Origin: a virus
IMG/VR virus record: IMGVR_UViG_3300032401_001536
Coordinates: 1 to 42,830 of that record
Length of the DNA stretch: 42,830 nt
Strand: one strand, 5' to 3'
Under the pieces are notes generated by a model. It was not told the DNA's origin, did not search any database, and was given only the letters and a program-made list of their open reading frames with translations. Below, piece by piece: positions 1-42,830 of the stretch. The number at the start of each line of letters is the position of its first letter. Position 1 is the first letter of the stretch. The position numbers and the translations under genes are program-made.

Positions 1-707
1 GTATTTCTGGTTATAGTGCCTACTCGGGATATTCTGGGATATCTGGTTATTCAGCATATAGTGGCTATTCAGGAAGGTCTGGATATAGTGGTTATTCTGG
101 AATTGGAACATCTGGTTATTCTGGAATTGGAACATCTGGTTATTCTGGAATTGGAACATCTGGATGGTCTGGTTTTAGCTCACAGGTTTTAGGTCCTACA
201 GGCTTGGATGGAACGTCTGGGTATAGTGGCTACTCTGGATATAGTAGCGCTGTTTTAGGAAAGTCTGGTTATAGTGGCCATTCTGGTATTGGGACTTCTG
301 GATATAGCGGTTATTCTGGAGCTGGTATATCTGGATACTCTGGATATAGTTCCTACCATCAGCCTACGATAGTTTTTGGAATTCCAGGAACTTTAACAGT
401 AGGAAGTAAAATAACGGTTTCTTTTGTAGTGCCCTTTACTTGTGTAATTACTAAAGCGTATGCCTATATTAGAACGGCTCCTACTGGATCTGCTGTTATT
501 TTTGATATTCTAAAAAATGACATATCTCTTTGGAGTGTAACTCCTGGTAATAGGATCCAGATAGCTGCAGGTGGGTATTCTGGTGTACAAACTAGTTTTG
601 ACACAACTAGTTTGGTAGAAGGAGATAGGCTAGATATAAATACTGTTCAAGTTGGTACTACTATTGCTGGAGCTAATGCTACTGTGCAGTTAAAGGTGAC
701 ACGATAA
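1..707 (+). CDS. Tail fibre with Gly-X-Ser repeats and C-terminal head (5' partial)
   Basis: The reading frame is open from base 3, so the gene starts before the window. Bases 3-350 encode collagen-like Gly-X-Y triplets, mostly GYS, GIS and GYSAYS, with three tandem GIGTSGYS units. Bases about 355-704 encode a non-repetitive, beta-rich C-terminal domain of about 115 residues with no proline-rich or catalytic signature. I read it as a fibre shaft with a distal receptor-binding or capping head. The head resembles the C-terminal part of the fibre at 35891-36589 (shared pattern of Tyr-Ala followed by a Thr-x-x-x-Gly-Ala-Ile/Val-x-x-x-Ile-x-Lys strand). The next gene starts one base after its stop, so the two are probably translationally coupled. 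The fibre role is inferred from repeats and context. Confidence 0.8.
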   Translation, partial: ISGYSAYSGYSGISGYSAYSGYSGRSGYSGYSGIGTSGYSGIGTSGYSGIGTSGWSGFSSQVLGPTGLDGTSGYSGYSGYSSAVLGKSGYSGHSGIGTSGYSGYSGAGISGYSGYSSYHQPTIVFGIPGTLTVGSKITVSFVVPFTCVITKAYAYIRTAPTGSAVIFDILKNDISLWSVTPGNRIQIAAGGYSGVQTSFDTTSLVEGDRLDINTVQVGTTIAGANATVQLKVTR

Positions 708-1448
708 ATGACGACGGCTTATATTAGACCAATCGGACCAGGAGATGAAACTGGGGGTCTTCAGCAATATCCTAGTTCTGGTTTCCATTGGGATAAGGTG
801 GATGAAGTAGTGTCGGATGGTGCTGCTACATACGTCAGCTCCTTTCGTTTGGGATGGCTGCGTGATCTATATGAGCTAGGGTATGCAAGTCGAATGGGTA
901 CTATAAACTGGATAAAGGTATGGATGGTTCTTTCTACAGACAATGTTAGCTATGATGGAAAAACAGTAATTAAAACAGGTGGTACGGTGTATGAAGGGCC
1001 TGCTCATCAATGTCCTTCTGCTGGTCCTTGGTATTCTTTTTCTCAGGAGTATGTGGTAAATCCAAAAACTGGAGTTGCCTGGACCTGGGATGATATTAAT
1101 GTCTTGCAGGCAGGAGTAAGTCTAAGTGCAGGTTTACTCACATATATATACTGTACACAAGTTTATGTTGAGATAAATTCTTCGCCAGATCCCTCTGGTT
1201 ACCCAACCTGTGTGTGTGATTTGGTTGAATATAATTGGAGCTGTTCTTGTTTTTCAACATGCTATGGGCAAGGATGTACTTGTAACAATGCACTTTATGG
1301 TGTAGGTTCATGTAAAGGAGATACTTCTTGCGCTTGTTTTTTTATGTGTTACGAACAGACTTGTACGAGTTGTTATAATACCTCTTATAACGTAGCCTGT
1401 CAATGTGATATGATGAAGTATGCTCCTGGAAGCTGGTTGTTTTATTAA
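708..1448 (+). CDS. Virion surface protein with cysteine-rich C-terminal tail (putative radical-SAM substrate)
   Basis: 246 residues in two parts. Residues 1-160 look like a beta-sandwich of the kind seen in phage tail and adhesin proteins; the stretch NPKTGVAWTWDDINVLQAGV and a final CTQVYVEI strand are typical. Residues 168-233 hold 15 cysteines arranged as repeats of CxCx3CYx3CTC followed by Asn and Tyr, ending in YAPGSW. The same unit makes up the whole 62-residue protein at 36598-36786. ATG follows the upstream fibre stop directly, with AAGGTG about ten bases upstream. The next gene is a radical-SAM/SPASM enzyme, which makes this a candidate substrate. Alternatives are a metal-binding or disulfide-rich tip. 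The C-terminal function is not known to me. Confidence 0.75.
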   Translation: MTTAYIRPIGPGDETGGLQQYPSSGFHWDKVDEVVSDGAATYVSSFRLGWLRDLYELGYASRMGTINWIKVWMVLSTDNVSYDGKTVIKTGGTVYEGPAHQCPSAGPWYSFSQEYVVNPKTGVAWTWDDINVLQAGVSLSAGLLTYIYCTQVYVEINSSPDPSGYPTCVCDLVEYNWSCSCFSTCYGQGCTCNNALYGVGSCKGDTSCACFFMCYEQTCTSCYNTSYNVACQCDMMKYAPGSWLFY

Positions 1449-1481
1449 GGAGCTGAAATGATTAAGAAGGAGGATATGAAT

Positions 1482-3122
1482 ATGAGTAATTTGCCTATTA
1501 CGCATGCTTCGCTAAATCTTACGCAATCTTGTGATTTGAACTGTAGTTATTGTTTCAATCATTCTAAAACATCCAAACGGATGACTTTTGAAACTGGAAA
1601 GAAATGTATTAACTTTATTTTATCTAATGCTCAAGAGGCTAATGTTAATCAGCTTAGTGATAGGAGAAGGTATTCGGAGATAAGTTTTTGGGGTGGTGAA
1701 CCTTTGCTAGAATGGGAACTAATGAAGAATCTGGTGCTATATGCTGAGGATACTATTTATAAAGATGTTTTGGTAGGATTTGGTGGGACAACCAATGGTG
1801 TACTGCTTACAGAGGATAAACTTGGTTTTCTAAGTGAGCACAGAGCTTTTTTTATGGTTAGTTTGGATGGTACTCAAGAAACTCATGACAAGTACAGAAG
1901 GATGGGAAATGTAGGTTCTCATTCTATAATAATGAAAAATATGGAAAAGGTTTTAGAACGATGGCCGTTTTGTAGAGTGAGGATGAGCCCTTATGCGGAA
2001 GGAATACATAGATTTTGTGAAGACATTAAATATCTAGTAAGTCATGGAATTAATAATATTATGTTCAGTCCAGTTTATGAATCAGAGTGGAATGAGGATA
2101 GGTGGAACGTTTGGGAACAGCAGTGTTATGCTGTAGTAGATTTTATAGCTGAAAAGCGTAAACAAGGAGTTATGGTAGAGGTTGAGCATTTCAAGTCTTA
2201 CGCTCAACCTAGTTGGCAAAAGTATCCCTGTGGAGCAGGAAGGCATTACTGTTTAACAGGGGATACTAGTGTTTCTTCACTTAATGGAACTGAGATTTTA
2301 CTAAAGGATTTAGTGGATAAAGAGAACTTTTGGGTTTATTCCTGTAAAGAGGATGGTGAAATAGTTCCTGGTAAAGTTAATAGAGTTTGGAAAACTGGAA
2401 CTAAGTCAGTTATTAAAGTTATGTTAGACAATGGTGAATTTTTTAAGTGTACAGAAGATCATTTACTAATGGTAAGGGAGGGGACTTACAAAGAAGCAAA
2501 GGATTGTCTGGATGAAAGTTTAATGCCTTTAAGAAAAGAATGGTTTAGAACTGATAGAAGTGTACCCTGGAAAGAATTTTATCAGCAACAGAAAGCTACT
2601 AATCATAAAGTAATTAAACTAGAATATGCTGGTTATGAAGATGTTTATGATATGGAAATCGAGAAGTATCACAATTTTGCTTTAACTGCTGGAGTGTTTG
2701 TTCATAACTGCGGTTTTGACACAGAGGGAGAGATTTTTATTTGCCACCGATTTTCCAAATTTGATGATGATAGGCCCTGGCAGCAAAAAGAGGGTTGTAT
2801 TGGTCATGTGGATCATGGAATTACTAAACCAGAAGTTAGGGATAAGCTTCTAAATTTTAATCCAGTAGGGTGTGATAAAGGTATATGCTCATCTACTCCG
2901 TGTCGAGGTGGCTGCCCAGCTGTAAATGCAGATTTGACAGGTGATCTTAGCACTCCGTCCAAGTTGATTTGTAGGTATGTAGCTTTACAAACTAGAGTGT
3001 CGGAGTATTATAAAAAGAAAGTGGTAGAGAAGACCACGACTCCGCAGCAAGTTATGGAAACTATTAAAAATCTAGAAACAACGGTGCTGCAGTTGGAGGG
3101 TCGTCTAAAAATAATGTCTTAA
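1482..3122 (+). CDS. Radical-SAM/SPASM enzyme interrupted by an intein
   Basis: The protein begins ITHASLNLTQSCDLNCSYCF, with the CxxxCxxC [4Fe-4S]/SAM motif at residues 17-24, followed by the SAM-binding FWGGEP motif. This resembles anaerobic sulfatase-maturase and peptide-maturase enzymes. After the intein (residues 257-409) the C-terminus has SPASM-type cysteines: Cx12Gx4C across the spliced junction, then GCDKGICSSTPCRGGC and a late Cys in LICRYV, all able to bind auxiliary Fe-S clusters. A short coiled-coil-like tail ends it. I chose ATG 1482 because AAGGAGG (1467-1473) lies 8 bases upstream; ATG 1458 with AAGGAG is a possible longer start adding 8 residues. It directly follows the Cys-rich gene. 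Family-level function is oxidative or thioether modification of peptides; the actual substrate is inferred, and no sulfatase-type CxPxR target was seen nearby. Confidence 0.88.
   Translation: MSNLPITHASLNLTQSCDLNCSYCFNHSKTSKRMTFETGKKCINFILSNAQEANVNQLSDRRRYSEISFWGGEPLLEWELMKNLVLYAEDTIYKDVLVGFGGTTNGVLLTEDKLGFLSEHRAFFMVSLDGTQETHDKYRRMGNVGSHSIIMKNMEKVLERWPFCRVRMSPYAEGIHRFCEDIKYLVSHGINNIMFSPVYESEWNEDRWNVWEQQCYAVVDFIAEKRKQGVMVEVEHFKSYAQPSWQKYPCGAGRHYCLTGDTSVSSLNGTEILLKDLVDKENFWVYSCKEDGEIVPGKVNRVWKTGTKSVIKVMLDNGEFFKCTEDHLLMVREGTYKEAKDCLDESLMPLRKEWFRTDRSVPWKEFYQQQKATNHKVIKLEYAGYEDVYDMEIEKYHNFALTAGVFVHNCGFDTEGEIFICHRFSKFDDDRPWQQKEGCIGHVDHGITKPEVRDKLLNFNPVGCDKGICSSTPCRGGCPAVNADLTGDLSTPSKLICRYVALQTRVSEYYKKKVVEKTTTPQQVMETIKNLETTVLQLEGRLKIMS
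2250..2708 (+). mobile_element. Mini-intein (153 aa) inside the radical-SAM protein
   Basis: The intein starts at Cys (CLTGDTSVSSLNG, block A), has a block B TEDH motif followed by LLMV, and ends with a block F/G sequence finishing VFVHN before an extein Cys. All splicing residues are present: Cys1, TxxH, the penultimate His, terminal Asn and a Cys at +1. At 153 residues there is no room for a homing endonuclease. Splicing joins GAGRHY to CGFDTEG and restores the first SPASM cysteine cluster. The +1 Cys is itself a likely Fe-S ligand, so the enzyme should be inactive until splicing. Confidence 0.92.
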
Positions 3123-3134
3123 AGGGAGAACAAG

Positions 3135-3623
3135 ATGGCTAATATTAAACAGTTTCTTTTACCCTACTTCGTGCAGGGGGCAACAGGGTTGTACTGTAGA
3201 ATTCTACAGATGTCTACTGGCTATTTCTTGGACGACTCAGATGGAATTTTTAGGGTGTCTGCAGTCGATCCCAAAGTACTTATACTAGAATACGCTCCAG
3301 GTACTTCGTTATACTATTTTACTGAGAACCGGACAGTGTGGGCTGATGGAAAATATAGTATTTTTGGGTATGATTCGAGTGACAATCTTTTTGCTGGTGG
3401 AGATCTTTTCATACTGAATGATGCAGAAGTGTCTGAGTCCGATCTGTTGAGCTATATGAGTTTTATTAAGAAAATGGAAGAGGGGGATTGGGTACTTGAT
3501 GATGAGGAAAATACGTGGACTGTTATGGATTCAGATGGGTCTACACCAATTGCTACATTTAACTGTTTTGACAAAGATGGTAACCCAAGTGTTGTGAATA
3601 TCTTTAGGCGAACAAGAGTATAG
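3135..3623 (+). CDS. Hypothetical virion-associated protein
   Basis: 162 residues, beginning MANIKQFLLPYFVQGATGLYCRI, with GGAGAAC upstream. The arrangement Tyr-x-x-x-Gly-x-Thr-Gly-Leu-Tyr-Cys-x-Ile, then an aromatic-rich stretch around residues 50-70 (EYAPGTSLYYFTENRTVWADGKYSIFGYD), resembles small structural proteins found in phage fibre clusters. There is no enzymatic motif, signal peptide or membrane segment. The acidic C-terminal part ends NIFRRTRV. It lies between the radical-SAM gene and a run of small genes leading to the giant fibre, so a fibre-attachment or assembly role is plausible but unproven. Confidence 0.7.
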   Translation: MANIKQFLLPYFVQGATGLYCRILQMSTGYFLDDSDGIFRVSAVDPKVLILEYAPGTSLYYFTENRTVWADGKYSIFGYDSSDNLFAGGDLFILNDAEVSESDLLSYMSFIKKMEEGDWVLDDEENTWTVMDSDGSTPIATFNCFDKDGNPSVVNIFRRTRV

Positions 3624-3631
3624 GAGTAGGC

Positions 3632-3781
3632 ATGTCTGTTATCACAAAAGGATTTGGAGACAGAGGATCTGTTTTGGTTAAGGGGATGGGAACTCCTTGG
3701 CAAGAACTTCTATATAAGATAATTAGGGTTAAAAGCCGGATAGCAAAAACACTTAGCTTGAAGAGTAGAGCTTTGAACTGA
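3632..3781 (+). CDS. Small hypothetical protein (49 aa)
   Basis: ATG 3632 is preceded by AGGAG at a spacing of about 5 bases and starts 8 bases after the previous stop. The product begins MSVITKGFGDRGSVLVKGMG, with two similar halves (ITKGFGDRGS and LVKGMGTP), then a basic tail with many Lys and Arg. Tiny proteins with such a Gly-Phe-Gly repeat recur beside phage fibre genes, and I read it as one of these. No function can be assigned. The spacing and ribosome binding site favour a real gene over chance. Confidence 0.55.
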   Translation: MSVITKGFGDRGSVLVKGMGTPWQELLYKIIRVKSRIAKTLSLKSRALN

Positions 3782-3793
3782 TAGGAGGATCAG

Positions 3794-4072
3794 ATGAATG
3801 TTGCTAAACCTATTTGGGAACTTATGCTGGGGGTGATGAAAAGTCAGCTGAAACTGGCTGAATTTAGATTGGGCGGTAAAGACAACGAATCTTTTCGTTT
3901 TTGGAAAGAGCAGACTATGAATAACTTCTTTGATGGTTCAAAGAAGTTCTTTCAGCAGGGTGTCTCAGATGGGATTTTTGAGAAATGTTCGTGTGATTCA
4001 AACCTTCGTCACGGTTGGGCAGACTGCGAGTTCTGCCATGGATGTGGGTACAAAGACGTACAAAAGAAATAG
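3794..4072 (+). CDS. Hypothetical protein with C-terminal Cys cluster
   Basis: 92 residues, with AGGAGG 5-6 bases before ATG. The first 60 residues are helical and charged (WELMLGVMKSQLKLAEFRLG, then FRFWKEQTMNNFFDGSKKFF). The last 30 hold CSC at residues 67-69 and DCEFCHGCGY at 79-88, a probable zinc-binding knuckle resembling one half of a DnaJ-type zinc domain. No family is recognised. It is followed by a 74-bp spacer with no gene and then the fibre-attachment gene. It may be an assembly factor. Confidence 0.65.
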   Translation: MNVAKPIWELMLGVMKSQLKLAEFRLGGKDNESFRFWKEQTMNNFFDGSKKFFQQGVSDGIFEKCSCDSNLRHGWADCEFCHGCGYKDVQKK

Positions 4073-4146
4073 ATTAGTATGAACCCTGAAACCTGCCTTA
4101 GTTTTCCTGAAATGTGATCTGAAATAAAATAAAAAGGAGTAAAATT

Positions 4147-4515
4147 ATGCCAGGGCGTTATGATATAGTTATCTGCCAAGGGAGTGACTATCTACTACCT
4201 ATCACGGTTTGGTATACTGATAGGACGCCATATAATTTATCTGACTATACGGTTAGAGGACAGATCAGAAAGACTCACAAGTCTCCAACAATAGTAGCTG
4301 ATTTCACCTGCGTAGTTACTGACGCCTCTAATGGAAGTATTTCTATAAGTTTAACTAACGCAATAACGGAAGCTATTCCAGTAGGGGAAAGCGTTTCTGA
4401 TCCTAGAAGTAAATATGTCTACGATATTGAGATAGAAAACACAATTACAGGTTATGTTACTAGGTTGTTGGAAGGATTTGCCACTGTTTCACCAGAGGTT
4501 ACTAGGGAAGAGTAG
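4147..4515 (+). CDS. Fibre-associated beta-sandwich protein
   Basis: 122 residues, starting after AAAAAGGAG. The sequence has an immunoglobulin-like beta pattern common in phage fibre and baseplate-upper proteins: QGSDYLLPITVWYTD, PYNLSDYTVRGQIRK, a DASNGSISISL turn-strand, and KYVYDIEIEN ending with LEGFATVSPEVTRE. This organisation (ligand-like 'QG-D', 'LSGY-V-GQIR', 'YDIE', 'EG---V-PEVTR') is characteristic of small tail proteins encoded just before a fibre. It probably joins the giant fibre encoded 30 bases downstream to the baseplate; the exact contact is inferred. Confidence 0.7.
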   Translation: MPGRYDIVICQGSDYLLPITVWYTDRTPYNLSDYTVRGQIRKTHKSPTIVADFTCVVTDASNGSISISLTNAITEAIPVGESVSDPRSKYVYDIEIENTITGYVTRLLEGFATVSPEVTREE

Positions 4516-4545
4516 AAAGTAGAAAGTGGAAAGTAGGAGTTTAGG

Positions 4546-7500
4546 ATGCCAATCGACGATGTAATCGTTGTTGAGATAGAAAAACAGCAAGAAATTACAG
4601 TTTTAGTAGCTGAAAAAGAACCAGGGATTATTATAACCATTCAGGAGGGGGGTACGACAGCTCCTGGAATACCTGGTGTTTCAGGCTATTCTGGTCCTTC
4701 AGGCTATTCTGGTTTTTATGGGGAATCAGGAACTTCGGGTTATTCTGGATATTCTGGTAAATCTGGTTACTCTGGGCGGGATGGCGTTATTGGTGTAGAT
4801 GGGGTTTCTGGAGTCTCTGGTTATTCTGGAGTCTCAGGTTATTCTGGAGTCTCTGGTTATTCTGGAGTCTCAGGTTATTCTGGTTACTCCGGTGAAGGGT
4901 CTTCTGGTTATTCAGCTTATAGTGGCTACTCAGGGTATTCTGGAATCTCAGGATACTCAGCTTATTCAGGGGGTAGTGGGTATTCAGGTTACAGTGCGGA
5001 GAGTCCAGGTCCTTCTGGTTATTCTGGTTATTCAGGGATCTCAGGTTATAGTGGATATTCTGGTATCTCTGGCTATAGTGCTTATTCAGGTATCTCAGGT
5101 TATTCTGGTTATTCAGGTATAGGAACATCTGGCTATTCAGGTTACTCAAGCATATCTGGTTATTCTGGTTATTCTGGTTACTCTGGTATCTCAGGTTATA
5201 GTGGATATTCTAGTGTATCAGGTTACTCAGGCTACTCAGGAATTTCTGGATATTCTGGTATCTCAGGATATAGTGGATATAGTGGATATTCTGGAATCTC
5301 TGGTTACTCCGGTATCTCAGGTTATTCTGGTTATTCGGGTTACTCTGGAGTAAGTGGATATTCAGCCTATTCTGGTATCTCTGGTTACTCAGGTTATTCC
5401 AGTATCTCAGGTTATAGTGGTTACTCCAGTACTTCTGGTAGTTCCGGGTATAGCGGTTACTCTAGTATTTCTGGATATTCTGGTTACTCTGGTATTTCAG
5501 GGTACTCAGGAGTTTCTGGTTATAGCGGTTATAGTGGGATCTCAGGTTATTCTGGTATCTCAGGATATAGCGGTTATAGTGGGTATTCTGGAAAGTCTGG
5601 GTATAGTGGATATTCTAGTATCTCAGGTTACTCAGGAATTTCTGGTTATTCTGGATACTCAAGTCCTGGAACTTCTGGTTATTCTGGATACTCAAGTCCT
5701 GGAACTTCTGGTTATTCTGGTTATAGTGGTTACTCCAGTACTTCTGGCTATTCGGGTTACTCTGGAGTAAGTGGATATTCAGCCTATTCTGGTATCTCTG
5801 GATATTCGGGTATCTCAGGTTATAGTGGATACTCAGGCATAAGTGGATATTCAGGATATAGTAGTTCCTCTGGATATTCTGGATACTCCAGTCCAGGTAG
5901 TTCTGGATATTCAGGTTACTCAGCTCAACCAGGAGGTTCTTCTGGTTATACAGGTTACTCAGGTTACTCCAGTCCTGGAGAATCTGGATATTCAGGTTAT
6001 TCAGCTCAACCAGGAGGTTCTTCTGGATATTCTGGCTACTCTGGTATTTCTGGTTATTCTGGATATTCTGCTTACTCAGGTATCTCAGGTTATAGTGGTT
6101 ATTCTAGTATTTCAGGTTACAGTGGCTATTCTGGAACATCTGGGTATAGTGGCTATTCAGGCGTAGGGACATCTGGTTATTCTGGTTACTCTAGTATCTC
6201 AGGTTACAGTGGTTACTCTGGTTACTCTGGGATTTCTGGATATAGTGGGTATTCAGGCGTAGGAACTTCTGGATATTCTGGCTACTCTGGGATTTCTGGT
6301 TATTCAGGGTATTCTGCCTACTCAGGAATCTCAGGATATTCTGGTTACTCTAGTATCTCAGGTTACAGTGGCTACTCTAGTATCTCAGGTTACTCAGGTT
6401 ATTCTGGTATTTCTGGTTATTCTAGTATTTCAGGTTACTCAGGCTATTCTAGTATCTCAGGTTACTCTGGAATCTCAGGTTACTCAGGCTACTCTGGTTA
6501 CTCTGGGATTTCTGGTTACTCAGGTTACTCAGGTTACTCTGGGAGATCTGGATATTCTGGCTACTCAGGAATCTCAGGTTATTCTGGAATCTCAGGTTAT
6601 AGTGGCTACTCAGGCTATTCAGGTATTAGTGGATATTCAGCCTATTCTGGTATCTCTGGTTACTCAGGTTATTCCAGTATCTCAGGTTATAGTGGTTATT
6701 CTAGTATTTCAGGTTATTCAGGGTACTCAGGTTTAAGTGGTTACTCAGGTTACTCCAGTCCAGGTAGTTCTGGATATTCAGGTTACTCAGCTCAACCAGG
6801 AGGTTCTTCTGGTTATACAGGTTACTCAGGTTACTCCAGTCCTGGAGAATCTGGATATTCAGGTTATTCAGCTCAACCAGGAGGTTCTTCTGGATATTCT
6901 GGCTACTCTGGTATTTCTGGTTATTCTAGTATCTCAGGTTACTCAGGCTATTCTAGTATCTCAGGTTACTCTGGAATCTCAGGTTACTCAGGCTATTCTA
7001 GTATCTCAGGTTACTCTGGGTATTCTAGTATTTCTGGCTATTCAGGCATCTCAGGTTATAGTGGATATTCTGGAATTTCTGGATATTCTGGTATTTCAGG
7101 ATATAGTGGATATTCTAGTATCTCAGGTTACTCAGGCTATTCTAGTATCTCAGGTTACTCAGGAATCTCAGGTTATTCTGGAATCTCAGGTTATAGTGGC
7201 TACTCTGGTATCTCGGGCTACTCTGGTTATTCCAGTCCAGGAACTTCTGGCTATTCTGGCTATTCTGGAATCTCAGGTTACTCAGGTTATTCTGGTATTT
7301 CTGGTTATTCTAGTATCTCAGGTTATAGTGGCTATTCAAGTATCTCAGGTTACTCTGGAATCTCAGGTTACTCAGGCTATTCTAGTATCTCAGGTTACTC
7401 AGGAATCTCAGGTTACTCTGGATACTCTGGAATCTCAGGTTACTCAGGTTATTCTGGTATTTCTGGTTATTCTAGTATCTCAGGTTATAGTGGCTATTCA

Positions 7501-8757
7501 AGTATCTCAGGTTATTCAGGAATCTCAGGTTATAGTGGCTACTCTAGTATCTCAGGTTACTCCGGTTACTCCGGTTACTCCGGCTACTCCGGCTACTCAG
7601 GAATCTCAGGTTATTCTGGAATCTCAGGTTATAGTGGCTACTCAGGAATCTCAGGCTACTCTGGTTATTCCAGTCCAGGAACTTCTGGATATTCTGGTTA
7701 TTCTAGTCCAGGTTCTTCAGGGTATTCAGGTTATTCTGGTGAGGGTACTTCTGGTTATTCTGGGATTTCTGGTTATTCTGGTTACTCTAGTATCTCAGGT
7801 TACTCTGGCTATTCTAGTATCTCAGGTTATAGTGGATATTCTGGTTACTCAAGCGTAAGTGGGTATAGTGGTTATTCTAGTCCAGGTTCTTCAGGGTATT
7901 CAGGTTATTCTGGTGAGGGTACTTCTGGCTATTCGGGATATTCTAGCCCAGGAACTTCTGGATATTCTGGTTATTCTAGTCCAGGTTCTTCAGGGTATTC
8001 TGGTTATTCAAGTGAGGGAACTTCTGGATATTCAGGTTACTCTAGTGAGGGTAGTTCAGGATATAGTGGATACTCAAGTACTGGATCATCTGGATATTCT
8101 GGATATTCTAGTACTTCCGGATACTCTGGATACTCTGGATATTCTGGTACTGGAGTTGCTAACTATGTAGAGGACATAACTCCAGCTGATAATCCTTGGG
8201 TTATTACTCATGGTCGAGGTGTAAAGGAAATACTTGTTCAAGTTTATGACGATAATGGCTACCAGATTATTCCAGTGTCTATAGTTTTGGATACTGTTAA
8301 TCAATGTACTATAAACTTTTCGGAAGATACGGCGGGAACGGTTGTTGTATCTAGTAGTGGTGGTGCTCAGGGAGTTTCTGGTTTTTCTGGGAGTGTGACT
8401 GGTACTAAGCTAGAGGTTGGGGTTGCACAGGGCACTCATAATCTTGTTGTTAAAGATGTTGTGAGGCGTTCGGGTGGAGCGTTTGTAAAAGCTCAGGCAG
8501 ATTCAGCGGAGCATGCTGAGGTAGTTGGGATAGTAAGCGCCAAAGCGGATAATGATAATTTTACGCTTCTGATGTCTGGATATATAACTACTTTGTCAGG
8601 GTTGACAGACGGAGTTGTTTACTATTTGGATCCAAGTACAGCAGGAGCTATTACTGCTACGGAACCTACGACACCTGGGCAGGTTTCCAAGCCTCTACTG
8701 ATAGCAGATTCTACCACGTCTGGATTCTTTATAAACTTCAGGGGGTTGGTTAAGTAG
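4546..8757 (+). CDS. Giant tail fibre (1403 aa) with Gly-X-Ser triplet shaft
   Basis: Residues 1-38 (MPIDDVIVVEIEKQQEITVL onward) form a short attachment domain. Residues about 39-1200 are an almost uninterrupted Gly-X-Y shaft in which Y is nearly always Ser and X is most often Tyr, Ile or Val. Unlike bacterial collagen-like proteins it has very little proline, and the Gly position is often Ser or Ala (GYSSIS, GYSAYS). Residues about 1200-1403 are globular: first ITHGRGVKEILVQVYDDNGY, then a lipocalin-like or tail-tip repeat with YYLDPSTAGAITATEP and SKPLLIADSTTSGFFINFRG. I infer a trimeric fibre. Shaft DNA contains exact long repeats, so length may vary between isolates. ATG has AGGAG upstream. 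Confidence 0.88.
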   Translation: MPIDDVIVVEIEKQQEITVLVAEKEPGIIITIQEGGTTAPGIPGVSGYSGPSGYSGFYGESGTSGYSGYSGKSGYSGRDGVIGVDGVSGVSGYSGVSGYSGVSGYSGVSGYSGYSGEGSSGYSAYSGYSGYSGISGYSAYSGGSGYSGYSAESPGPSGYSGYSGISGYSGYSGISGYSAYSGISGYSGYSGIGTSGYSGYSSISGYSGYSGYSGISGYSGYSSVSGYSGYSGISGYSGISGYSGYSGYSGISGYSGISGYSGYSGYSGVSGYSAYSGISGYSGYSSISGYSGYSSTSGSSGYSGYSSISGYSGYSGISGYSGVSGYSGYSGISGYSGISGYSGYSGYSGKSGYSGYSSISGYSGISGYSGYSSPGTSGYSGYSSPGTSGYSGYSGYSSTSGYSGYSGVSGYSAYSGISGYSGISGYSGYSGISGYSGYSSSSGYSGYSSPGSSGYSGYSAQPGGSSGYTGYSGYSSPGESGYSGYSAQPGGSSGYSGYSGISGYSGYSAYSGISGYSGYSSISGYSGYSGTSGYSGYSGVGTSGYSGYSSISGYSGYSGYSGISGYSGYSGVGTSGYSGYSGISGYSGYSAYSGISGYSGYSSISGYSGYSSISGYSGYSGISGYSSISGYSGYSSISGYSGISGYSGYSGYSGISGYSGYSGYSGRSGYSGYSGISGYSGISGYSGYSGYSGISGYSAYSGISGYSGYSSISGYSGYSSISGYSGYSGLSGYSGYSSPGSSGYSGYSAQPGGSSGYTGYSGYSSPGESGYSGYSAQPGGSSGYSGYSGISGYSSISGYSGYSSISGYSGISGYSGYSSISGYSGYSSISGYSGISGYSGYSGISGYSGISGYSGYSSISGYSGYSSISGYSGISGYSGISGYSGYSGISGYSGYSSPGTSGYSGYSGISGYSGYSGISGYSSISGYSGYSSISGYSGISGYSGYSSISGYSGISGYSGYSGISGYSGYSGISGYSSISGYSGYSSISGYSGISGYSGYSSISGYSGYSGYSGYSGYSGISGYSGISGYSGYSGISGYSGYSSPGTSGYSGYSSPGSSGYSGYSGEGTSGYSGISGYSGYSSISGYSGYSSISGYSGYSGYSSVSGYSGYSSPGSSGYSGYSGEGTSGYSGYSSPGTSGYSGYSSPGSSGYSGYSSEGTSGYSGYSSEGSSGYSGYSSTGSSGYSGYSSTSGYSGYSGYSGTGVANYVEDITPADNPWVITHGRGVKEILVQVYDDNGYQIIPVSIVLDTVNQCTINFSEDTAGTVVVSSSGGAQGVSGFSGSVTGTKLEVGVAQGTHNLVVKDVVRRSGGAFVKAQADSAEHAEVVGIVSAKADNDNFTLLMSGYITTLSGLTDGVVYYLDPSTAGAITATEPTTPGQVSKPLLIADSTTSGFFINFRGLVK
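5884..6060 (+). repeat. 177-bp exact direct repeat, copy 1
   Basis: By direct reading this block is identical to 6751-6927. It encodes the unusual variant segment with SSPGSSGYSGYSAQPGGSSG and SSPGESGYSGYSAQPGG. Exact identity over 177 bp, in a tract where neighbouring units differ at synonymous sites, points to a recent segmental duplication inside the shaft. Confidence 0.9.
6751..6927 (+). repeat. 177-bp exact direct repeat, copy 2
   Basis: Second copy of the block at 5884-6060, 867 bp downstream and in the same frame. Recombination between the copies would remove or add 289 in-frame codons. Confidence 0.9.
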
Positions 8758-8820
8758 GAGATAGAATTTGGTTGATTATAGTTCCCTTCAAAAGGGAGTG
8801 TCAGGATATAGTGGCTATTC
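8745..8820 (+). repeat. 76-bp duplicated gene-start leader, copy 1
   Basis: Spans the last codons of the giant fibre, the AGGAG site, the TTG start and the first codons of the S74 fibre. It matches 11333-11408 with four mismatches. Confidence 0.85.
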
Positions 8821-10012
8821 AGCTGATTCTGGATACAGCGGCTATTCACAGGCTAGTGGTTACTCTGGTTATTCTGGAATTTCAGGTTATTCTGGTTACT
8901 CCGGTAAAAGTGGGTATTCAGCATACTCAGGTTACTCAAATATTAGTGGTTATTCTGGTTACTCAGGTGTAAGTGGTTATTCTGGGTATTCTGGTATTTC
9001 AGGTTACAGTGGGTATTCAGGAATCTCTGGTTACAGTGGGTATTCAGGGCCATCTGGTTATAGTGGCTATTCAGGTTATTCTGGGTCATCTGGTTATAGT
9101 GGCTATTCTGGAGTCTCTGGTTATTCTGGAGTCTCTGGTTATTCTGGAGTCTCTGGTTATTCTGGTATCTCAGGTTATAGTGGCTATTCTGGGCCATCTG
9201 GCTATAGTGGTTATTCTGGTGTAGGAACATCTGGTTATAGTGGTATCTCTGGTTATAGTGGTATCTCTGGTTATTCTGGTATCTCTGGATATTCAGCTTA
9301 TAGTGGTTTTTCAGCGGCAGCTTCTGGTTATAGTGGTTATTCTGGAATATCTGGATATTCTGGTGATAGTGGTTACTCTAGTATCTCAGGTTACAGTGGG
9401 TACTCTGGCATCTCAGGTTATTCTGGATACTCTGGATATTCAGGTATAAGTGGTTATTCTGGGTCATCTGGATACTCGGGTTATAGTGGCTATTCTGGGA
9501 GTTCTGGTTATAGTGGCTATTCCGGAACTTCAGGTTATTCTGGAATATCTGGTTATAGTGGGTATTCAGGAACTTCTGGATATTCAGGTATAACTGGTTA
9601 TTCTGGAGTCTCTGGCAGGAGTGGTTTTTCTAGGTCTTCTGATCTTCGTTTGAAAAAGGATATTAGAAATTTTAATGAAGGAATGAATGTAGTTGGGAAA
9701 ATTAATCCTGTTTGGTTCAAATGGAATGGGCTTTGTAATACCACCAATGACGATGTTCAGCAATTGGGTGTTATTGCTCAGGAGATGGAGTCTATTGCTC
9801 CTTATACTGTTTTTAAAGGAAGTGGTAAGCTTTTTGAAGAGGCTGAAGAGGCAGGTGAAATAAGTTTTATTCATCCATCTTCGATTGTTTTTCTTCTGGT
9901 GAATGCAGTTAAGGAGATAAATAACAGAGCTAGTAAGCTTAAAGAAGCTATAGAAAGGTATAAATCTGATAAGAATCTTGTTTCTTTTATAAAGGATTTG
10001 GAGTCATTGTAG
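8768..10012 (+). CDS. Tail fibre with C-terminal S74 chaperone domain (1 of 3)
   Basis: 414 residues from a TTG start, placed 7 bases after AGGAG (8756-8760) that overlaps the upstream stop. A short head, MVDYSSLQKG, is followed by about 280 residues of Gly-Tyr-Ser triplets. Residues about 291-414 are a Peptidase_S74 domain: SDLRLKKDIRNF, PVWFKWNG, LGVIAQEMESIAPYTV and a final helical segment. In known S74 proteins a Ser and a Lys five residues later drive self-cleavage after trimerisation; SDLRLK keeps that spacing. The mature fibre would therefore lose its last ~120 residues. The domain is 93 bp identical to that of the next gene. Receptor specificity cannot be read. Confidence 0.88.
   Translation: MVDYSSLQKGVSGYSGYSADSGYSGYSQASGYSGYSGISGYSGYSGKSGYSAYSGYSNISGYSGYSGVSGYSGYSGISGYSGYSGISGYSGYSGPSGYSGYSGYSGSSGYSGYSGVSGYSGVSGYSGVSGYSGISGYSGYSGPSGYSGYSGVGTSGYSGISGYSGISGYSGISGYSAYSGFSAAASGYSGYSGISGYSGDSGYSSISGYSGYSGISGYSGYSGYSGISGYSGSSGYSGYSGYSGSSGYSGYSGTSGYSGISGYSGYSGTSGYSGITGYSGVSGRSGFSRSSDLRLKKDIRNFNEGMNVVGKINPVWFKWNGLCNTTNDDVQQLGVIAQEMESIAPYTVFKGSGKLFEEAEEAGEISFIHPSSIVFLLVNAVKEINNRASKLKEAIERYKSDKNLVSFIKDLESL
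9638..9730 (+). repeat. 93-bp exact repeat in S74 domain, copy 1
   Basis: Identical to 10958-11050. A second block of about 50 bp (from GGTGTTATTGCTCAGG near 9767) is also identical between the two genes, while the bases between differ. This mosaic favours gene conversion or strong selection on parts of the chaperone. Confidence 0.88.
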
Positions 10013-11323
10013 ATGTTTAATCTGAGTCTAAAATTGCAAGCCCTTCTGGCGCAAAAGGCTAGGAAATACAGGAAGCCTATTATTGATCCTCCTACTACTA
10101 TACCTCAAGGAGGAATGTCGGGTTTTAGTGGTTACTCCTCTGGTATTTCTGGGTATAGTGGTTTTGGTATCTCAGGTTACTCTGGGTATTCTAGTATCTC
10201 AGGTTATTCTGGGTACTCTGGAATTTCTGGTTATAGTGGATATACTGGCTATGGAATTTCCGGTTATAGTGGCTATTCAGGACATTCAGGTTATTCAGGC
10301 TATTCTGGGAGTTCTGGATATAGTGGCTATTCTGGGATTTCTGCGTATAGTGGTTTTTCAGCGGCAGCTTCTGGTTATAGTGGAGCAAGTGGATATTCAG
10401 GTATAAGTGGTTATTCTGGGTCATCTGGTTATAGTGGGTATTCAGGTTATTCTGGAATTTCTGGCTATTCTGGCTACTCAGGAATCTCTGGTTATAGTAG
10501 CTATTCTGGAATATCTGGTTATAGTGGGTATTCAGGAACTTCTGGATATTCAGGTATAAGTGGTTATTCTGGGTCATCTGGTTATAGCGGCTATTCAGGA
10601 AAGTCTGGATACTCTGGTTATTCTGGGATTTCTGGCTATTCAAGTTATAGTGGTTTTTCTGAATCTTCTGGTTATAGCGGTAACTCTGGATACTCTGGTA
10701 TTTCAGGATATTCAGGCTATTCTGGAATCTCAGGTTATAGCGGCTATTCTGGTTACTCCGGTAAAAGTGGGTATTCAGGTGCAGCTTCTGGTTATAGTGG
10801 AGCAAGTGGATATTCAGGTATAAGTGGTTATTCTGGGTCATCTGGTTATAGCGGTTATTCTGGCGGGTCAGGCTACTCAGGAATAAGTGGGTATTCTGGG
10901 TATTCAGGTATAAGCGGATATTCTGGGATATCTGGTTATAGTGGGTATTCTAAAGCCTCTGATCTTCGTTTGAAAAAGGATATTAGAAATTTTAATGAAG
11001 GAATGAATGTAGTTGGGAAAATTAATCCTGTTTGGTTCAAATGGAATGGGTTATGGAATACTGCTAACGATGATGCTCAGCAGGTAGGTGTTATTGCTCA
11101 GGAGATGGAGTCTATTGCTCCTTATACTGTTTTTAAAGGGAGGGGCAAACTTTTCAGAGAGGCAGAAGAGGAAGGTGAAATAAGTTTTGTTGATTCTTCT
11201 TCAATAGTTTTTCTTCTGGTGAATGCCGTAAAAGAAATAAATATGACAGTTAGTAAATTTAAAGAAGCTATAGAAAGATATAACTCTGATAAGAATTTTG
11301 TCTCTCTTATCGAGGATTTGTAA
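10013..11323 (+). CDS. Tail fibre with C-terminal S74 chaperone domain (2 of 3)
   Basis: 436 residues; ATG directly abuts the previous TAG. Its N-terminus differs from the two flanking fibres: MFNLSLKLQALLAQKARKYRKP is helical and basic, followed by a Pro-rich link. Residues about 35-312 are Gly-X-Ser triplets with two AAASGYSGASGYSG interruptions also seen in the sister fibres. Residues about 315-436 form an S74 domain with SDLRLKKDIRNFNEGMNVVG and VGVIAQEMESIAPYTVF. The Ser/Lys pair is intact. The different head suggests a different partner or position on the baseplate, while the near-identical chaperone indicates recent duplication or gene conversion. Confidence 0.87.
   Translation: MFNLSLKLQALLAQKARKYRKPIIDPPTTIPQGGMSGFSGYSSGISGYSGFGISGYSGYSSISGYSGYSGISGYSGYTGYGISGYSGYSGHSGYSGYSGSSGYSGYSGISAYSGFSAAASGYSGASGYSGISGYSGSSGYSGYSGYSGISGYSGYSGISGYSSYSGISGYSGYSGTSGYSGISGYSGSSGYSGYSGKSGYSGYSGISGYSSYSGFSESSGYSGNSGYSGISGYSGYSGISGYSGYSGYSGKSGYSGAASGYSGASGYSGISGYSGSSGYSGYSGGSGYSGISGYSGYSGISGYSGISGYSGYSKASDLRLKKDIRNFNEGMNVVGKINPVWFKWNGLWNTANDDAQQVGVIAQEMESIAPYTVFKGRGKLFREAEEEGEISFVDSSSIVFLLVNAVKEINMTVSKFKEAIERYNSDKNFVSLIEDL
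10958..11050 (+). repeat. 93-bp exact repeat in S74 domain, copy 2
   Basis: Partner of 9638-9730, in the second S74 fibre. The third fibre (11356-12579) has a clearly diverged S74 domain and does not share the block. Confidence 0.88.
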
Positions 11324-11332
11324 AATTGTAAT

Positions 11333-11408
11333 GTTGGTTAACTAGGAGATAGAATTTGGTTGATTATAGTTCTCTTCAACAGGGAGTGTCTGGATATAGT
11401 GGCTATTC
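11333..11408 (+). repeat. 76-bp duplicated gene-start leader, copy 2
   Basis: Matches 8745-8820 with four mismatches. Here the first part is non-coding but still reads TTGGTTAACTAG, a fossil of the upstream gene end (Leu-Val-Lys-stop) present in copy 1. The duplication therefore carried the 3' end of a giant-fibre-like gene with it. Confidence 0.82.
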
Positions 11409-12579
11409 TTCTACTTCTGGTTACTCTGGGTACTCAGGAAAAAGTGGCTACTCTGGGTATTCTAGTCCTTCAGGCTACTCTGGTTACTCAGGTAAAAGTG
11501 GGTATTCTGCATATTCAGGATACTCAGGTGTTAGTGGATATAGTGGCTATTCTGGGAGTTCTGGATATAGCGGTTACTCTGGGTACTCAGGAAAAAGTGG
11601 CTACTCTGGGAGTTCTGGTTATAGTGGCTATTCTGGGAGTTCTGGTTACTCAGGATATTCTGGCTATTCTGGGATTTCTGGTTATAGTGGCTATTCTGCT
11701 GCAGTATCTGGTTATAGTGGGGTAAGTGGTTACTCTGGGATATCTGGTTATAGTGGGTATTCAGGTTATTCTGGAATTTCTGGCTATTCTGGCTACTCAG
11801 GATATACTGGAGTAGGAGATTCAGGGTACTCAGGCTATTCAGGTTATTCCAGTGAAAGTGGTTACTCAGGCTATTCAGGTATTAGTGGTTACTCAGCCTA
11901 TTCTGGGGCATCCGGTTACTCAGGATATACTGGAATAGGAATTTCCGGGTATTCAGGAAAAAGTGGTTATTCTGGGATTTCTGGTTATTCGGGTTATTCA
12001 GGTTACTCAGCTTATAGTGGCTACTCTGGTATTTCAGGATATAGTGGCTATTCTGGAATCTCAGGTTACTCTGGAATCTCTGGATATTCAGGTTATTCTG
12101 GATACTCTGGTGCAGCTTCTGGTTATAGTGGAGCAAGTGGATATTCAGGGTACTCAGGAAAAAGTGGTTATTCTGGGTCATCTGGTTATAGTGGTTATTC
12201 TGGTAGGTCTGGTTATAGTGGTTTTCTAAGTGATCTTAGGTTAAAACGAGAACTTTGGAAGTTTGAGGAGGGGTTAAGTACACTTAAGGGTATTACACCA
12301 TATTATTTCAAATGGTTACATCTAAGGGAGAATCAGGATGATGTTCAGCAGGTAGGTGTTATTGGGCAGGAGATAGAGTCAGTATTTCCGATAGCAGTTC
12401 GTAAGGCTAGAGCTAAGATAATACCAGAGGGGGAAGATACAGATATTTATTGGGTGGATGAAACTTCGATTGCTTTGCTATTAGTGAACTCTGTCAAAGA
12501 GCTTAACTCGGATTTGAATTATTGTATTCATAGTCTAATCGATATTTTGAAAGAGGAACAGAAGCATAGATCTTACTAG
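11356..12579 (+). CDS. Tail fibre with C-terminal S74 chaperone domain (3 of 3)
   Basis: 407 residues from a TTG start preceded by AGGAG, in the same leader as the first S74 fibre. The head MVDYSSLQQG is almost identical to that of the first copy, so the two probably attach at the same kind of site. The Gly-X-Ser shaft covers residues about 10-288 and includes GYTGVGDSGYSG and AASGYSGASG variants. The S74 domain (from about 291) is diverged: SDLRLKRELWKFEEGLSTLK, PYYFKWLH, VGVIGQEIESVFPIAV, YWVDETSIALLLVNSVKEL. Ser and Lys of SDLRLK are kept. The differing chaperone may keep its trimers separate from the sister fibres. Confidence 0.87.
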   Translation: MVDYSSLQQGVSGYSGYSSTSGYSGYSGKSGYSGYSSPSGYSGYSGKSGYSAYSGYSGVSGYSGYSGSSGYSGYSGYSGKSGYSGSSGYSGYSGSSGYSGYSGYSGISGYSGYSAAVSGYSGVSGYSGISGYSGYSGYSGISGYSGYSGYTGVGDSGYSGYSGYSSESGYSGYSGISGYSAYSGASGYSGYTGIGISGYSGKSGYSGISGYSGYSGYSAYSGYSGISGYSGYSGISGYSGISGYSGYSGYSGAASGYSGASGYSGYSGKSGYSGSSGYSGYSGRSGYSGFLSDLRLKRELWKFEEGLSTLKGITPYYFKWLHLRENQDDVQQVGVIGQEIESVFPIAVRKARAKIIPEGEDTDIYWVDETSIALLLVNSVKELNSDLNYCIHSLIDILKEEQKHRSY

Positions 12580-12592
12580 GAGGTGAAAAAAC

Positions 12593-12826
12593 GTGATAGA
12601 GATCAAGAGGTATTTGAGACTAAAGGATAGGGATCTTTCCTGGGTTGGTAAGTTAGAATCAGGAGAATACTGCGTGTTTTTCAAAAGGTTTAATCCAGAG
12701 GATGGTACGGTTCTGGATCCTGAAAAATCTATAGTATCCCTAGATGATTTGAAACAGTTTAGAGATAAAGTTAGCGCTGAACTTGATGGACTCAATATTC
12801 TGATTCCAGACCTGGAGAAGCTGTAG
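12593..12826 (+). CDS. Small hypothetical protein (77 aa)
   Basis: GTG start with a very strong AGGAGGTG site (from 12578) overlapping the end of the fibre gene. The product is charged with a beta-rich first half (YLRLKDRDLSWVGKLESGEYCVFFKRF) and a helical second half (DLKQFRDKVSAELDGLNILIPDLEKL). No family is recognised. Its position closes the fibre operon, just before the head-tail connector. Confidence 0.7.
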   Translation: MIEIKRYLRLKDRDLSWVGKLESGEYCVFFKRFNPEDGTVLDPEKSIVSLDDLKQFRDKVSAELDGLNILIPDLEKL

Positions 12827-12851
12827 AGTACTGAGGCGTAAGGAGGTTTAA

Positions 12852-14504
12852 ATGAGAACTCTTCGTATTCCGTTTCCAGATATTTCTAGGTATCAAAAAA
12901 CTAGACTTTCTGAAGCTTTTGCTTTTGGTGCTTCCCAAGATAAACTTTCTGATATAAAGGCTGGATCGTCTTCTCTTTATTTTAGAAATACTTTGGGGTT
13001 TGCTCCCGATGACTTTTTTATCATAGAGGCTTTTGAATCTAATGATGCGGAGGTTTGTCAGATACAGAACATAGATCCACAAAGTCATATAGTCGAATTA
13101 GCTGATTCTACCTATCAACCTCATTTGGTTGGATCTGTGATTATGAGAATGCCTTATAACCAGGTTAAAGTTTTTAAGGGTTCTACGGGTGTTATAACTA
13201 GTCATACAGAGATTACTGGTAGTCCGTTTGTTTTGAGGCCTGATACATCATATACGTATATCTATGATGAGCTAGGAACATCTTCAGATTACTACTCTTA
13301 TCAGTATTGGATAGATTATACTGGATATGTAGGACATTCTGGATATAGTGGGTTTTCTGGGTATAGTGGGGTTTCACAGCAGGTACTTTATTCTGAGACC
13401 GATTATGATTCAGTTCTTACAGTGGCAAACCTGAAGGATTGGTTTATGTTTGGATTGGATTTGACGGATGATGATGGTTATCCATTTCCTACTCCTATGT
13501 TTGAGTTTGCTATTAGAGTGGCAATAGATAGTTTAGAAAAGACTTTGAATATTAAAATAAAACCAACTACCATTTATCAGGAGTTTCAAGATTTTTATGC
13601 TTCGGATTACAGGGACTTCGCTTTTATCCAGCTTAATCATTATCCTCTTATAAGTGTGGAAAATGTATATATTTGGTATCCTACTGCTCAAGCTCCAATA
13701 CTGTTTCCACATGAATGGTACCAGATTAGAAAAGAAAGGGGGCAGGTAAATTTAATTCCTACTTCTGGATCGTTGAGTAATATTTTAATGGGAAGAGGTG
13801 GGGACTATTTGACGTTTGTGTGGCGGGGGTATGATTTTATGCCTAACCTTTGGAGGATAGACTATACCGCTGGGTTAGGTAGTCGGGATGCTAATAATAA
13901 CATAGTGACTGAGGTGCCTAGTGATTTGGTTGGTGTGATTGGGAAAATGGCGTGCTTTTACCCGCTTGCGATTGCTGGGGACCTCGTAGGTGGCATCGCG
14001 GTGGCTAGTAAGTCTATAGGAATTGATGGGTTATCTCAGTCGTTAAATACTACATCTTGTGTTCATCCAGATGTTCTAGTTTTAGTTGATGGTGAGTATA
14101 AGAAAATTTCTGAGGTAGGGGTTGCTACTAAGATTTGGGATGGAGATTTGATTTCTTTTTACGTAAAAGGAAAGAATATAAGCCCAACTACTATTACTCC
14201 AGATCACTTGGTTTTAACAGGCTCAGGTTGGAAGGCGGCGGAGAATCTTTTTCTTTCTGACAGTATAGATCAAGGTGGAAGTTTTGAAAGGATAGAGAGA
14301 TTAGAGAAAGTATTTTTTAAGGGTCAATTATATGATATGGTTTTGCAACCAGATGGAAAATATGTTACTTTCCAAGGGGTTATCCACAATTCACCGGAGA
14401 ACGCAGGTTACAGTGCAAGGCTCCGGCAATATGAAAAGGAGCTCAAGCTTGAGATAAAGCGTCTCCAATCTTATTTCTGGGGCTTGAAGATGGTTTCACT
14501 CTAA
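12852..14504 (+). CDS. Head-tail connector (gp6-like) with a 111-aa intein and a GYS insert
   Basis: 550 residues as translated, 439 after predicted splicing. Residues 1-155 are a unique N-terminal domain. Residues 158-175 are a short GYVGHSGYSGFSGYSGVS insert, the same motif as the fibres. From about 185 to 400 the pattern resembles HK97 gp6-type connector proteins: EFAIRVAIDSLEKTLNIKI, FAFIQLNHYPLISVENVYIW, WRIDYTAGLG, VPSDLVGVIGKMA. The C-terminal part after the intein is a helix (SARLRQYEKELKLEIKRLQS) ending WGLKMVSL. The connector should sit on the portal ring and gate DNA. AGGAGG precedes ATG. The role is inferred from fold-like pattern and from the neck genes that follow. Confidence 0.75.
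   Translation: MRTLRIPFPDISRYQKTRLSEAFAFGASQDKLSDIKAGSSSLYFRNTLGFAPDDFFIIEAFESNDAEVCQIQNIDPQSHIVELADSTYQPHLVGSVIMRMPYNQVKVFKGSTGVITSHTEITGSPFVLRPDTSYTYIYDELGTSSDYYSYQYWIDYTGYVGHSGYSGFSGYSGVSQQVLYSETDYDSVLTVANLKDWFMFGLDLTDDDGYPFPTPMFEFAIRVAIDSLEKTLNIKIKPTTIYQEFQDFYASDYRDFAFIQLNHYPLISVENVYIWYPTAQAPILFPHEWYQIRKERGQVNLIPTSGSLSNILMGRGGDYLTFVWRGYDFMPNLWRIDYTAGLGSRDANNNIVTEVPSDLVGVIGKMACFYPLAIAGDLVGGIAVASKSIGIDGLSQSLNTTSCVHPDVLVLVDGEYKKISEVGVATKIWDGDLISFYVKGKNISPTTITPDHLVLTGSGWKAAENLFLSDSIDQGGSFERIERLEKVFFKGQLYDMVLQPDGKYVTFQGVIHNSPENAGYSARLRQYEKELKLEIKRLQSYFWGLKMVSL
14058..14390 (+). mobile_element. Very small mini-intein (111 aa) in the connector protein
   Basis: Starts at Cys (CVHPDVLVLVDGEYKKISEV, block A), has TPDHLVL (block B), a late YDMVLQPDGKYVTFQG block F, and ends VIHN before a Ser at +1. 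All residues for splicing are there: Cys1, the block-B His, penultimate His, terminal Asn and Ser+1. At 111 residues it is shorter than most mini-inteins I know of. The joined extein would read SLNTTS-SPENAGYS, in a conserved-looking C-terminal region. Confidence 0.9.
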
Positions 14505-14530
14505 AGTAAAAGTTGATTAATTTATTTAAT
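14500..14530 (+). promoter_or_regulatory. Bipartite motif TCTAAAGTAAAAGTT-N8-TATTTAAT, copy 1
   Basis: The two halves (14500-14514 and 14523-14530) recur at exactly the same 8-base spacing at 37563-37593. This copy overlaps the end of the connector gene and enters the 238-bp gap before the gene at 14743. It may be a promoter for a phage-modified polymerase; the spacing does not fit a standard sigma-70 site. Confidence 0.35.
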
Positions 14531-14544
14531 ATTAGTGAGTAGTT

Positions 14545-14561
14545 ATGAGAATATCTAAAAA
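14545..14561 (+). repeat. 17-bp repeat ATGAGAATATCTAAAAA, copy 1
   Basis: Identical to 21411-21427 and 15/17 with the start of the gene at 40773 (GTGAGAATATCTAAGAA). Here it would encode only MRISKNEDLRSVKR before a stop. It may be a relic of a moved gene start. Confidence 0.5.
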
Positions 14562-14680
14562 CGAGGATCTAAGAAGTGTCAAAAGATGAAGAAATTTGTG
14601 ATGAATGTAAAGAAAAAGTTTCTAGTTTGAATTAGTAGTACTTTTGTAAACTGAATCTTGAATTTAGTATTTGAATCGTG

Positions 14681-14717
14681 AGCCGTGAGGGTAGTAAAAT
14701 ACCACTACGGCTTTTTT
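14681..14717 (+). terminator. Rho-independent terminator
   Basis: AGCCGT (14681-14686) pairs with ACGGCT (14706-14711) and the inner GGTA pairs with TACC, with a 3x3 internal loop and a GTAAAA apical loop, followed by TTTTTT. It lies in the gap after the connector gene and 25 bp before the ribosome binding site of the next small gene. It should end transcription of the fibre/connector operon. Confidence 0.75.
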
Positions 14718-14742
14718 ATTCTAAAACAAAGGAGGTGTTTAT

Positions 14743-14943
14743 ATGTTTAAAGTAGGTGACAAGGTTAGGATTAGGTATGATAATAGTATAGGATTTATTA
14801 TAAAAGAACCAGAAGGAGAAGAGTCTAGGTACTGGGTCCGCCACAAAGATAGTCTAGGGAGATTTCCTCAAGACTATTTTAATGAGTTTGAATTGGAAGA
14901 GCCCGGTATATTTGGTAAGGTCAAAGGTAAGGGGAAAGACTAA
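14743..14943 (+). CDS. Small SH3-like hypothetical protein (66 aa)
   Basis: Preceded by AAGGAGGTG at good spacing. It begins MFKVGDKVRIRYDNSIGFII, a KOW/SH3-like start common in small phage and bacterial proteins, followed by YWVRHKDSLGRFPQDYFNEFELEE and a basic tail GKVKGKGKD. Such domains bind RNA, DNA or protein, but this one has no further signature. It is the first gene after the terminator. Confidence 0.65.
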   Translation: MFKVGDKVRIRYDNSIGFIIKEPEGEESRYWVRHKDSLGRFPQDYFNEFELEEPGIFGKVKGKGKD

Positions 14944-14956
14944 TACATGAGAATTT

Positions 14957-15106
14957 ATGAAGAAAAGAAAACGAGTTCCTAAGTTTCTTAGAGGGATTAA
15001 ATTTGATGTTTGGTCAGAGGACTTTTTAGAAACATTGTCTTTTATAACTGGTATAATTCGAAAAGAGAGCAGGGGGAACAATGGCATTTTTCAGGCAAAG
15101 AGTTGA
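14957..15106 (+). CDS. Possible small basic protein (49 aa)
   Basis: ATG 14957 opens MKKRKRVPKFLRGIKFDVWS and runs to TGA 15106, overlapping the next gene by 26 bases in another frame. It fills an otherwise empty 137-bp gap. There is no convincing ribosome binding site, so this is a weak call; translation by coupling is possible. Confidence 0.3.
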   Translation: MKKRKRVPKFLRGIKFDVWSEDFLETLSFITGIIRKESRGNNGIFQAKS

Positions 15107-15755
15107 TTTTAAAGTCAATGAGTTTATTAAAACGATTGGTCTAATGGGCTACTGGTGTCGTTGGGAAAAAGCGGCAGAATGTCCTTGTCTTACTAAAGGA
15201 GCTCAGGGTCAACCAGACTTTAACTGTCCTTTGTGCAAAGGTAAAGGCCGGTACTGGTATGACTCTAAATCTATTCAGGGTATTATGACTGGTATTAGTG
15301 AGAATGTTAGATACAACCAGACTGGAGAAATAGCGGCTGGTACTAACTACTTTACTACCCTACCAGAGCATAAGTTAGGACTTTGGGATAGGTTGACGTT
15401 TGAGCATAGTCAGATTAGGTTTTCTGAAATAGTTGAGAAGAAAGAGCACAATGTAAAAGACTCTCTAAGGTTTAAGCCAACCTGTGTAAGCTCGTTAAGG
15501 ACGGTTGCTCAGGTTTACCAGAAAGATGTTGATTTTACAGTAGATCCAGCTGGGTACATAAATTGGGAAGGTGGCGGTTTGGAGCCAAACCGAGGTGAAA
15601 GATATTCAGTAGATTATACAATGCATCCTCCATTCATAGTAATTGACATGTTGAATGTTATAAGAGATACCATAGCCAAGGTTAAGAAGCCAGGTGTAGC
15701 TCCTACTTCTTTGCCAGTAAGAGTTTTATGTAAACTAGAATTCTACGTAAGTTAG
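15081..15755 (+). CDS. Neck / head-completion protein with zinc-binding motif
   Basis: 224 residues after AGGGGGAAC. Residues 25-60 contain WCRWEKAAECPCLTKGAQGQ followed by NCPLCKGKGRYWYD, a CxC...CxxC cluster that probably binds one zinc. Phage head-completion or tail-joining proteins often have this 'CPC---G-PDF-CP-C-GKG--Y' signature. The rest is beta-rich with RFKPTCVSSLRTVAQVYQKDVD and a conserved-looking end VRVLCKLEFYVS. Its place between connector and the HK97-gp10-like gene supports a role at the head-tail interface. I cannot tell which of the neck rings it forms. Confidence 0.65.
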   Translation: MAFFRQRVDFKVNEFIKTIGLMGYWCRWEKAAECPCLTKGAQGQPDFNCPLCKGKGRYWYDSKSIQGIMTGISENVRYNQTGEIAAGTNYFTTLPEHKLGLWDRLTFEHSQIRFSEIVEKKEHNVKDSLRFKPTCVSSLRTVAQVYQKDVDFTVDPAGYINWEGGGLEPNRGERYSVDYTMHPPFIVIDMLNVIRDTIAKVKKPGVAPTSLPVRVLCKLEFYVS

Positions 15756-15763
15756 GAAAATTA

Positions 15764-16528
15764 ATGACACAAGCGCGAATGAAAGTAGAGTTTTCTATGA
15801 AGGGCCAGTTTCCTAATGTTAGGCAGGCATGGGGTGATATACTTGTTTTAACTGCTACTGCTGCTAGGCAGGAATGGGTTAAGGCAGCAAGGCAGAAACT
15901 CCATACTACTGCTAAGTTATACACGGATGCTATTTCAGATCCTGTAGTTAAAAGGAGTAGTGCAGTTATAACTCTTAGGGGTTGGTTACCTAACGCTCTT
16001 GAATGTGGACATCCACCCTGGGATATGAAACCTTTTCTCCTCAAGGGTAGAAAAGCGAAGAGGGATAAAAGGGGAAGGCCCTATACTACAGTACCTTTTG
16101 GTTTGAAAGCTCCTGGTGGGGGAGACCGAGGACCTAGTCCACCAGTAATGCCAAGTTCCATTTATAAGAGGGCTTCTCAGTTGCAGTATGGTCAAAGTAT
16201 GAACCTACCTAAGAAGTATGAAGGCTATGGTATAAGAACAAGGTTGACCCCAGATATAAAAAAGTGGGATTCCTACACTTGGAAGACTTCTCCATTTCAG
16301 GGTATTACAAAGATTCAGAGGTTTTCTGGTGATCCCATGTCTAGATATGTAGCAACTGGTGGAAAGCGGGCAGGTATGAGATCTGGGTACCAAACTTATA
16401 GGAGAGTTTCAAAAGCTAGTGATCCAAATTCCTGGCTACACCCAGGCTTTCGCAGTATTCGTGCTCTAGATCAGGCAGTCGTAAACCTGGAGAAGATATT
16501 TCCGGAGATAGTGAGTAGAATTTTATGA
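15764..16528 (+). CDS. Tail-completion (HK97 gp10-like) protein
   Basis: 254 residues, basic, starting 8 bases after the previous stop. The N-terminal half is helical (WGDILVLTATAARQEWVKAA), followed by YTDAISDPVVKRSSAVITL and LECGHPPWDMKPFLLKGRKA, a pattern typical of minor tail/neck proteins that adapt the tail to the connector. The end, SWLHPGFRSIRALDQAVVNL, is like that of gp10-family proteins ('W-HPG----'). It overlaps the downstream homing endonuclease start by ATGA. Confidence 0.6.
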   Translation: MTQARMKVEFSMKGQFPNVRQAWGDILVLTATAARQEWVKAARQKLHTTAKLYTDAISDPVVKRSSAVITLRGWLPNALECGHPPWDMKPFLLKGRKAKRDKRGRPYTTVPFGLKAPGGGDRGPSPPVMPSSIYKRASQLQYGQSMNLPKKYEGYGIRTRLTPDIKKWDSYTWKTSPFQGITKIQRFSGDPMSRYVATGGKRAGMRSGYQTYRRVSKASDPNSWLHPGFRSIRALDQAVVNLEKIFPEIVSRIL

Positions 16529-17571
16529 ATTTTATTTGCGAAAAGTGTAATAGGAAGTTTACTACCATTTATAGATTAGTGAGGCATATACATATTCATA
16601 AATTATCCTCAAAAGAATACTACGATTTATTTCTAAAAAATGAGGATGAGGGTGTTTGTATTTGTGGAAAAGATACTTCCTTCTGTAACTTAAAAAAGGG
16701 ATATTTAAAGCATTGTTCTCACAAATGTAGTGCGAATGATCCTATAACACGAACTAAGTATAAAGAAACAAATTTGCTTAAGTATGGTGAGGAGTTACCT
16801 ACAAGTTATGGAGGAAGTAAATACAAGCAGAATATGATAAAAAAGTATGGTGTCACTAGTGCTTGTTCTCTGGATTGTGTAATAGAAAAAAGAAGGCAAA
16901 CTTATTTGAGGCGTTATGGGGTGACCCATCCTGGAAAAAGTGTTGAAGTGAGGAATAAAACTAAAAAAACTTGTTTAGAAAAGTATGGTGTAGAAAATCC
17001 AATGCAGGACAAAGATATAAGAAAAAGTCAAGAAAATACCTGCTTGGAAAAGTATGGAGTTAGGTATCATATCCAGGCTAAAGAAGTAAGAGAAAAATCT
17101 AAAAATACCTGTTTAGAAAGATATGGTGTAGGAAACCCTTTTCAAATTAAAGAAGTTAAAGAAAAAGCAAAAGAAAAGTCTAGAGATAGGATGTTCAAAT
17201 TTTGGAATCCTCAAAGACGCTTAGACCAGAGTAAAAAAATGCTGAATGGTTATGCGGCTTATATACAATCTTTTATAAAAAATCCTTCTTGGCCACAAGT
17301 TAAAACATTTAATATGGTTAAATCCATATATCCTGATGCTATTCTAAATCATCCATGTTTGAATTATTCTTTAGATATAGCTATTCCAAGTTTGATGATA
17401 GATATAGAATATGATGGCAGCAGATACCACCAAGATAAAGATGTAGAGAAAGATAAGAAAAGACAGTCTAAGATAGAAGAACAAGGTTGGAAGGTAATTA
17501 GATATAGAGATAGAGTTCCAAGTAAAGATACTCTTAAAAGAGATATTAAAATTAGTATGTTGAGGGGGTAA
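16525..17571 (+). CDS. Free-standing homing endonuclease: zinc finger, repeats, Vsr/DUF559-like nuclease
   Basis: 348 residues. Residues 4-25 are a C2H2 finger (CEKC, 12 residues, HIHIH), then a second Cys cluster CICGKDTSFC...HCSHKC. Residues about 85-230 hold six repeats of 23-25 residues with the core TCLEKYGVENPMQ-KEVREK, likely DNA-reading modules. The C-terminal ~90 residues contain LDIAIPSLMIDIEYDGSRYH, then KRQSKIEEQGWKVIRYRDR, the PD-(D/E)xK pattern of Vsr/DUF559 and EDxHD homing enzymes. It is inserted between neck genes with ATGA overlap upstream and a GTG start 4 bases downstream, so it does not disturb the operon. It probably cuts a cognate site in sister phages lacking it. Confidence 0.85.
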   Translation: MNFICEKCNRKFTTIYRLVRHIHIHKLSSKEYYDLFLKNEDEGVCICGKDTSFCNLKKGYLKHCSHKCSANDPITRTKYKETNLLKYGEELPTSYGGSKYKQNMIKKYGVTSACSLDCVIEKRRQTYLRRYGVTHPGKSVEVRNKTKKTCLEKYGVENPMQDKDIRKSQENTCLEKYGVRYHIQAKEVREKSKNTCLERYGVGNPFQIKEVKEKAKEKSRDRMFKFWNPQRRLDQSKKMLNGYAAYIQSFIKNPSWPQVKTFNMVKSIYPDAILNHPCLNYSLDIAIPSLMIDIEYDGSRYHQDKDVEKDKKRQSKIEEQGWKVIRYRDRVPSKDTLKRDIKISMLRG

Positions 17572-17575
17572 TTTT

Positions 17576-18652
17576 GTGACATCTATAGACGAAATCTTGT
17601 GGGAATTTCTAAAGGATAAGCTCCAGGAAATTATCTCAGATCCTTCTATACTAGATAAGATTTTTGAGGGCAGGCCTGTCGAAAAAATAGAACAGGTCAA
17701 GCAGTATATCCTCACTAATGATATTAAAGTGGTATATCATCATCCAAGAGATGGTTCTGAGTTGCCTTGTTATGCTATACTTTTGGAGGGTTCCAATGAG
17801 TCAGAGCAGGTGATAGGTAGTTCAGGTGGTCAGTATGATGCAATTACACTGTCTGATATGGATGATGGTTGGATATCTAGTGATTCTGATATACTTAGGA
17901 CAGATATCTATCTACCAGTAGATGTTAAACAGTTTTACTCTACTATCGAAAGTAAGGACGGGCACAAGTCCTGCCATTTTAAAGCGGCTAAAGGAAGTAG
18001 CTTTGAGAAGGGTGTCTGGATTGACCTAAAGAATAGTGTGCTCTTAGGGGGCAGTATTTCCCTAGTAGGGATGGACTATATAACTTTTTCTGTGAAAAGC
18101 CAGCGAGCTGGAACTTTTCTGGAATTTGGTTTTGGAAAAAATGGCCATAGGGAGAGAACTTTCCCATTTACTATAACCGCCAAAAATGTTTGGGAAAAGG
18201 TAAATATTAGGATTTTTGGTATTCCAGATGAAGAGAGGTCAGAGATTAGGTATATGAGCTTTATGGTTACTAATGATGACCAGTATTCTGATGTCTATAT
18301 AGCCTCTTTGAAAGGACAGTTAGCATTGGGTAACATAATGGATGAAGTGTTTCTGGATAACAACTATAGAATAGAGAGTTGGTCTAATAACGCCGAACTT
18401 ACTCTTGTTATGTATAACATATTGCTTTGGAATGTTCTAAAATATAGGACCTATTTTGAGAGTTCTTGGGGTCTATTGGAGCAAAGGATCGAAGGTGGGG
18501 ACATTATGCCACAGCCTGAGTTTTATCCAGAATTTGTTTACATAAGAGGTCTTTCCTATACCTGTAAAACCATAGAAGTTATACCAAGAGAAGAGGGATT
18601 AGTTGATACAAATGTGAGGGTAGGGAGGACAGACTTTGGCCAAGGAGTGTAG
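17576..18652 (+). CDS. Tail-terminator / neck structural protein
   Basis: 358 residues from GTG 17576, with GAGGGGG upstream. The first 40 residues are helical and acidic. Residues 55-80 (VVYHHPRDGSELPCYAILLEG) and the end (YPEFVYIRGLSYTCKTIEVI) resemble tail-completion proteins of myoviruses. The middle (about 100-235) is a jelly-roll-like insert with WISSDSDILR and FSVKSQRAGTFLEFGFG, similar to concanavalin-type decoration. The last gene of any size before the sheath, it is in the usual place for a terminator or neck subunit. The function is inferred from position and pattern. Confidence 0.55.
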   Translation: MTSIDEILWEFLKDKLQEIISDPSILDKIFEGRPVEKIEQVKQYILTNDIKVVYHHPRDGSELPCYAILLEGSNESEQVIGSSGGQYDAITLSDMDDGWISSDSDILRTDIYLPVDVKQFYSTIESKDGHKSCHFKAAKGSSFEKGVWIDLKNSVLLGGSISLVGMDYITFSVKSQRAGTFLEFGFGKNGHRERTFPFTITAKNVWEKVNIRIFGIPDEERSEIRYMSFMVTNDDQYSDVYIASLKGQLALGNIMDEVFLDNNYRIESWSNNAELTLVMYNILLWNVLKYRTYFESSWGLLEQRIEGGDIMPQPEFYPEFVYIRGLSYTCKTIEVIPREEGLVDTNVRVGRTDFGQGV

Positions 18653-18708
18653 TAATTTTTATATAAATCATAATGATGGGAGTTAAAACATGAAAAGGAG
18701 TAACGTAT

Positions 18709-18921
18709 ATGGAAACTGTTGTTAATATTGACGAAGCATCTCAATTACCTACACTCGTTTCTCTGAATGAGTTTATACAAACAGTTAGTAAAAGTCACAA
18801 ATACCCACTAATCTCCTTGGGGAGCTACACTTTCTGGGTTAAAAAGAATGGGTGTCCCAAAAAGTGGTCATTTGAGAAGTGGGAAGAAAAACTTGAAGAG
18901 TATTTAGGAAGAAACATATGA
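18709..18921 (+). CDS. Small hypothetical protein (70 aa)
   Basis: AAGGAG lies 8 bases before ATG. The product is acidic at the start and helical and charged at the end (WSFEKWEEKLEEYLGRNI). It resembles small proteins described as head or tail assembly accessories only in position: directly upstream of the sheath. No family recognised. Confidence 0.6.
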   Translation: METVVNIDEASQLPTLVSLNEFIQTVSKSHKYPLISLGSYTFWVKKNGCPKKWSFEKWEEKLEEYLGRNI

Positions 18922-18984
18922 AGTCTGAAGCAACTAGGAAAAAACAAGCTTAGAGTTTCATAGCAACTAAAAGGAGGAGTAAAA

Positions 18985-21408
18985 ATGTCACCAATAGGCA
19001 CATATTTCCAGGGGATGAGAATTATCAGGCCTTCTGCAAATTCATACATTGATGATAGCGGAATGTACGCTAGGGGTCTTGCTGGGGCTAACACATTAGC
19101 ACTAATCGGAGAATGTGCAGGTGGGCAGCCTAATAAAGTAATTTGGTTCACAGATCCTTCCTACGCTAAGTTAATACTTAAATCAGGTCCACTTCTTCAG
19201 GCTATCCAGAGAGCTTATGATCCATCAGATGATGTTAGAGGAGCTTATTTGGTAGGAGCTATTCGAGTTAATCCGGCTACCCAAGCTACTTTGGCTCTTA
19301 AGGATTCTTCAGGAAATCCTCTAATTCTTTTGACTTCTGTGGATTGGGGTATTTGGAATAATCAAGTTAGGGTTAGGGTGGAGGAAGGAACGGTAAGGGG
19401 CAAGAAGTTGACTATAACCTATGGTACGGCTTATGATCAGGGTAATAATATCTGTAAAAAGTCGTTATATTTAGGTCTATCAGATCCTCTTGCTGTTACG
19501 GGTGCTGTTACAATAAATACAGCTACTCATCTTTTGACTACTTCGATAGTAGCAGCCGCTCAGAAGGTTTATTTTGATTCCAGTGGGGTTGCTAGTGACT
19601 ATACTATAGCTTCTAGGACTGTTGATGCTAACTATTATAAAACGGCATTAGTTGTAGATACTGATTACATCTATGTAGGATCGGATATAATGTTCAACAG
19701 TCTTCAAGCTGGTCTAGATGGAGGGGTGGTAAATTCTGTTGTTTCTACCCTTTCTGGAGAGTACTGGAATGGATCTACTTGGGCTACTTTGCCCAACTTT
19801 GTAGATGGAACTAGAAGTGGTGGAGCAACTTTTGCTAAAAATGGTACTATTACTTTTTATGCTACGGGTCAGTATTCTTATCCATCTGGGTGGATAAAAA
19901 GTTTATATCAAAGTGCTACTATGTATTGGATAAGGTTGAAATCTAATGCAACACTAACTCCAACTGCTACGGCTAACTGGCTATATTTGGGAAGGGGGAT
20001 AAGCGTAGATCTTTCTGAACATTCTACTATTCAGCTTTTGGCTGATTACTTAGGCTCTCAGCCAGGTTATGAATCAGCTCCTATTACGGCTTCTCCTCAA
20101 TCTGATAGTCCGTTGTCATTGGATGATGTAGCTGCTGGAAGTTTGATAGCAGGAGGAAGTACTACTCTATCTTTAGGTTATACCTCAGGTCGTGTGCTAA
20201 GTGTAAATTCAATAAGTAATTTTGTTATAGGAGACTGGATTGTCATATCGAGAGTAGATGGTTCGGCTGAGGAGTCTCGTCGAATAGCCGCTGTCGGAAC
20301 GGTAACATTGACTATAGATGCTGATTTGTCTACAACCTACGTTTCTGGGTCAATAGTTCGAGAGGCTTCGGTTTTGAACTCGGATCTTCAGGCAGTTATA
20401 GATTGGATAAATGGTGGAAATACTAGTTATGTAACAGCAGAATACCATACTAGTGCGGTCAACCGAGCAGCATTAGCTGAGGCAGCAGATGCTTACTTAA
20501 CTGGTGGGACTGATGGCGTTACGGCGCAATCAGATTGGGATTCTGCAATAGATTTGTTACAAGTAGAGGATACACCTTTAATTTCTTGTATTAGTACGGA
20601 GCCTTCAGTTTGGGCTTCACTTTCTGCCCATGTCTCCTACATGAGTACCATTGGAAAGAAGGAAAGGAGAGGTTTTTGTGGTGGTTTCTCTGCTGATGAC
20701 GGCTATATTAGTGGATTAGGAAAATGGGGAAATTATGTAAATATCAATGCTAGTATAGACAAAATGATAGATTATGCTCTAGAATTAAACTCTGATCGTA
20801 TGTACTACGTAGGTCCTGGATTTGTGGCCTATGATGAAAACGGCAATTCAATTACTTATAGTGGAGCTATTTCAGCAGCGTTGGTAGCTGGGATGGCAGC
20901 TGGTGTGGATGTAGCTACTGCTCTAACTCATTCTACTATCAAAGTGAATGGGTTAGAGTATAACCTTCAGTGGGGTGATTTGGATAGACTGCTAGAAGGT
21001 GGAGTGTTTCCATTAGAATATGCACCAGGAACTGGGTTTAGGGTTTGCCAGTCTATATCAACTTGGTTGGCAAGTGACAAATACAATAGGAGAGAATTAA
21101 GTACTGGTAGAACGGCGGACTATGTAGCCAGGAGTGTTAGAGATAGGTTGGATAAAGACTTCATTGGAAAGAAAGGAACAATCACTACACTTATCTCAAT
21201 CAAGAACGCGACGGTAAGTGTTCTAACTCAGTGTGCAAGGGCTGAGTTGTTAGCAGGAGATGCTACAAATCCTCCATTCAAGAATGTTCAAGTTCGGCTT
21301 GAGGGAGATATTTGCTACGTTGAATTTGAGTGTTCGCCGGTGATCCCCCTGAATTTCATTCTCATAACTTTACACTTGGTTGCCTTTCAGACCTCTATGG
21401 TGCCCTAA
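18985..21408 (+). CDS. Contractile tail sheath protein
   Basis: 807 residues after AAGGAGGAG. Start (GTYFQGMRIIRPSANSYIDD), the middle (ISCISTEPSVWASLSAHVSYM, GFCGGFSADDGYISGLGKWG) and the end (NVQVRLEGDICYVEFECSPVIP then ITLHLVAFQT) match the phage tail-sheath family, which polymerises around the tube and contracts on infection. This is the key evidence for a myovirus. Residues about 225-340 look like an inserted beta-sandwich (GEYWNGSTWATLPNFVDGTR, YWIRLKSNATLTPT) that resembles a domain inserted in the baseplate J protein, probably displayed on the tail surface. The family core of 450-500 residues is enlarged by this and other inserts. Confidence 0.9.
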   Translation: MSPIGTYFQGMRIIRPSANSYIDDSGMYARGLAGANTLALIGECAGGQPNKVIWFTDPSYAKLILKSGPLLQAIQRAYDPSDDVRGAYLVGAIRVNPATQATLALKDSSGNPLILLTSVDWGIWNNQVRVRVEEGTVRGKKLTITYGTAYDQGNNICKKSLYLGLSDPLAVTGAVTINTATHLLTTSIVAAAQKVYFDSSGVASDYTIASRTVDANYYKTALVVDTDYIYVGSDIMFNSLQAGLDGGVVNSVVSTLSGEYWNGSTWATLPNFVDGTRSGGATFAKNGTITFYATGQYSYPSGWIKSLYQSATMYWIRLKSNATLTPTATANWLYLGRGISVDLSEHSTIQLLADYLGSQPGYESAPITASPQSDSPLSLDDVAAGSLIAGGSTTLSLGYTSGRVLSVNSISNFVIGDWIVISRVDGSAEESRRIAAVGTVTLTIDADLSTTYVSGSIVREASVLNSDLQAVIDWINGGNTSYVTAEYHTSAVNRAALAEAADAYLTGGTDGVTAQSDWDSAIDLLQVEDTPLISCISTEPSVWASLSAHVSYMSTIGKKERRGFCGGFSADDGYISGLGKWGNYVNINASIDKMIDYALELNSDRMYYVGPGFVAYDENGNSITYSGAISAALVAGMAAGVDVATALTHSTIKVNGLEYNLQWGDLDRLLEGGVFPLEYAPGTGFRVCQSISTWLASDKYNRRELSTGRTADYVARSVRDRLDKDFIGKKGTITTLISIKNATVSVLTQCARAELLAGDATNPPFKNVQVRLEGDICYVEFECSPVIPLNFILITLHLVAFQTSMVP

Positions 21409-21410
21409 AG

Positions 21411-21427
21411 ATGAGAATATCTAAAAA
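21411..21427 (+). repeat. 17-bp repeat ATGAGAATATCTAAAAA, copy 2
   Basis: Identical to 14545-14561. It lies 2 bases after the sheath stop and runs into the endonuclease remnant that follows. Confidence 0.5.
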
Positions 21428-21594
21428 TGTATTTTAGTAAGTATTTCCATGAAACCATATCGGATAAAACCAGAGAACAAGAAGAACATCAAAGAATAGA
21501 CCATTTCAAGAAATATGGTTATGATTGTCTTATTATCTGGGAAGAGGAACTAAAGAGCCCAGATAAAGTAGTTGAAAAGATCAAGAATTTCTAA
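21427..21594 (+). pseudogene. C-terminal remnant of a Vsr-like homing endonuclease
   Basis: The reading frame gives 55 residues: MYFSKYFHETISDKTREQEE, then HQRIDHFKKYGYDCLIIWEE, then a tail ending VVEKIKNF. The 'R-x-x-x-x-KK-x-GY-x-x-L-x-IWE-x-EL' pattern is the C-terminal helix-strand of Vsr/EDxHD-type phage homing endonucleases. The catalytic N-terminal two thirds are missing and no good ribosome binding site precedes it. It sits between sheath and tube genes, a typical homing site, so I read it as the eroded remains of a free-standing enzyme. A short expressed protein cannot be excluded. Confidence 0.65.
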
Positions 21595-21623
21595 GCTCAT
21601 CTACCAAGTGTAGAAGAGTAACG

Positions 21624-21657
21624 AAGCCATACCAAAAGTGTGGCTTTAGAATTTTTA
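21624..21657 (+). terminator. Probable terminator hairpin
   Basis: AAGCCATAC (21624-21632) pairs with GTGTGGCTT (21638-21646) through one T-G wobble with a CAAAA loop. The following run is TAGAATTTTT, so the U-tract is imperfect. A second small hairpin (GGGC TTA GCCC, 21667-21677) follows. Together they could insulate the sheath from the tube gene. Confidence 0.45.
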
Positions 21658-21724
21658 AATCCCACCGGGCTTAGCCCAAAATTTCCTACCTATTTTATCG
21701 ACCAACCAAGTAAAATACCTATTG

Positions 21725-21784
21725 AGGCTTTAAATTTTTAGTTCTGACGAGAGATCTTATGTTGTTAGACATTTGGGTATATAG
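21725..21784 (+). promoter_or_regulatory. Conserved intergenic element, copy A (before tail tube)
   Basis: Over its first 50 bases (AGGCTTTAAATT...TTAGACATTTG) this element matches 37476-37525 at 41 positions without gaps. The conserved blocks are GGCTTTAAATT, AGTTCTG, CGAGAG and TTAGACATTTG, and both copies are followed by a TATAT-rich stretch. This copy ends 21 bp upstream of the tail-tube ATG, just before GGGAGGTG. A phage promoter or operator is the simplest reading. The rest of the 397-bp gap 21409-21805 holds the pseudogene and hairpins above. Confidence 0.5.
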
Positions 21785-21805
21785 AAAGAAGGGAGGTGAA
21801 TAGAA

Positions 21806-22213
21806 ATGGCTAGTATTGGAGTTTTGACTGGAAATTTTGTGATTCTAAAAATTGGAGGTCAGGAGATTGGTAGAGCTCAAAATTGCACGTGTGATACGGA
21901 TTTTGGTCTTGAAGACGTTTCGGGAATAGGAGATGTAGAGGTTAAGGAACATGTGAATACAAAAATTACCCATACCCTGACAGTTGACAAATTCGTAATC
22001 AGCAAGATGACTCTTATGGAGATGGGAATAGTTCCAGTCTCTGAAGATGTTCTTCAGATGGGAGTTATTGACATTGAGATTCTGACTAAGGATGGTGCTT
22101 TAGTCAAAAAGTATGAATCCTGCAAATGTGCGAATTACTCTTTGCGCATAGCCGCACACGCTATTATCGGAGAGAATGCTACGTGGCGGGCACTTTCGTG
22201 TACGATAGCTTGA
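21806..22213 (+). CDS. Tail tube protein
   Basis: 135 residues after GGGAGGTG. Beta-rich, with GNFVILKIGGQEIGRAQNCT, DVSGIGDVEVKEHV, and HTLTVDKFVIS, the layout of small myovirus tail-tube proteins ('G----I-G--IG--Q------ED-SGIGD----EHV--K--HT---'). It would form the inner hexameric tube inside the sheath. Position between sheath and the tail-assembly chaperones agrees. Confidence 0.8.
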   Translation: MASIGVLTGNFVILKIGGQEIGRAQNCTCDTDFGLEDVSGIGDVEVKEHVNTKITHTLTVDKFVISKMTLMEMGIVPVSEDVLQMGVIDIEILTKDGALVKKYESCKCANYSLRIAAHAIIGENATWRALSCTIA

Positions 22214-22245
22214 GATTAAAAAATTTCTAAATGGAGGCTTAAAAC

Positions 22246-22620
22246 ATGGTAGATAAAAACTTGGATCTTAGAAATTCACATACATTTACACTAGATCTTA
22301 AACTCCCCTCAGGTGAGGAGTTCTCAGGAACTTTTACTATTCACCGACCTACGGTAAAGGAGAGGATAAGAATAGGGATTATTGAAGCAAGAGAACTTGA
22401 AGGTTTGGTTAATGTGGATGTGTTTACATCAAATCTTACTCATTTTGTAGCGACTTTTGATGTAATTGTGGATAGTGCCCCTGTTTGGTTTAAACCAAGG
22501 GAGCTTAGAGATGTGGAGGTGTTGCAAGGAGTCTTTGAGAAATACACAGACTTCTTGCGTACGTTTCAGGGAAAACCTGAAGGAGAACCTAAGGAGCCTA
22601 GCTCAGGAACAACTGACTAG
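22246..22620 (+). CDS. Tail assembly chaperone, short frame
   Basis: 124 residues starting after TGGAGG. It contains LDLKLPSGEEFSGTFTIHRP and VKERIRIGIIEARELEG, similar to tail-assembly chaperones that coat the tape measure. It sits between tube and tape measure, exactly where phages encode the gpG/gpT pair. The end is low-complexity and charged (GEPKEPSSGTTD). A second frame overlaps its 3' end and carries on for 328 bases, as in frameshifted chaperone pairs. Confidence 0.72.
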   Translation: MVDKNLDLRNSHTFTLDLKLPSGEEFSGTFTIHRPTVKERIRIGIIEARELEGLVNVDVFTSNLTHFVATFDVIVDSAPVWFKPRELRDVEVLQGVFEKYTDFLRTFQGKPEGEPKEPSSGTTD

Positions 22621-22948
22621 TATAGACTTTTGGTTTAGGCAAAAATATAATCTTTCACCAAAAGATCCTAGATATTTGGAATGTGAATCTTGGGAGATGG
22701 AACTAGAATACGAAACAGATTCTTTGATAGAAGAACGTGCCAAAAAGAAGCTTGAATCTATGAAATGTCCAAAATGTGGTTCTTTGGTTCAGGGTGATAT
22801 TTGTAGGGTATGCGGTGAGAACATTACAATAAAACGGGAACATTATTTCGATCCCGATTGGGAAAGTTATCTTGAGAAAGTGGAGAGTGAGAATGATCCA
22901 CAAAATCTCAAATGGGAAGATGTAAAGGATAGTGAAGGAACAGCATAA
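22466..22948 (+). CDS. Tail assembly chaperone extension in the +1 frame (gpT-like), zinc ribbon
   Basis: This frame overlaps the previous gene from about 22466 to 22620 and continues to a stop next to the tape-measure ATG. The unique part begins near SIDFWFRQKYNLSPKDPRYL, which is typical of the downstream half of a chaperone pair, and contains a zinc ribbon CPKCGSLV...CRVCG. There is no convincing start codon or ribosome binding site of its own; the TTG at 22466 is nominal. The frame is +1 (equivalently -2) relative to the upstream gene, so it is probably made by programmed frameshifting rather than independent initiation. The true shift site is unknown; TTT-C at 22564-22567 is one candidate. 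Confidence 0.65.
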   Translation: MWIVPLFGLNQGSLEMWRCCKESLRNTQTSCVRFRENLKENLRSLAQEQLTSIDFWFRQKYNLSPKDPRYLECESWEMELEYETDSLIEERAKKKLESMKCPKCGSLVQGDICRVCGENITIKREHYFDPDWESYLEKVESENDPQNLKWEDVKDSEGTA

Positions 22949-24796
22949 ATGGCAGGAAAAGTTGTCGAATCTAAGTTAAAACTAACTACAGAAACTGATG
23001 CTAGGGGAATAAAAGCCTTTCAGGCAGAGATTGAAGCTTTAACTAGTAAAGTTTCTGCCCTGAAGGATATACGGCTTCCTGATTGGATGGCTGGTGCTCC
23101 TGGTGGTGGGGGTGGTGGTGCTAAGAGGATGGCTACTGGATCTCCAAGATCTACACATGCCCCTTCTCCTGACAAACCCGGTTTTGATTCTGTTACGATG
23201 CGTGGTGGAACAGGGTGGGGAGGACAGCCTTACTTTGGTTTTCGAGGCACGGGTGGTGGAGCGGCTGCGCTTGGTTTTGCTGGAAGGGCTCCTAGTATGG
23301 CAGCAAGGATGGTTGGTGGTACAGTAGGAGGAGGAGGACTTGCTGAGATTGGTGGTATTATGGCGCAGGCAGGTGGTGGGTTGATGGGAGCTTTTGGAGG
23401 TTTTGGAGCAGTTCTTGGACTTCCATTACTTGCCGCTGGTGCTACTTTTGGTTTAGCCAGGATGATGGCTGAGCCTGGTATACAATATAACAAGGCTACT
23501 TATGGTCTTGCAGCTAGAATGGGCCGTCCTTTTGTTGAACAGCAGAGAAAGATCGGAGTTCGTCAGGGTATTAGTCCTATGGATATGGCTCAATATTTGG
23601 GTCAGTTGAGTCAGGTCGGTGCTCAGAAGGGTTTTGGAGCTTTAGCAGAACTTAGAGGGCAGTATGGAATTATGCCTGAACAATCACTTCCATTTCTTAT
23701 GGCGGCTACTAGAGCTGGTGGAGCTGGTGGCAGGACTGAGCAAGATTATAATGTTCTTAAGAGGGCTTTGCTAGGAATGGCAAAAGATGTGCACTCTTTA
23801 CCAGAAATTATGGAAGCAGCTACTACTGCTATAGAGGGGGCACGTGAGAGTTTGGGAGAACTTAGTGTCCAAGGTACTAGAGAAATTATGGGGCTAACCA
23901 AATGGATGCAGGAATCTCCTAGTGCTGCATTGCGGGGGGGTCCTGGTGGTAGGCTTTTGGCTGGAATGATAGCTTCAGTTGCTACTCCAGGTGCTCCTGG
24001 TAAGGAAATGTTTTTATGGTCAGCAGTTAGTAGGGATCCTGGTATTAGAGAGTCCTTCAGAAAGGGATTTCCGCATCTTGCTGGTATGATGCCAGAAACT
24101 GGGCCGTTAAGTTATTTCCAAACGAGAATGTTAAGGGAAACTCCAGGTGGTTTATCTGCAGCTTTGCGAAGTGTGATGAAACAGGGTAATGCTACGCCTC
24201 TTATGCTTATGGGCCTGTTTGAGGGGATGAAAGCTACGACAGCTGGTGGGATAATACAACGTTATACAGAAGCTGGAGGTGTTCCAGAAGATTTGGTGAA
24301 GCTAGTTGAGGGGGAGATGGCACCGCCATTAGAAGCTATTAAAGGTGATGTAGCTAAACAGGTGGCTAGATTGGATGATATAAAGCGGGGTATTCTAGGT
24401 CCAGATGGTATCTACAAAGTTTTGGAAGCAGAAGAGAAGGTCATGTCCGCGGTTGCTGATATGGTAAAAGGCAAAGCTTTTACAGCCGCGATAGATTCTT
24501 TGCCAAAAATAGCTGAAGCTGTAGCCAATTTATCTAGGGGTGAGTTTGGTCAGTTTTTTGACAAGATGACAGAAGCAGTTGCAGATGGGATGAGACAGGC
24601 ACTTGGTTTGGGACCTATGGTTAGAAAAGGTTCAACTTGGGAAGCAGAACAAGCTGAAGGTAGAATGATGTCTTTACCAATTGCTATGCAACAGAGAGCT
24701 ATAGAAAACTTCTTAACCAAGTCCTATGGATGGGATTTTACTCCATCAAGACGAGTTTATGATTGGGTTTGGAATATCTATGCGCGTCCAAGGTAG
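22949..24796 (+). CDS. Tape measure protein
   Basis: 615 residues; ATG directly follows the chaperone stop. Helical N-terminus (AFQAEIEALTSKVSALKDIR), a Gly-rich hydrophobic middle (residues 105-170, many GGG and LMGAFGGFGAVLGLPLLAAG), and long helical segments to the end. The middle may act as a membrane-active or pore segment during DNA injection. Using the usual 1.5 angstrom per residue, the tail would be about 90 nm, a rough estimate. Identification rests on position after the chaperones and before the hub, plus composition. Confidence 0.72.
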   Translation: MAGKVVESKLKLTTETDARGIKAFQAEIEALTSKVSALKDIRLPDWMAGAPGGGGGGAKRMATGSPRSTHAPSPDKPGFDSVTMRGGTGWGGQPYFGFRGTGGGAAALGFAGRAPSMAARMVGGTVGGGGLAEIGGIMAQAGGGLMGAFGGFGAVLGLPLLAAGATFGLARMMAEPGIQYNKATYGLAARMGRPFVEQQRKIGVRQGISPMDMAQYLGQLSQVGAQKGFGALAELRGQYGIMPEQSLPFLMAATRAGGAGGRTEQDYNVLKRALLGMAKDVHSLPEIMEAATTAIEGARESLGELSVQGTREIMGLTKWMQESPSAALRGGPGGRLLAGMIASVATPGAPGKEMFLWSAVSRDPGIRESFRKGFPHLAGMMPETGPLSYFQTRMLRETPGGLSAALRSVMKQGNATPLMLMGLFEGMKATTAGGIIQRYTEAGGVPEDLVKLVEGEMAPPLEAIKGDVAKQVARLDDIKRGILGPDGIYKVLEAEEKVMSAVADMVKGKAFTAAIDSLPKIAEAVANLSRGEFGQFFDKMTEAVADGMRQALGLGPMVRKGSTWEAEQAEGRMMSLPIAMQQRAIENFLTKSYGWDFTPSRRVYDWVWNIYARPR

Positions 24797-24799
24797 AAT

Positions 24800-26215
24800 A
24801 TGCTAATAGGAACTCCTACTGCAAAGGTGGTAATATCTTCAACTGATAGGAAAATCCAAATTTCTTCGAGTGCGGGAGACACTAAATCTCAGCTTCTTTC
24901 TGTGGTCACTCAAAAGGATTTAACTGAGCCATCTGGGAGTTTTCAGATTCAGCTTACACCCGAGAAAGATTCAAATGGTTTAACTTGGTTTGATAGAATT
25001 AATATTTGGGATTTTGTAGAAATAGATTTTAAAGGTATTTTAGATGATAGAGAACTTACTTGTATGCGGGGGCTTATAGATTCAGTTACTTTTTCTGAGG
25101 ACTATGCGTCAGGAGTTCCTCAAAGATCTATTATGGTTTCTGGTAGGGATTTGGGATGTCTTTTAACAGATTTTCATATTTATATGATTCCAGAATTGGG
25201 AGAGAAAGCAGCGGCTGAGATGGTAGTTGGAGGGCCAGTTTGGTTCAGAGCAGCTGAAAAGGGTTTTATAGGAGGTAATGCGTATGATACCTTTGAATTT
25301 CTAACTAAGATGTTCTTTGAGCAGATTGATTTAGTAATTTCGAGTGAAGCTAGTATATTGACTTATTTGGATTGGGATGCTGCTTCCTTTATGGATGATC
25401 TTCGAACATATATAGGGTATCTTCAGGGATATCAAGGTCCTTGGTGGAATGCTTTTTCCCAATATCAGGATCAGCCTTTTCATGAGATGTTTGTTTATGA
25501 TTCTAATGCTATGAGTTGGTTTATTTTGAGACCGTCCAGGTTGAAGGATGCTAATCGGAATTACCATCCAACCGTTATTAGCTTAATGAGTAATTCGGAG
25601 AAGTCACATATGTATCCTCCGGATTTTACGATAACTAATGAGGAAAAAATCTCTACATCTTTATCTAAGCACATTACAGACATGTATAACTACTACTTGA
25701 CTATACCTACTTTGAACGTGATGACCAAAATAGATTTCAGAGGAACGGCCATTCAGAACAATTTTGATAATCCGGAAAATTCAAAAAACCCCTTTTTTCA
25801 GTTGGATAAAGAGTATCCTAGTTATATGAAAAAGTACGGTTTTAGAAAGAAGGAATTTGAAACTACTTATATAGATTTAGATATAGGGCAGTTTAAGAGG
25901 CAAGGTCAGGGTTACAATTCTGAACTTAAAAATACTTTTGTTGAGCTAGGAGAAGAGTTAAATAGAGTGCTGGTTGCCTGGTTTTTACATAACCCTCTTC
26001 TTCTTAGTGGTAATATACAGATAGCAGGCACTAATCGTTCAATTATTGGAACCTATATGATAGATCAAGATGAGAAGATGGAATACTATGTGGAAGGCGT
26101 AAATCATAATTTTGTTACGTTGCAGTCTTTTACCACTAATTTGAGGGTATCTAGGGGGTTGCCTCTTGGAGGAATGTTGCAAGCAAATAAGGAATATCTT
26201 ATTCCAACATTATAA
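24800..26215 (+). CDS. Baseplate hub protein (gp27/gpD-like)
   Basis: 471 residues starting 4 bases after the tape-measure stop. Signatures of late-control/hub proteins: an N-terminal beta-barrel with GSFQIQLTPEKDSNGLTWFD, RGLIDSVTFSEDY, ISGRDLG-like SGRDLGCLLTDF, and a C-terminal part GNIQIAGTNRSIIGTYMIDQ plus EYYVEGVNHNF. The hub forms a trimer that receives the spike encoded next. Role inferred from pattern and order. Confidence 0.72.
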   Translation: MLIGTPTAKVVISSTDRKIQISSSAGDTKSQLLSVVTQKDLTEPSGSFQIQLTPEKDSNGLTWFDRINIWDFVEIDFKGILDDRELTCMRGLIDSVTFSEDYASGVPQRSIMVSGRDLGCLLTDFHIYMIPELGEKAAAEMVVGGPVWFRAAEKGFIGGNAYDTFEFLTKMFFEQIDLVISSEASILTYLDWDAASFMDDLRTYIGYLQGYQGPWWNAFSQYQDQPFHEMFVYDSNAMSWFILRPSRLKDANRNYHPTVISLMSNSEKSHMYPPDFTITNEEKISTSLSKHITDMYNYYLTIPTLNVMTKIDFRGTAIQNNFDNPENSKNPFFQLDKEYPSYMKKYGFRKKEFETTYIDLDIGQFKRQGQGYNSELKNTFVELGEELNRVLVAWFLHNPLLLSGNIQIAGTNRSIIGTYMIDQDEKMEYYVEGVNHNFVTLQSFTTNLRVSRGLPLGGMLQANKEYLIPTL

Positions 26216-26218
26216 AAT

Positions 26219-27103
26219 ATGCAAGCTTCTTTAGAAAAAAATGATTGGCCTAGATTTAGTGGATTGACTTTGGGAAAGATTTATGGTGTACACCCTGAAG
26301 CTAATATGGTGGATATCATGTTGTTTGATGGAAGCTTACTTACTAAAGTTCAAGTTATGGGGAATCATTCTAGTTCAAGATCTGGAGTGGTTAATCTCCC
26401 ACTTCCAGTGTATGAAAAAAAGAGTATGATAGATAGGCAAGATCCCTTAGCTATGGCTAAACAGAATGAATCTGATGTTTTTGCTATTGTAGGATTTATT
26501 GGTGGTTCAATTCTTAGACCTATTGTTCTAGGTTTTTTATTTCCAGAGGAGAATGAGCTTCTTTGTAATCGTGATGATCAAAAAGGAAACAAAGATGGGA
26601 CTATGTTTCTATGGAAACATGAATCTAATGTCTATCTCCGGGTTTCTAAAGGAGACACAGTAGACCAGACTCCAGATATAGAGATTAGTCATCCAAGTGG
26701 TCTATTACTTAAGATTGGGGAAGGTACTGAGCGTACTGAGATAAATAATTATGATAAAACTATTAGACCTTTCAGATATAAAAATCCAGACAACGATGAG
26801 TTTTCTAATCCTCCTACAGTTCATCTTTACCATCCTTCTGGAAACTACTTGACTATAGGCACAGATGGGAAGGTTTCTGTTTATGCTATTAGCGATATGG
26901 ATAAGACCGTAAAAGGAAATCTAACAGAAACAATAGATGGGAATGTAGTAAGAACAATTAAGGGAAATCTCACGGAGACAATAGAAGGTAATACTACGGA
27001 GACAACAGAGGGAAACGAAACAAATACTGTAAAAGGTACATGGTTGAGACAATCTGATACTGAAATCCAAGATAAGTGTAGTGCAATCCATCATAATAAA
27101 TAG
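26219..27103 (+). CDS. Baseplate central spike (gpV/gp5-like)
   Basis: 294 residues, ATG 4 bases after the hub stop. Residues 20-110 look like an OB-fold (LGKIYGVHPEANMVDIMLFD, IVGFIGGSILRPIVLGFLFP). The C-terminal ~60 residues are a beta-prism repeat: VKGNLTETIDGNVVRTIKGN, LTETIEGNTTETTEGN, the hallmark of membrane-piercing spikes. No lysozyme domain is present, unlike T4 gp5. It should carry the PAAR tip encoded at 28107. Confidence 0.82.
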   Translation: MQASLEKNDWPRFSGLTLGKIYGVHPEANMVDIMLFDGSLLTKVQVMGNHSSSRSGVVNLPLPVYEKKSMIDRQDPLAMAKQNESDVFAIVGFIGGSILRPIVLGFLFPEENELLCNRDDQKGNKDGTMFLWKHESNVYLRVSKGDTVDQTPDIEISHPSGLLLKIGEGTERTEINNYDKTIRPFRYKNPDNDEFSNPPTVHLYHPSGNYLTIGTDGKVSVYAISDMDKTVKGNLTETIDGNVVRTIKGNLTETIEGNTTETTEGNETNTVKGTWLRQSDTEIQDKCSAIHHNK

Positions 27104-27111
27104 GAAATGAT

Positions 27112-28098
27112 ATGGTTGACCAAATAGTGTTAGCAAGAGTTATAGCGGGGGCACCCGATGATTTGAGTGCTGCTACAGCATCCTTAGTTTCTGTAAACGA
27201 AAGAATCATTTTTGCTACTGAGGAAGATACTTTGTATAAAGCAATAATGGAAGAAGCTAAGGCACTGTTGGAGGCAAGACTTGCTGTAAAAGTTGCTTGG
27301 TTTGATACTAACTTTCCAGCGAATGCTCCTCATTCTATAGTTTATGGTGGTTACTATAATACTAGTCAAGGCATTTCAGATTGGAAAATTCAAGATGCAG
27401 CATCTTCTACTGTTTATCGTTATTCTAAAGAAACAGTAAATGTGTGGTCTGTTGCTTTAGGTTTTGACTACTCTTCTATTGTTACTTGGAGACAAATAGT
27501 AACTGGGCTTTCTCAAGACTGCTCTTGGATTAGAGTTGGAATACATGGGCACAATACAGGAATTACTACTCTTGTAAATGTTAGTATTGGAGAAAGGGAT
27601 GGAGTTACTCAGAATATAGTTGATGGAACTCAAAGTTTTTTTACTTTTTCTGGAAGTAACAGATTGAATGTAAATCCAAATACTACAGAATATTCCGATT
27701 GGTTATACTATGCTATAGATAGAACTAAAGCATATTTTGTTACAATGTTTATAGAAAGTGGTTACCGGACGTATTCAGGTGCAGGAAGTGGTTATTCTAG
27801 AACTGGTGATTATTCTTTAATAGAGGATTGGGGATCTTTTGGTAGTTCTCTTGGGCAGACTCATTGCTTAACAGTGGTTCAAGGATGGAAATCTGGTTCT
27901 GGGACAGGTTGGGATGGAGATAGTTTAATAACTCAATGGATTGCGGATTGGAGTGCAGCATATCCTTTGGTTTGGAATAATCCATTTGGAACTTACTATA
28001 TGCTAGCGGCTTTGAATCGGGGGCAATCATTGATTTCTGCAAAAAATACTTTGATTATAAATAGAAATCCTATTTTAGCTCATTATGTTACACCTTAG
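27112..28098 (+). CDS. Hypothetical baseplate-associated protein, beta-sandwich
   Basis: 328 residues between spike and PAAR genes. N-terminus about 65 residues helical (IFATEEDTLYKAIMEEAKALL), then a beta-rich domain with many aromatic residues and WRQIVTGLSQDC, FTFSGSNRLN. The combination could be a carbohydrate-binding decoration on the baseplate. No enzyme motif was seen. No family recognised with confidence. Confidence 0.6.
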   Translation: MVDQIVLARVIAGAPDDLSAATASLVSVNERIIFATEEDTLYKAIMEEAKALLEARLAVKVAWFDTNFPANAPHSIVYGGYYNTSQGISDWKIQDAASSTVYRYSKETVNVWSVALGFDYSSIVTWRQIVTGLSQDCSWIRVGIHGHNTGITTLVNVSIGERDGVTQNIVDGTQSFFTFSGSNRLNVNPNTTEYSDWLYYAIDRTKAYFVTMFIESGYRTYSGAGSGYSRTGDYSLIEDWGSFGSSLGQTHCLTVVQGWKSGSGTGWDGDSLITQWIADWSAAYPLVWNNPFGTYYMLAALNRGQSLISAKNTLIINRNPILAHYVTP

Positions 28099-28106
28099 GA
28101 GAAAAG

Positions 28107-28403
28107 ATGGCTGGAGTAGCAAGGATTACAGATTTAACTTTTGGAATTTGTTCGTGCCATAAGTATCCGATAACTGTGAACGGTTTGATTATTTCTGGTA
28201 GTGGGAAAACCTATGCAGAAAGTCTGAATGTTGCAAGAATTGGTGATGTTGTTTGTGGTTCATGTGGACACACAGGAATTATAATTTCAGGTTCAGGGAT
28301 AGCCTTTGCAGACAGCATTGGGATAGCAAGACTGATGGATGTAACAACAGGATGCTATAAGGCATCAATAGTTTCGGCTTCTGGAACTACTTTTTCGGAG
28401 TAA
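28107..28403 (+). CDS. PAAR-like spike tip protein
   Basis: 98 residues. MAGVARITDLTFGICSCHKYPI, VNGLIISGSGKTYAES and NVARIGDVVCGSCGHTG carry the PAAR pattern of a Pro-Ala-Ala-Arg-type cone that binds a metal and sharpens the central spike. Repeated 'I--SGSG----A------AR--D' appears three times. Located next to the spike and hub, as expected. Confidence 0.85.
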   Translation: MAGVARITDLTFGICSCHKYPITVNGLIISGSGKTYAESLNVARIGDVVCGSCGHTGIIISGSGIAFADSIGIARLMDVTTGCYKASIVSASGTTFSE

Positions 28404-28405
28404 AA

Positions 28406-30622
28406 ATGGTAGAGAAAAGATATACAGGTTCGGCTGCAAGACCAATTTGGGATACTACTGATGGTCGCTATACGTTTCAGTATCTTGTAGGTGGGGTTAT
28501 ACAAGAGGATATTACACTCTTCATAAATCCAGAAAACTTAACTCAAACTGAGCCCTCTCGTATTTCTGTAACTCAGACCAAAGGTGGTGCATTTGTTGAC
28601 AACTTTGGTGCTGGAATAAAAACTATTGCTATATCTGGTGTTACTGGATATGGACCTAGGAGATCCGCTACTGGTAGAAATGCTACAGGACAAGATGAGT
28701 TTCTTCAGTTAAGAGATATGTACCGTAATTGGTTAGAATGGTCAAAGGAGAATGCAGAGAAGTATACTCTTAGATTCTATAATTGGGCAGATGATGAGGC
28801 CTATGAAGTGGTAATCACACAGTTTTCATTACAAAGGAGTGTAGGAAGACCACTTCTGTATCAGTATAATATCCAGATGACGTGTATTAAGAATCTTAAT
28901 GAAGATAAACCTAGAGTAGAACAGGATATTACTATTTCGCTCCTTATGTCTCCTAGGGATAGGGCTTCTCTAATTTCTAATCAACTTACGACTACGCTTT
29001 CCTATTTTAATAATATTTTAGCAGGTGTAGGACTTTCTAATTTGGCTAGTGCAGAACAATCTTGGGTTCAGTCCGTTTCAGGTGGCTCCCAGTTTTTAGA
29101 TTCGGTTTCTGAAACTTATGTGACTTTTAGTTCGGTGATTAATGATGTTCAAAGGCTTTCTAATAGTGTTAAGCTGTTTGTTGGTGGGGTTACTACTTTT
29201 ATAACTTTACCATTTGATACTGCTAAGAACTTAGCTATAACTTTGGGGGATGCTATCGAGACTATGTGTTCTGTTGCGGATGTTCCTCATCTAATCGTTA
29301 GATCTTTTAGAGGAATGATCTGTGCTATTCAGGCTTTACCTAAATCTTTGTTTACTGGGTTTACTAATCCAGATCTGTTTGAAGGATCAAGTAATTGTGG
29401 TTCCACATTAGGCATTCCGGACGCATTAGTAGCTGGGTTTTCTAATAGTTTTACAGCAACGGCACAGGTTCCTTCTCAGAGACTTGTTTCACAGGCATTT
29501 TGGAATCCTTCTTCTGTTCTTTCTATTAGCGAGGAACCTTTACAAATAGTTGGTGTATTTCTTTCTACAGATATTGGTAGGACAGGAAGTAATTATCTTG
29601 ATTCCTATAGAGGAACTAAAGTTACTTTGACTTCTGTTCCTTCACTTCCAGTGGTGGTGGATTATTTGGTTCAACAGGATAGTACTCAAAGTGTAATACA
29701 ATTAGAAACTTCTTCTGGCTATATTGTTAAATCAGGTGATACACCTGCTAGGATAGCTTTAAACGTGTATGATGAGCCATCACAATGGAAGAAAATAGTC
29801 CTCTATAATAGTTTGGAATATCCATATATTGAAGAAGATCTTAATTTTCAAAAGGAAGTTTTTGCCACAGGAGTCGTAAGATTTTATAGACAAGCAGGAA
29901 ACACTGGAGTAATTACAATTCCTAAGGGTAGTGGAGTGTATGTGCCAGAAGCGATGGGGACATCTCAAATTGATTTTGTAACATCAAAGGATATGATATT
30001 GGATTTGATGCAGGATTATATAGATGTTCCAATCATAGCATCTTTACCTGGAAGTATTGGTAATGTAGCCAGTGGACTTATAACTGGATTTTTGGCACTT
30101 TCGGGAATAACTAAAGTATATAATGACCACCCAACGTTGGGTGGAAAACTTTGGAAAGTAGCCAAAATAGGAGAAGTGATTCAAATTCCTGGCATTTCAA
30201 AACAGTCTACTTCAGCTGTTATTCCACTTACTATCAACTATGATGAATTGTTTGGTATTGATATTTGGGTAAACGAGTTTGGTGAGTTTGATTCCTCTGT
30301 GGAAAATGATATGGACTTTGCTAGGGTTTTTGGTGTTAGTAATCTTGTTCAGGCTTTAGGCAACAGAATAAAGACCGGTAAGGGGTTTTATCCCTATAAT
30401 TTTTCCTACGGCACTAATTTGCCAAAATATATAGGTAAAAAGAGTATTTCAAATTGGCATAATCTCATAAAAGTGGATATAAAAGGAGGAGTATTGTTAG
30501 ATCCAAGAGTTTCTAGTGTGAAGTCATTTTTAATGGAAGTGGATGGAGATATAATAGAGATGTCATTTGATGTTATTCCAATTAACCAGCAATCTCAAAT
30601 TCCTGTTAGTCTAATTGTTTGA
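28406..30622 (+). CDS. Baseplate protein with LysM-like domain
   Basis: 738 residues. N-terminus (about 25-160) has FINPENLTQTEPSRISVTQT, KTIAISGVTGYGP and LLYQYNIQMTCI, similar to phage tail/hub proteins of the distal-tail type. Residues about 435-475 contain GYIVKSGDTPARIALNVYDE and PSQWKKIVLYNSLEYPY, a LysM fold often used by baseplate proteins to touch peptidoglycan or the hub. The C-terminal region (about 600-738) has RVFGVSNLVQALGNRIKTGK and DPRVSSVKSFLMEVDGD, gp25/W-like in style. It could combine several baseplate jobs; the assignment is domain-based. Confidence 0.7.
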   Translation: MVEKRYTGSAARPIWDTTDGRYTFQYLVGGVIQEDITLFINPENLTQTEPSRISVTQTKGGAFVDNFGAGIKTIAISGVTGYGPRRSATGRNATGQDEFLQLRDMYRNWLEWSKENAEKYTLRFYNWADDEAYEVVITQFSLQRSVGRPLLYQYNIQMTCIKNLNEDKPRVEQDITISLLMSPRDRASLISNQLTTTLSYFNNILAGVGLSNLASAEQSWVQSVSGGSQFLDSVSETYVTFSSVINDVQRLSNSVKLFVGGVTTFITLPFDTAKNLAITLGDAIETMCSVADVPHLIVRSFRGMICAIQALPKSLFTGFTNPDLFEGSSNCGSTLGIPDALVAGFSNSFTATAQVPSQRLVSQAFWNPSSVLSISEEPLQIVGVFLSTDIGRTGSNYLDSYRGTKVTLTSVPSLPVVVDYLVQQDSTQSVIQLETSSGYIVKSGDTPARIALNVYDEPSQWKKIVLYNSLEYPYIEEDLNFQKEVFATGVVRFYRQAGNTGVITIPKGSGVYVPEAMGTSQIDFVTSKDMILDLMQDYIDVPIIASLPGSIGNVASGLITGFLALSGITKVYNDHPTLGGKLWKVAKIGEVIQIPGISKQSTSAVIPLTINYDELFGIDIWVNEFGEFDSSVENDMDFARVFGVSNLVQALGNRIKTGKGFYPYNFSYGTNLPKYIGKKSISNWHNLIKVDIKGGVLLDPRVSSVKSFLMEVDGDIIEMSFDVIPINQQSQIPVSLIV

Positions 30623-30644
30623 AAAAAGATAAAGGGGAACTCTA

Positions 30645-32390
30645 ATGTCATTTCAAATTAAGAAATTTTCTTCAATTTTGGCCAGTCTTATAAATTGGAT
30701 CTCTGGAGCTACAGACAAAATAAATGATTTTAATCCTGGATCTGTAATACGAACAATTCTAGAAGCTTTTGCTATGGAATTGGAAGAGCTATATTATCAA
30801 CTTTTGTTAGCTACGCAGGAAGCTATTGAAGAAGCTATTTATAGAACTTTTAATTTCCCTAGAAATCCAGCGATAAGTGCAACGGGGTCTGTTAGATTTT
30901 ATCGTTTAACAGGCTCTGATGTAGCAGTTACAGTTCCTTTAGGAACTATAGTTGCAACTGACACAGAGCCACCAGTTCTGTTTGCTACCCAATCAGAGGG
31001 TGTCATGCCGGTTCTTACTACTTTATACGGAATTATTTACGGAGGAGGAAGTGCAACTACGCTTATTGATTCTTCAAGGGACTTTGTTGTGGATGGGGTC
31101 ATTCTTGGATCTACAGTTATAAATATTACTGAGGGTGGCCAAACTCAGCCTTCTGGTGTTACAGCTATAACTACAACTTTTACTTCAAACGATACGTTAG
31201 AGTTTGTAGCATTGACTAACGGTGTTTCTTTTGCAGTTGGAGATTACTATAAAGTAATAATTCCCTATTGTGATATTACTGTTTCTGCTTTAGTTTCAGG
31301 TGTTGGTGGCAATGTTTCTGCTAATTCAATAACTGTTCTTCAATCAAATGTTCCTAACGTCTCTGAGGTTTCTAATTTGTCTTCGTTTTCTACTGGTCAG
31401 GATTTAGAAACTGATTTACATAGGAAATCTAGATTCGCTTTATATATTCAGTCTCTTGCACGGGCAACAAAGGGAGCTCTTGAGTATGCGGCTTTGAGTA
31501 TAGAACAAATTGTCGCTGCAAAAGCTATAGATGATGTTAGACCAACAGTGTTTATATTTGATGCTAATACTGCAGTTTTTTCTGACATTACTCAAGCTAT
31601 GAGAAATCCAGGTGATGCTGATATTAAACTATTTCCGACCTCTACAAAGACTAATACTTGTTTGTATATAGGTGGTGTAGAACTTTTTGAATACATCAAT
31701 ATGCATTTGGAGGTACTTGGTGTAATAGCGGTAAATAATCTTGTATACGAGTATTATAAAAGTAATGGGAATTGGGGTACTTTGTCAGTAACTGATGGTA
31801 CAAATGCAGGAACAGGTCCTCTTACTAAAAGTGGAACTATTTCCTGGACGCCTCCGGCAGATTGGGTTTCTTGTGAGATTAATGAAAAGGTTCGTTTATG
31901 GGTTAGATTAAGAATAACTACACTTGGTGTTATATATTCTACTATTCCTACTGGTGACTGGTGTTCTTTGCCACCAGGATTAGGTTATGTATTTCTTTAC
32001 TGTCATGATGGTAGCGGCGAGTTAAGTTCACAACTACAAACTATGGTTGAAAATGTAGTGGATTTGTATAGAGGATGCGGTATTATAGTAGAAGTAAGGG
32101 AACCTGCAAAGGTTACTCCAACTATTACGGCTCAGGTTACTGTAGCTTCTAACTATGATACAGATGCAATAGGGTTACAAGTAGTTCAGGCGATTGTTGA
32201 TTTTTTAAATGCAAAGATTTTAGGTGAGGATTTATATGTTGCTGAACTTTACCAACTTATAATGGATCTTAATAACAAAGCGATAATTAATACTATTATA
32301 TCGGTCCCTACGGTTGATATAATGGTGCCCAGTAGTTCAGTTCTAAGGGCGGATCCTGATTTAGTTACAATAACTACGGTGCAACTATGA
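30645..32390 (+). CDS. Baseplate J-like wedge protein (gp6/gp47-like)
   Basis: 581 residues after AGGGG. N-terminus FNPGSVIRTILEAFAMELEE and YRTFNFPRNPAISATGSVRF, then VPLGTIVATDTEPPVLFATQ, and a C-terminal VTVASNYDTDAIGLQVVQAI match the baseplate J family, which builds the inner wedge ring. Residues about 335-440 are an insert (EYYKSNGNWGTLSVTDGTNA, KSGTISWTPPADW, LWVRLRITTLG) that resembles the inserted domain in the sheath. It ends overlapping the next gene by ATGA. Confidence 0.85.
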   Translation: MSFQIKKFSSILASLINWISGATDKINDFNPGSVIRTILEAFAMELEELYYQLLLATQEAIEEAIYRTFNFPRNPAISATGSVRFYRLTGSDVAVTVPLGTIVATDTEPPVLFATQSEGVMPVLTTLYGIIYGGGSATTLIDSSRDFVVDGVILGSTVINITEGGQTQPSGVTAITTTFTSNDTLEFVALTNGVSFAVGDYYKVIIPYCDITVSALVSGVGGNVSANSITVLQSNVPNVSEVSNLSSFSTGQDLETDLHRKSRFALYIQSLARATKGALEYAALSIEQIVAAKAIDDVRPTVFIFDANTAVFSDITQAMRNPGDADIKLFPTSTKTNTCLYIGGVELFEYINMHLEVLGVIAVNNLVYEYYKSNGNWGTLSVTDGTNAGTGPLTKSGTISWTPPADWVSCEINEKVRLWVRLRITTLGVIYSTIPTGDWCSLPPGLGYVFLYCHDGSGELSSQLQTMVENVVDLYRGCGIIVEVREPAKVTPTITAQVTVASNYDTDAIGLQVVQAIVDFLNAKILGEDLYVAELYQLIMDLNNKAIINTIISVPTVDIMVPSSSVLRADPDLVTITTVQL

Positions 32391-33703
32391 GGAAAAACTT
32401 TCTCCAAAATCTTATTAGTAAGTTTTCTCCTGATGTATTCAAGCCAATCCCAGAAGGTGAGTTATACCTTCTTTTGCAGTCTATTAGTAGAGAGCTTTCA
32501 GGAGAGTGTTCATGGGATGAAGGAACAAAGTGTCAAAAAGGATATGATCAGTATTGGTATTTTAAATGCCGAGCTATGTCTTGTCCAGGATATAGACATC
32601 CTTTAGGTCTAATTGCATATACATCTGAGAGCGATCCTGAATCTAGTGTGGATAATCGTTTTAACTATTCTTCAATTCGTTATATGACAAGACAGAATGT
32701 TTTTACAGTAGGAGCTGTTGGAGGGTTTGGTGCAGGTTATTATGGTTCTTTTTACTATGGTGGTGGTTCTCAAGCGGAAACCATAATTGAAGTTAGTGGT
32801 GATTATGTTCCAATAGGTACTTTGGGGGCTTTGGCTAAATTTAATCCAGTTAGTAGTGATACTCCAGCTCCTATTGGTGATAAATGGTATATTAGTTGCT
32901 ATGCTCAGAATCAATTAGTAGGTCCTGCAGTTTCGGATACTAGTAATCGAGGTTCTTATAACGTTTCTACTTTTGGTACGTACACCGGGAAGCATGATAC
33001 TGTCTATACTGTAGAAATAATAGACTTTTTGGGGTATATGCAGAATTTTGAAAATGCTTTGTTTCAGATGTGTCTTGCAACCTGTGAAGGAGAATGGGTA
33101 GATTTCTGGGGGGAATATTTTGGAATATCAAGATTACTATTAGTAGGAGGGTTTGAGACAGATGACTCCTATAAAGCTAGGATAATTAAAGAAATAACTA
33201 TGGCAAAAGGAACTAAGTCAGCTTTACTTGAAGCCGCTAAAGCCTTTTTCAAATCGGAAGATGTATCGATTGTTGAATACTGTCAGGTAAATGATTGGGA
33301 TGATTTAAACACTGGGAAGAATCCTACTGGTGGAGTAGATCTTGACAGATTAGGTTTAATGCCTTACCAGTTTTATATTTATCCACCTGCTCAATCAACT
33401 CCTAGCGCGTTATTTGCGGTAGATGGTACAAGATTAGATTCTAGTAGTGTGCCTGGATACGGGGCAAGTGCGACGCTAAGTGGAAGATATATAGGAACAC
33501 AGTTTTTAGTGTTATCTACGACTCATCAGCCTTTAGCAGGGGGTTATGTTGGTGTATATGATCCTGGATCTAGGGATGCAAATAATTGTTATATTTATAG
33601 ACAGAGTAGCTGGGAGAAACCAGTTTGGGAGACTGGATTCCAAGAAATCATAGATCGTTTAAAAACGGCTGGGACATGTGCGATTGTGAACCCCCATTTG
33701 TAA
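32387..33703 (+). CDS. Tail protein I-like baseplate component
   Basis: 438 residues, start overlapping the J-like stop. The helical N-terminus (FLQNLISKFSPDVFKPIPEG) and the segment LGYMQNFENALFQMCLATCE, WVDFWGEYFGISRLLLVGGF with a following TDDSYKARIIKEITMAKGTK are like P2 gpI and gp53-type wedge proteins, which follow gpJ in P2-like order. Residues 35-180 and the C-terminal ~130 are extra beta-rich segments (a jelly roll ending near residue 430). The next gene is a homing endonuclease. Confidence 0.7.
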   Translation: MRKNFLQNLISKFSPDVFKPIPEGELYLLLQSISRELSGECSWDEGTKCQKGYDQYWYFKCRAMSCPGYRHPLGLIAYTSESDPESSVDNRFNYSSIRYMTRQNVFTVGAVGGFGAGYYGSFYYGGGSQAETIIEVSGDYVPIGTLGALAKFNPVSSDTPAPIGDKWYISCYAQNQLVGPAVSDTSNRGSYNVSTFGTYTGKHDTVYTVEIIDFLGYMQNFENALFQMCLATCEGEWVDFWGEYFGISRLLLVGGFETDDSYKARIIKEITMAKGTKSALLEAAKAFFKSEDVSIVEYCQVNDWDDLNTGKNPTGGVDLDRLGLMPYQFYIYPPAQSTPSALFAVDGTRLDSSSVPGYGASATLSGRYIGTQFLVLSTTHQPLAGGYVGVYDPGSRDANNCYIYRQSSWEKPVWETGFQEIIDRLKTAGTCAIVNPHL

Positions 33704-33712
33704 GGAGTTACT

Positions 33713-34597
33713 ATGAATTTTTGTGAATGTGGCTGTGGGAATATTCCAAAGGGTAGAAACAGTAGATACTGCAGAGGGCACAATCACCATTCTGAGGAAA
33801 CTAGAAAATTGATAGGAATGAATAGTGGTAAGGCACGATTAGGAAAGAAGAGAGACCATTATAAAAGTATTTCTGGAGATAAACATTGGCAATTTCAAAA
33901 AGATAAGCACCCTTGGAATTATAAGTTAACTAAAGAAACGGATGAAAGAGTGTTAAGAAATGGAGTCAATTCTGGATTATCTCATAGAGGAAGGAAGCAA
34001 TCTAAGGAATCTAGTGAAAAGAAAAGTGTTTCTGGTAAAGGAGTATGGTCAGATCCCATTTATCGTTCTAGGATGAAGACAAAAGCAAAAGAAGTAACTA
34101 ATAGACCAGAAGTTAAATTAAAATTTAGTGTTAAATCTAAAGAGAGATGGGTAGATCCTGAGTATAAAGAAAGACAGAGAGAATCAAGATTAAAGTCTTG
34201 GGATGGTAATTTCATTAGAAAAGAACTTGCATCTAAAAGATTAGAAAAAGTTCATAAAGATGGAAAAATAGATTATACAAATCCTAAACGAATTGAGAAA
34301 ATAGCTGAGAAAGTTAGAAGGCAATGTGGCAATTTCTCAGGCATCAATAATTTTGAACCTTACACTGAGGAGTTTAGTAAGACTTTAAAAGAACAAATTA
34401 GGCAACGAGATAATTACCAATGTCAGGAATGTAGATATTTCCAAAAAGATTTGGGATATAAATTACCTATTCATCATATTGACTATAATAAGAAAAACAA
34501 TGATCCTTTAAATCTGATTTCTCTTTGTAAAAGTTGTCATTGTAAAACAAACTTTAATAGAGATAATTGGACTAACTATTATAAGAAGAAAGTATAG
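33713..34597 (+). CDS. Free-standing HNH homing endonuclease
   Basis: 294 residues. N-terminus has CECGCGNIPKGRNSRYCRGH, a zinc-binding patch. The middle is basic and carries NUMOD3-like helices (ETRKLIGMNSGKARLG, GLSHRGRKQSKESSEKK). The C-terminal ~55 residues are a Cys-rich HNH nuclease: CQEC, LPIHHIDYNKKNNDPLNLIS, LCKSCHCKTN, with the catalytic His pair visible. It lies between the gpI-like protein and a fibre, with its own AAGGAG, and interrupts nothing. Presumed to home by cutting phage DNA lacking it. Confidence 0.85.
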   Translation: MNFCECGCGNIPKGRNSRYCRGHNHHSEETRKLIGMNSGKARLGKKRDHYKSISGDKHWQFQKDKHPWNYKLTKETDERVLRNGVNSGLSHRGRKQSKESSEKKSVSGKGVWSDPIYRSRMKTKAKEVTNRPEVKLKFSVKSKERWVDPEYKERQRESRLKSWDGNFIRKELASKRLEKVHKDGKIDYTNPKRIEKIAEKVRRQCGNFSGINNFEPYTEEFSKTLKEQIRQRDNYQCQECRYFQKDLGYKLPIHHIDYNKKNNDPLNLISLCKSCHCKTNFNRDNWTNYYKKKV

Positions 34598-34609
34598 GAG
34601 GTTAATTAT

Positions 34610-35848
34610 ATGTGTGCACTAAACGTTGCGAATTGGAGCGATAAAAGTTTGGTAGAGCTGGCAGACTTGTTGAAAACGGGGGATTTCTCGTCTGTGGCTT
34701 CTTTTATAGCTGAAAATTTTCTATGTATTGGAAGTAGGATAATGACTGATCCTACTGGAACTACTTTAAGGGCTATAGTTAATACAATAGATGATAAAGC
34801 TGTGGATTTGAGCCCTGGTATTTTTCAGCATGGAGGATTTATCTCCGAGTTGGATTCTTTACAAACTATAAATATTTTAAATACGAGCTACGGTTCATGG
34901 GGAACTGGAAAGGCTGCAAATGCTACTCTAAATAGGTGGTCTATAGTTTGTGTAAAAAATAATGAACAAGCCCATACTCCGGATGCTAGGTGGTTTGTAG
35001 ATGATTCAGTTGTACCTAATACCTATTCGCAACAATTGACAAATACTTTAATTAATAAGGCCTACTATGATATACTTGTTGTTCATGGAACAGATGAAGC
35101 AATTCCTTCTGTACCTGACACACCGACTGATTACTGGACTATAGCGGAAGTATACGTTCCAGCAAATGCAACATCCGTTCTACAGACTAACATCTATGAT
35201 ACAGCAGATCCAAGGGGTTCGCAGGCTGTAGTTCCAAATTGGTTGTTAACTACTAGGGTTTTGAGGTTAGAGTTTTGGTCTACATTATTTGGAGTGGATC
35301 ATGATCTGACGAGTGGGTATCATAAGCAAGGAGATTGGCATATAGGCTCAACTCAGGTTCTTGTTACTGGGACGGAATTAAATAGAATTCTTTCTGGAGC
35401 TGGTGCAGCAGTTACGGCTAGCAGTTTGACAAAATTGACAGATGGTACTACACTATCTGTAGGTGAGTTGCATTCTCATGGTGCAATCTCAGACAGGGTG
35501 AATAATATTTATAGTGAACCAACCTTTATATGTACAGGAAGTTGGGAAGATATTTCAGCTATGTCAATTACTGTTAGTATAAGCCAAATTTCGTCATTTC
35601 TGATGCTTTATGAAGGTCGGAACGGGACATGGTGGTCGGCTTGGATAAGATTTATTGTTGATGGATCTGTGGCCAATCCAATAGAAGGCTATGGGCAATT
35701 TTGGCTTGAACTGGGTTCTTGCTTACACTTTCATGGAGTAGCTTTGAACTTAGCTGTTGGGTCTCACACGTTTAAAGTTCAGACACTGCGAGGCCACGTT
35801 TACGGATCAAAGTTGTCCCATAATCAGTTTACGGTAATAACTTTTTAG
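34610..35848 (+). CDS. Tail fibre protein
   Basis: 412 residues after AGGAGG. N-terminal ~60 residues attach-like (NWSDKSLVELADLLKTGDFS). The centre has NRWSIVCVKNNEQAHTPDAR and TPTDYWTIAEVYVPANATS, a beta-rich pattern frequent in fibre and baseplate-attachment proteins. The segment FGVDHDLTSGYHKQGDWHIG, followed by TGTELNRILSGAGAAVTASS, is a typical fibre neck. The C-terminal ~130 residues (LHSHGAISDRVNNIYSE onward) are a jelly-roll-like tip. No GYS repeats. Confidence 0.72.
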   Translation: MCALNVANWSDKSLVELADLLKTGDFSSVASFIAENFLCIGSRIMTDPTGTTLRAIVNTIDDKAVDLSPGIFQHGGFISELDSLQTINILNTSYGSWGTGKAANATLNRWSIVCVKNNEQAHTPDARWFVDDSVVPNTYSQQLTNTLINKAYYDILVVHGTDEAIPSVPDTPTDYWTIAEVYVPANATSVLQTNIYDTADPRGSQAVVPNWLLTTRVLRLEFWSTLFGVDHDLTSGYHKQGDWHIGSTQVLVTGTELNRILSGAGAAVTASSLTKLTDGTTLSVGELHSHGAISDRVNNIYSEPTFICTGSWEDISAMSITVSISQISSFLMLYEGRNGTWWSAWIRFIVDGSVANPIEGYGQFWLELGSCLHFHGVALNLAVGSHTFKVQTLRGHVYGSKLSHNQFTVITF

Positions 35849-35890
35849 AAATAAAAGGGAAAGGTCAAAGAGTCAAAAAGGAGAGATAAA

Positions 35891-36589
35891 ATGAGTTCTA
35901 CGTACACTACAAACTTGGGGCTTCGCAAGCCAGCGCATCAAGATCCTGATACATATGAAACTTGGGATCAGGTGTTAAATAATAATTTTGATACAATTGA
36001 TGCCGTATTCGGGGCAAGATCATATACGGAAAAAAACTATATCTTAAATTCTGATTCTCATTCTCAGAGTCTAGATAAATTAGATATAGCTTTGAAGGAT
36101 GTATCTGGGGTAGCAGGAATCTCAGGTTTCTCAGGTTATTCTGGTTCTTTAGGTTTAGATGGTGCTATAGGAGTGAGTGGGTTTTCTGGTTATTCAGGAG
36201 CGATTGGTGCTGGAAGTGTTAGGGAGGTACATTTTGCAGTTCCTAATCTTTTAGCGGTAGGAGATCAGGCTCCTTGGATACACATGGCTTTTGCTGGGGC
36301 AATTACTTCTGTTTATGCACTTGTTAAAACACGTAGTACTAGTGGAGCTATTGTGATTAGTATTCAGAAGTGTACAGATATGACTCAGGCTACTTTAACT
36401 TGGGGTTCGATTTTTTCTACTGATATAACAATAGATGTTAACAAAAGATCCACTATAAATTCTGCTGTGCCTGCGGTTTTTAATGGTAGTCAAGTGTTTA
36501 ATACTAATGATGTTTTTAGGATTGTTGTTAGTTCTAAAGGTACTAATTCAGCGGATCTAGTTGTTAGTGCTAAGATAGTTCCTTCTTAG
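35891..36589 (+). CDS. Short fibre with GYS motif and beta-sandwich head
   Basis: 232 residues after AAAAAGGAG. Start MSSTYTTNLGLRKPAHQDPD, then ETWDQVLNNNFDTIDAVFGA, the common fibre N-terminus ('T--LGL-KP---D---W---LN-NFD-ID'). Residues 78-110 have two GFSGYSG-type turns. The last 120 residues (REVHFAVPNLLAVGDQAPWI onward) form a head related in pattern to that of the fibre at 1-707. A cysteine-rich gene follows 8 bases later, as it does there. Confidence 0.8.
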   Translation: MSSTYTTNLGLRKPAHQDPDTYETWDQVLNNNFDTIDAVFGARSYTEKNYILNSDSHSQSLDKLDIALKDVSGVAGISGFSGYSGSLGLDGAIGVSGFSGYSGAIGAGSVREVHFAVPNLLAVGDQAPWIHMAFAGAITSVYALVKTRSTSGAIVISIQKCTDMTQATLTWGSIFSTDITIDVNKRSTINSAVPAVFNGSQVFNTNDVFRIVVSSKGTNSADLVVSAKIVPS

Positions 36590-36597
36590 GAGGTGGT

Positions 36598-36786
36598 ATG
36601 GTTTGGTCCTGTCAATGTAATATGGTTTGTTATATAGAAGGGTGTACCTGCAACAATAGTTGTTATGGTTTTGGAGGTTGTAAAGGTGATGCGGGTTGTT
36701 ATAGTTGCTATCTGGCATGCTATCTGGAGACCTGTACCTGCAACGAGGCTAGATATAATGCGGATAGTTGGGTGGTGGTAGTCTGA
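36598..36786 (+). CDS. Cysteine-rich small protein (62 aa), paralogue of the Cys tail at 708-1448
   Basis: 12 cysteines in 62 residues, preceded by AGGAGG. Two units: SCQCNMVCYIEGCTCNNSCY and CYSCYLACYLETCTCNEARY. They align with the tail of the first Cys-rich protein: WSCxC, CYxxGCTCNN, YGxGxCKGD and a terminal YN-SW. No leader peptide or globular part, so it is not a classical precursor peptide with a leader. Stop and next start overlap (TGATG). I propose it is a substrate or partner of the radical-SAM enzyme, or a metal/disulfide-rich virion component. No known family recognised. Confidence 0.72.
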   Translation: MVWSCQCNMVCYIEGCTCNNSCYGFGGCKGDAGCYSCYLACYLETCTCNEARYNADSWVVVV

Positions 36787-36941
36787 TGCTTTATTCCAAG
36801 TGCATAGTTTGTGGGAAGGTTTACAACCAAAAAGAGGATGGAAAAAAGGAGAAGTCTTATAGTCATGGATATTGTGGAAAAAAGTGCGTCAGAGTGAGTA
36901 AGGAGATTACTAAAAAAGGATCAAAAAATGAACCGAACTGA
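36786..36941 (+). CDS. Small zinc-ribbon-like protein (51 aa)
   Basis: ATG overlaps the stop of the Cys-rich gene (TGATG) and the stop overlaps the endolysin start by 14 bases, so translation is probably coupled. The product begins MLYSKCIVCGKVYNQKEDGK and later has GYCGKKC, one plausible zinc knuckle (CxxC...CxxxC). The rest is Lys-rich. No family recognised. Confidence 0.5.
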   Translation: MLYSKCIVCGKVYNQKEDGKKEKSYSHGYCGKKCVRVSKEITKKGSKNEPN

Positions 36942-37272
36942 ATTTCTTCATAAAATTGGAAGACTACTTTGCTGGTGTGCAGACAATGATATTAGCATTA
37001 TCTGTTTCACCTTCTACCGTTCTCCAGAACAACAGAAAATCGAATACGACGCCGGTAGGTCTAAAGTACTTCATGGAAAGCACCAAGATTGGTTGGCGAT
37101 GGATCTGGCTTTGTGGGATGATGCTGATATGGATGGGATTGTAGACAAGGACGAGATAAGATGGAAAGATGATCCCAGGTATACTCAGATGGGTGAACAA
37201 TGGGAATCTGTTGGTGGAACATGGGGTGGAAGGTGGAAGGATCTACACGATATTTACCATTTTGAAGGCTGA
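36928..37272 (+). CDS. Endolysin, M15 (VanY/Ply-type) peptidase
   Basis: 114 residues. Residues 26-60 (CFTFYRSPEQQKIEYDAG, then HQDWLAMDLAL) give the first zinc ligands H52 and D59 with the Hx6D spacing of Ply500/T5-type L-alanyl-D-glutamate peptidases. Near the end, WGGRWKDLHDIYHFEG supplies D108 and H111 (DxxH). This would cut the peptide stem of peptidoglycan at lysis. No signal peptide or wall-binding domain is present. No clear holin is next to it; a hydrophobic small ORF follows at 37315. It is the last gene of the late region. Confidence 0.85.
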   Translation: MNRTEFLHKIGRLLCWCADNDISIICFTFYRSPEQQKIEYDAGRSKVLHGKHQDWLAMDLALWDDADMDGIVDKDEIRWKDDPRYTQMGEQWESVGGTWGGRWKDLHDIYHFEG

Positions 37273-37276
37273 TTTC

Positions 37277-37299
37277 AATAAAAAGTGGTATTTTTTATT
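37277..37299 (+). terminator. Possible AT-rich hairpin terminator
   Basis: AATAAAAA (37277-37284) can pair with TTTTTATT (37292-37299), with T-rich DNA in the hairpin itself, directly after the endolysin stop. All pairs are A-T, so the stem is weak. It also overlaps a TATTTAAT box (37296-37303). Confidence 0.3.
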
Positions 37300-37314
37300 T
37301 AATAAGTAAAGTAT

Positions 37315-37491
37315 ATGAAAGAATCCTTGAGAAGAATTTGGTACTATTTTAGAAAGATAGTTCGGTTGTTATACTATGTCTCCAAAGCTATAATAGTAGG
37401 GCGTTTTTCTAAGTCTAATTCAAAGAGCCTTAAAATCTATCGAAAAGCCCTAGAAATGAGTGAGAATCACCCCTCAGGCTTTAAATTCTGA
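37315..37491 (+). CDS. Possible small aromatic/basic protein (58 aa)
   Basis: An open frame in the 325-bp gap between endolysin and helicase. MKESLRRIWYYFRKIVRLLY then YVSKAIIVG is hydrophobic, aromatic and basic, followed by a charged tail. No strong ribosome binding site, and its end overlaps the conserved element B. Position after the endolysin allows a membrane-active or holin-like role, but the segment is not a clean transmembrane helix. May be spurious. Confidence 0.28.
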   Translation: MKESLRRIWYYFRKIVRLLYYVSKAIIVGRFSKSNSKSLKIYRKALEMSENHPSGFKF

Positions 37492-37535
37492 GTTCTGCCG
37501 AGAGTTACTAGTTAATTAGACATTTGATATATGGT
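37476..37535 (+). promoter_or_regulatory. Conserved intergenic element, copy B (before replication genes)
   Basis: Partner of 21725-21784 (41/50 identical, no gaps). Blocks: GGCTTTAAATT, GAGTTCTG, CGAGAG, TTAGACATTTG, then TATATGG. It lies about 63-122 bp before the helicase start, in the longest gene-free stretch of the replication side. Just upstream, AAAGCC (37445-37450) could pair with GGCTTT at the element's own start, enclosing GTGA-GAA-TCAC, so an RNA structure is possible. Confidence 0.5.
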
Positions 37536-37562
37536 ATATGGTTTAATAGCCCGCCTTGTTGA

Positions 37563-37593
37563 TCTAAAGTAAAAGTTCAGTTTCCTATTTAAT
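37563..37593 (+). promoter_or_regulatory. Bipartite motif TCTAAAGTAAAAGTT-N8-TATTTAAT, copy 2
   Basis: Same two boxes and same 8-base spacing as 14500-14530. It ends 5 bp before the TTG start of the helicase (20 bp before the alternative start), too close for a promoter with a normal leader but possible for a leaderless or short-leader mRNA. A weaker relative (AAAAGT then TATTTAAT at 37296) is in the same gap. Confidence 0.33.
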
Positions 37594-37597
37594 CCAT

Positions 37598-39805
37598 TTG
37601 AAGGGTATCTATTTGCTAGAATTTCATATTCAGAATCTTTATATCAGAGTCGACAAAAGGAAGGCTACTAAAGAGGAACTGTCTAATTTGCATGAAATTC
37701 TATCAGTAAAAGTTCCTGGACACTACTTTTCTCCTCATTTTAGACGTGGAATGTGGGATGGTTATAAAAGATTTTTTAATCGCTTGACTAGTACTTTTTA
37801 TACGGGACTTTTGGGATATGCTATTTCTAGGTTACAGTTTCCATACGTGATTATAGATGATAGAGTTCCTATTCCTCATCAGAACAATCCTTTGGTTTTA
37901 AATGGTATTGAACTGAGGGATTACCAGATTAAGATGGTTTCTGCTGCTATTTCTAAAGGAAGGGGAATTATATCAGCTCCTCCTAATGCGGGTAAGACAG
38001 AAGTTGCGGCGGGTATAATTAAGGTTCTGGGACTACCAGCTATTTTTCTTACGCATAGGTTGACTCTCTTACGCCAAACAAAGGAAAGATTTTCAAATAG
38101 ATTGGGAGTAGAGATTGGATTGGTTGGAGGTGGAATAGATAGTTGGATTTCTGATGGTATAAACATTGTTTCTATACAGTCCGCATATCGGAAATTAGAT
38201 GAATTTAAGGATAGAGTTAAGGGGTTCCCTATTGTAATTTCTGATGAATGTTTTCCGAGTAGTGCTAAGGTACTTTTGGATTCTGAGAAGTTTGTTTCTA
38301 TCAAGGAAGTATACCAGAATAGCAAGATAGAGTATATTTTATCGTATAATCACGAAAAGAATGTTTTAGAAAAGTGTAGGGTTTTAAGAAAGATTAGGAA
38401 TAGAACTCTTCGACCCGCAGTTCTTTCTTTATATATAGATTTGAGTGGTAAACTATTTAGAGTGTGCTGTACACCTAATCATAAGTTATTTGTAAACGGT
38501 TATAGCTATATAAGGGCCGACGAAGTGAAAGTAGGAGATTGTGTTAAGGTTTTGGATATAACTCCAAGAAAAGTTCTTGTTTGTAGGGAATGTGGTAGGA
38601 TAATGAAAAATGGTTCATCCTACGGAGGACACTCATCAACTCACAGGCCTACTAGGTTAAAATGTAAGATTTGTGGTAGGATATTTTACTCGCACAAAGA
38701 GTTATTTGAGCATCAAAGGTTAAATCATACTGTAAGTATTAGGTGTAGAAAATGTAATGTAAATTTTAGTTCAAGATCTGACTATACTAAACACCACATG
38801 ATTGTTCATTATGGTAAGACTTCTGAGTTTAAGAAGAATATTCTTAGGGCAGGAAGAATACGAGGTGACGCTATAAAAGGAGATGGTAGGATAGAGAAGT
38901 TTTTGTTTAATCATGAAGGTAGGGTAGTGAGAATTAGAAAACATGTTACAAGGTCTAAATTTTTGTATAACTTAGAGGTAGAAAATAACCATAATTATTT
39001 TGTAAACAATGTATTGGTTTCTAATTGTCATCATGTCAGTAGCAAAAGTTTTGAAAAGCTGCTAAAGTTGTGTAGCGAGTCACACTACAAATATGGACTT
39101 TCAGCCACACCCTTACTTCGTGATGATGTCTCAAATATGACAGTTAGAGGGTTGTTGGGTGATGAAATAGTAGCAGTTACTAATCAGGAATTGATAGCGG
39201 CGGGTATTTCTGCTTTTCCCTCTGTATATCTTTTGAATGTTCGGGAGCCTAAAATACCAGATCATTTTACATTTGATCAGGCGTATGAAAAGGGTATTCT
39301 TTTTAATGATTACCGTAATAAGTTAGTGGTTAGGTCGGCGGAAAAGTTTTTAGGTCAGGATAAGTCAGTTTTTATACTAGTTTGGAGGATAGCTCATGGT
39401 GAGGTTTTGAAGGATCTTTTTATTAGACGGGGTATTGAAGTAGAGTTTATAAGTGGGCAAGAGAAATCTGAGACCATTAAGTCAGTTTTAGAAAGGTTTG
39501 GTAAAAAGGAATTAAAATGTGTGATATCTTCTACTATTAGTGATGAGGGTTTGGATGTTCCGGCGGTTGATGTTTTAATTTTGGCGGTGGGTTTCAAAGC
39601 ACCTCTTAAAACTATTCAGAGAGTGGGAAGAGGGCTTAGGAGGAAAACTGAGGGAGAGAATGTAGTAAGTGTTGTAGATTTTGTAGATTGGCAGAGTAGA
39701 AGGTACCTATACAAGCATAGTATAGATAGGGTAAGAGAGTATGTAAAAATGGGAATTAAGATTTATGAAGTGAGTGAAGACTGGAAAAGGATTGAGGAGA
39801 GATGA
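37598..39805 (+). CDS. SF2 DNA helicase, UvsW-like, with intein in the DExH box
   Basis: 735 residues, 476 after splicing. The N-terminal ~90 residues have the T4 UvsW style (HFRRGMWDGYKRFFN, FYTGLLGYA). LRDYQ (Q/DEAD entry) at 106-110; Walker A SAPPNAGKT at 126-134; VISDE at 213-217, which the intein separates from CHH; after splicing the motif reads DECHH. Then GLSATP (motif III) and QRVGRGLRR (motif VI). In T4 UvsW remodels forks and recombination intermediates. The frame starts at TTG 37598, with no clear ribosome site; TTG 37613 has AAGGG 7 bases upstream and is an alternative. First gene of the replication operon. Confidence 0.88.
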   Translation: MKGIYLLEFHIQNLYIRVDKRKATKEELSNLHEILSVKVPGHYFSPHFRRGMWDGYKRFFNRLTSTFYTGLLGYAISRLQFPYVIIDDRVPIPHQNNPLVLNGIELRDYQIKMVSAAISKGRGIISAPPNAGKTEVAAGIIKVLGLPAIFLTHRLTLLRQTKERFSNRLGVEIGLVGGGIDSWISDGINIVSIQSAYRKLDEFKDRVKGFPIVISDECFPSSAKVLLDSEKFVSIKEVYQNSKIEYILSYNHEKNVLEKCRVLRKIRNRTLRPAVLSLYIDLSGKLFRVCCTPNHKLFVNGYSYIRADEVKVGDCVKVLDITPRKVLVCRECGRIMKNGSSYGGHSSTHRPTRLKCKICGRIFYSHKELFEHQRLNHTVSIRCRKCNVNFSSRSDYTKHHMIVHYGKTSEFKKNILRAGRIRGDAIKGDGRIEKFLFNHEGRVVRIRKHVTRSKFLYNLEVENNHNYFVNNVLVSNCHHVSSKSFEKLLKLCSESHYKYGLSATPLLRDDVSNMTVRGLLGDEIVAVTNQELIAAGISAFPSVYLLNVREPKIPDHFTFDQAYEKGILFNDYRNKLVVRSAEKFLGQDKSVFILVWRIAHGEVLKDLFIRRGIEVEFISGQEKSETIKSVLERFGKKELKCVISSTISDEGLDVPAVDVLILAVGFKAPLKTIQRVGRGLRRKTEGENVVSVVDFVDWQSRRYLYKHSIDRVREYVKMGIKIYEVSEDWKRIEER
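38249..39025 (+). mobile_element. Intein (259 aa) with three C2H2 zinc fingers in the helicase
   Basis: Starts at Cys (CFPSSAKVLLDSEKFVSIKE), has TPNHKLF (block B) and ADEVKVGDCVKV, and ends with a block F/G region (SKFLYNLEVENNHNYF) finishing VLVSN before Cys+1. The penultimate residue is Ser rather than the usual His. Between the splicing halves, where an endonuclease normally sits, are three consecutive C2H2 fingers (CREC-12-HSSTH, CKIC-12-HQRLNH, CRKC-12-HHMIVH), then ~40 basic residues. No LAGLIDADG or HNH motif was seen. Confidence 0.9.
38582..38809 (+). other. Triple C2H2 zinc-finger region inside the helicase intein
   Basis: Residues 329-404 of the precursor. Each finger has CxxC, 12 residues, then H-x3/4-H, spaced by short linkers. 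Their DNA target is unknown. A similar finger opens the homing endonuclease at 16525. Confidence 0.88.
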
Positions 39806-39999
39806 TTAAAGTTTATTGTATAAAGTGTGGAGCTTTACTAGTTGAACTTAGAAGTTTGGCTGAGATTAAGATAGTATGTCACAAGTGTGGATTTACTAAT
39901 GAGATTGAAACTATTTTAGGAATGTTTCTTACGCAAAAGGAGTTGAATCGGGTAGGTTGGAAAATTCTAGGTCAAGTAGGAGGTAATTTTGAGACTTAA
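39802..39999 (+). CDS. Small zinc-ribbon protein
   Basis: 65 residues, ATGA overlap with the helicase. Cys pattern CIKCG...CHKCG is a Com-like zinc ribbon, seen in small phage DNA/RNA-binding regulators. The remainder is helical (TLGMFLTQKELNRVGWKI). It overlaps the next gene's TTG start. Function not known. Confidence 0.65.
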   Translation: MIKVYCIKCGALLVELRSLAEIKIVCHKCGFTNEIETILGMFLTQKELNRVGWKILGQVGGNFET

Positions 40000-40786
40000 A
40001 GGACTTTCAGATGAGGAATGTTTCAAACTATTTTCTGATGGTAATGGTAACCCACTAAATATGGTTTTGGTGGGGTACCGGGGCAGTATTGCTCATGGGA
40101 CATATATTCCTTCCACAGATCCTAATTCCATTGATGATAAGGATCTGATGGGGATTTATGCTGGTAAAAAGAAACATTATATTGGATTTGGTGGTAAGGA
40201 GGTTTATGAGAGGAAGATAAATGAGTGGGATGCTGTTCTATACGAACTTAGAAAGTTTATTGGTCTTCTTTTAAAATCTAATCCTAACGTTTTGATGTTG
40301 CTTTGGTTGCCAGAAAAGTACTATTTGTATAAAAGTTTGTACGGACAGATGTTGATAGATAATAGAAGTATCTTTGTTAGTAAGCACGCTTATCATGCTT
40401 TTAGTGGTTACGCTTATGGACAATTACACAGAATGACTAATTTTAAGTATGAGGGGTATATGGGTGAGAAGAGAAAGTCACTTGTGGATAAGTATGGGTT
40501 CGACTGTAAGAATGGTTCTCACCTTATTAGATTACTGAGGATGGGGATTGAGTTTTTGACCGAGGGGGAACTTTTTGTAGAGCGAGAAGATGCATCACAG
40601 CTTATTTCTATTAAGAAAGGCGAATGGACTTTGGAACAAGTTAAGAAAGAAGCTGAAAAGCTTTTCACATTAGCTCACGAAGCGTATATTCGAAGTAAGC
40701 TGCCAGATAAACCTAATCACAAAAAAGCAGAAGAACTATTAATGACTATGATTGAGAGTGAATGGGTGGTTTGTGAGAATATCTAA
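39989..40786 (+). CDS. RlaP-like nucleotidyltransferase
   Basis: 265 residues from TTG 39989, with AGGAGG about 5 bases upstream. Residues 27-55 (LVGYRGSIAHGTYIPSTDPN, then DDKDLMGIY) are the GS...DxD active-site loop of the predicted polymerase-beta-like nucleotidyltransferases of the RlaP/COG3541 type. The C-terminal half is helical (GSHLIRLLRMGIEFLTEGEL), as in that family. Such proteins are associated with RNA repair or modification, but the substrate is unproven. In phage it may counter RNA-cleaving defences. Confidence 0.75.
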   Translation: MRLKGLSDEECFKLFSDGNGNPLNMVLVGYRGSIAHGTYIPSTDPNSIDDKDLMGIYAGKKKHYIGFGGKEVYERKINEWDAVLYELRKFIGLLLKSNPNVLMLLWLPEKYYLYKSLYGQMLIDNRSIFVSKHAYHAFSGYAYGQLHRMTNFKYEGYMGEKRKSLVDKYGFDCKNGSHLIRLLRMGIEFLTEGELFVEREDASQLISIKKGEWTLEQVKKEAEKLFTLAHEAYIRSKLPDKPNHKKAEELLMTMIESEWVVCENI

Positions 40787-41534
40787 GAATCTTAGAACTC
40801 TTGTTCGTTTACCTAAAACTACTGGGTTAGTAAAAAGTAGTGATGCTGTTGAGATATTTCGTAAGCAACTTATGGCTTTTAAGAGGAGGAGGAAGTACCA
40901 CCGCTGGGTTCCAGTTAATCCTATTATTCTAAAGGGTAAGACTAAAAAGATTTTTGACCAGGTAACTGGAGCTTTAGAAGAGTTTAGGTGTAGTTTAGGT
41001 ATTGAGTCTGTGGTATTTTATAGGTTGGTATCTGAGTTTGTTATAGTTCCTAGTGGAAGGAAGTACTATCCTTTGAGAGAGATTTTTAGTGAGGATAATC
41101 CAGCCTCTGAGGAGTTTATAACTAGGATTGTTGACACTATGCCTTGGGTATCTGATTTACTTTCTCGTGATTTTAATAATGATCATGAGGTCAAATCTAT
41201 TAGAGAGTTTAGTAAAGAGCTATCCTCTAGAAAAATAGATACTAACTCTGCCACGTTTAGGTCCAAAGATTGGTTTTGTGTTGTAGCAATTAAAGAGATG
41301 GCTGGTAAAAAGGGCTGGAATGAGGAGGAACTTCTAAACAGAATACAGAAATACTATAAGAGACGGCTAAAAAAGGTAACCCCCGAGATGGTTTTAGCCG
41401 ATTTAGCTCATCATGAGTTGGATAAGTTGGATTTACTTAATGAAGTTAAGAAAAAGGTTTCTAAAAAGCGGTATATTGGTGATACTATTAAAGAGTCAGA
41501 TTGGTATGAAGATTGGCGTAAGGGGCTTGAATGA
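40773..41534 (+). CDS. Hypothetical replication-module protein
   Basis: 253 residues from GTG 40773 (MRISKNLRTLVRLPK...); a TTG at 40752 in frame would add 7 residues. Overlaps the previous gene by 14 bases and the next by ATGA, so it is part of the replication operon. Charged and largely helical, with WVPVNPIILKGKTKKIFDQV and KDWFCVVAIKEMAGKKGWNE. No known domain recognised. Position between RlaP-like and DnaC-like genes suggests primosome or DNA-binding work. Its first 17 bases resemble the 17-bp repeat at 14545 and 21411. Confidence 0.65.
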   Translation: MRISKNLRTLVRLPKTTGLVKSSDAVEIFRKQLMAFKRRRKYHRWVPVNPIILKGKTKKIFDQVTGALEEFRCSLGIESVVFYRLVSEFVIVPSGRKYYPLREIFSEDNPASEEFITRIVDTMPWVSDLLSRDFNNDHEVKSIREFSKELSSRKIDTNSATFRSKDWFCVVAIKEMAGKKGWNEEELLNRIQKYYKRRLKKVTPEMVLADLAHHELDKLDLLNEVKKKVSKKRYIGDTIKESDWYEDWRKGLE

Positions 41535-42088
41535 GTTTTGATTTAGAACATACTCCCTATTTATACTACATACCAGAAATTTATCATCATTGTACTCTTA
41601 ATAACTTTGATTTTACTGGACAAAAGAGACTTGTTTCCATTTTGAAAAAGTTTGTAGAGGGATCTGGTAAAAGAGCAGGGTTATACTTTTATGGGGGTTT
41701 TGGTGTAGGAAAATCTCATTTGCTTGTTTCTCTATACAGGATTAAGGTTTCTCAGATGGATGATCCTAGTACTGATGTGGTTTACTATACTTCATTTGAG
41801 AAACTGATAAGAGAGGCAAAAGAGTCCTCTGAGGTAATTGAAATGGTATGTGAGACAGAATGTTTGTTTCTGGATGACATTTCGGCAATTCCAATAAGGG
41901 ACCAAACATCGGAAATTTTGAGGTTTATTATTAACTCAAGGTATGAATCTAAATTAGTAACCTGTTTTGCTGCTAATTTAAGTACAAAGCAATTAGAGCA
42001 AGAGGGTTTGCATCCGCATGCCGTTAGCAGGGTAGTGGGAATGTGTGAGGTGTTTAAAATTGTTGGGAGTGATAGAAGGAGGGAATAG
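41531..42088 (+). CDS. DnaC/IstB-like AAA+ helicase loader
   Basis: 185 residues. Walker A GGFGVGKSHLL (55-65), Walker B CLFLDDI (about 108-114), sensor-like VTCFAANLS and arginine-rich HPHAVSRVVGM. This is the DnaC/IstB family, loading the replicative helicase, which is encoded directly downstream. It is shorter than DnaC and lacks a long N-terminal helicase-binding region. AAGGAGGG near its 3' end serves the next gene. Confidence 0.83.
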   Translation: MSFDLEHTPYLYYIPEIYHHCTLNNFDFTGQKRLVSILKKFVEGSGKRAGLYFYGGFGVGKSHLLVSLYRIKVSQMDDPSTDVVYYTSFEKLIREAKESSEVIEMVCETECLFLDDISAIPIRDQTSEILRFIINSRYESKLVTCFAANLSTKQLEQEGLHPHAVSRVVGMCEVFKIVGSDRRRE

Positions 42089-42830
42089 TTGGCTTTTTCT
42101 TTAGAATTTGAAGAACAACTTATGGCTCGTTTAGTTAGGGACAAAAAGTTTTTCTTTAACTACCAATCTGTGTTAAGTGAGAACCATTTTGAAAGTCAGA
42201 TTCATCTTGATATCTATAGTATTGTCTGTGAATATCATCCGAAATATTCGGACAATCTAAGTAGTGAAATATTAAAGAACGAAATAACTAGTAAATTAGC
42301 GTTTAGTCGTAGAAAGGATGGTGAGGAAACTTTTAGAAAGAGGTTGGAGATGTATTTTGAGGCAGTAGATATGATTTATGGGGCTGACATATCCAGCGGA
42401 GAGCAGTATACTGTAGATACTGTAGTGGAGTTTGCTAAAAGGCAGGAACTTAAGAGAATATTGATAACTGCTGCAGGTGAATTGGAGACAGGTGGTAAAG
42501 TAACATCCCTTTCTTCGGATTTAGCTAAATTGGAGTCTATTGGTTCTACAATGATTCTAGGGTATGACTATTTTGATGAGGTAGTTCCTAGGACTTCTTC
42601 TTTATATGAGAAACGAGAGAATGTAGTGGGAACAGGATTTCCAAGGTTAAACAGGTTTCTAGGTGGCGGGTTAGCAGGTTCGGAGTTAGGAGTAGTAGTT
42701 GGGCCACCCAGTCGTGGTAAAACAGCCATGCTGGTTAACTTGGCAGTAGGAGCTCTGATAGGCAGAAAGAATGTCGTTTATTTTGTTCTTGAAGGTGGTA
42801 GGGATGATGTAGCTATCAGATTTGATATGA
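42089..42830 (+). CDS. Replicative DNA helicase, DnaB-like (3' partial)
   Basis: TTG start 5 bases after AAGGAGGG; open to the end of the window (247 codons). The first ~150 residues are helical (LEFEEQLMARLVRDKKFFFN, the DnaB-N style start), then TGFPRLNRFLGGGLAGSELG, Walker A VGPPSRGKTAM and NVVYFVLEGGRDD, matching the RecA-like core of DnaB/gp41 helicases that unwind the fork. The arginine finger and C-terminus lie beyond the window. Loader and helicase side by side make a phage primosome. Confidence 0.85.
   Translation, partial: MAFSLEFEEQLMARLVRDKKFFFNYQSVLSENHFESQIHLDIYSIVCEYHPKYSDNLSSEILKNEITSKLAFSRRKDGEETFRKRLEMYFEAVDMIYGADISSGEQYTVDTVVEFAKRQELKRILITAAGELETGGKVTSLSSDLAKLESIGSTMILGYDYFDEVVPRTSSLYEKRENVVGTGFPRLNRFLGGGLAGSELGVVVGPPSRGKTAMLVNLAVGALIGRKNVVYFVLEGGRDDVAIRFDM

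Follow-up and report, generated by a model that had tools for sequence, protein, structure and literature searches.

Conserved pairing of radical SAM/SPASM enzymes, some of them intein-bearing, with cysteine-repeat proteins suggests chemical stapling of phage tails

The gene order at positions 708 to 3,122 of a viral sequence raises the question of whether a phage modifies its own tail proteins with a radical SAM enzyme encoded beside them. The whole stretch of DNA that we analyzed, hereafter the window, is 42,830 bases long (positions 1 to 42,830 of the IMG/VR virus record IMGVR_UViG_3300032401_001536) and comes from a virus that infects bacteria or archaea; genes for tail sheath and baseplate are present in it. 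An initial annotation, made from the sequence alone, had described a gene combining a beta-sandwich with a 15-cysteine tail, followed directly by a CxxxCxxC/SPASM enzyme within a fibre cluster, and had inferred that the phage modifies its own virion tip after translation, perhaps giving thioether-stapled adhesins. The features that bear on this question are the following.

3..707, + strand: collagen-like (GYSGYSG) fibre gene, 3' end only; it begins outside the window and abuts the Cys-tail gene from upstream
708..1448, + strand: Cys-tail protein of 246 aa, proposed substrate 1; probable beta-sandwich (aa about 1-160) and Cys-repeat tail (nt 1209-1445)
1458..3122, + strand: radical SAM/SPASM enzyme gene; precursor of 554 aa, predicted spliced enzyme of 401 aa
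1530..1553, + strand: CX3CX2C radical SAM cluster motif, CDLNCSYC
2250..2708, + strand: mini-intein of 153 aa without homing endonuclease, inserted in the SPASM loop between CGAGRHY and C
3135..3623, + strand: small gene following that of the enzyme, conserved in the sister phage at 49% identity; no function assigned
4546..8757, + strand: very large collagen-like (GYSGYSG) fibre gene, clustered with the enzyme gene and with a homologue in the sister phage
35891..36589, + strand: fibre gene with a short GYSG stretch and a C-terminal domain, immediately upstream of the second Cys gene
36598..36786, + strand: second Cys-repeat protein, 62 aa with 12 Cys, proposed substrate 2; preceded by AGGAGG

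The positions of the two central open reading frames (708-1448, 246 aa, and 1458-3122, 554 aa) held on re-examination, as did the placement of the enzyme, which has a Pfam Radical_SAM match and a SPASM cysteine set, directly follows the Cys-tail gene and has collagen-like fibre genes nearby. The product of 3-707 gives weak matches to Pfam Collagen and to PHROG collagen-like minor tail proteins. Very long GYSGYSG collagen-like fibre proteins are encoded in tandem in the window (3-707, 4546-8757 and 8768-12579); the DLRLKKDI... domain ending the fibre protein(s) of 8768-12579 resembles an intramolecular chaperone.

The 15-cysteine tail was also confirmed: the 708-1448 protein contains 17 cysteines in all, 15 of them within its last 81 residues, an enrichment with a binomial p of about 1e-13 against a background of 1.26% Cys (the mean of the other window genes). 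The first Cys motif of the tail lies at nt 1209, its units include CSCFSTCYGQGCTC and it terminates in CQCDMMKYAPGSWLFY. Its C-terminal end, CxCxxxKYAPxxW, is common to the stand-alone Cys proteins of three other records (L020, L021 and L239), and we therefore regard the tail as a member of a Cys-repeat family. No NCBIfam model matched the protein, and TIGR04114 (the CXXX-repeat target) was not met. The beta-sandwich held only in part, with moderate support from 38% identity to a fibre-like protein of L001, which is without a Cys tail, a weak PHROG match (phrog_6368) and a low-confidence AF2 model in which this part is predicted to be jelly-roll-like; the same model gave no confident fold for the Cys tail (pLDDT below 30). 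The second Cys-repeat gene, 36598-36786, had been missed by the initial annotation. Its product includes CQCNMVCYIEGCTCNNSCY...CKGDAGC... and has in common with the 708-1448 tail a CKGDxxC spacer, and both genes directly follow a fibre gene. A PDB search with this 62-aa protein returned chance EGF-like matches only.

The product of 1458-3122 matches Pfam Radical_SAM with E=6e-14 and carries the motifs CDLNCSYC (nt 1530) and GGEP, the CX3CX2C cysteines being invariant in alignments A1, A2 and A5 and across 58 aligned enzymes. Once the intein is removed CX12GX4C appears and the SPASM criterion CX9-15GX4C...CX2CX5CX3C...C is met, the set in spliced-protein numbering being C258-x12-G-x4-C276...C-x4-C-x4-C-x3-C...C. 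Several relatives have the canonical second set CX2CX5CX3C; since the window enzyme has C-x4-C-x4-C-x3-C and then C, its SPASM spacing is slightly off canon. The best solved relative of the clade profile A2 is CteB (5wgg_A, E=5.6e-60, nearly full length), and the best NCBIfam family for the window enzyme is PapB (NF047865), with 177.6 bits when the intein is left in place and a cut-off of 340 that is not reached. The CXXX-repeat maturase model TIGR04115 gives 98.1 bits (cut-off 350, not reached), and formylglycine and cyclophane maturase models match more weakly. Because no curated family cut-off is attained, we do not assign a reaction type. The enzyme begins 24 residues before CX3CX2C and consequently has no N-terminal RRE peptide-binding domain. 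In the wider phage set, each of the 58 enzymes is matched by the models for PapB, SCIFF and CXXX-repeat maturases, and in the tree the window enzyme falls within a 12-row set of phage loci and one MAG contig with a local support of 100.

The initial annotation had also overlooked a 153-aa intein in the SPASM motif of the enzyme (aa 265-417, nt 2250-2708; Pfam Intein_splicing E=4.4e-17). It meets the criteria of a class 1 intein, with an N-terminal Cys (CLTGDT...), a TEDH block B, an end in VHN followed by C and a clean empty site, which is found precisely in a sister phage (record G022, locus L285) whose enzyme is about 60% identical. Splicing itself is inferred; as the reading frame contains the intein, the working enzyme would be the 401-aa spliced protein. 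Eight loci with inteins at five sites were identified among these phage enzymes: in the SPASM loop 7 residues past the first Cys (site 1, the window), before SPASM Cys1 (site 2, L072), before SPASM Cys2 (site 3, L246), before Cys2 of CX3CX2C (site 4, L053, L056 and L069) and before Cys3 of CX3CX2C (site 5, L096 and L067). An identical text search, which sees only HN-ending inteins, found none in 84 cellular radical SAM ORFs. Inteins commonly occupy conserved active sites, so selfish invasion remains the default explanation; that they act as a redox-gated switch of these enzymes is a possibility for which there are no test data. Of note, the window holds two further inteins, one of 111 aa (14058-14390, beginning with C and ending in VIHN before S) within the tail-module ORF 12852-14504, the exact empty site of which (NTTS/SPENAG) occurs in the sister phage L285, and one of 259 aa (38249-39025) with C2H2-type zinc fingers inside a UvsW/XPB-like helicase gene. 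Free-standing homing-endonuclease-like genes are present as well, listed as 16525-17571 (DUF7487 plus a DUF559/MTES-type nuclease) and 33713-34597 (HNH protein).

The co-occurrence of Cys tail and enzyme that the initial annotation had proposed as a check was positive in both search directions. Scanning viral contigs with the single enzyme sequence found no relatives and an alignment-based scan was needed; this led to 80 loci, four of them with enzymes about 50% identical to that of the window. Defining a Cys-repeat ORF as one with at least 14 Cys per 60 aa on the strand of the enzyme, we found a qualifying ORF at 61 of the 80 phage enzyme loci. Among random viral loci none of 31 had one (Fisher p=1e-14), and among cellular enzyme loci 8 of 80 did (Fisher p=3e-18). 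The random viral loci were picked by a random 15-mer because a baseplate gene used as control query found zero relatives. These control loci were fewer and on average shorter (284 kb in total versus 1,139 kb), and the phage set includes a few near-duplicates (for example L050/L051, L067/L089, L083/L084 and L093/L094). The Cys ORF lay within 4 kb of the enzyme in 57 of 74 phage loci, with a median gap of 550 bases. Human-gut loci labelled 'Bacteriophage sp.' (L003-L006 and L008-L012) were left out of the phage evidence because most resemble bacterial SCIFF maturases, several of them beside a short SCIFF-like peptide.

In the reverse direction, a fixed repeat DNA pattern hit 54 loci, many of which were discarded as antisense or off-frame readings (for example L224, L227, L232 and L247). 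The pattern alone brought up eight new viral records, and a whole-record search with the enzyme profile identified a radical SAM gene in every one of them; in seven it is a close enzyme (E<1e-69), and in the remaining record (L239), which is 37.7 kb long, the only such gene is a distant one. The record with a homologue of the N-terminal domain of 708-1448 and no Cys tail (L001) has no radical SAM gene. A wide occurrence of the enzyme without the Cys tail would have refuted the initial proposal; this is not the case in the clade of the window, where, of the 15 records that hold a close enzyme, we counted Cys-repeat genes in 14 (the window, L020, L021, L023, L024, L025, L131, L229, L230, L245, L246, L250, L269 and L271). 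The exception is L022, a 15.9-kb fragment with the enzyme and no repeats, and in L024 the repeats lie some 22 kb away from the enzyme. Large cellular Cys-repeat proteins are also encoded near related radical SAM enzymes, in a Phycisphaerales sequence (L132 4136-6121) and in Clostridium tepidiprofundi (L159 10193-12982), one of them with a twin-arginine-like leader; the pair is thus not confined to phages.

In the close clade of the window the repeat unit reads C-[ST]-C-[ND]-x-[TS]-C-Y-G-x-x-(x) and is usually 11 or 12 residues long. Position 4, a candidate acceptor, is Asn in 46 and Asp in 11 of 63 units, and Tyr8 is retained in 48 of the 63, including units that lack Cys7. Such repeats fill ORFs of 136 aa (L020), 111 aa (L021, which also has them in a 621-aa fibre-like protein) and 287 aa (L025), and a 737-aa fibre-like ORF in L023 contains some 30 units like CSCNATCYGYTA. 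Other relatives have CETGCEVSC, CTGTCTGSC or CDCNYACTC, and when the wider phage set is included, the repeat classes (CxCNxxCY, CTGTCTGSC, CETGCEVSC, CDCNYxCTC) have nothing but cysteine in common. AF2 predicted a repeating strand pattern for the L023 repeats with moderate confidence (pLDDT about 55-76), and Foldseek with the L023 fibre model gave no meaningful match. Neither the AF2 model of the window Cys tail nor that of the L023 fibre was good enough to name a fold. A Cys-repeat protein with a C-terminal Hint domain (L041 4402-5517) was observed near a phage radical SAM gene.

The repeats are found inside recognizable tail proteins of relatives. In L271 a central tail fibre J protein (phrog_31, E=5e-39; gpJ family) encoded next to the enzyme carries them as an insertion, and in the sister phage G022, which has about a dozen genes in common with the window, they lie inside two homologues of the baseplate-like window protein 32387-33703. 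The repeats thus shift from one tail protein to another, and the enzyme remains. That the Cys-repeat protein is a virion component is inferred from these embedded repeats, without proteomics. A repeat-like segment such as CVCYNACY also ends the enzymes of several relatives (L021 second copy, L023, L024, L025 and G022) and is absent from that of the window; we infer that it could possibly be a self-substrate or a docking mimic. The enzymes with this substrate-like C-terminal motif are L021 9285-10541, L023 7974-9251, L024 7980-9467, L025 3066-4439 and L285 429-1790, and in L026 7851-9137 the motif is at the N-terminus instead. A nucleotidyltransferase-like gene, recognized by eye, and further radical SAM genes recur beside the enzyme or Cys genes in close relatives (L021 10545-11348, L023 9235-10062 and L211 597-1466). 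L030 and L043, considered as split enzymes, each turned out to be two adjacent radical SAM genes.

We then compared the pair with known systems. CteB (PDB 5wgg/5why), a thioether-forming SCIFF maturase, has in common with the window enzyme CX3CX2C and a SPASM domain with two auxiliary clusters. In contrast to the window enzyme, which is without RRE, phage-encoded, intein-split and accompanied by Cys repeats on tail-type proteins, CteB carries an N-terminal RRE (PMC6231123) and acts on a short Cys-peptide. CteB and PapB both act on Cys, forming thioethers (PMC6231123, PMC9413430), and PapB, a ranthipeptide maturase, is reported to join Cys to Asp/Glu across 0-6 residues and to make several thioethers on one substrate while tolerating varied spacing (PMC9413430). 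The window enzyme scores far under the PapB cut-off, however, and the acceptors in PapA are Asp/Glu whereas the candidates in the repeats of the window clade are mostly Asn and Tyr. The CXXX-repeat system TIGR04115/TIGR04114 likewise sets a radical SAM enzyme beside a Cys-repeat protein; TIGR04115 matches wider phage cousins (300.6 bits for L013; best E=1.3e-189 in the set) and TIGR04114 weakly matches the partner protein of the L013 cousin. The window repeat is CxC[ND]xxCY, not CXXX, and the model library describes peptide maturation rather than tail proteins. As in ranthipeptide and sactipeptide systems, a Cys-containing candidate substrate is encoded beside the enzyme and the pairing is conserved both ways, the thioether link being inferred here. 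In two cultured jumbo phages, Erwinia phage phiEaH2 (gp083/gp084) and Salmonella phage SPAsTU, a virion structural protein gene is closely followed by genes for two radical SAM enzymes and two Cys-repeat proteins, although the enzymes are distant (about 25% identical to the L037 query) and the repeats are CxxxC. Unannotated or partly annotated Cys-repeat proteins lie beside the two radical SAM genes at L282 5096-5895 (phiEaH2) and L283 5094-5902 (SPAsTU). Cousin pairs also occur in the human-gut phage record MT835573 and in phage Phass-1. A radical SAM module has been described in phages and prophages for the Thermus phages Cumys/phiMa, but there the accompanying genes encode a DUF483 protein and a second, unknown protein, neither of them reported as a Cys-repeat tail protein (PMC11437467).

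Because many diverse phages keep the pairing of enzyme and repeats, we consider it likely (probability about 0.72) that these phages staple parts of their own tails, cross-linking the Cys-repeat segments of tail proteins, probably as thioethers. The two genes, the intein with its empty site, the conserved pairing and the repeats inside tail proteins of relatives are shown; splicing, substrate identity, thioether chemistry, virion presence and a role in stability or host binding are inferred only. In this model the enzyme would be made as a precursor and its intein would have to splice out, reuniting the SPASM halves; once mature, the enzyme would modify Cys-repeat stretches in two or more proteins associated with tail fibres (708-1448 and 36598-36786). 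If the chemistry resembles that of CteB and PapB, a SAM-derived radical would take a hydrogen from a residue near a Cys, the sulfur of which would close an intramolecular thioether ring, about one within each unit, with the near-invariant Asn/Asp4 and Tyr8 as candidate acceptors. The virion would thereby gain a stiff, stapled rod or tip of repeats that resists reduction. The proposal of thioether-stapled adhesins is thus supported as an interpretation, its modification, thioether, virion location and adhesin role all remaining inferred. Against it stand the absence of biochemistry, of an RRE and of any curated cut-off reached, the excess of Asn over Asp among acceptor candidates, unlike PapB substrates, the lack of a confident AF2 fold for the Cys tail and the exceptions L239 and L022.

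A first alternative is that the enzyme modifies the repeats without a Cys thioether, through Tyr- or Asn-centred C-C or cyclophane links, conversion of Cys to formylglycine or epimerisation, the cysteines serving otherwise. The retention of Tyr8 even where Cys7 is lost and the weaker matches to formylglycine and cyclophane maturases speak for it; however, CteB and PapB, which match best, both make thioethers, Cys is the only feature common to the repeat classes and the CxPxR sulfatase motif was not found in the window proteins, which makes this explanation unlikely. Somewhat less probable still, in our view, is that the repeats are disulfide-bonded or metal-binding without the enzyme, which would act on a host protein or small peptide and share a tail module of an anaerobe phage with them by chance. 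The 12-residue Cys1-Cys7 spacing recalls disulfide-braced beta-solenoids, AF2 predicts a strand repeat in L023 and no enzyme assay data demonstrate modification. Yet enzyme and repeats are paired whichever way the search is run and whatever the repeat type, the enzymes themselves bear repeat-like segments and qualifying Cys ORFs are absent from the random viral loci. Least plausible is a phage-borne RiPP cluster with an excreted ranthipeptide-like product, which the maturase-type enzyme family and some small stand-alone partners (L020, L021 and window 36598-36786) would suit, whereas neither a protease nor an exporter gene was seen adjoining the pair in the window and in relatives the repeats form part of gpJ-like, baseplate and 700-aa fibre proteins.

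Stapling of the phage's own tail proteins thus remains our preferred reading. A bolder version, towards which we lean by a narrow margin, is that this is a widespread phage strategy in which radical SAM enzymes staple long Cys-repeat tail domains into reduction-proof rods or tips, repeated intein colonisation of the Fe-S motifs making activation dependent on splicing. Cross-linking by radical SAM enzymes is documented for small peptides and a handful of bacterial proteins. The enzyme kind is not new; what appears to be new is that phages seem to apply it to their tail proteins, how widely it is spread and the pattern of inteins. Consistent with the initial annotation, which knew of no described example, we found no description of the enzyme/Cys-repeat pairing or of inteins in SPASM maturases in the open-access literature searched, most subscription papers and all preprints being outside its scope. 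The recurring inteins at Fe-S cysteines are a separate, checkable oddity. The main reading can be tested already, since a cousin pair is available in cultured jumbo phages of Erwinia and Salmonella. If true, it would give a function to phage radical SAM genes now classed as 'other' (phrog_1802), provide natural substrates with tens of units for building stapled protein rods and add a new layer of chemistry to the virion.
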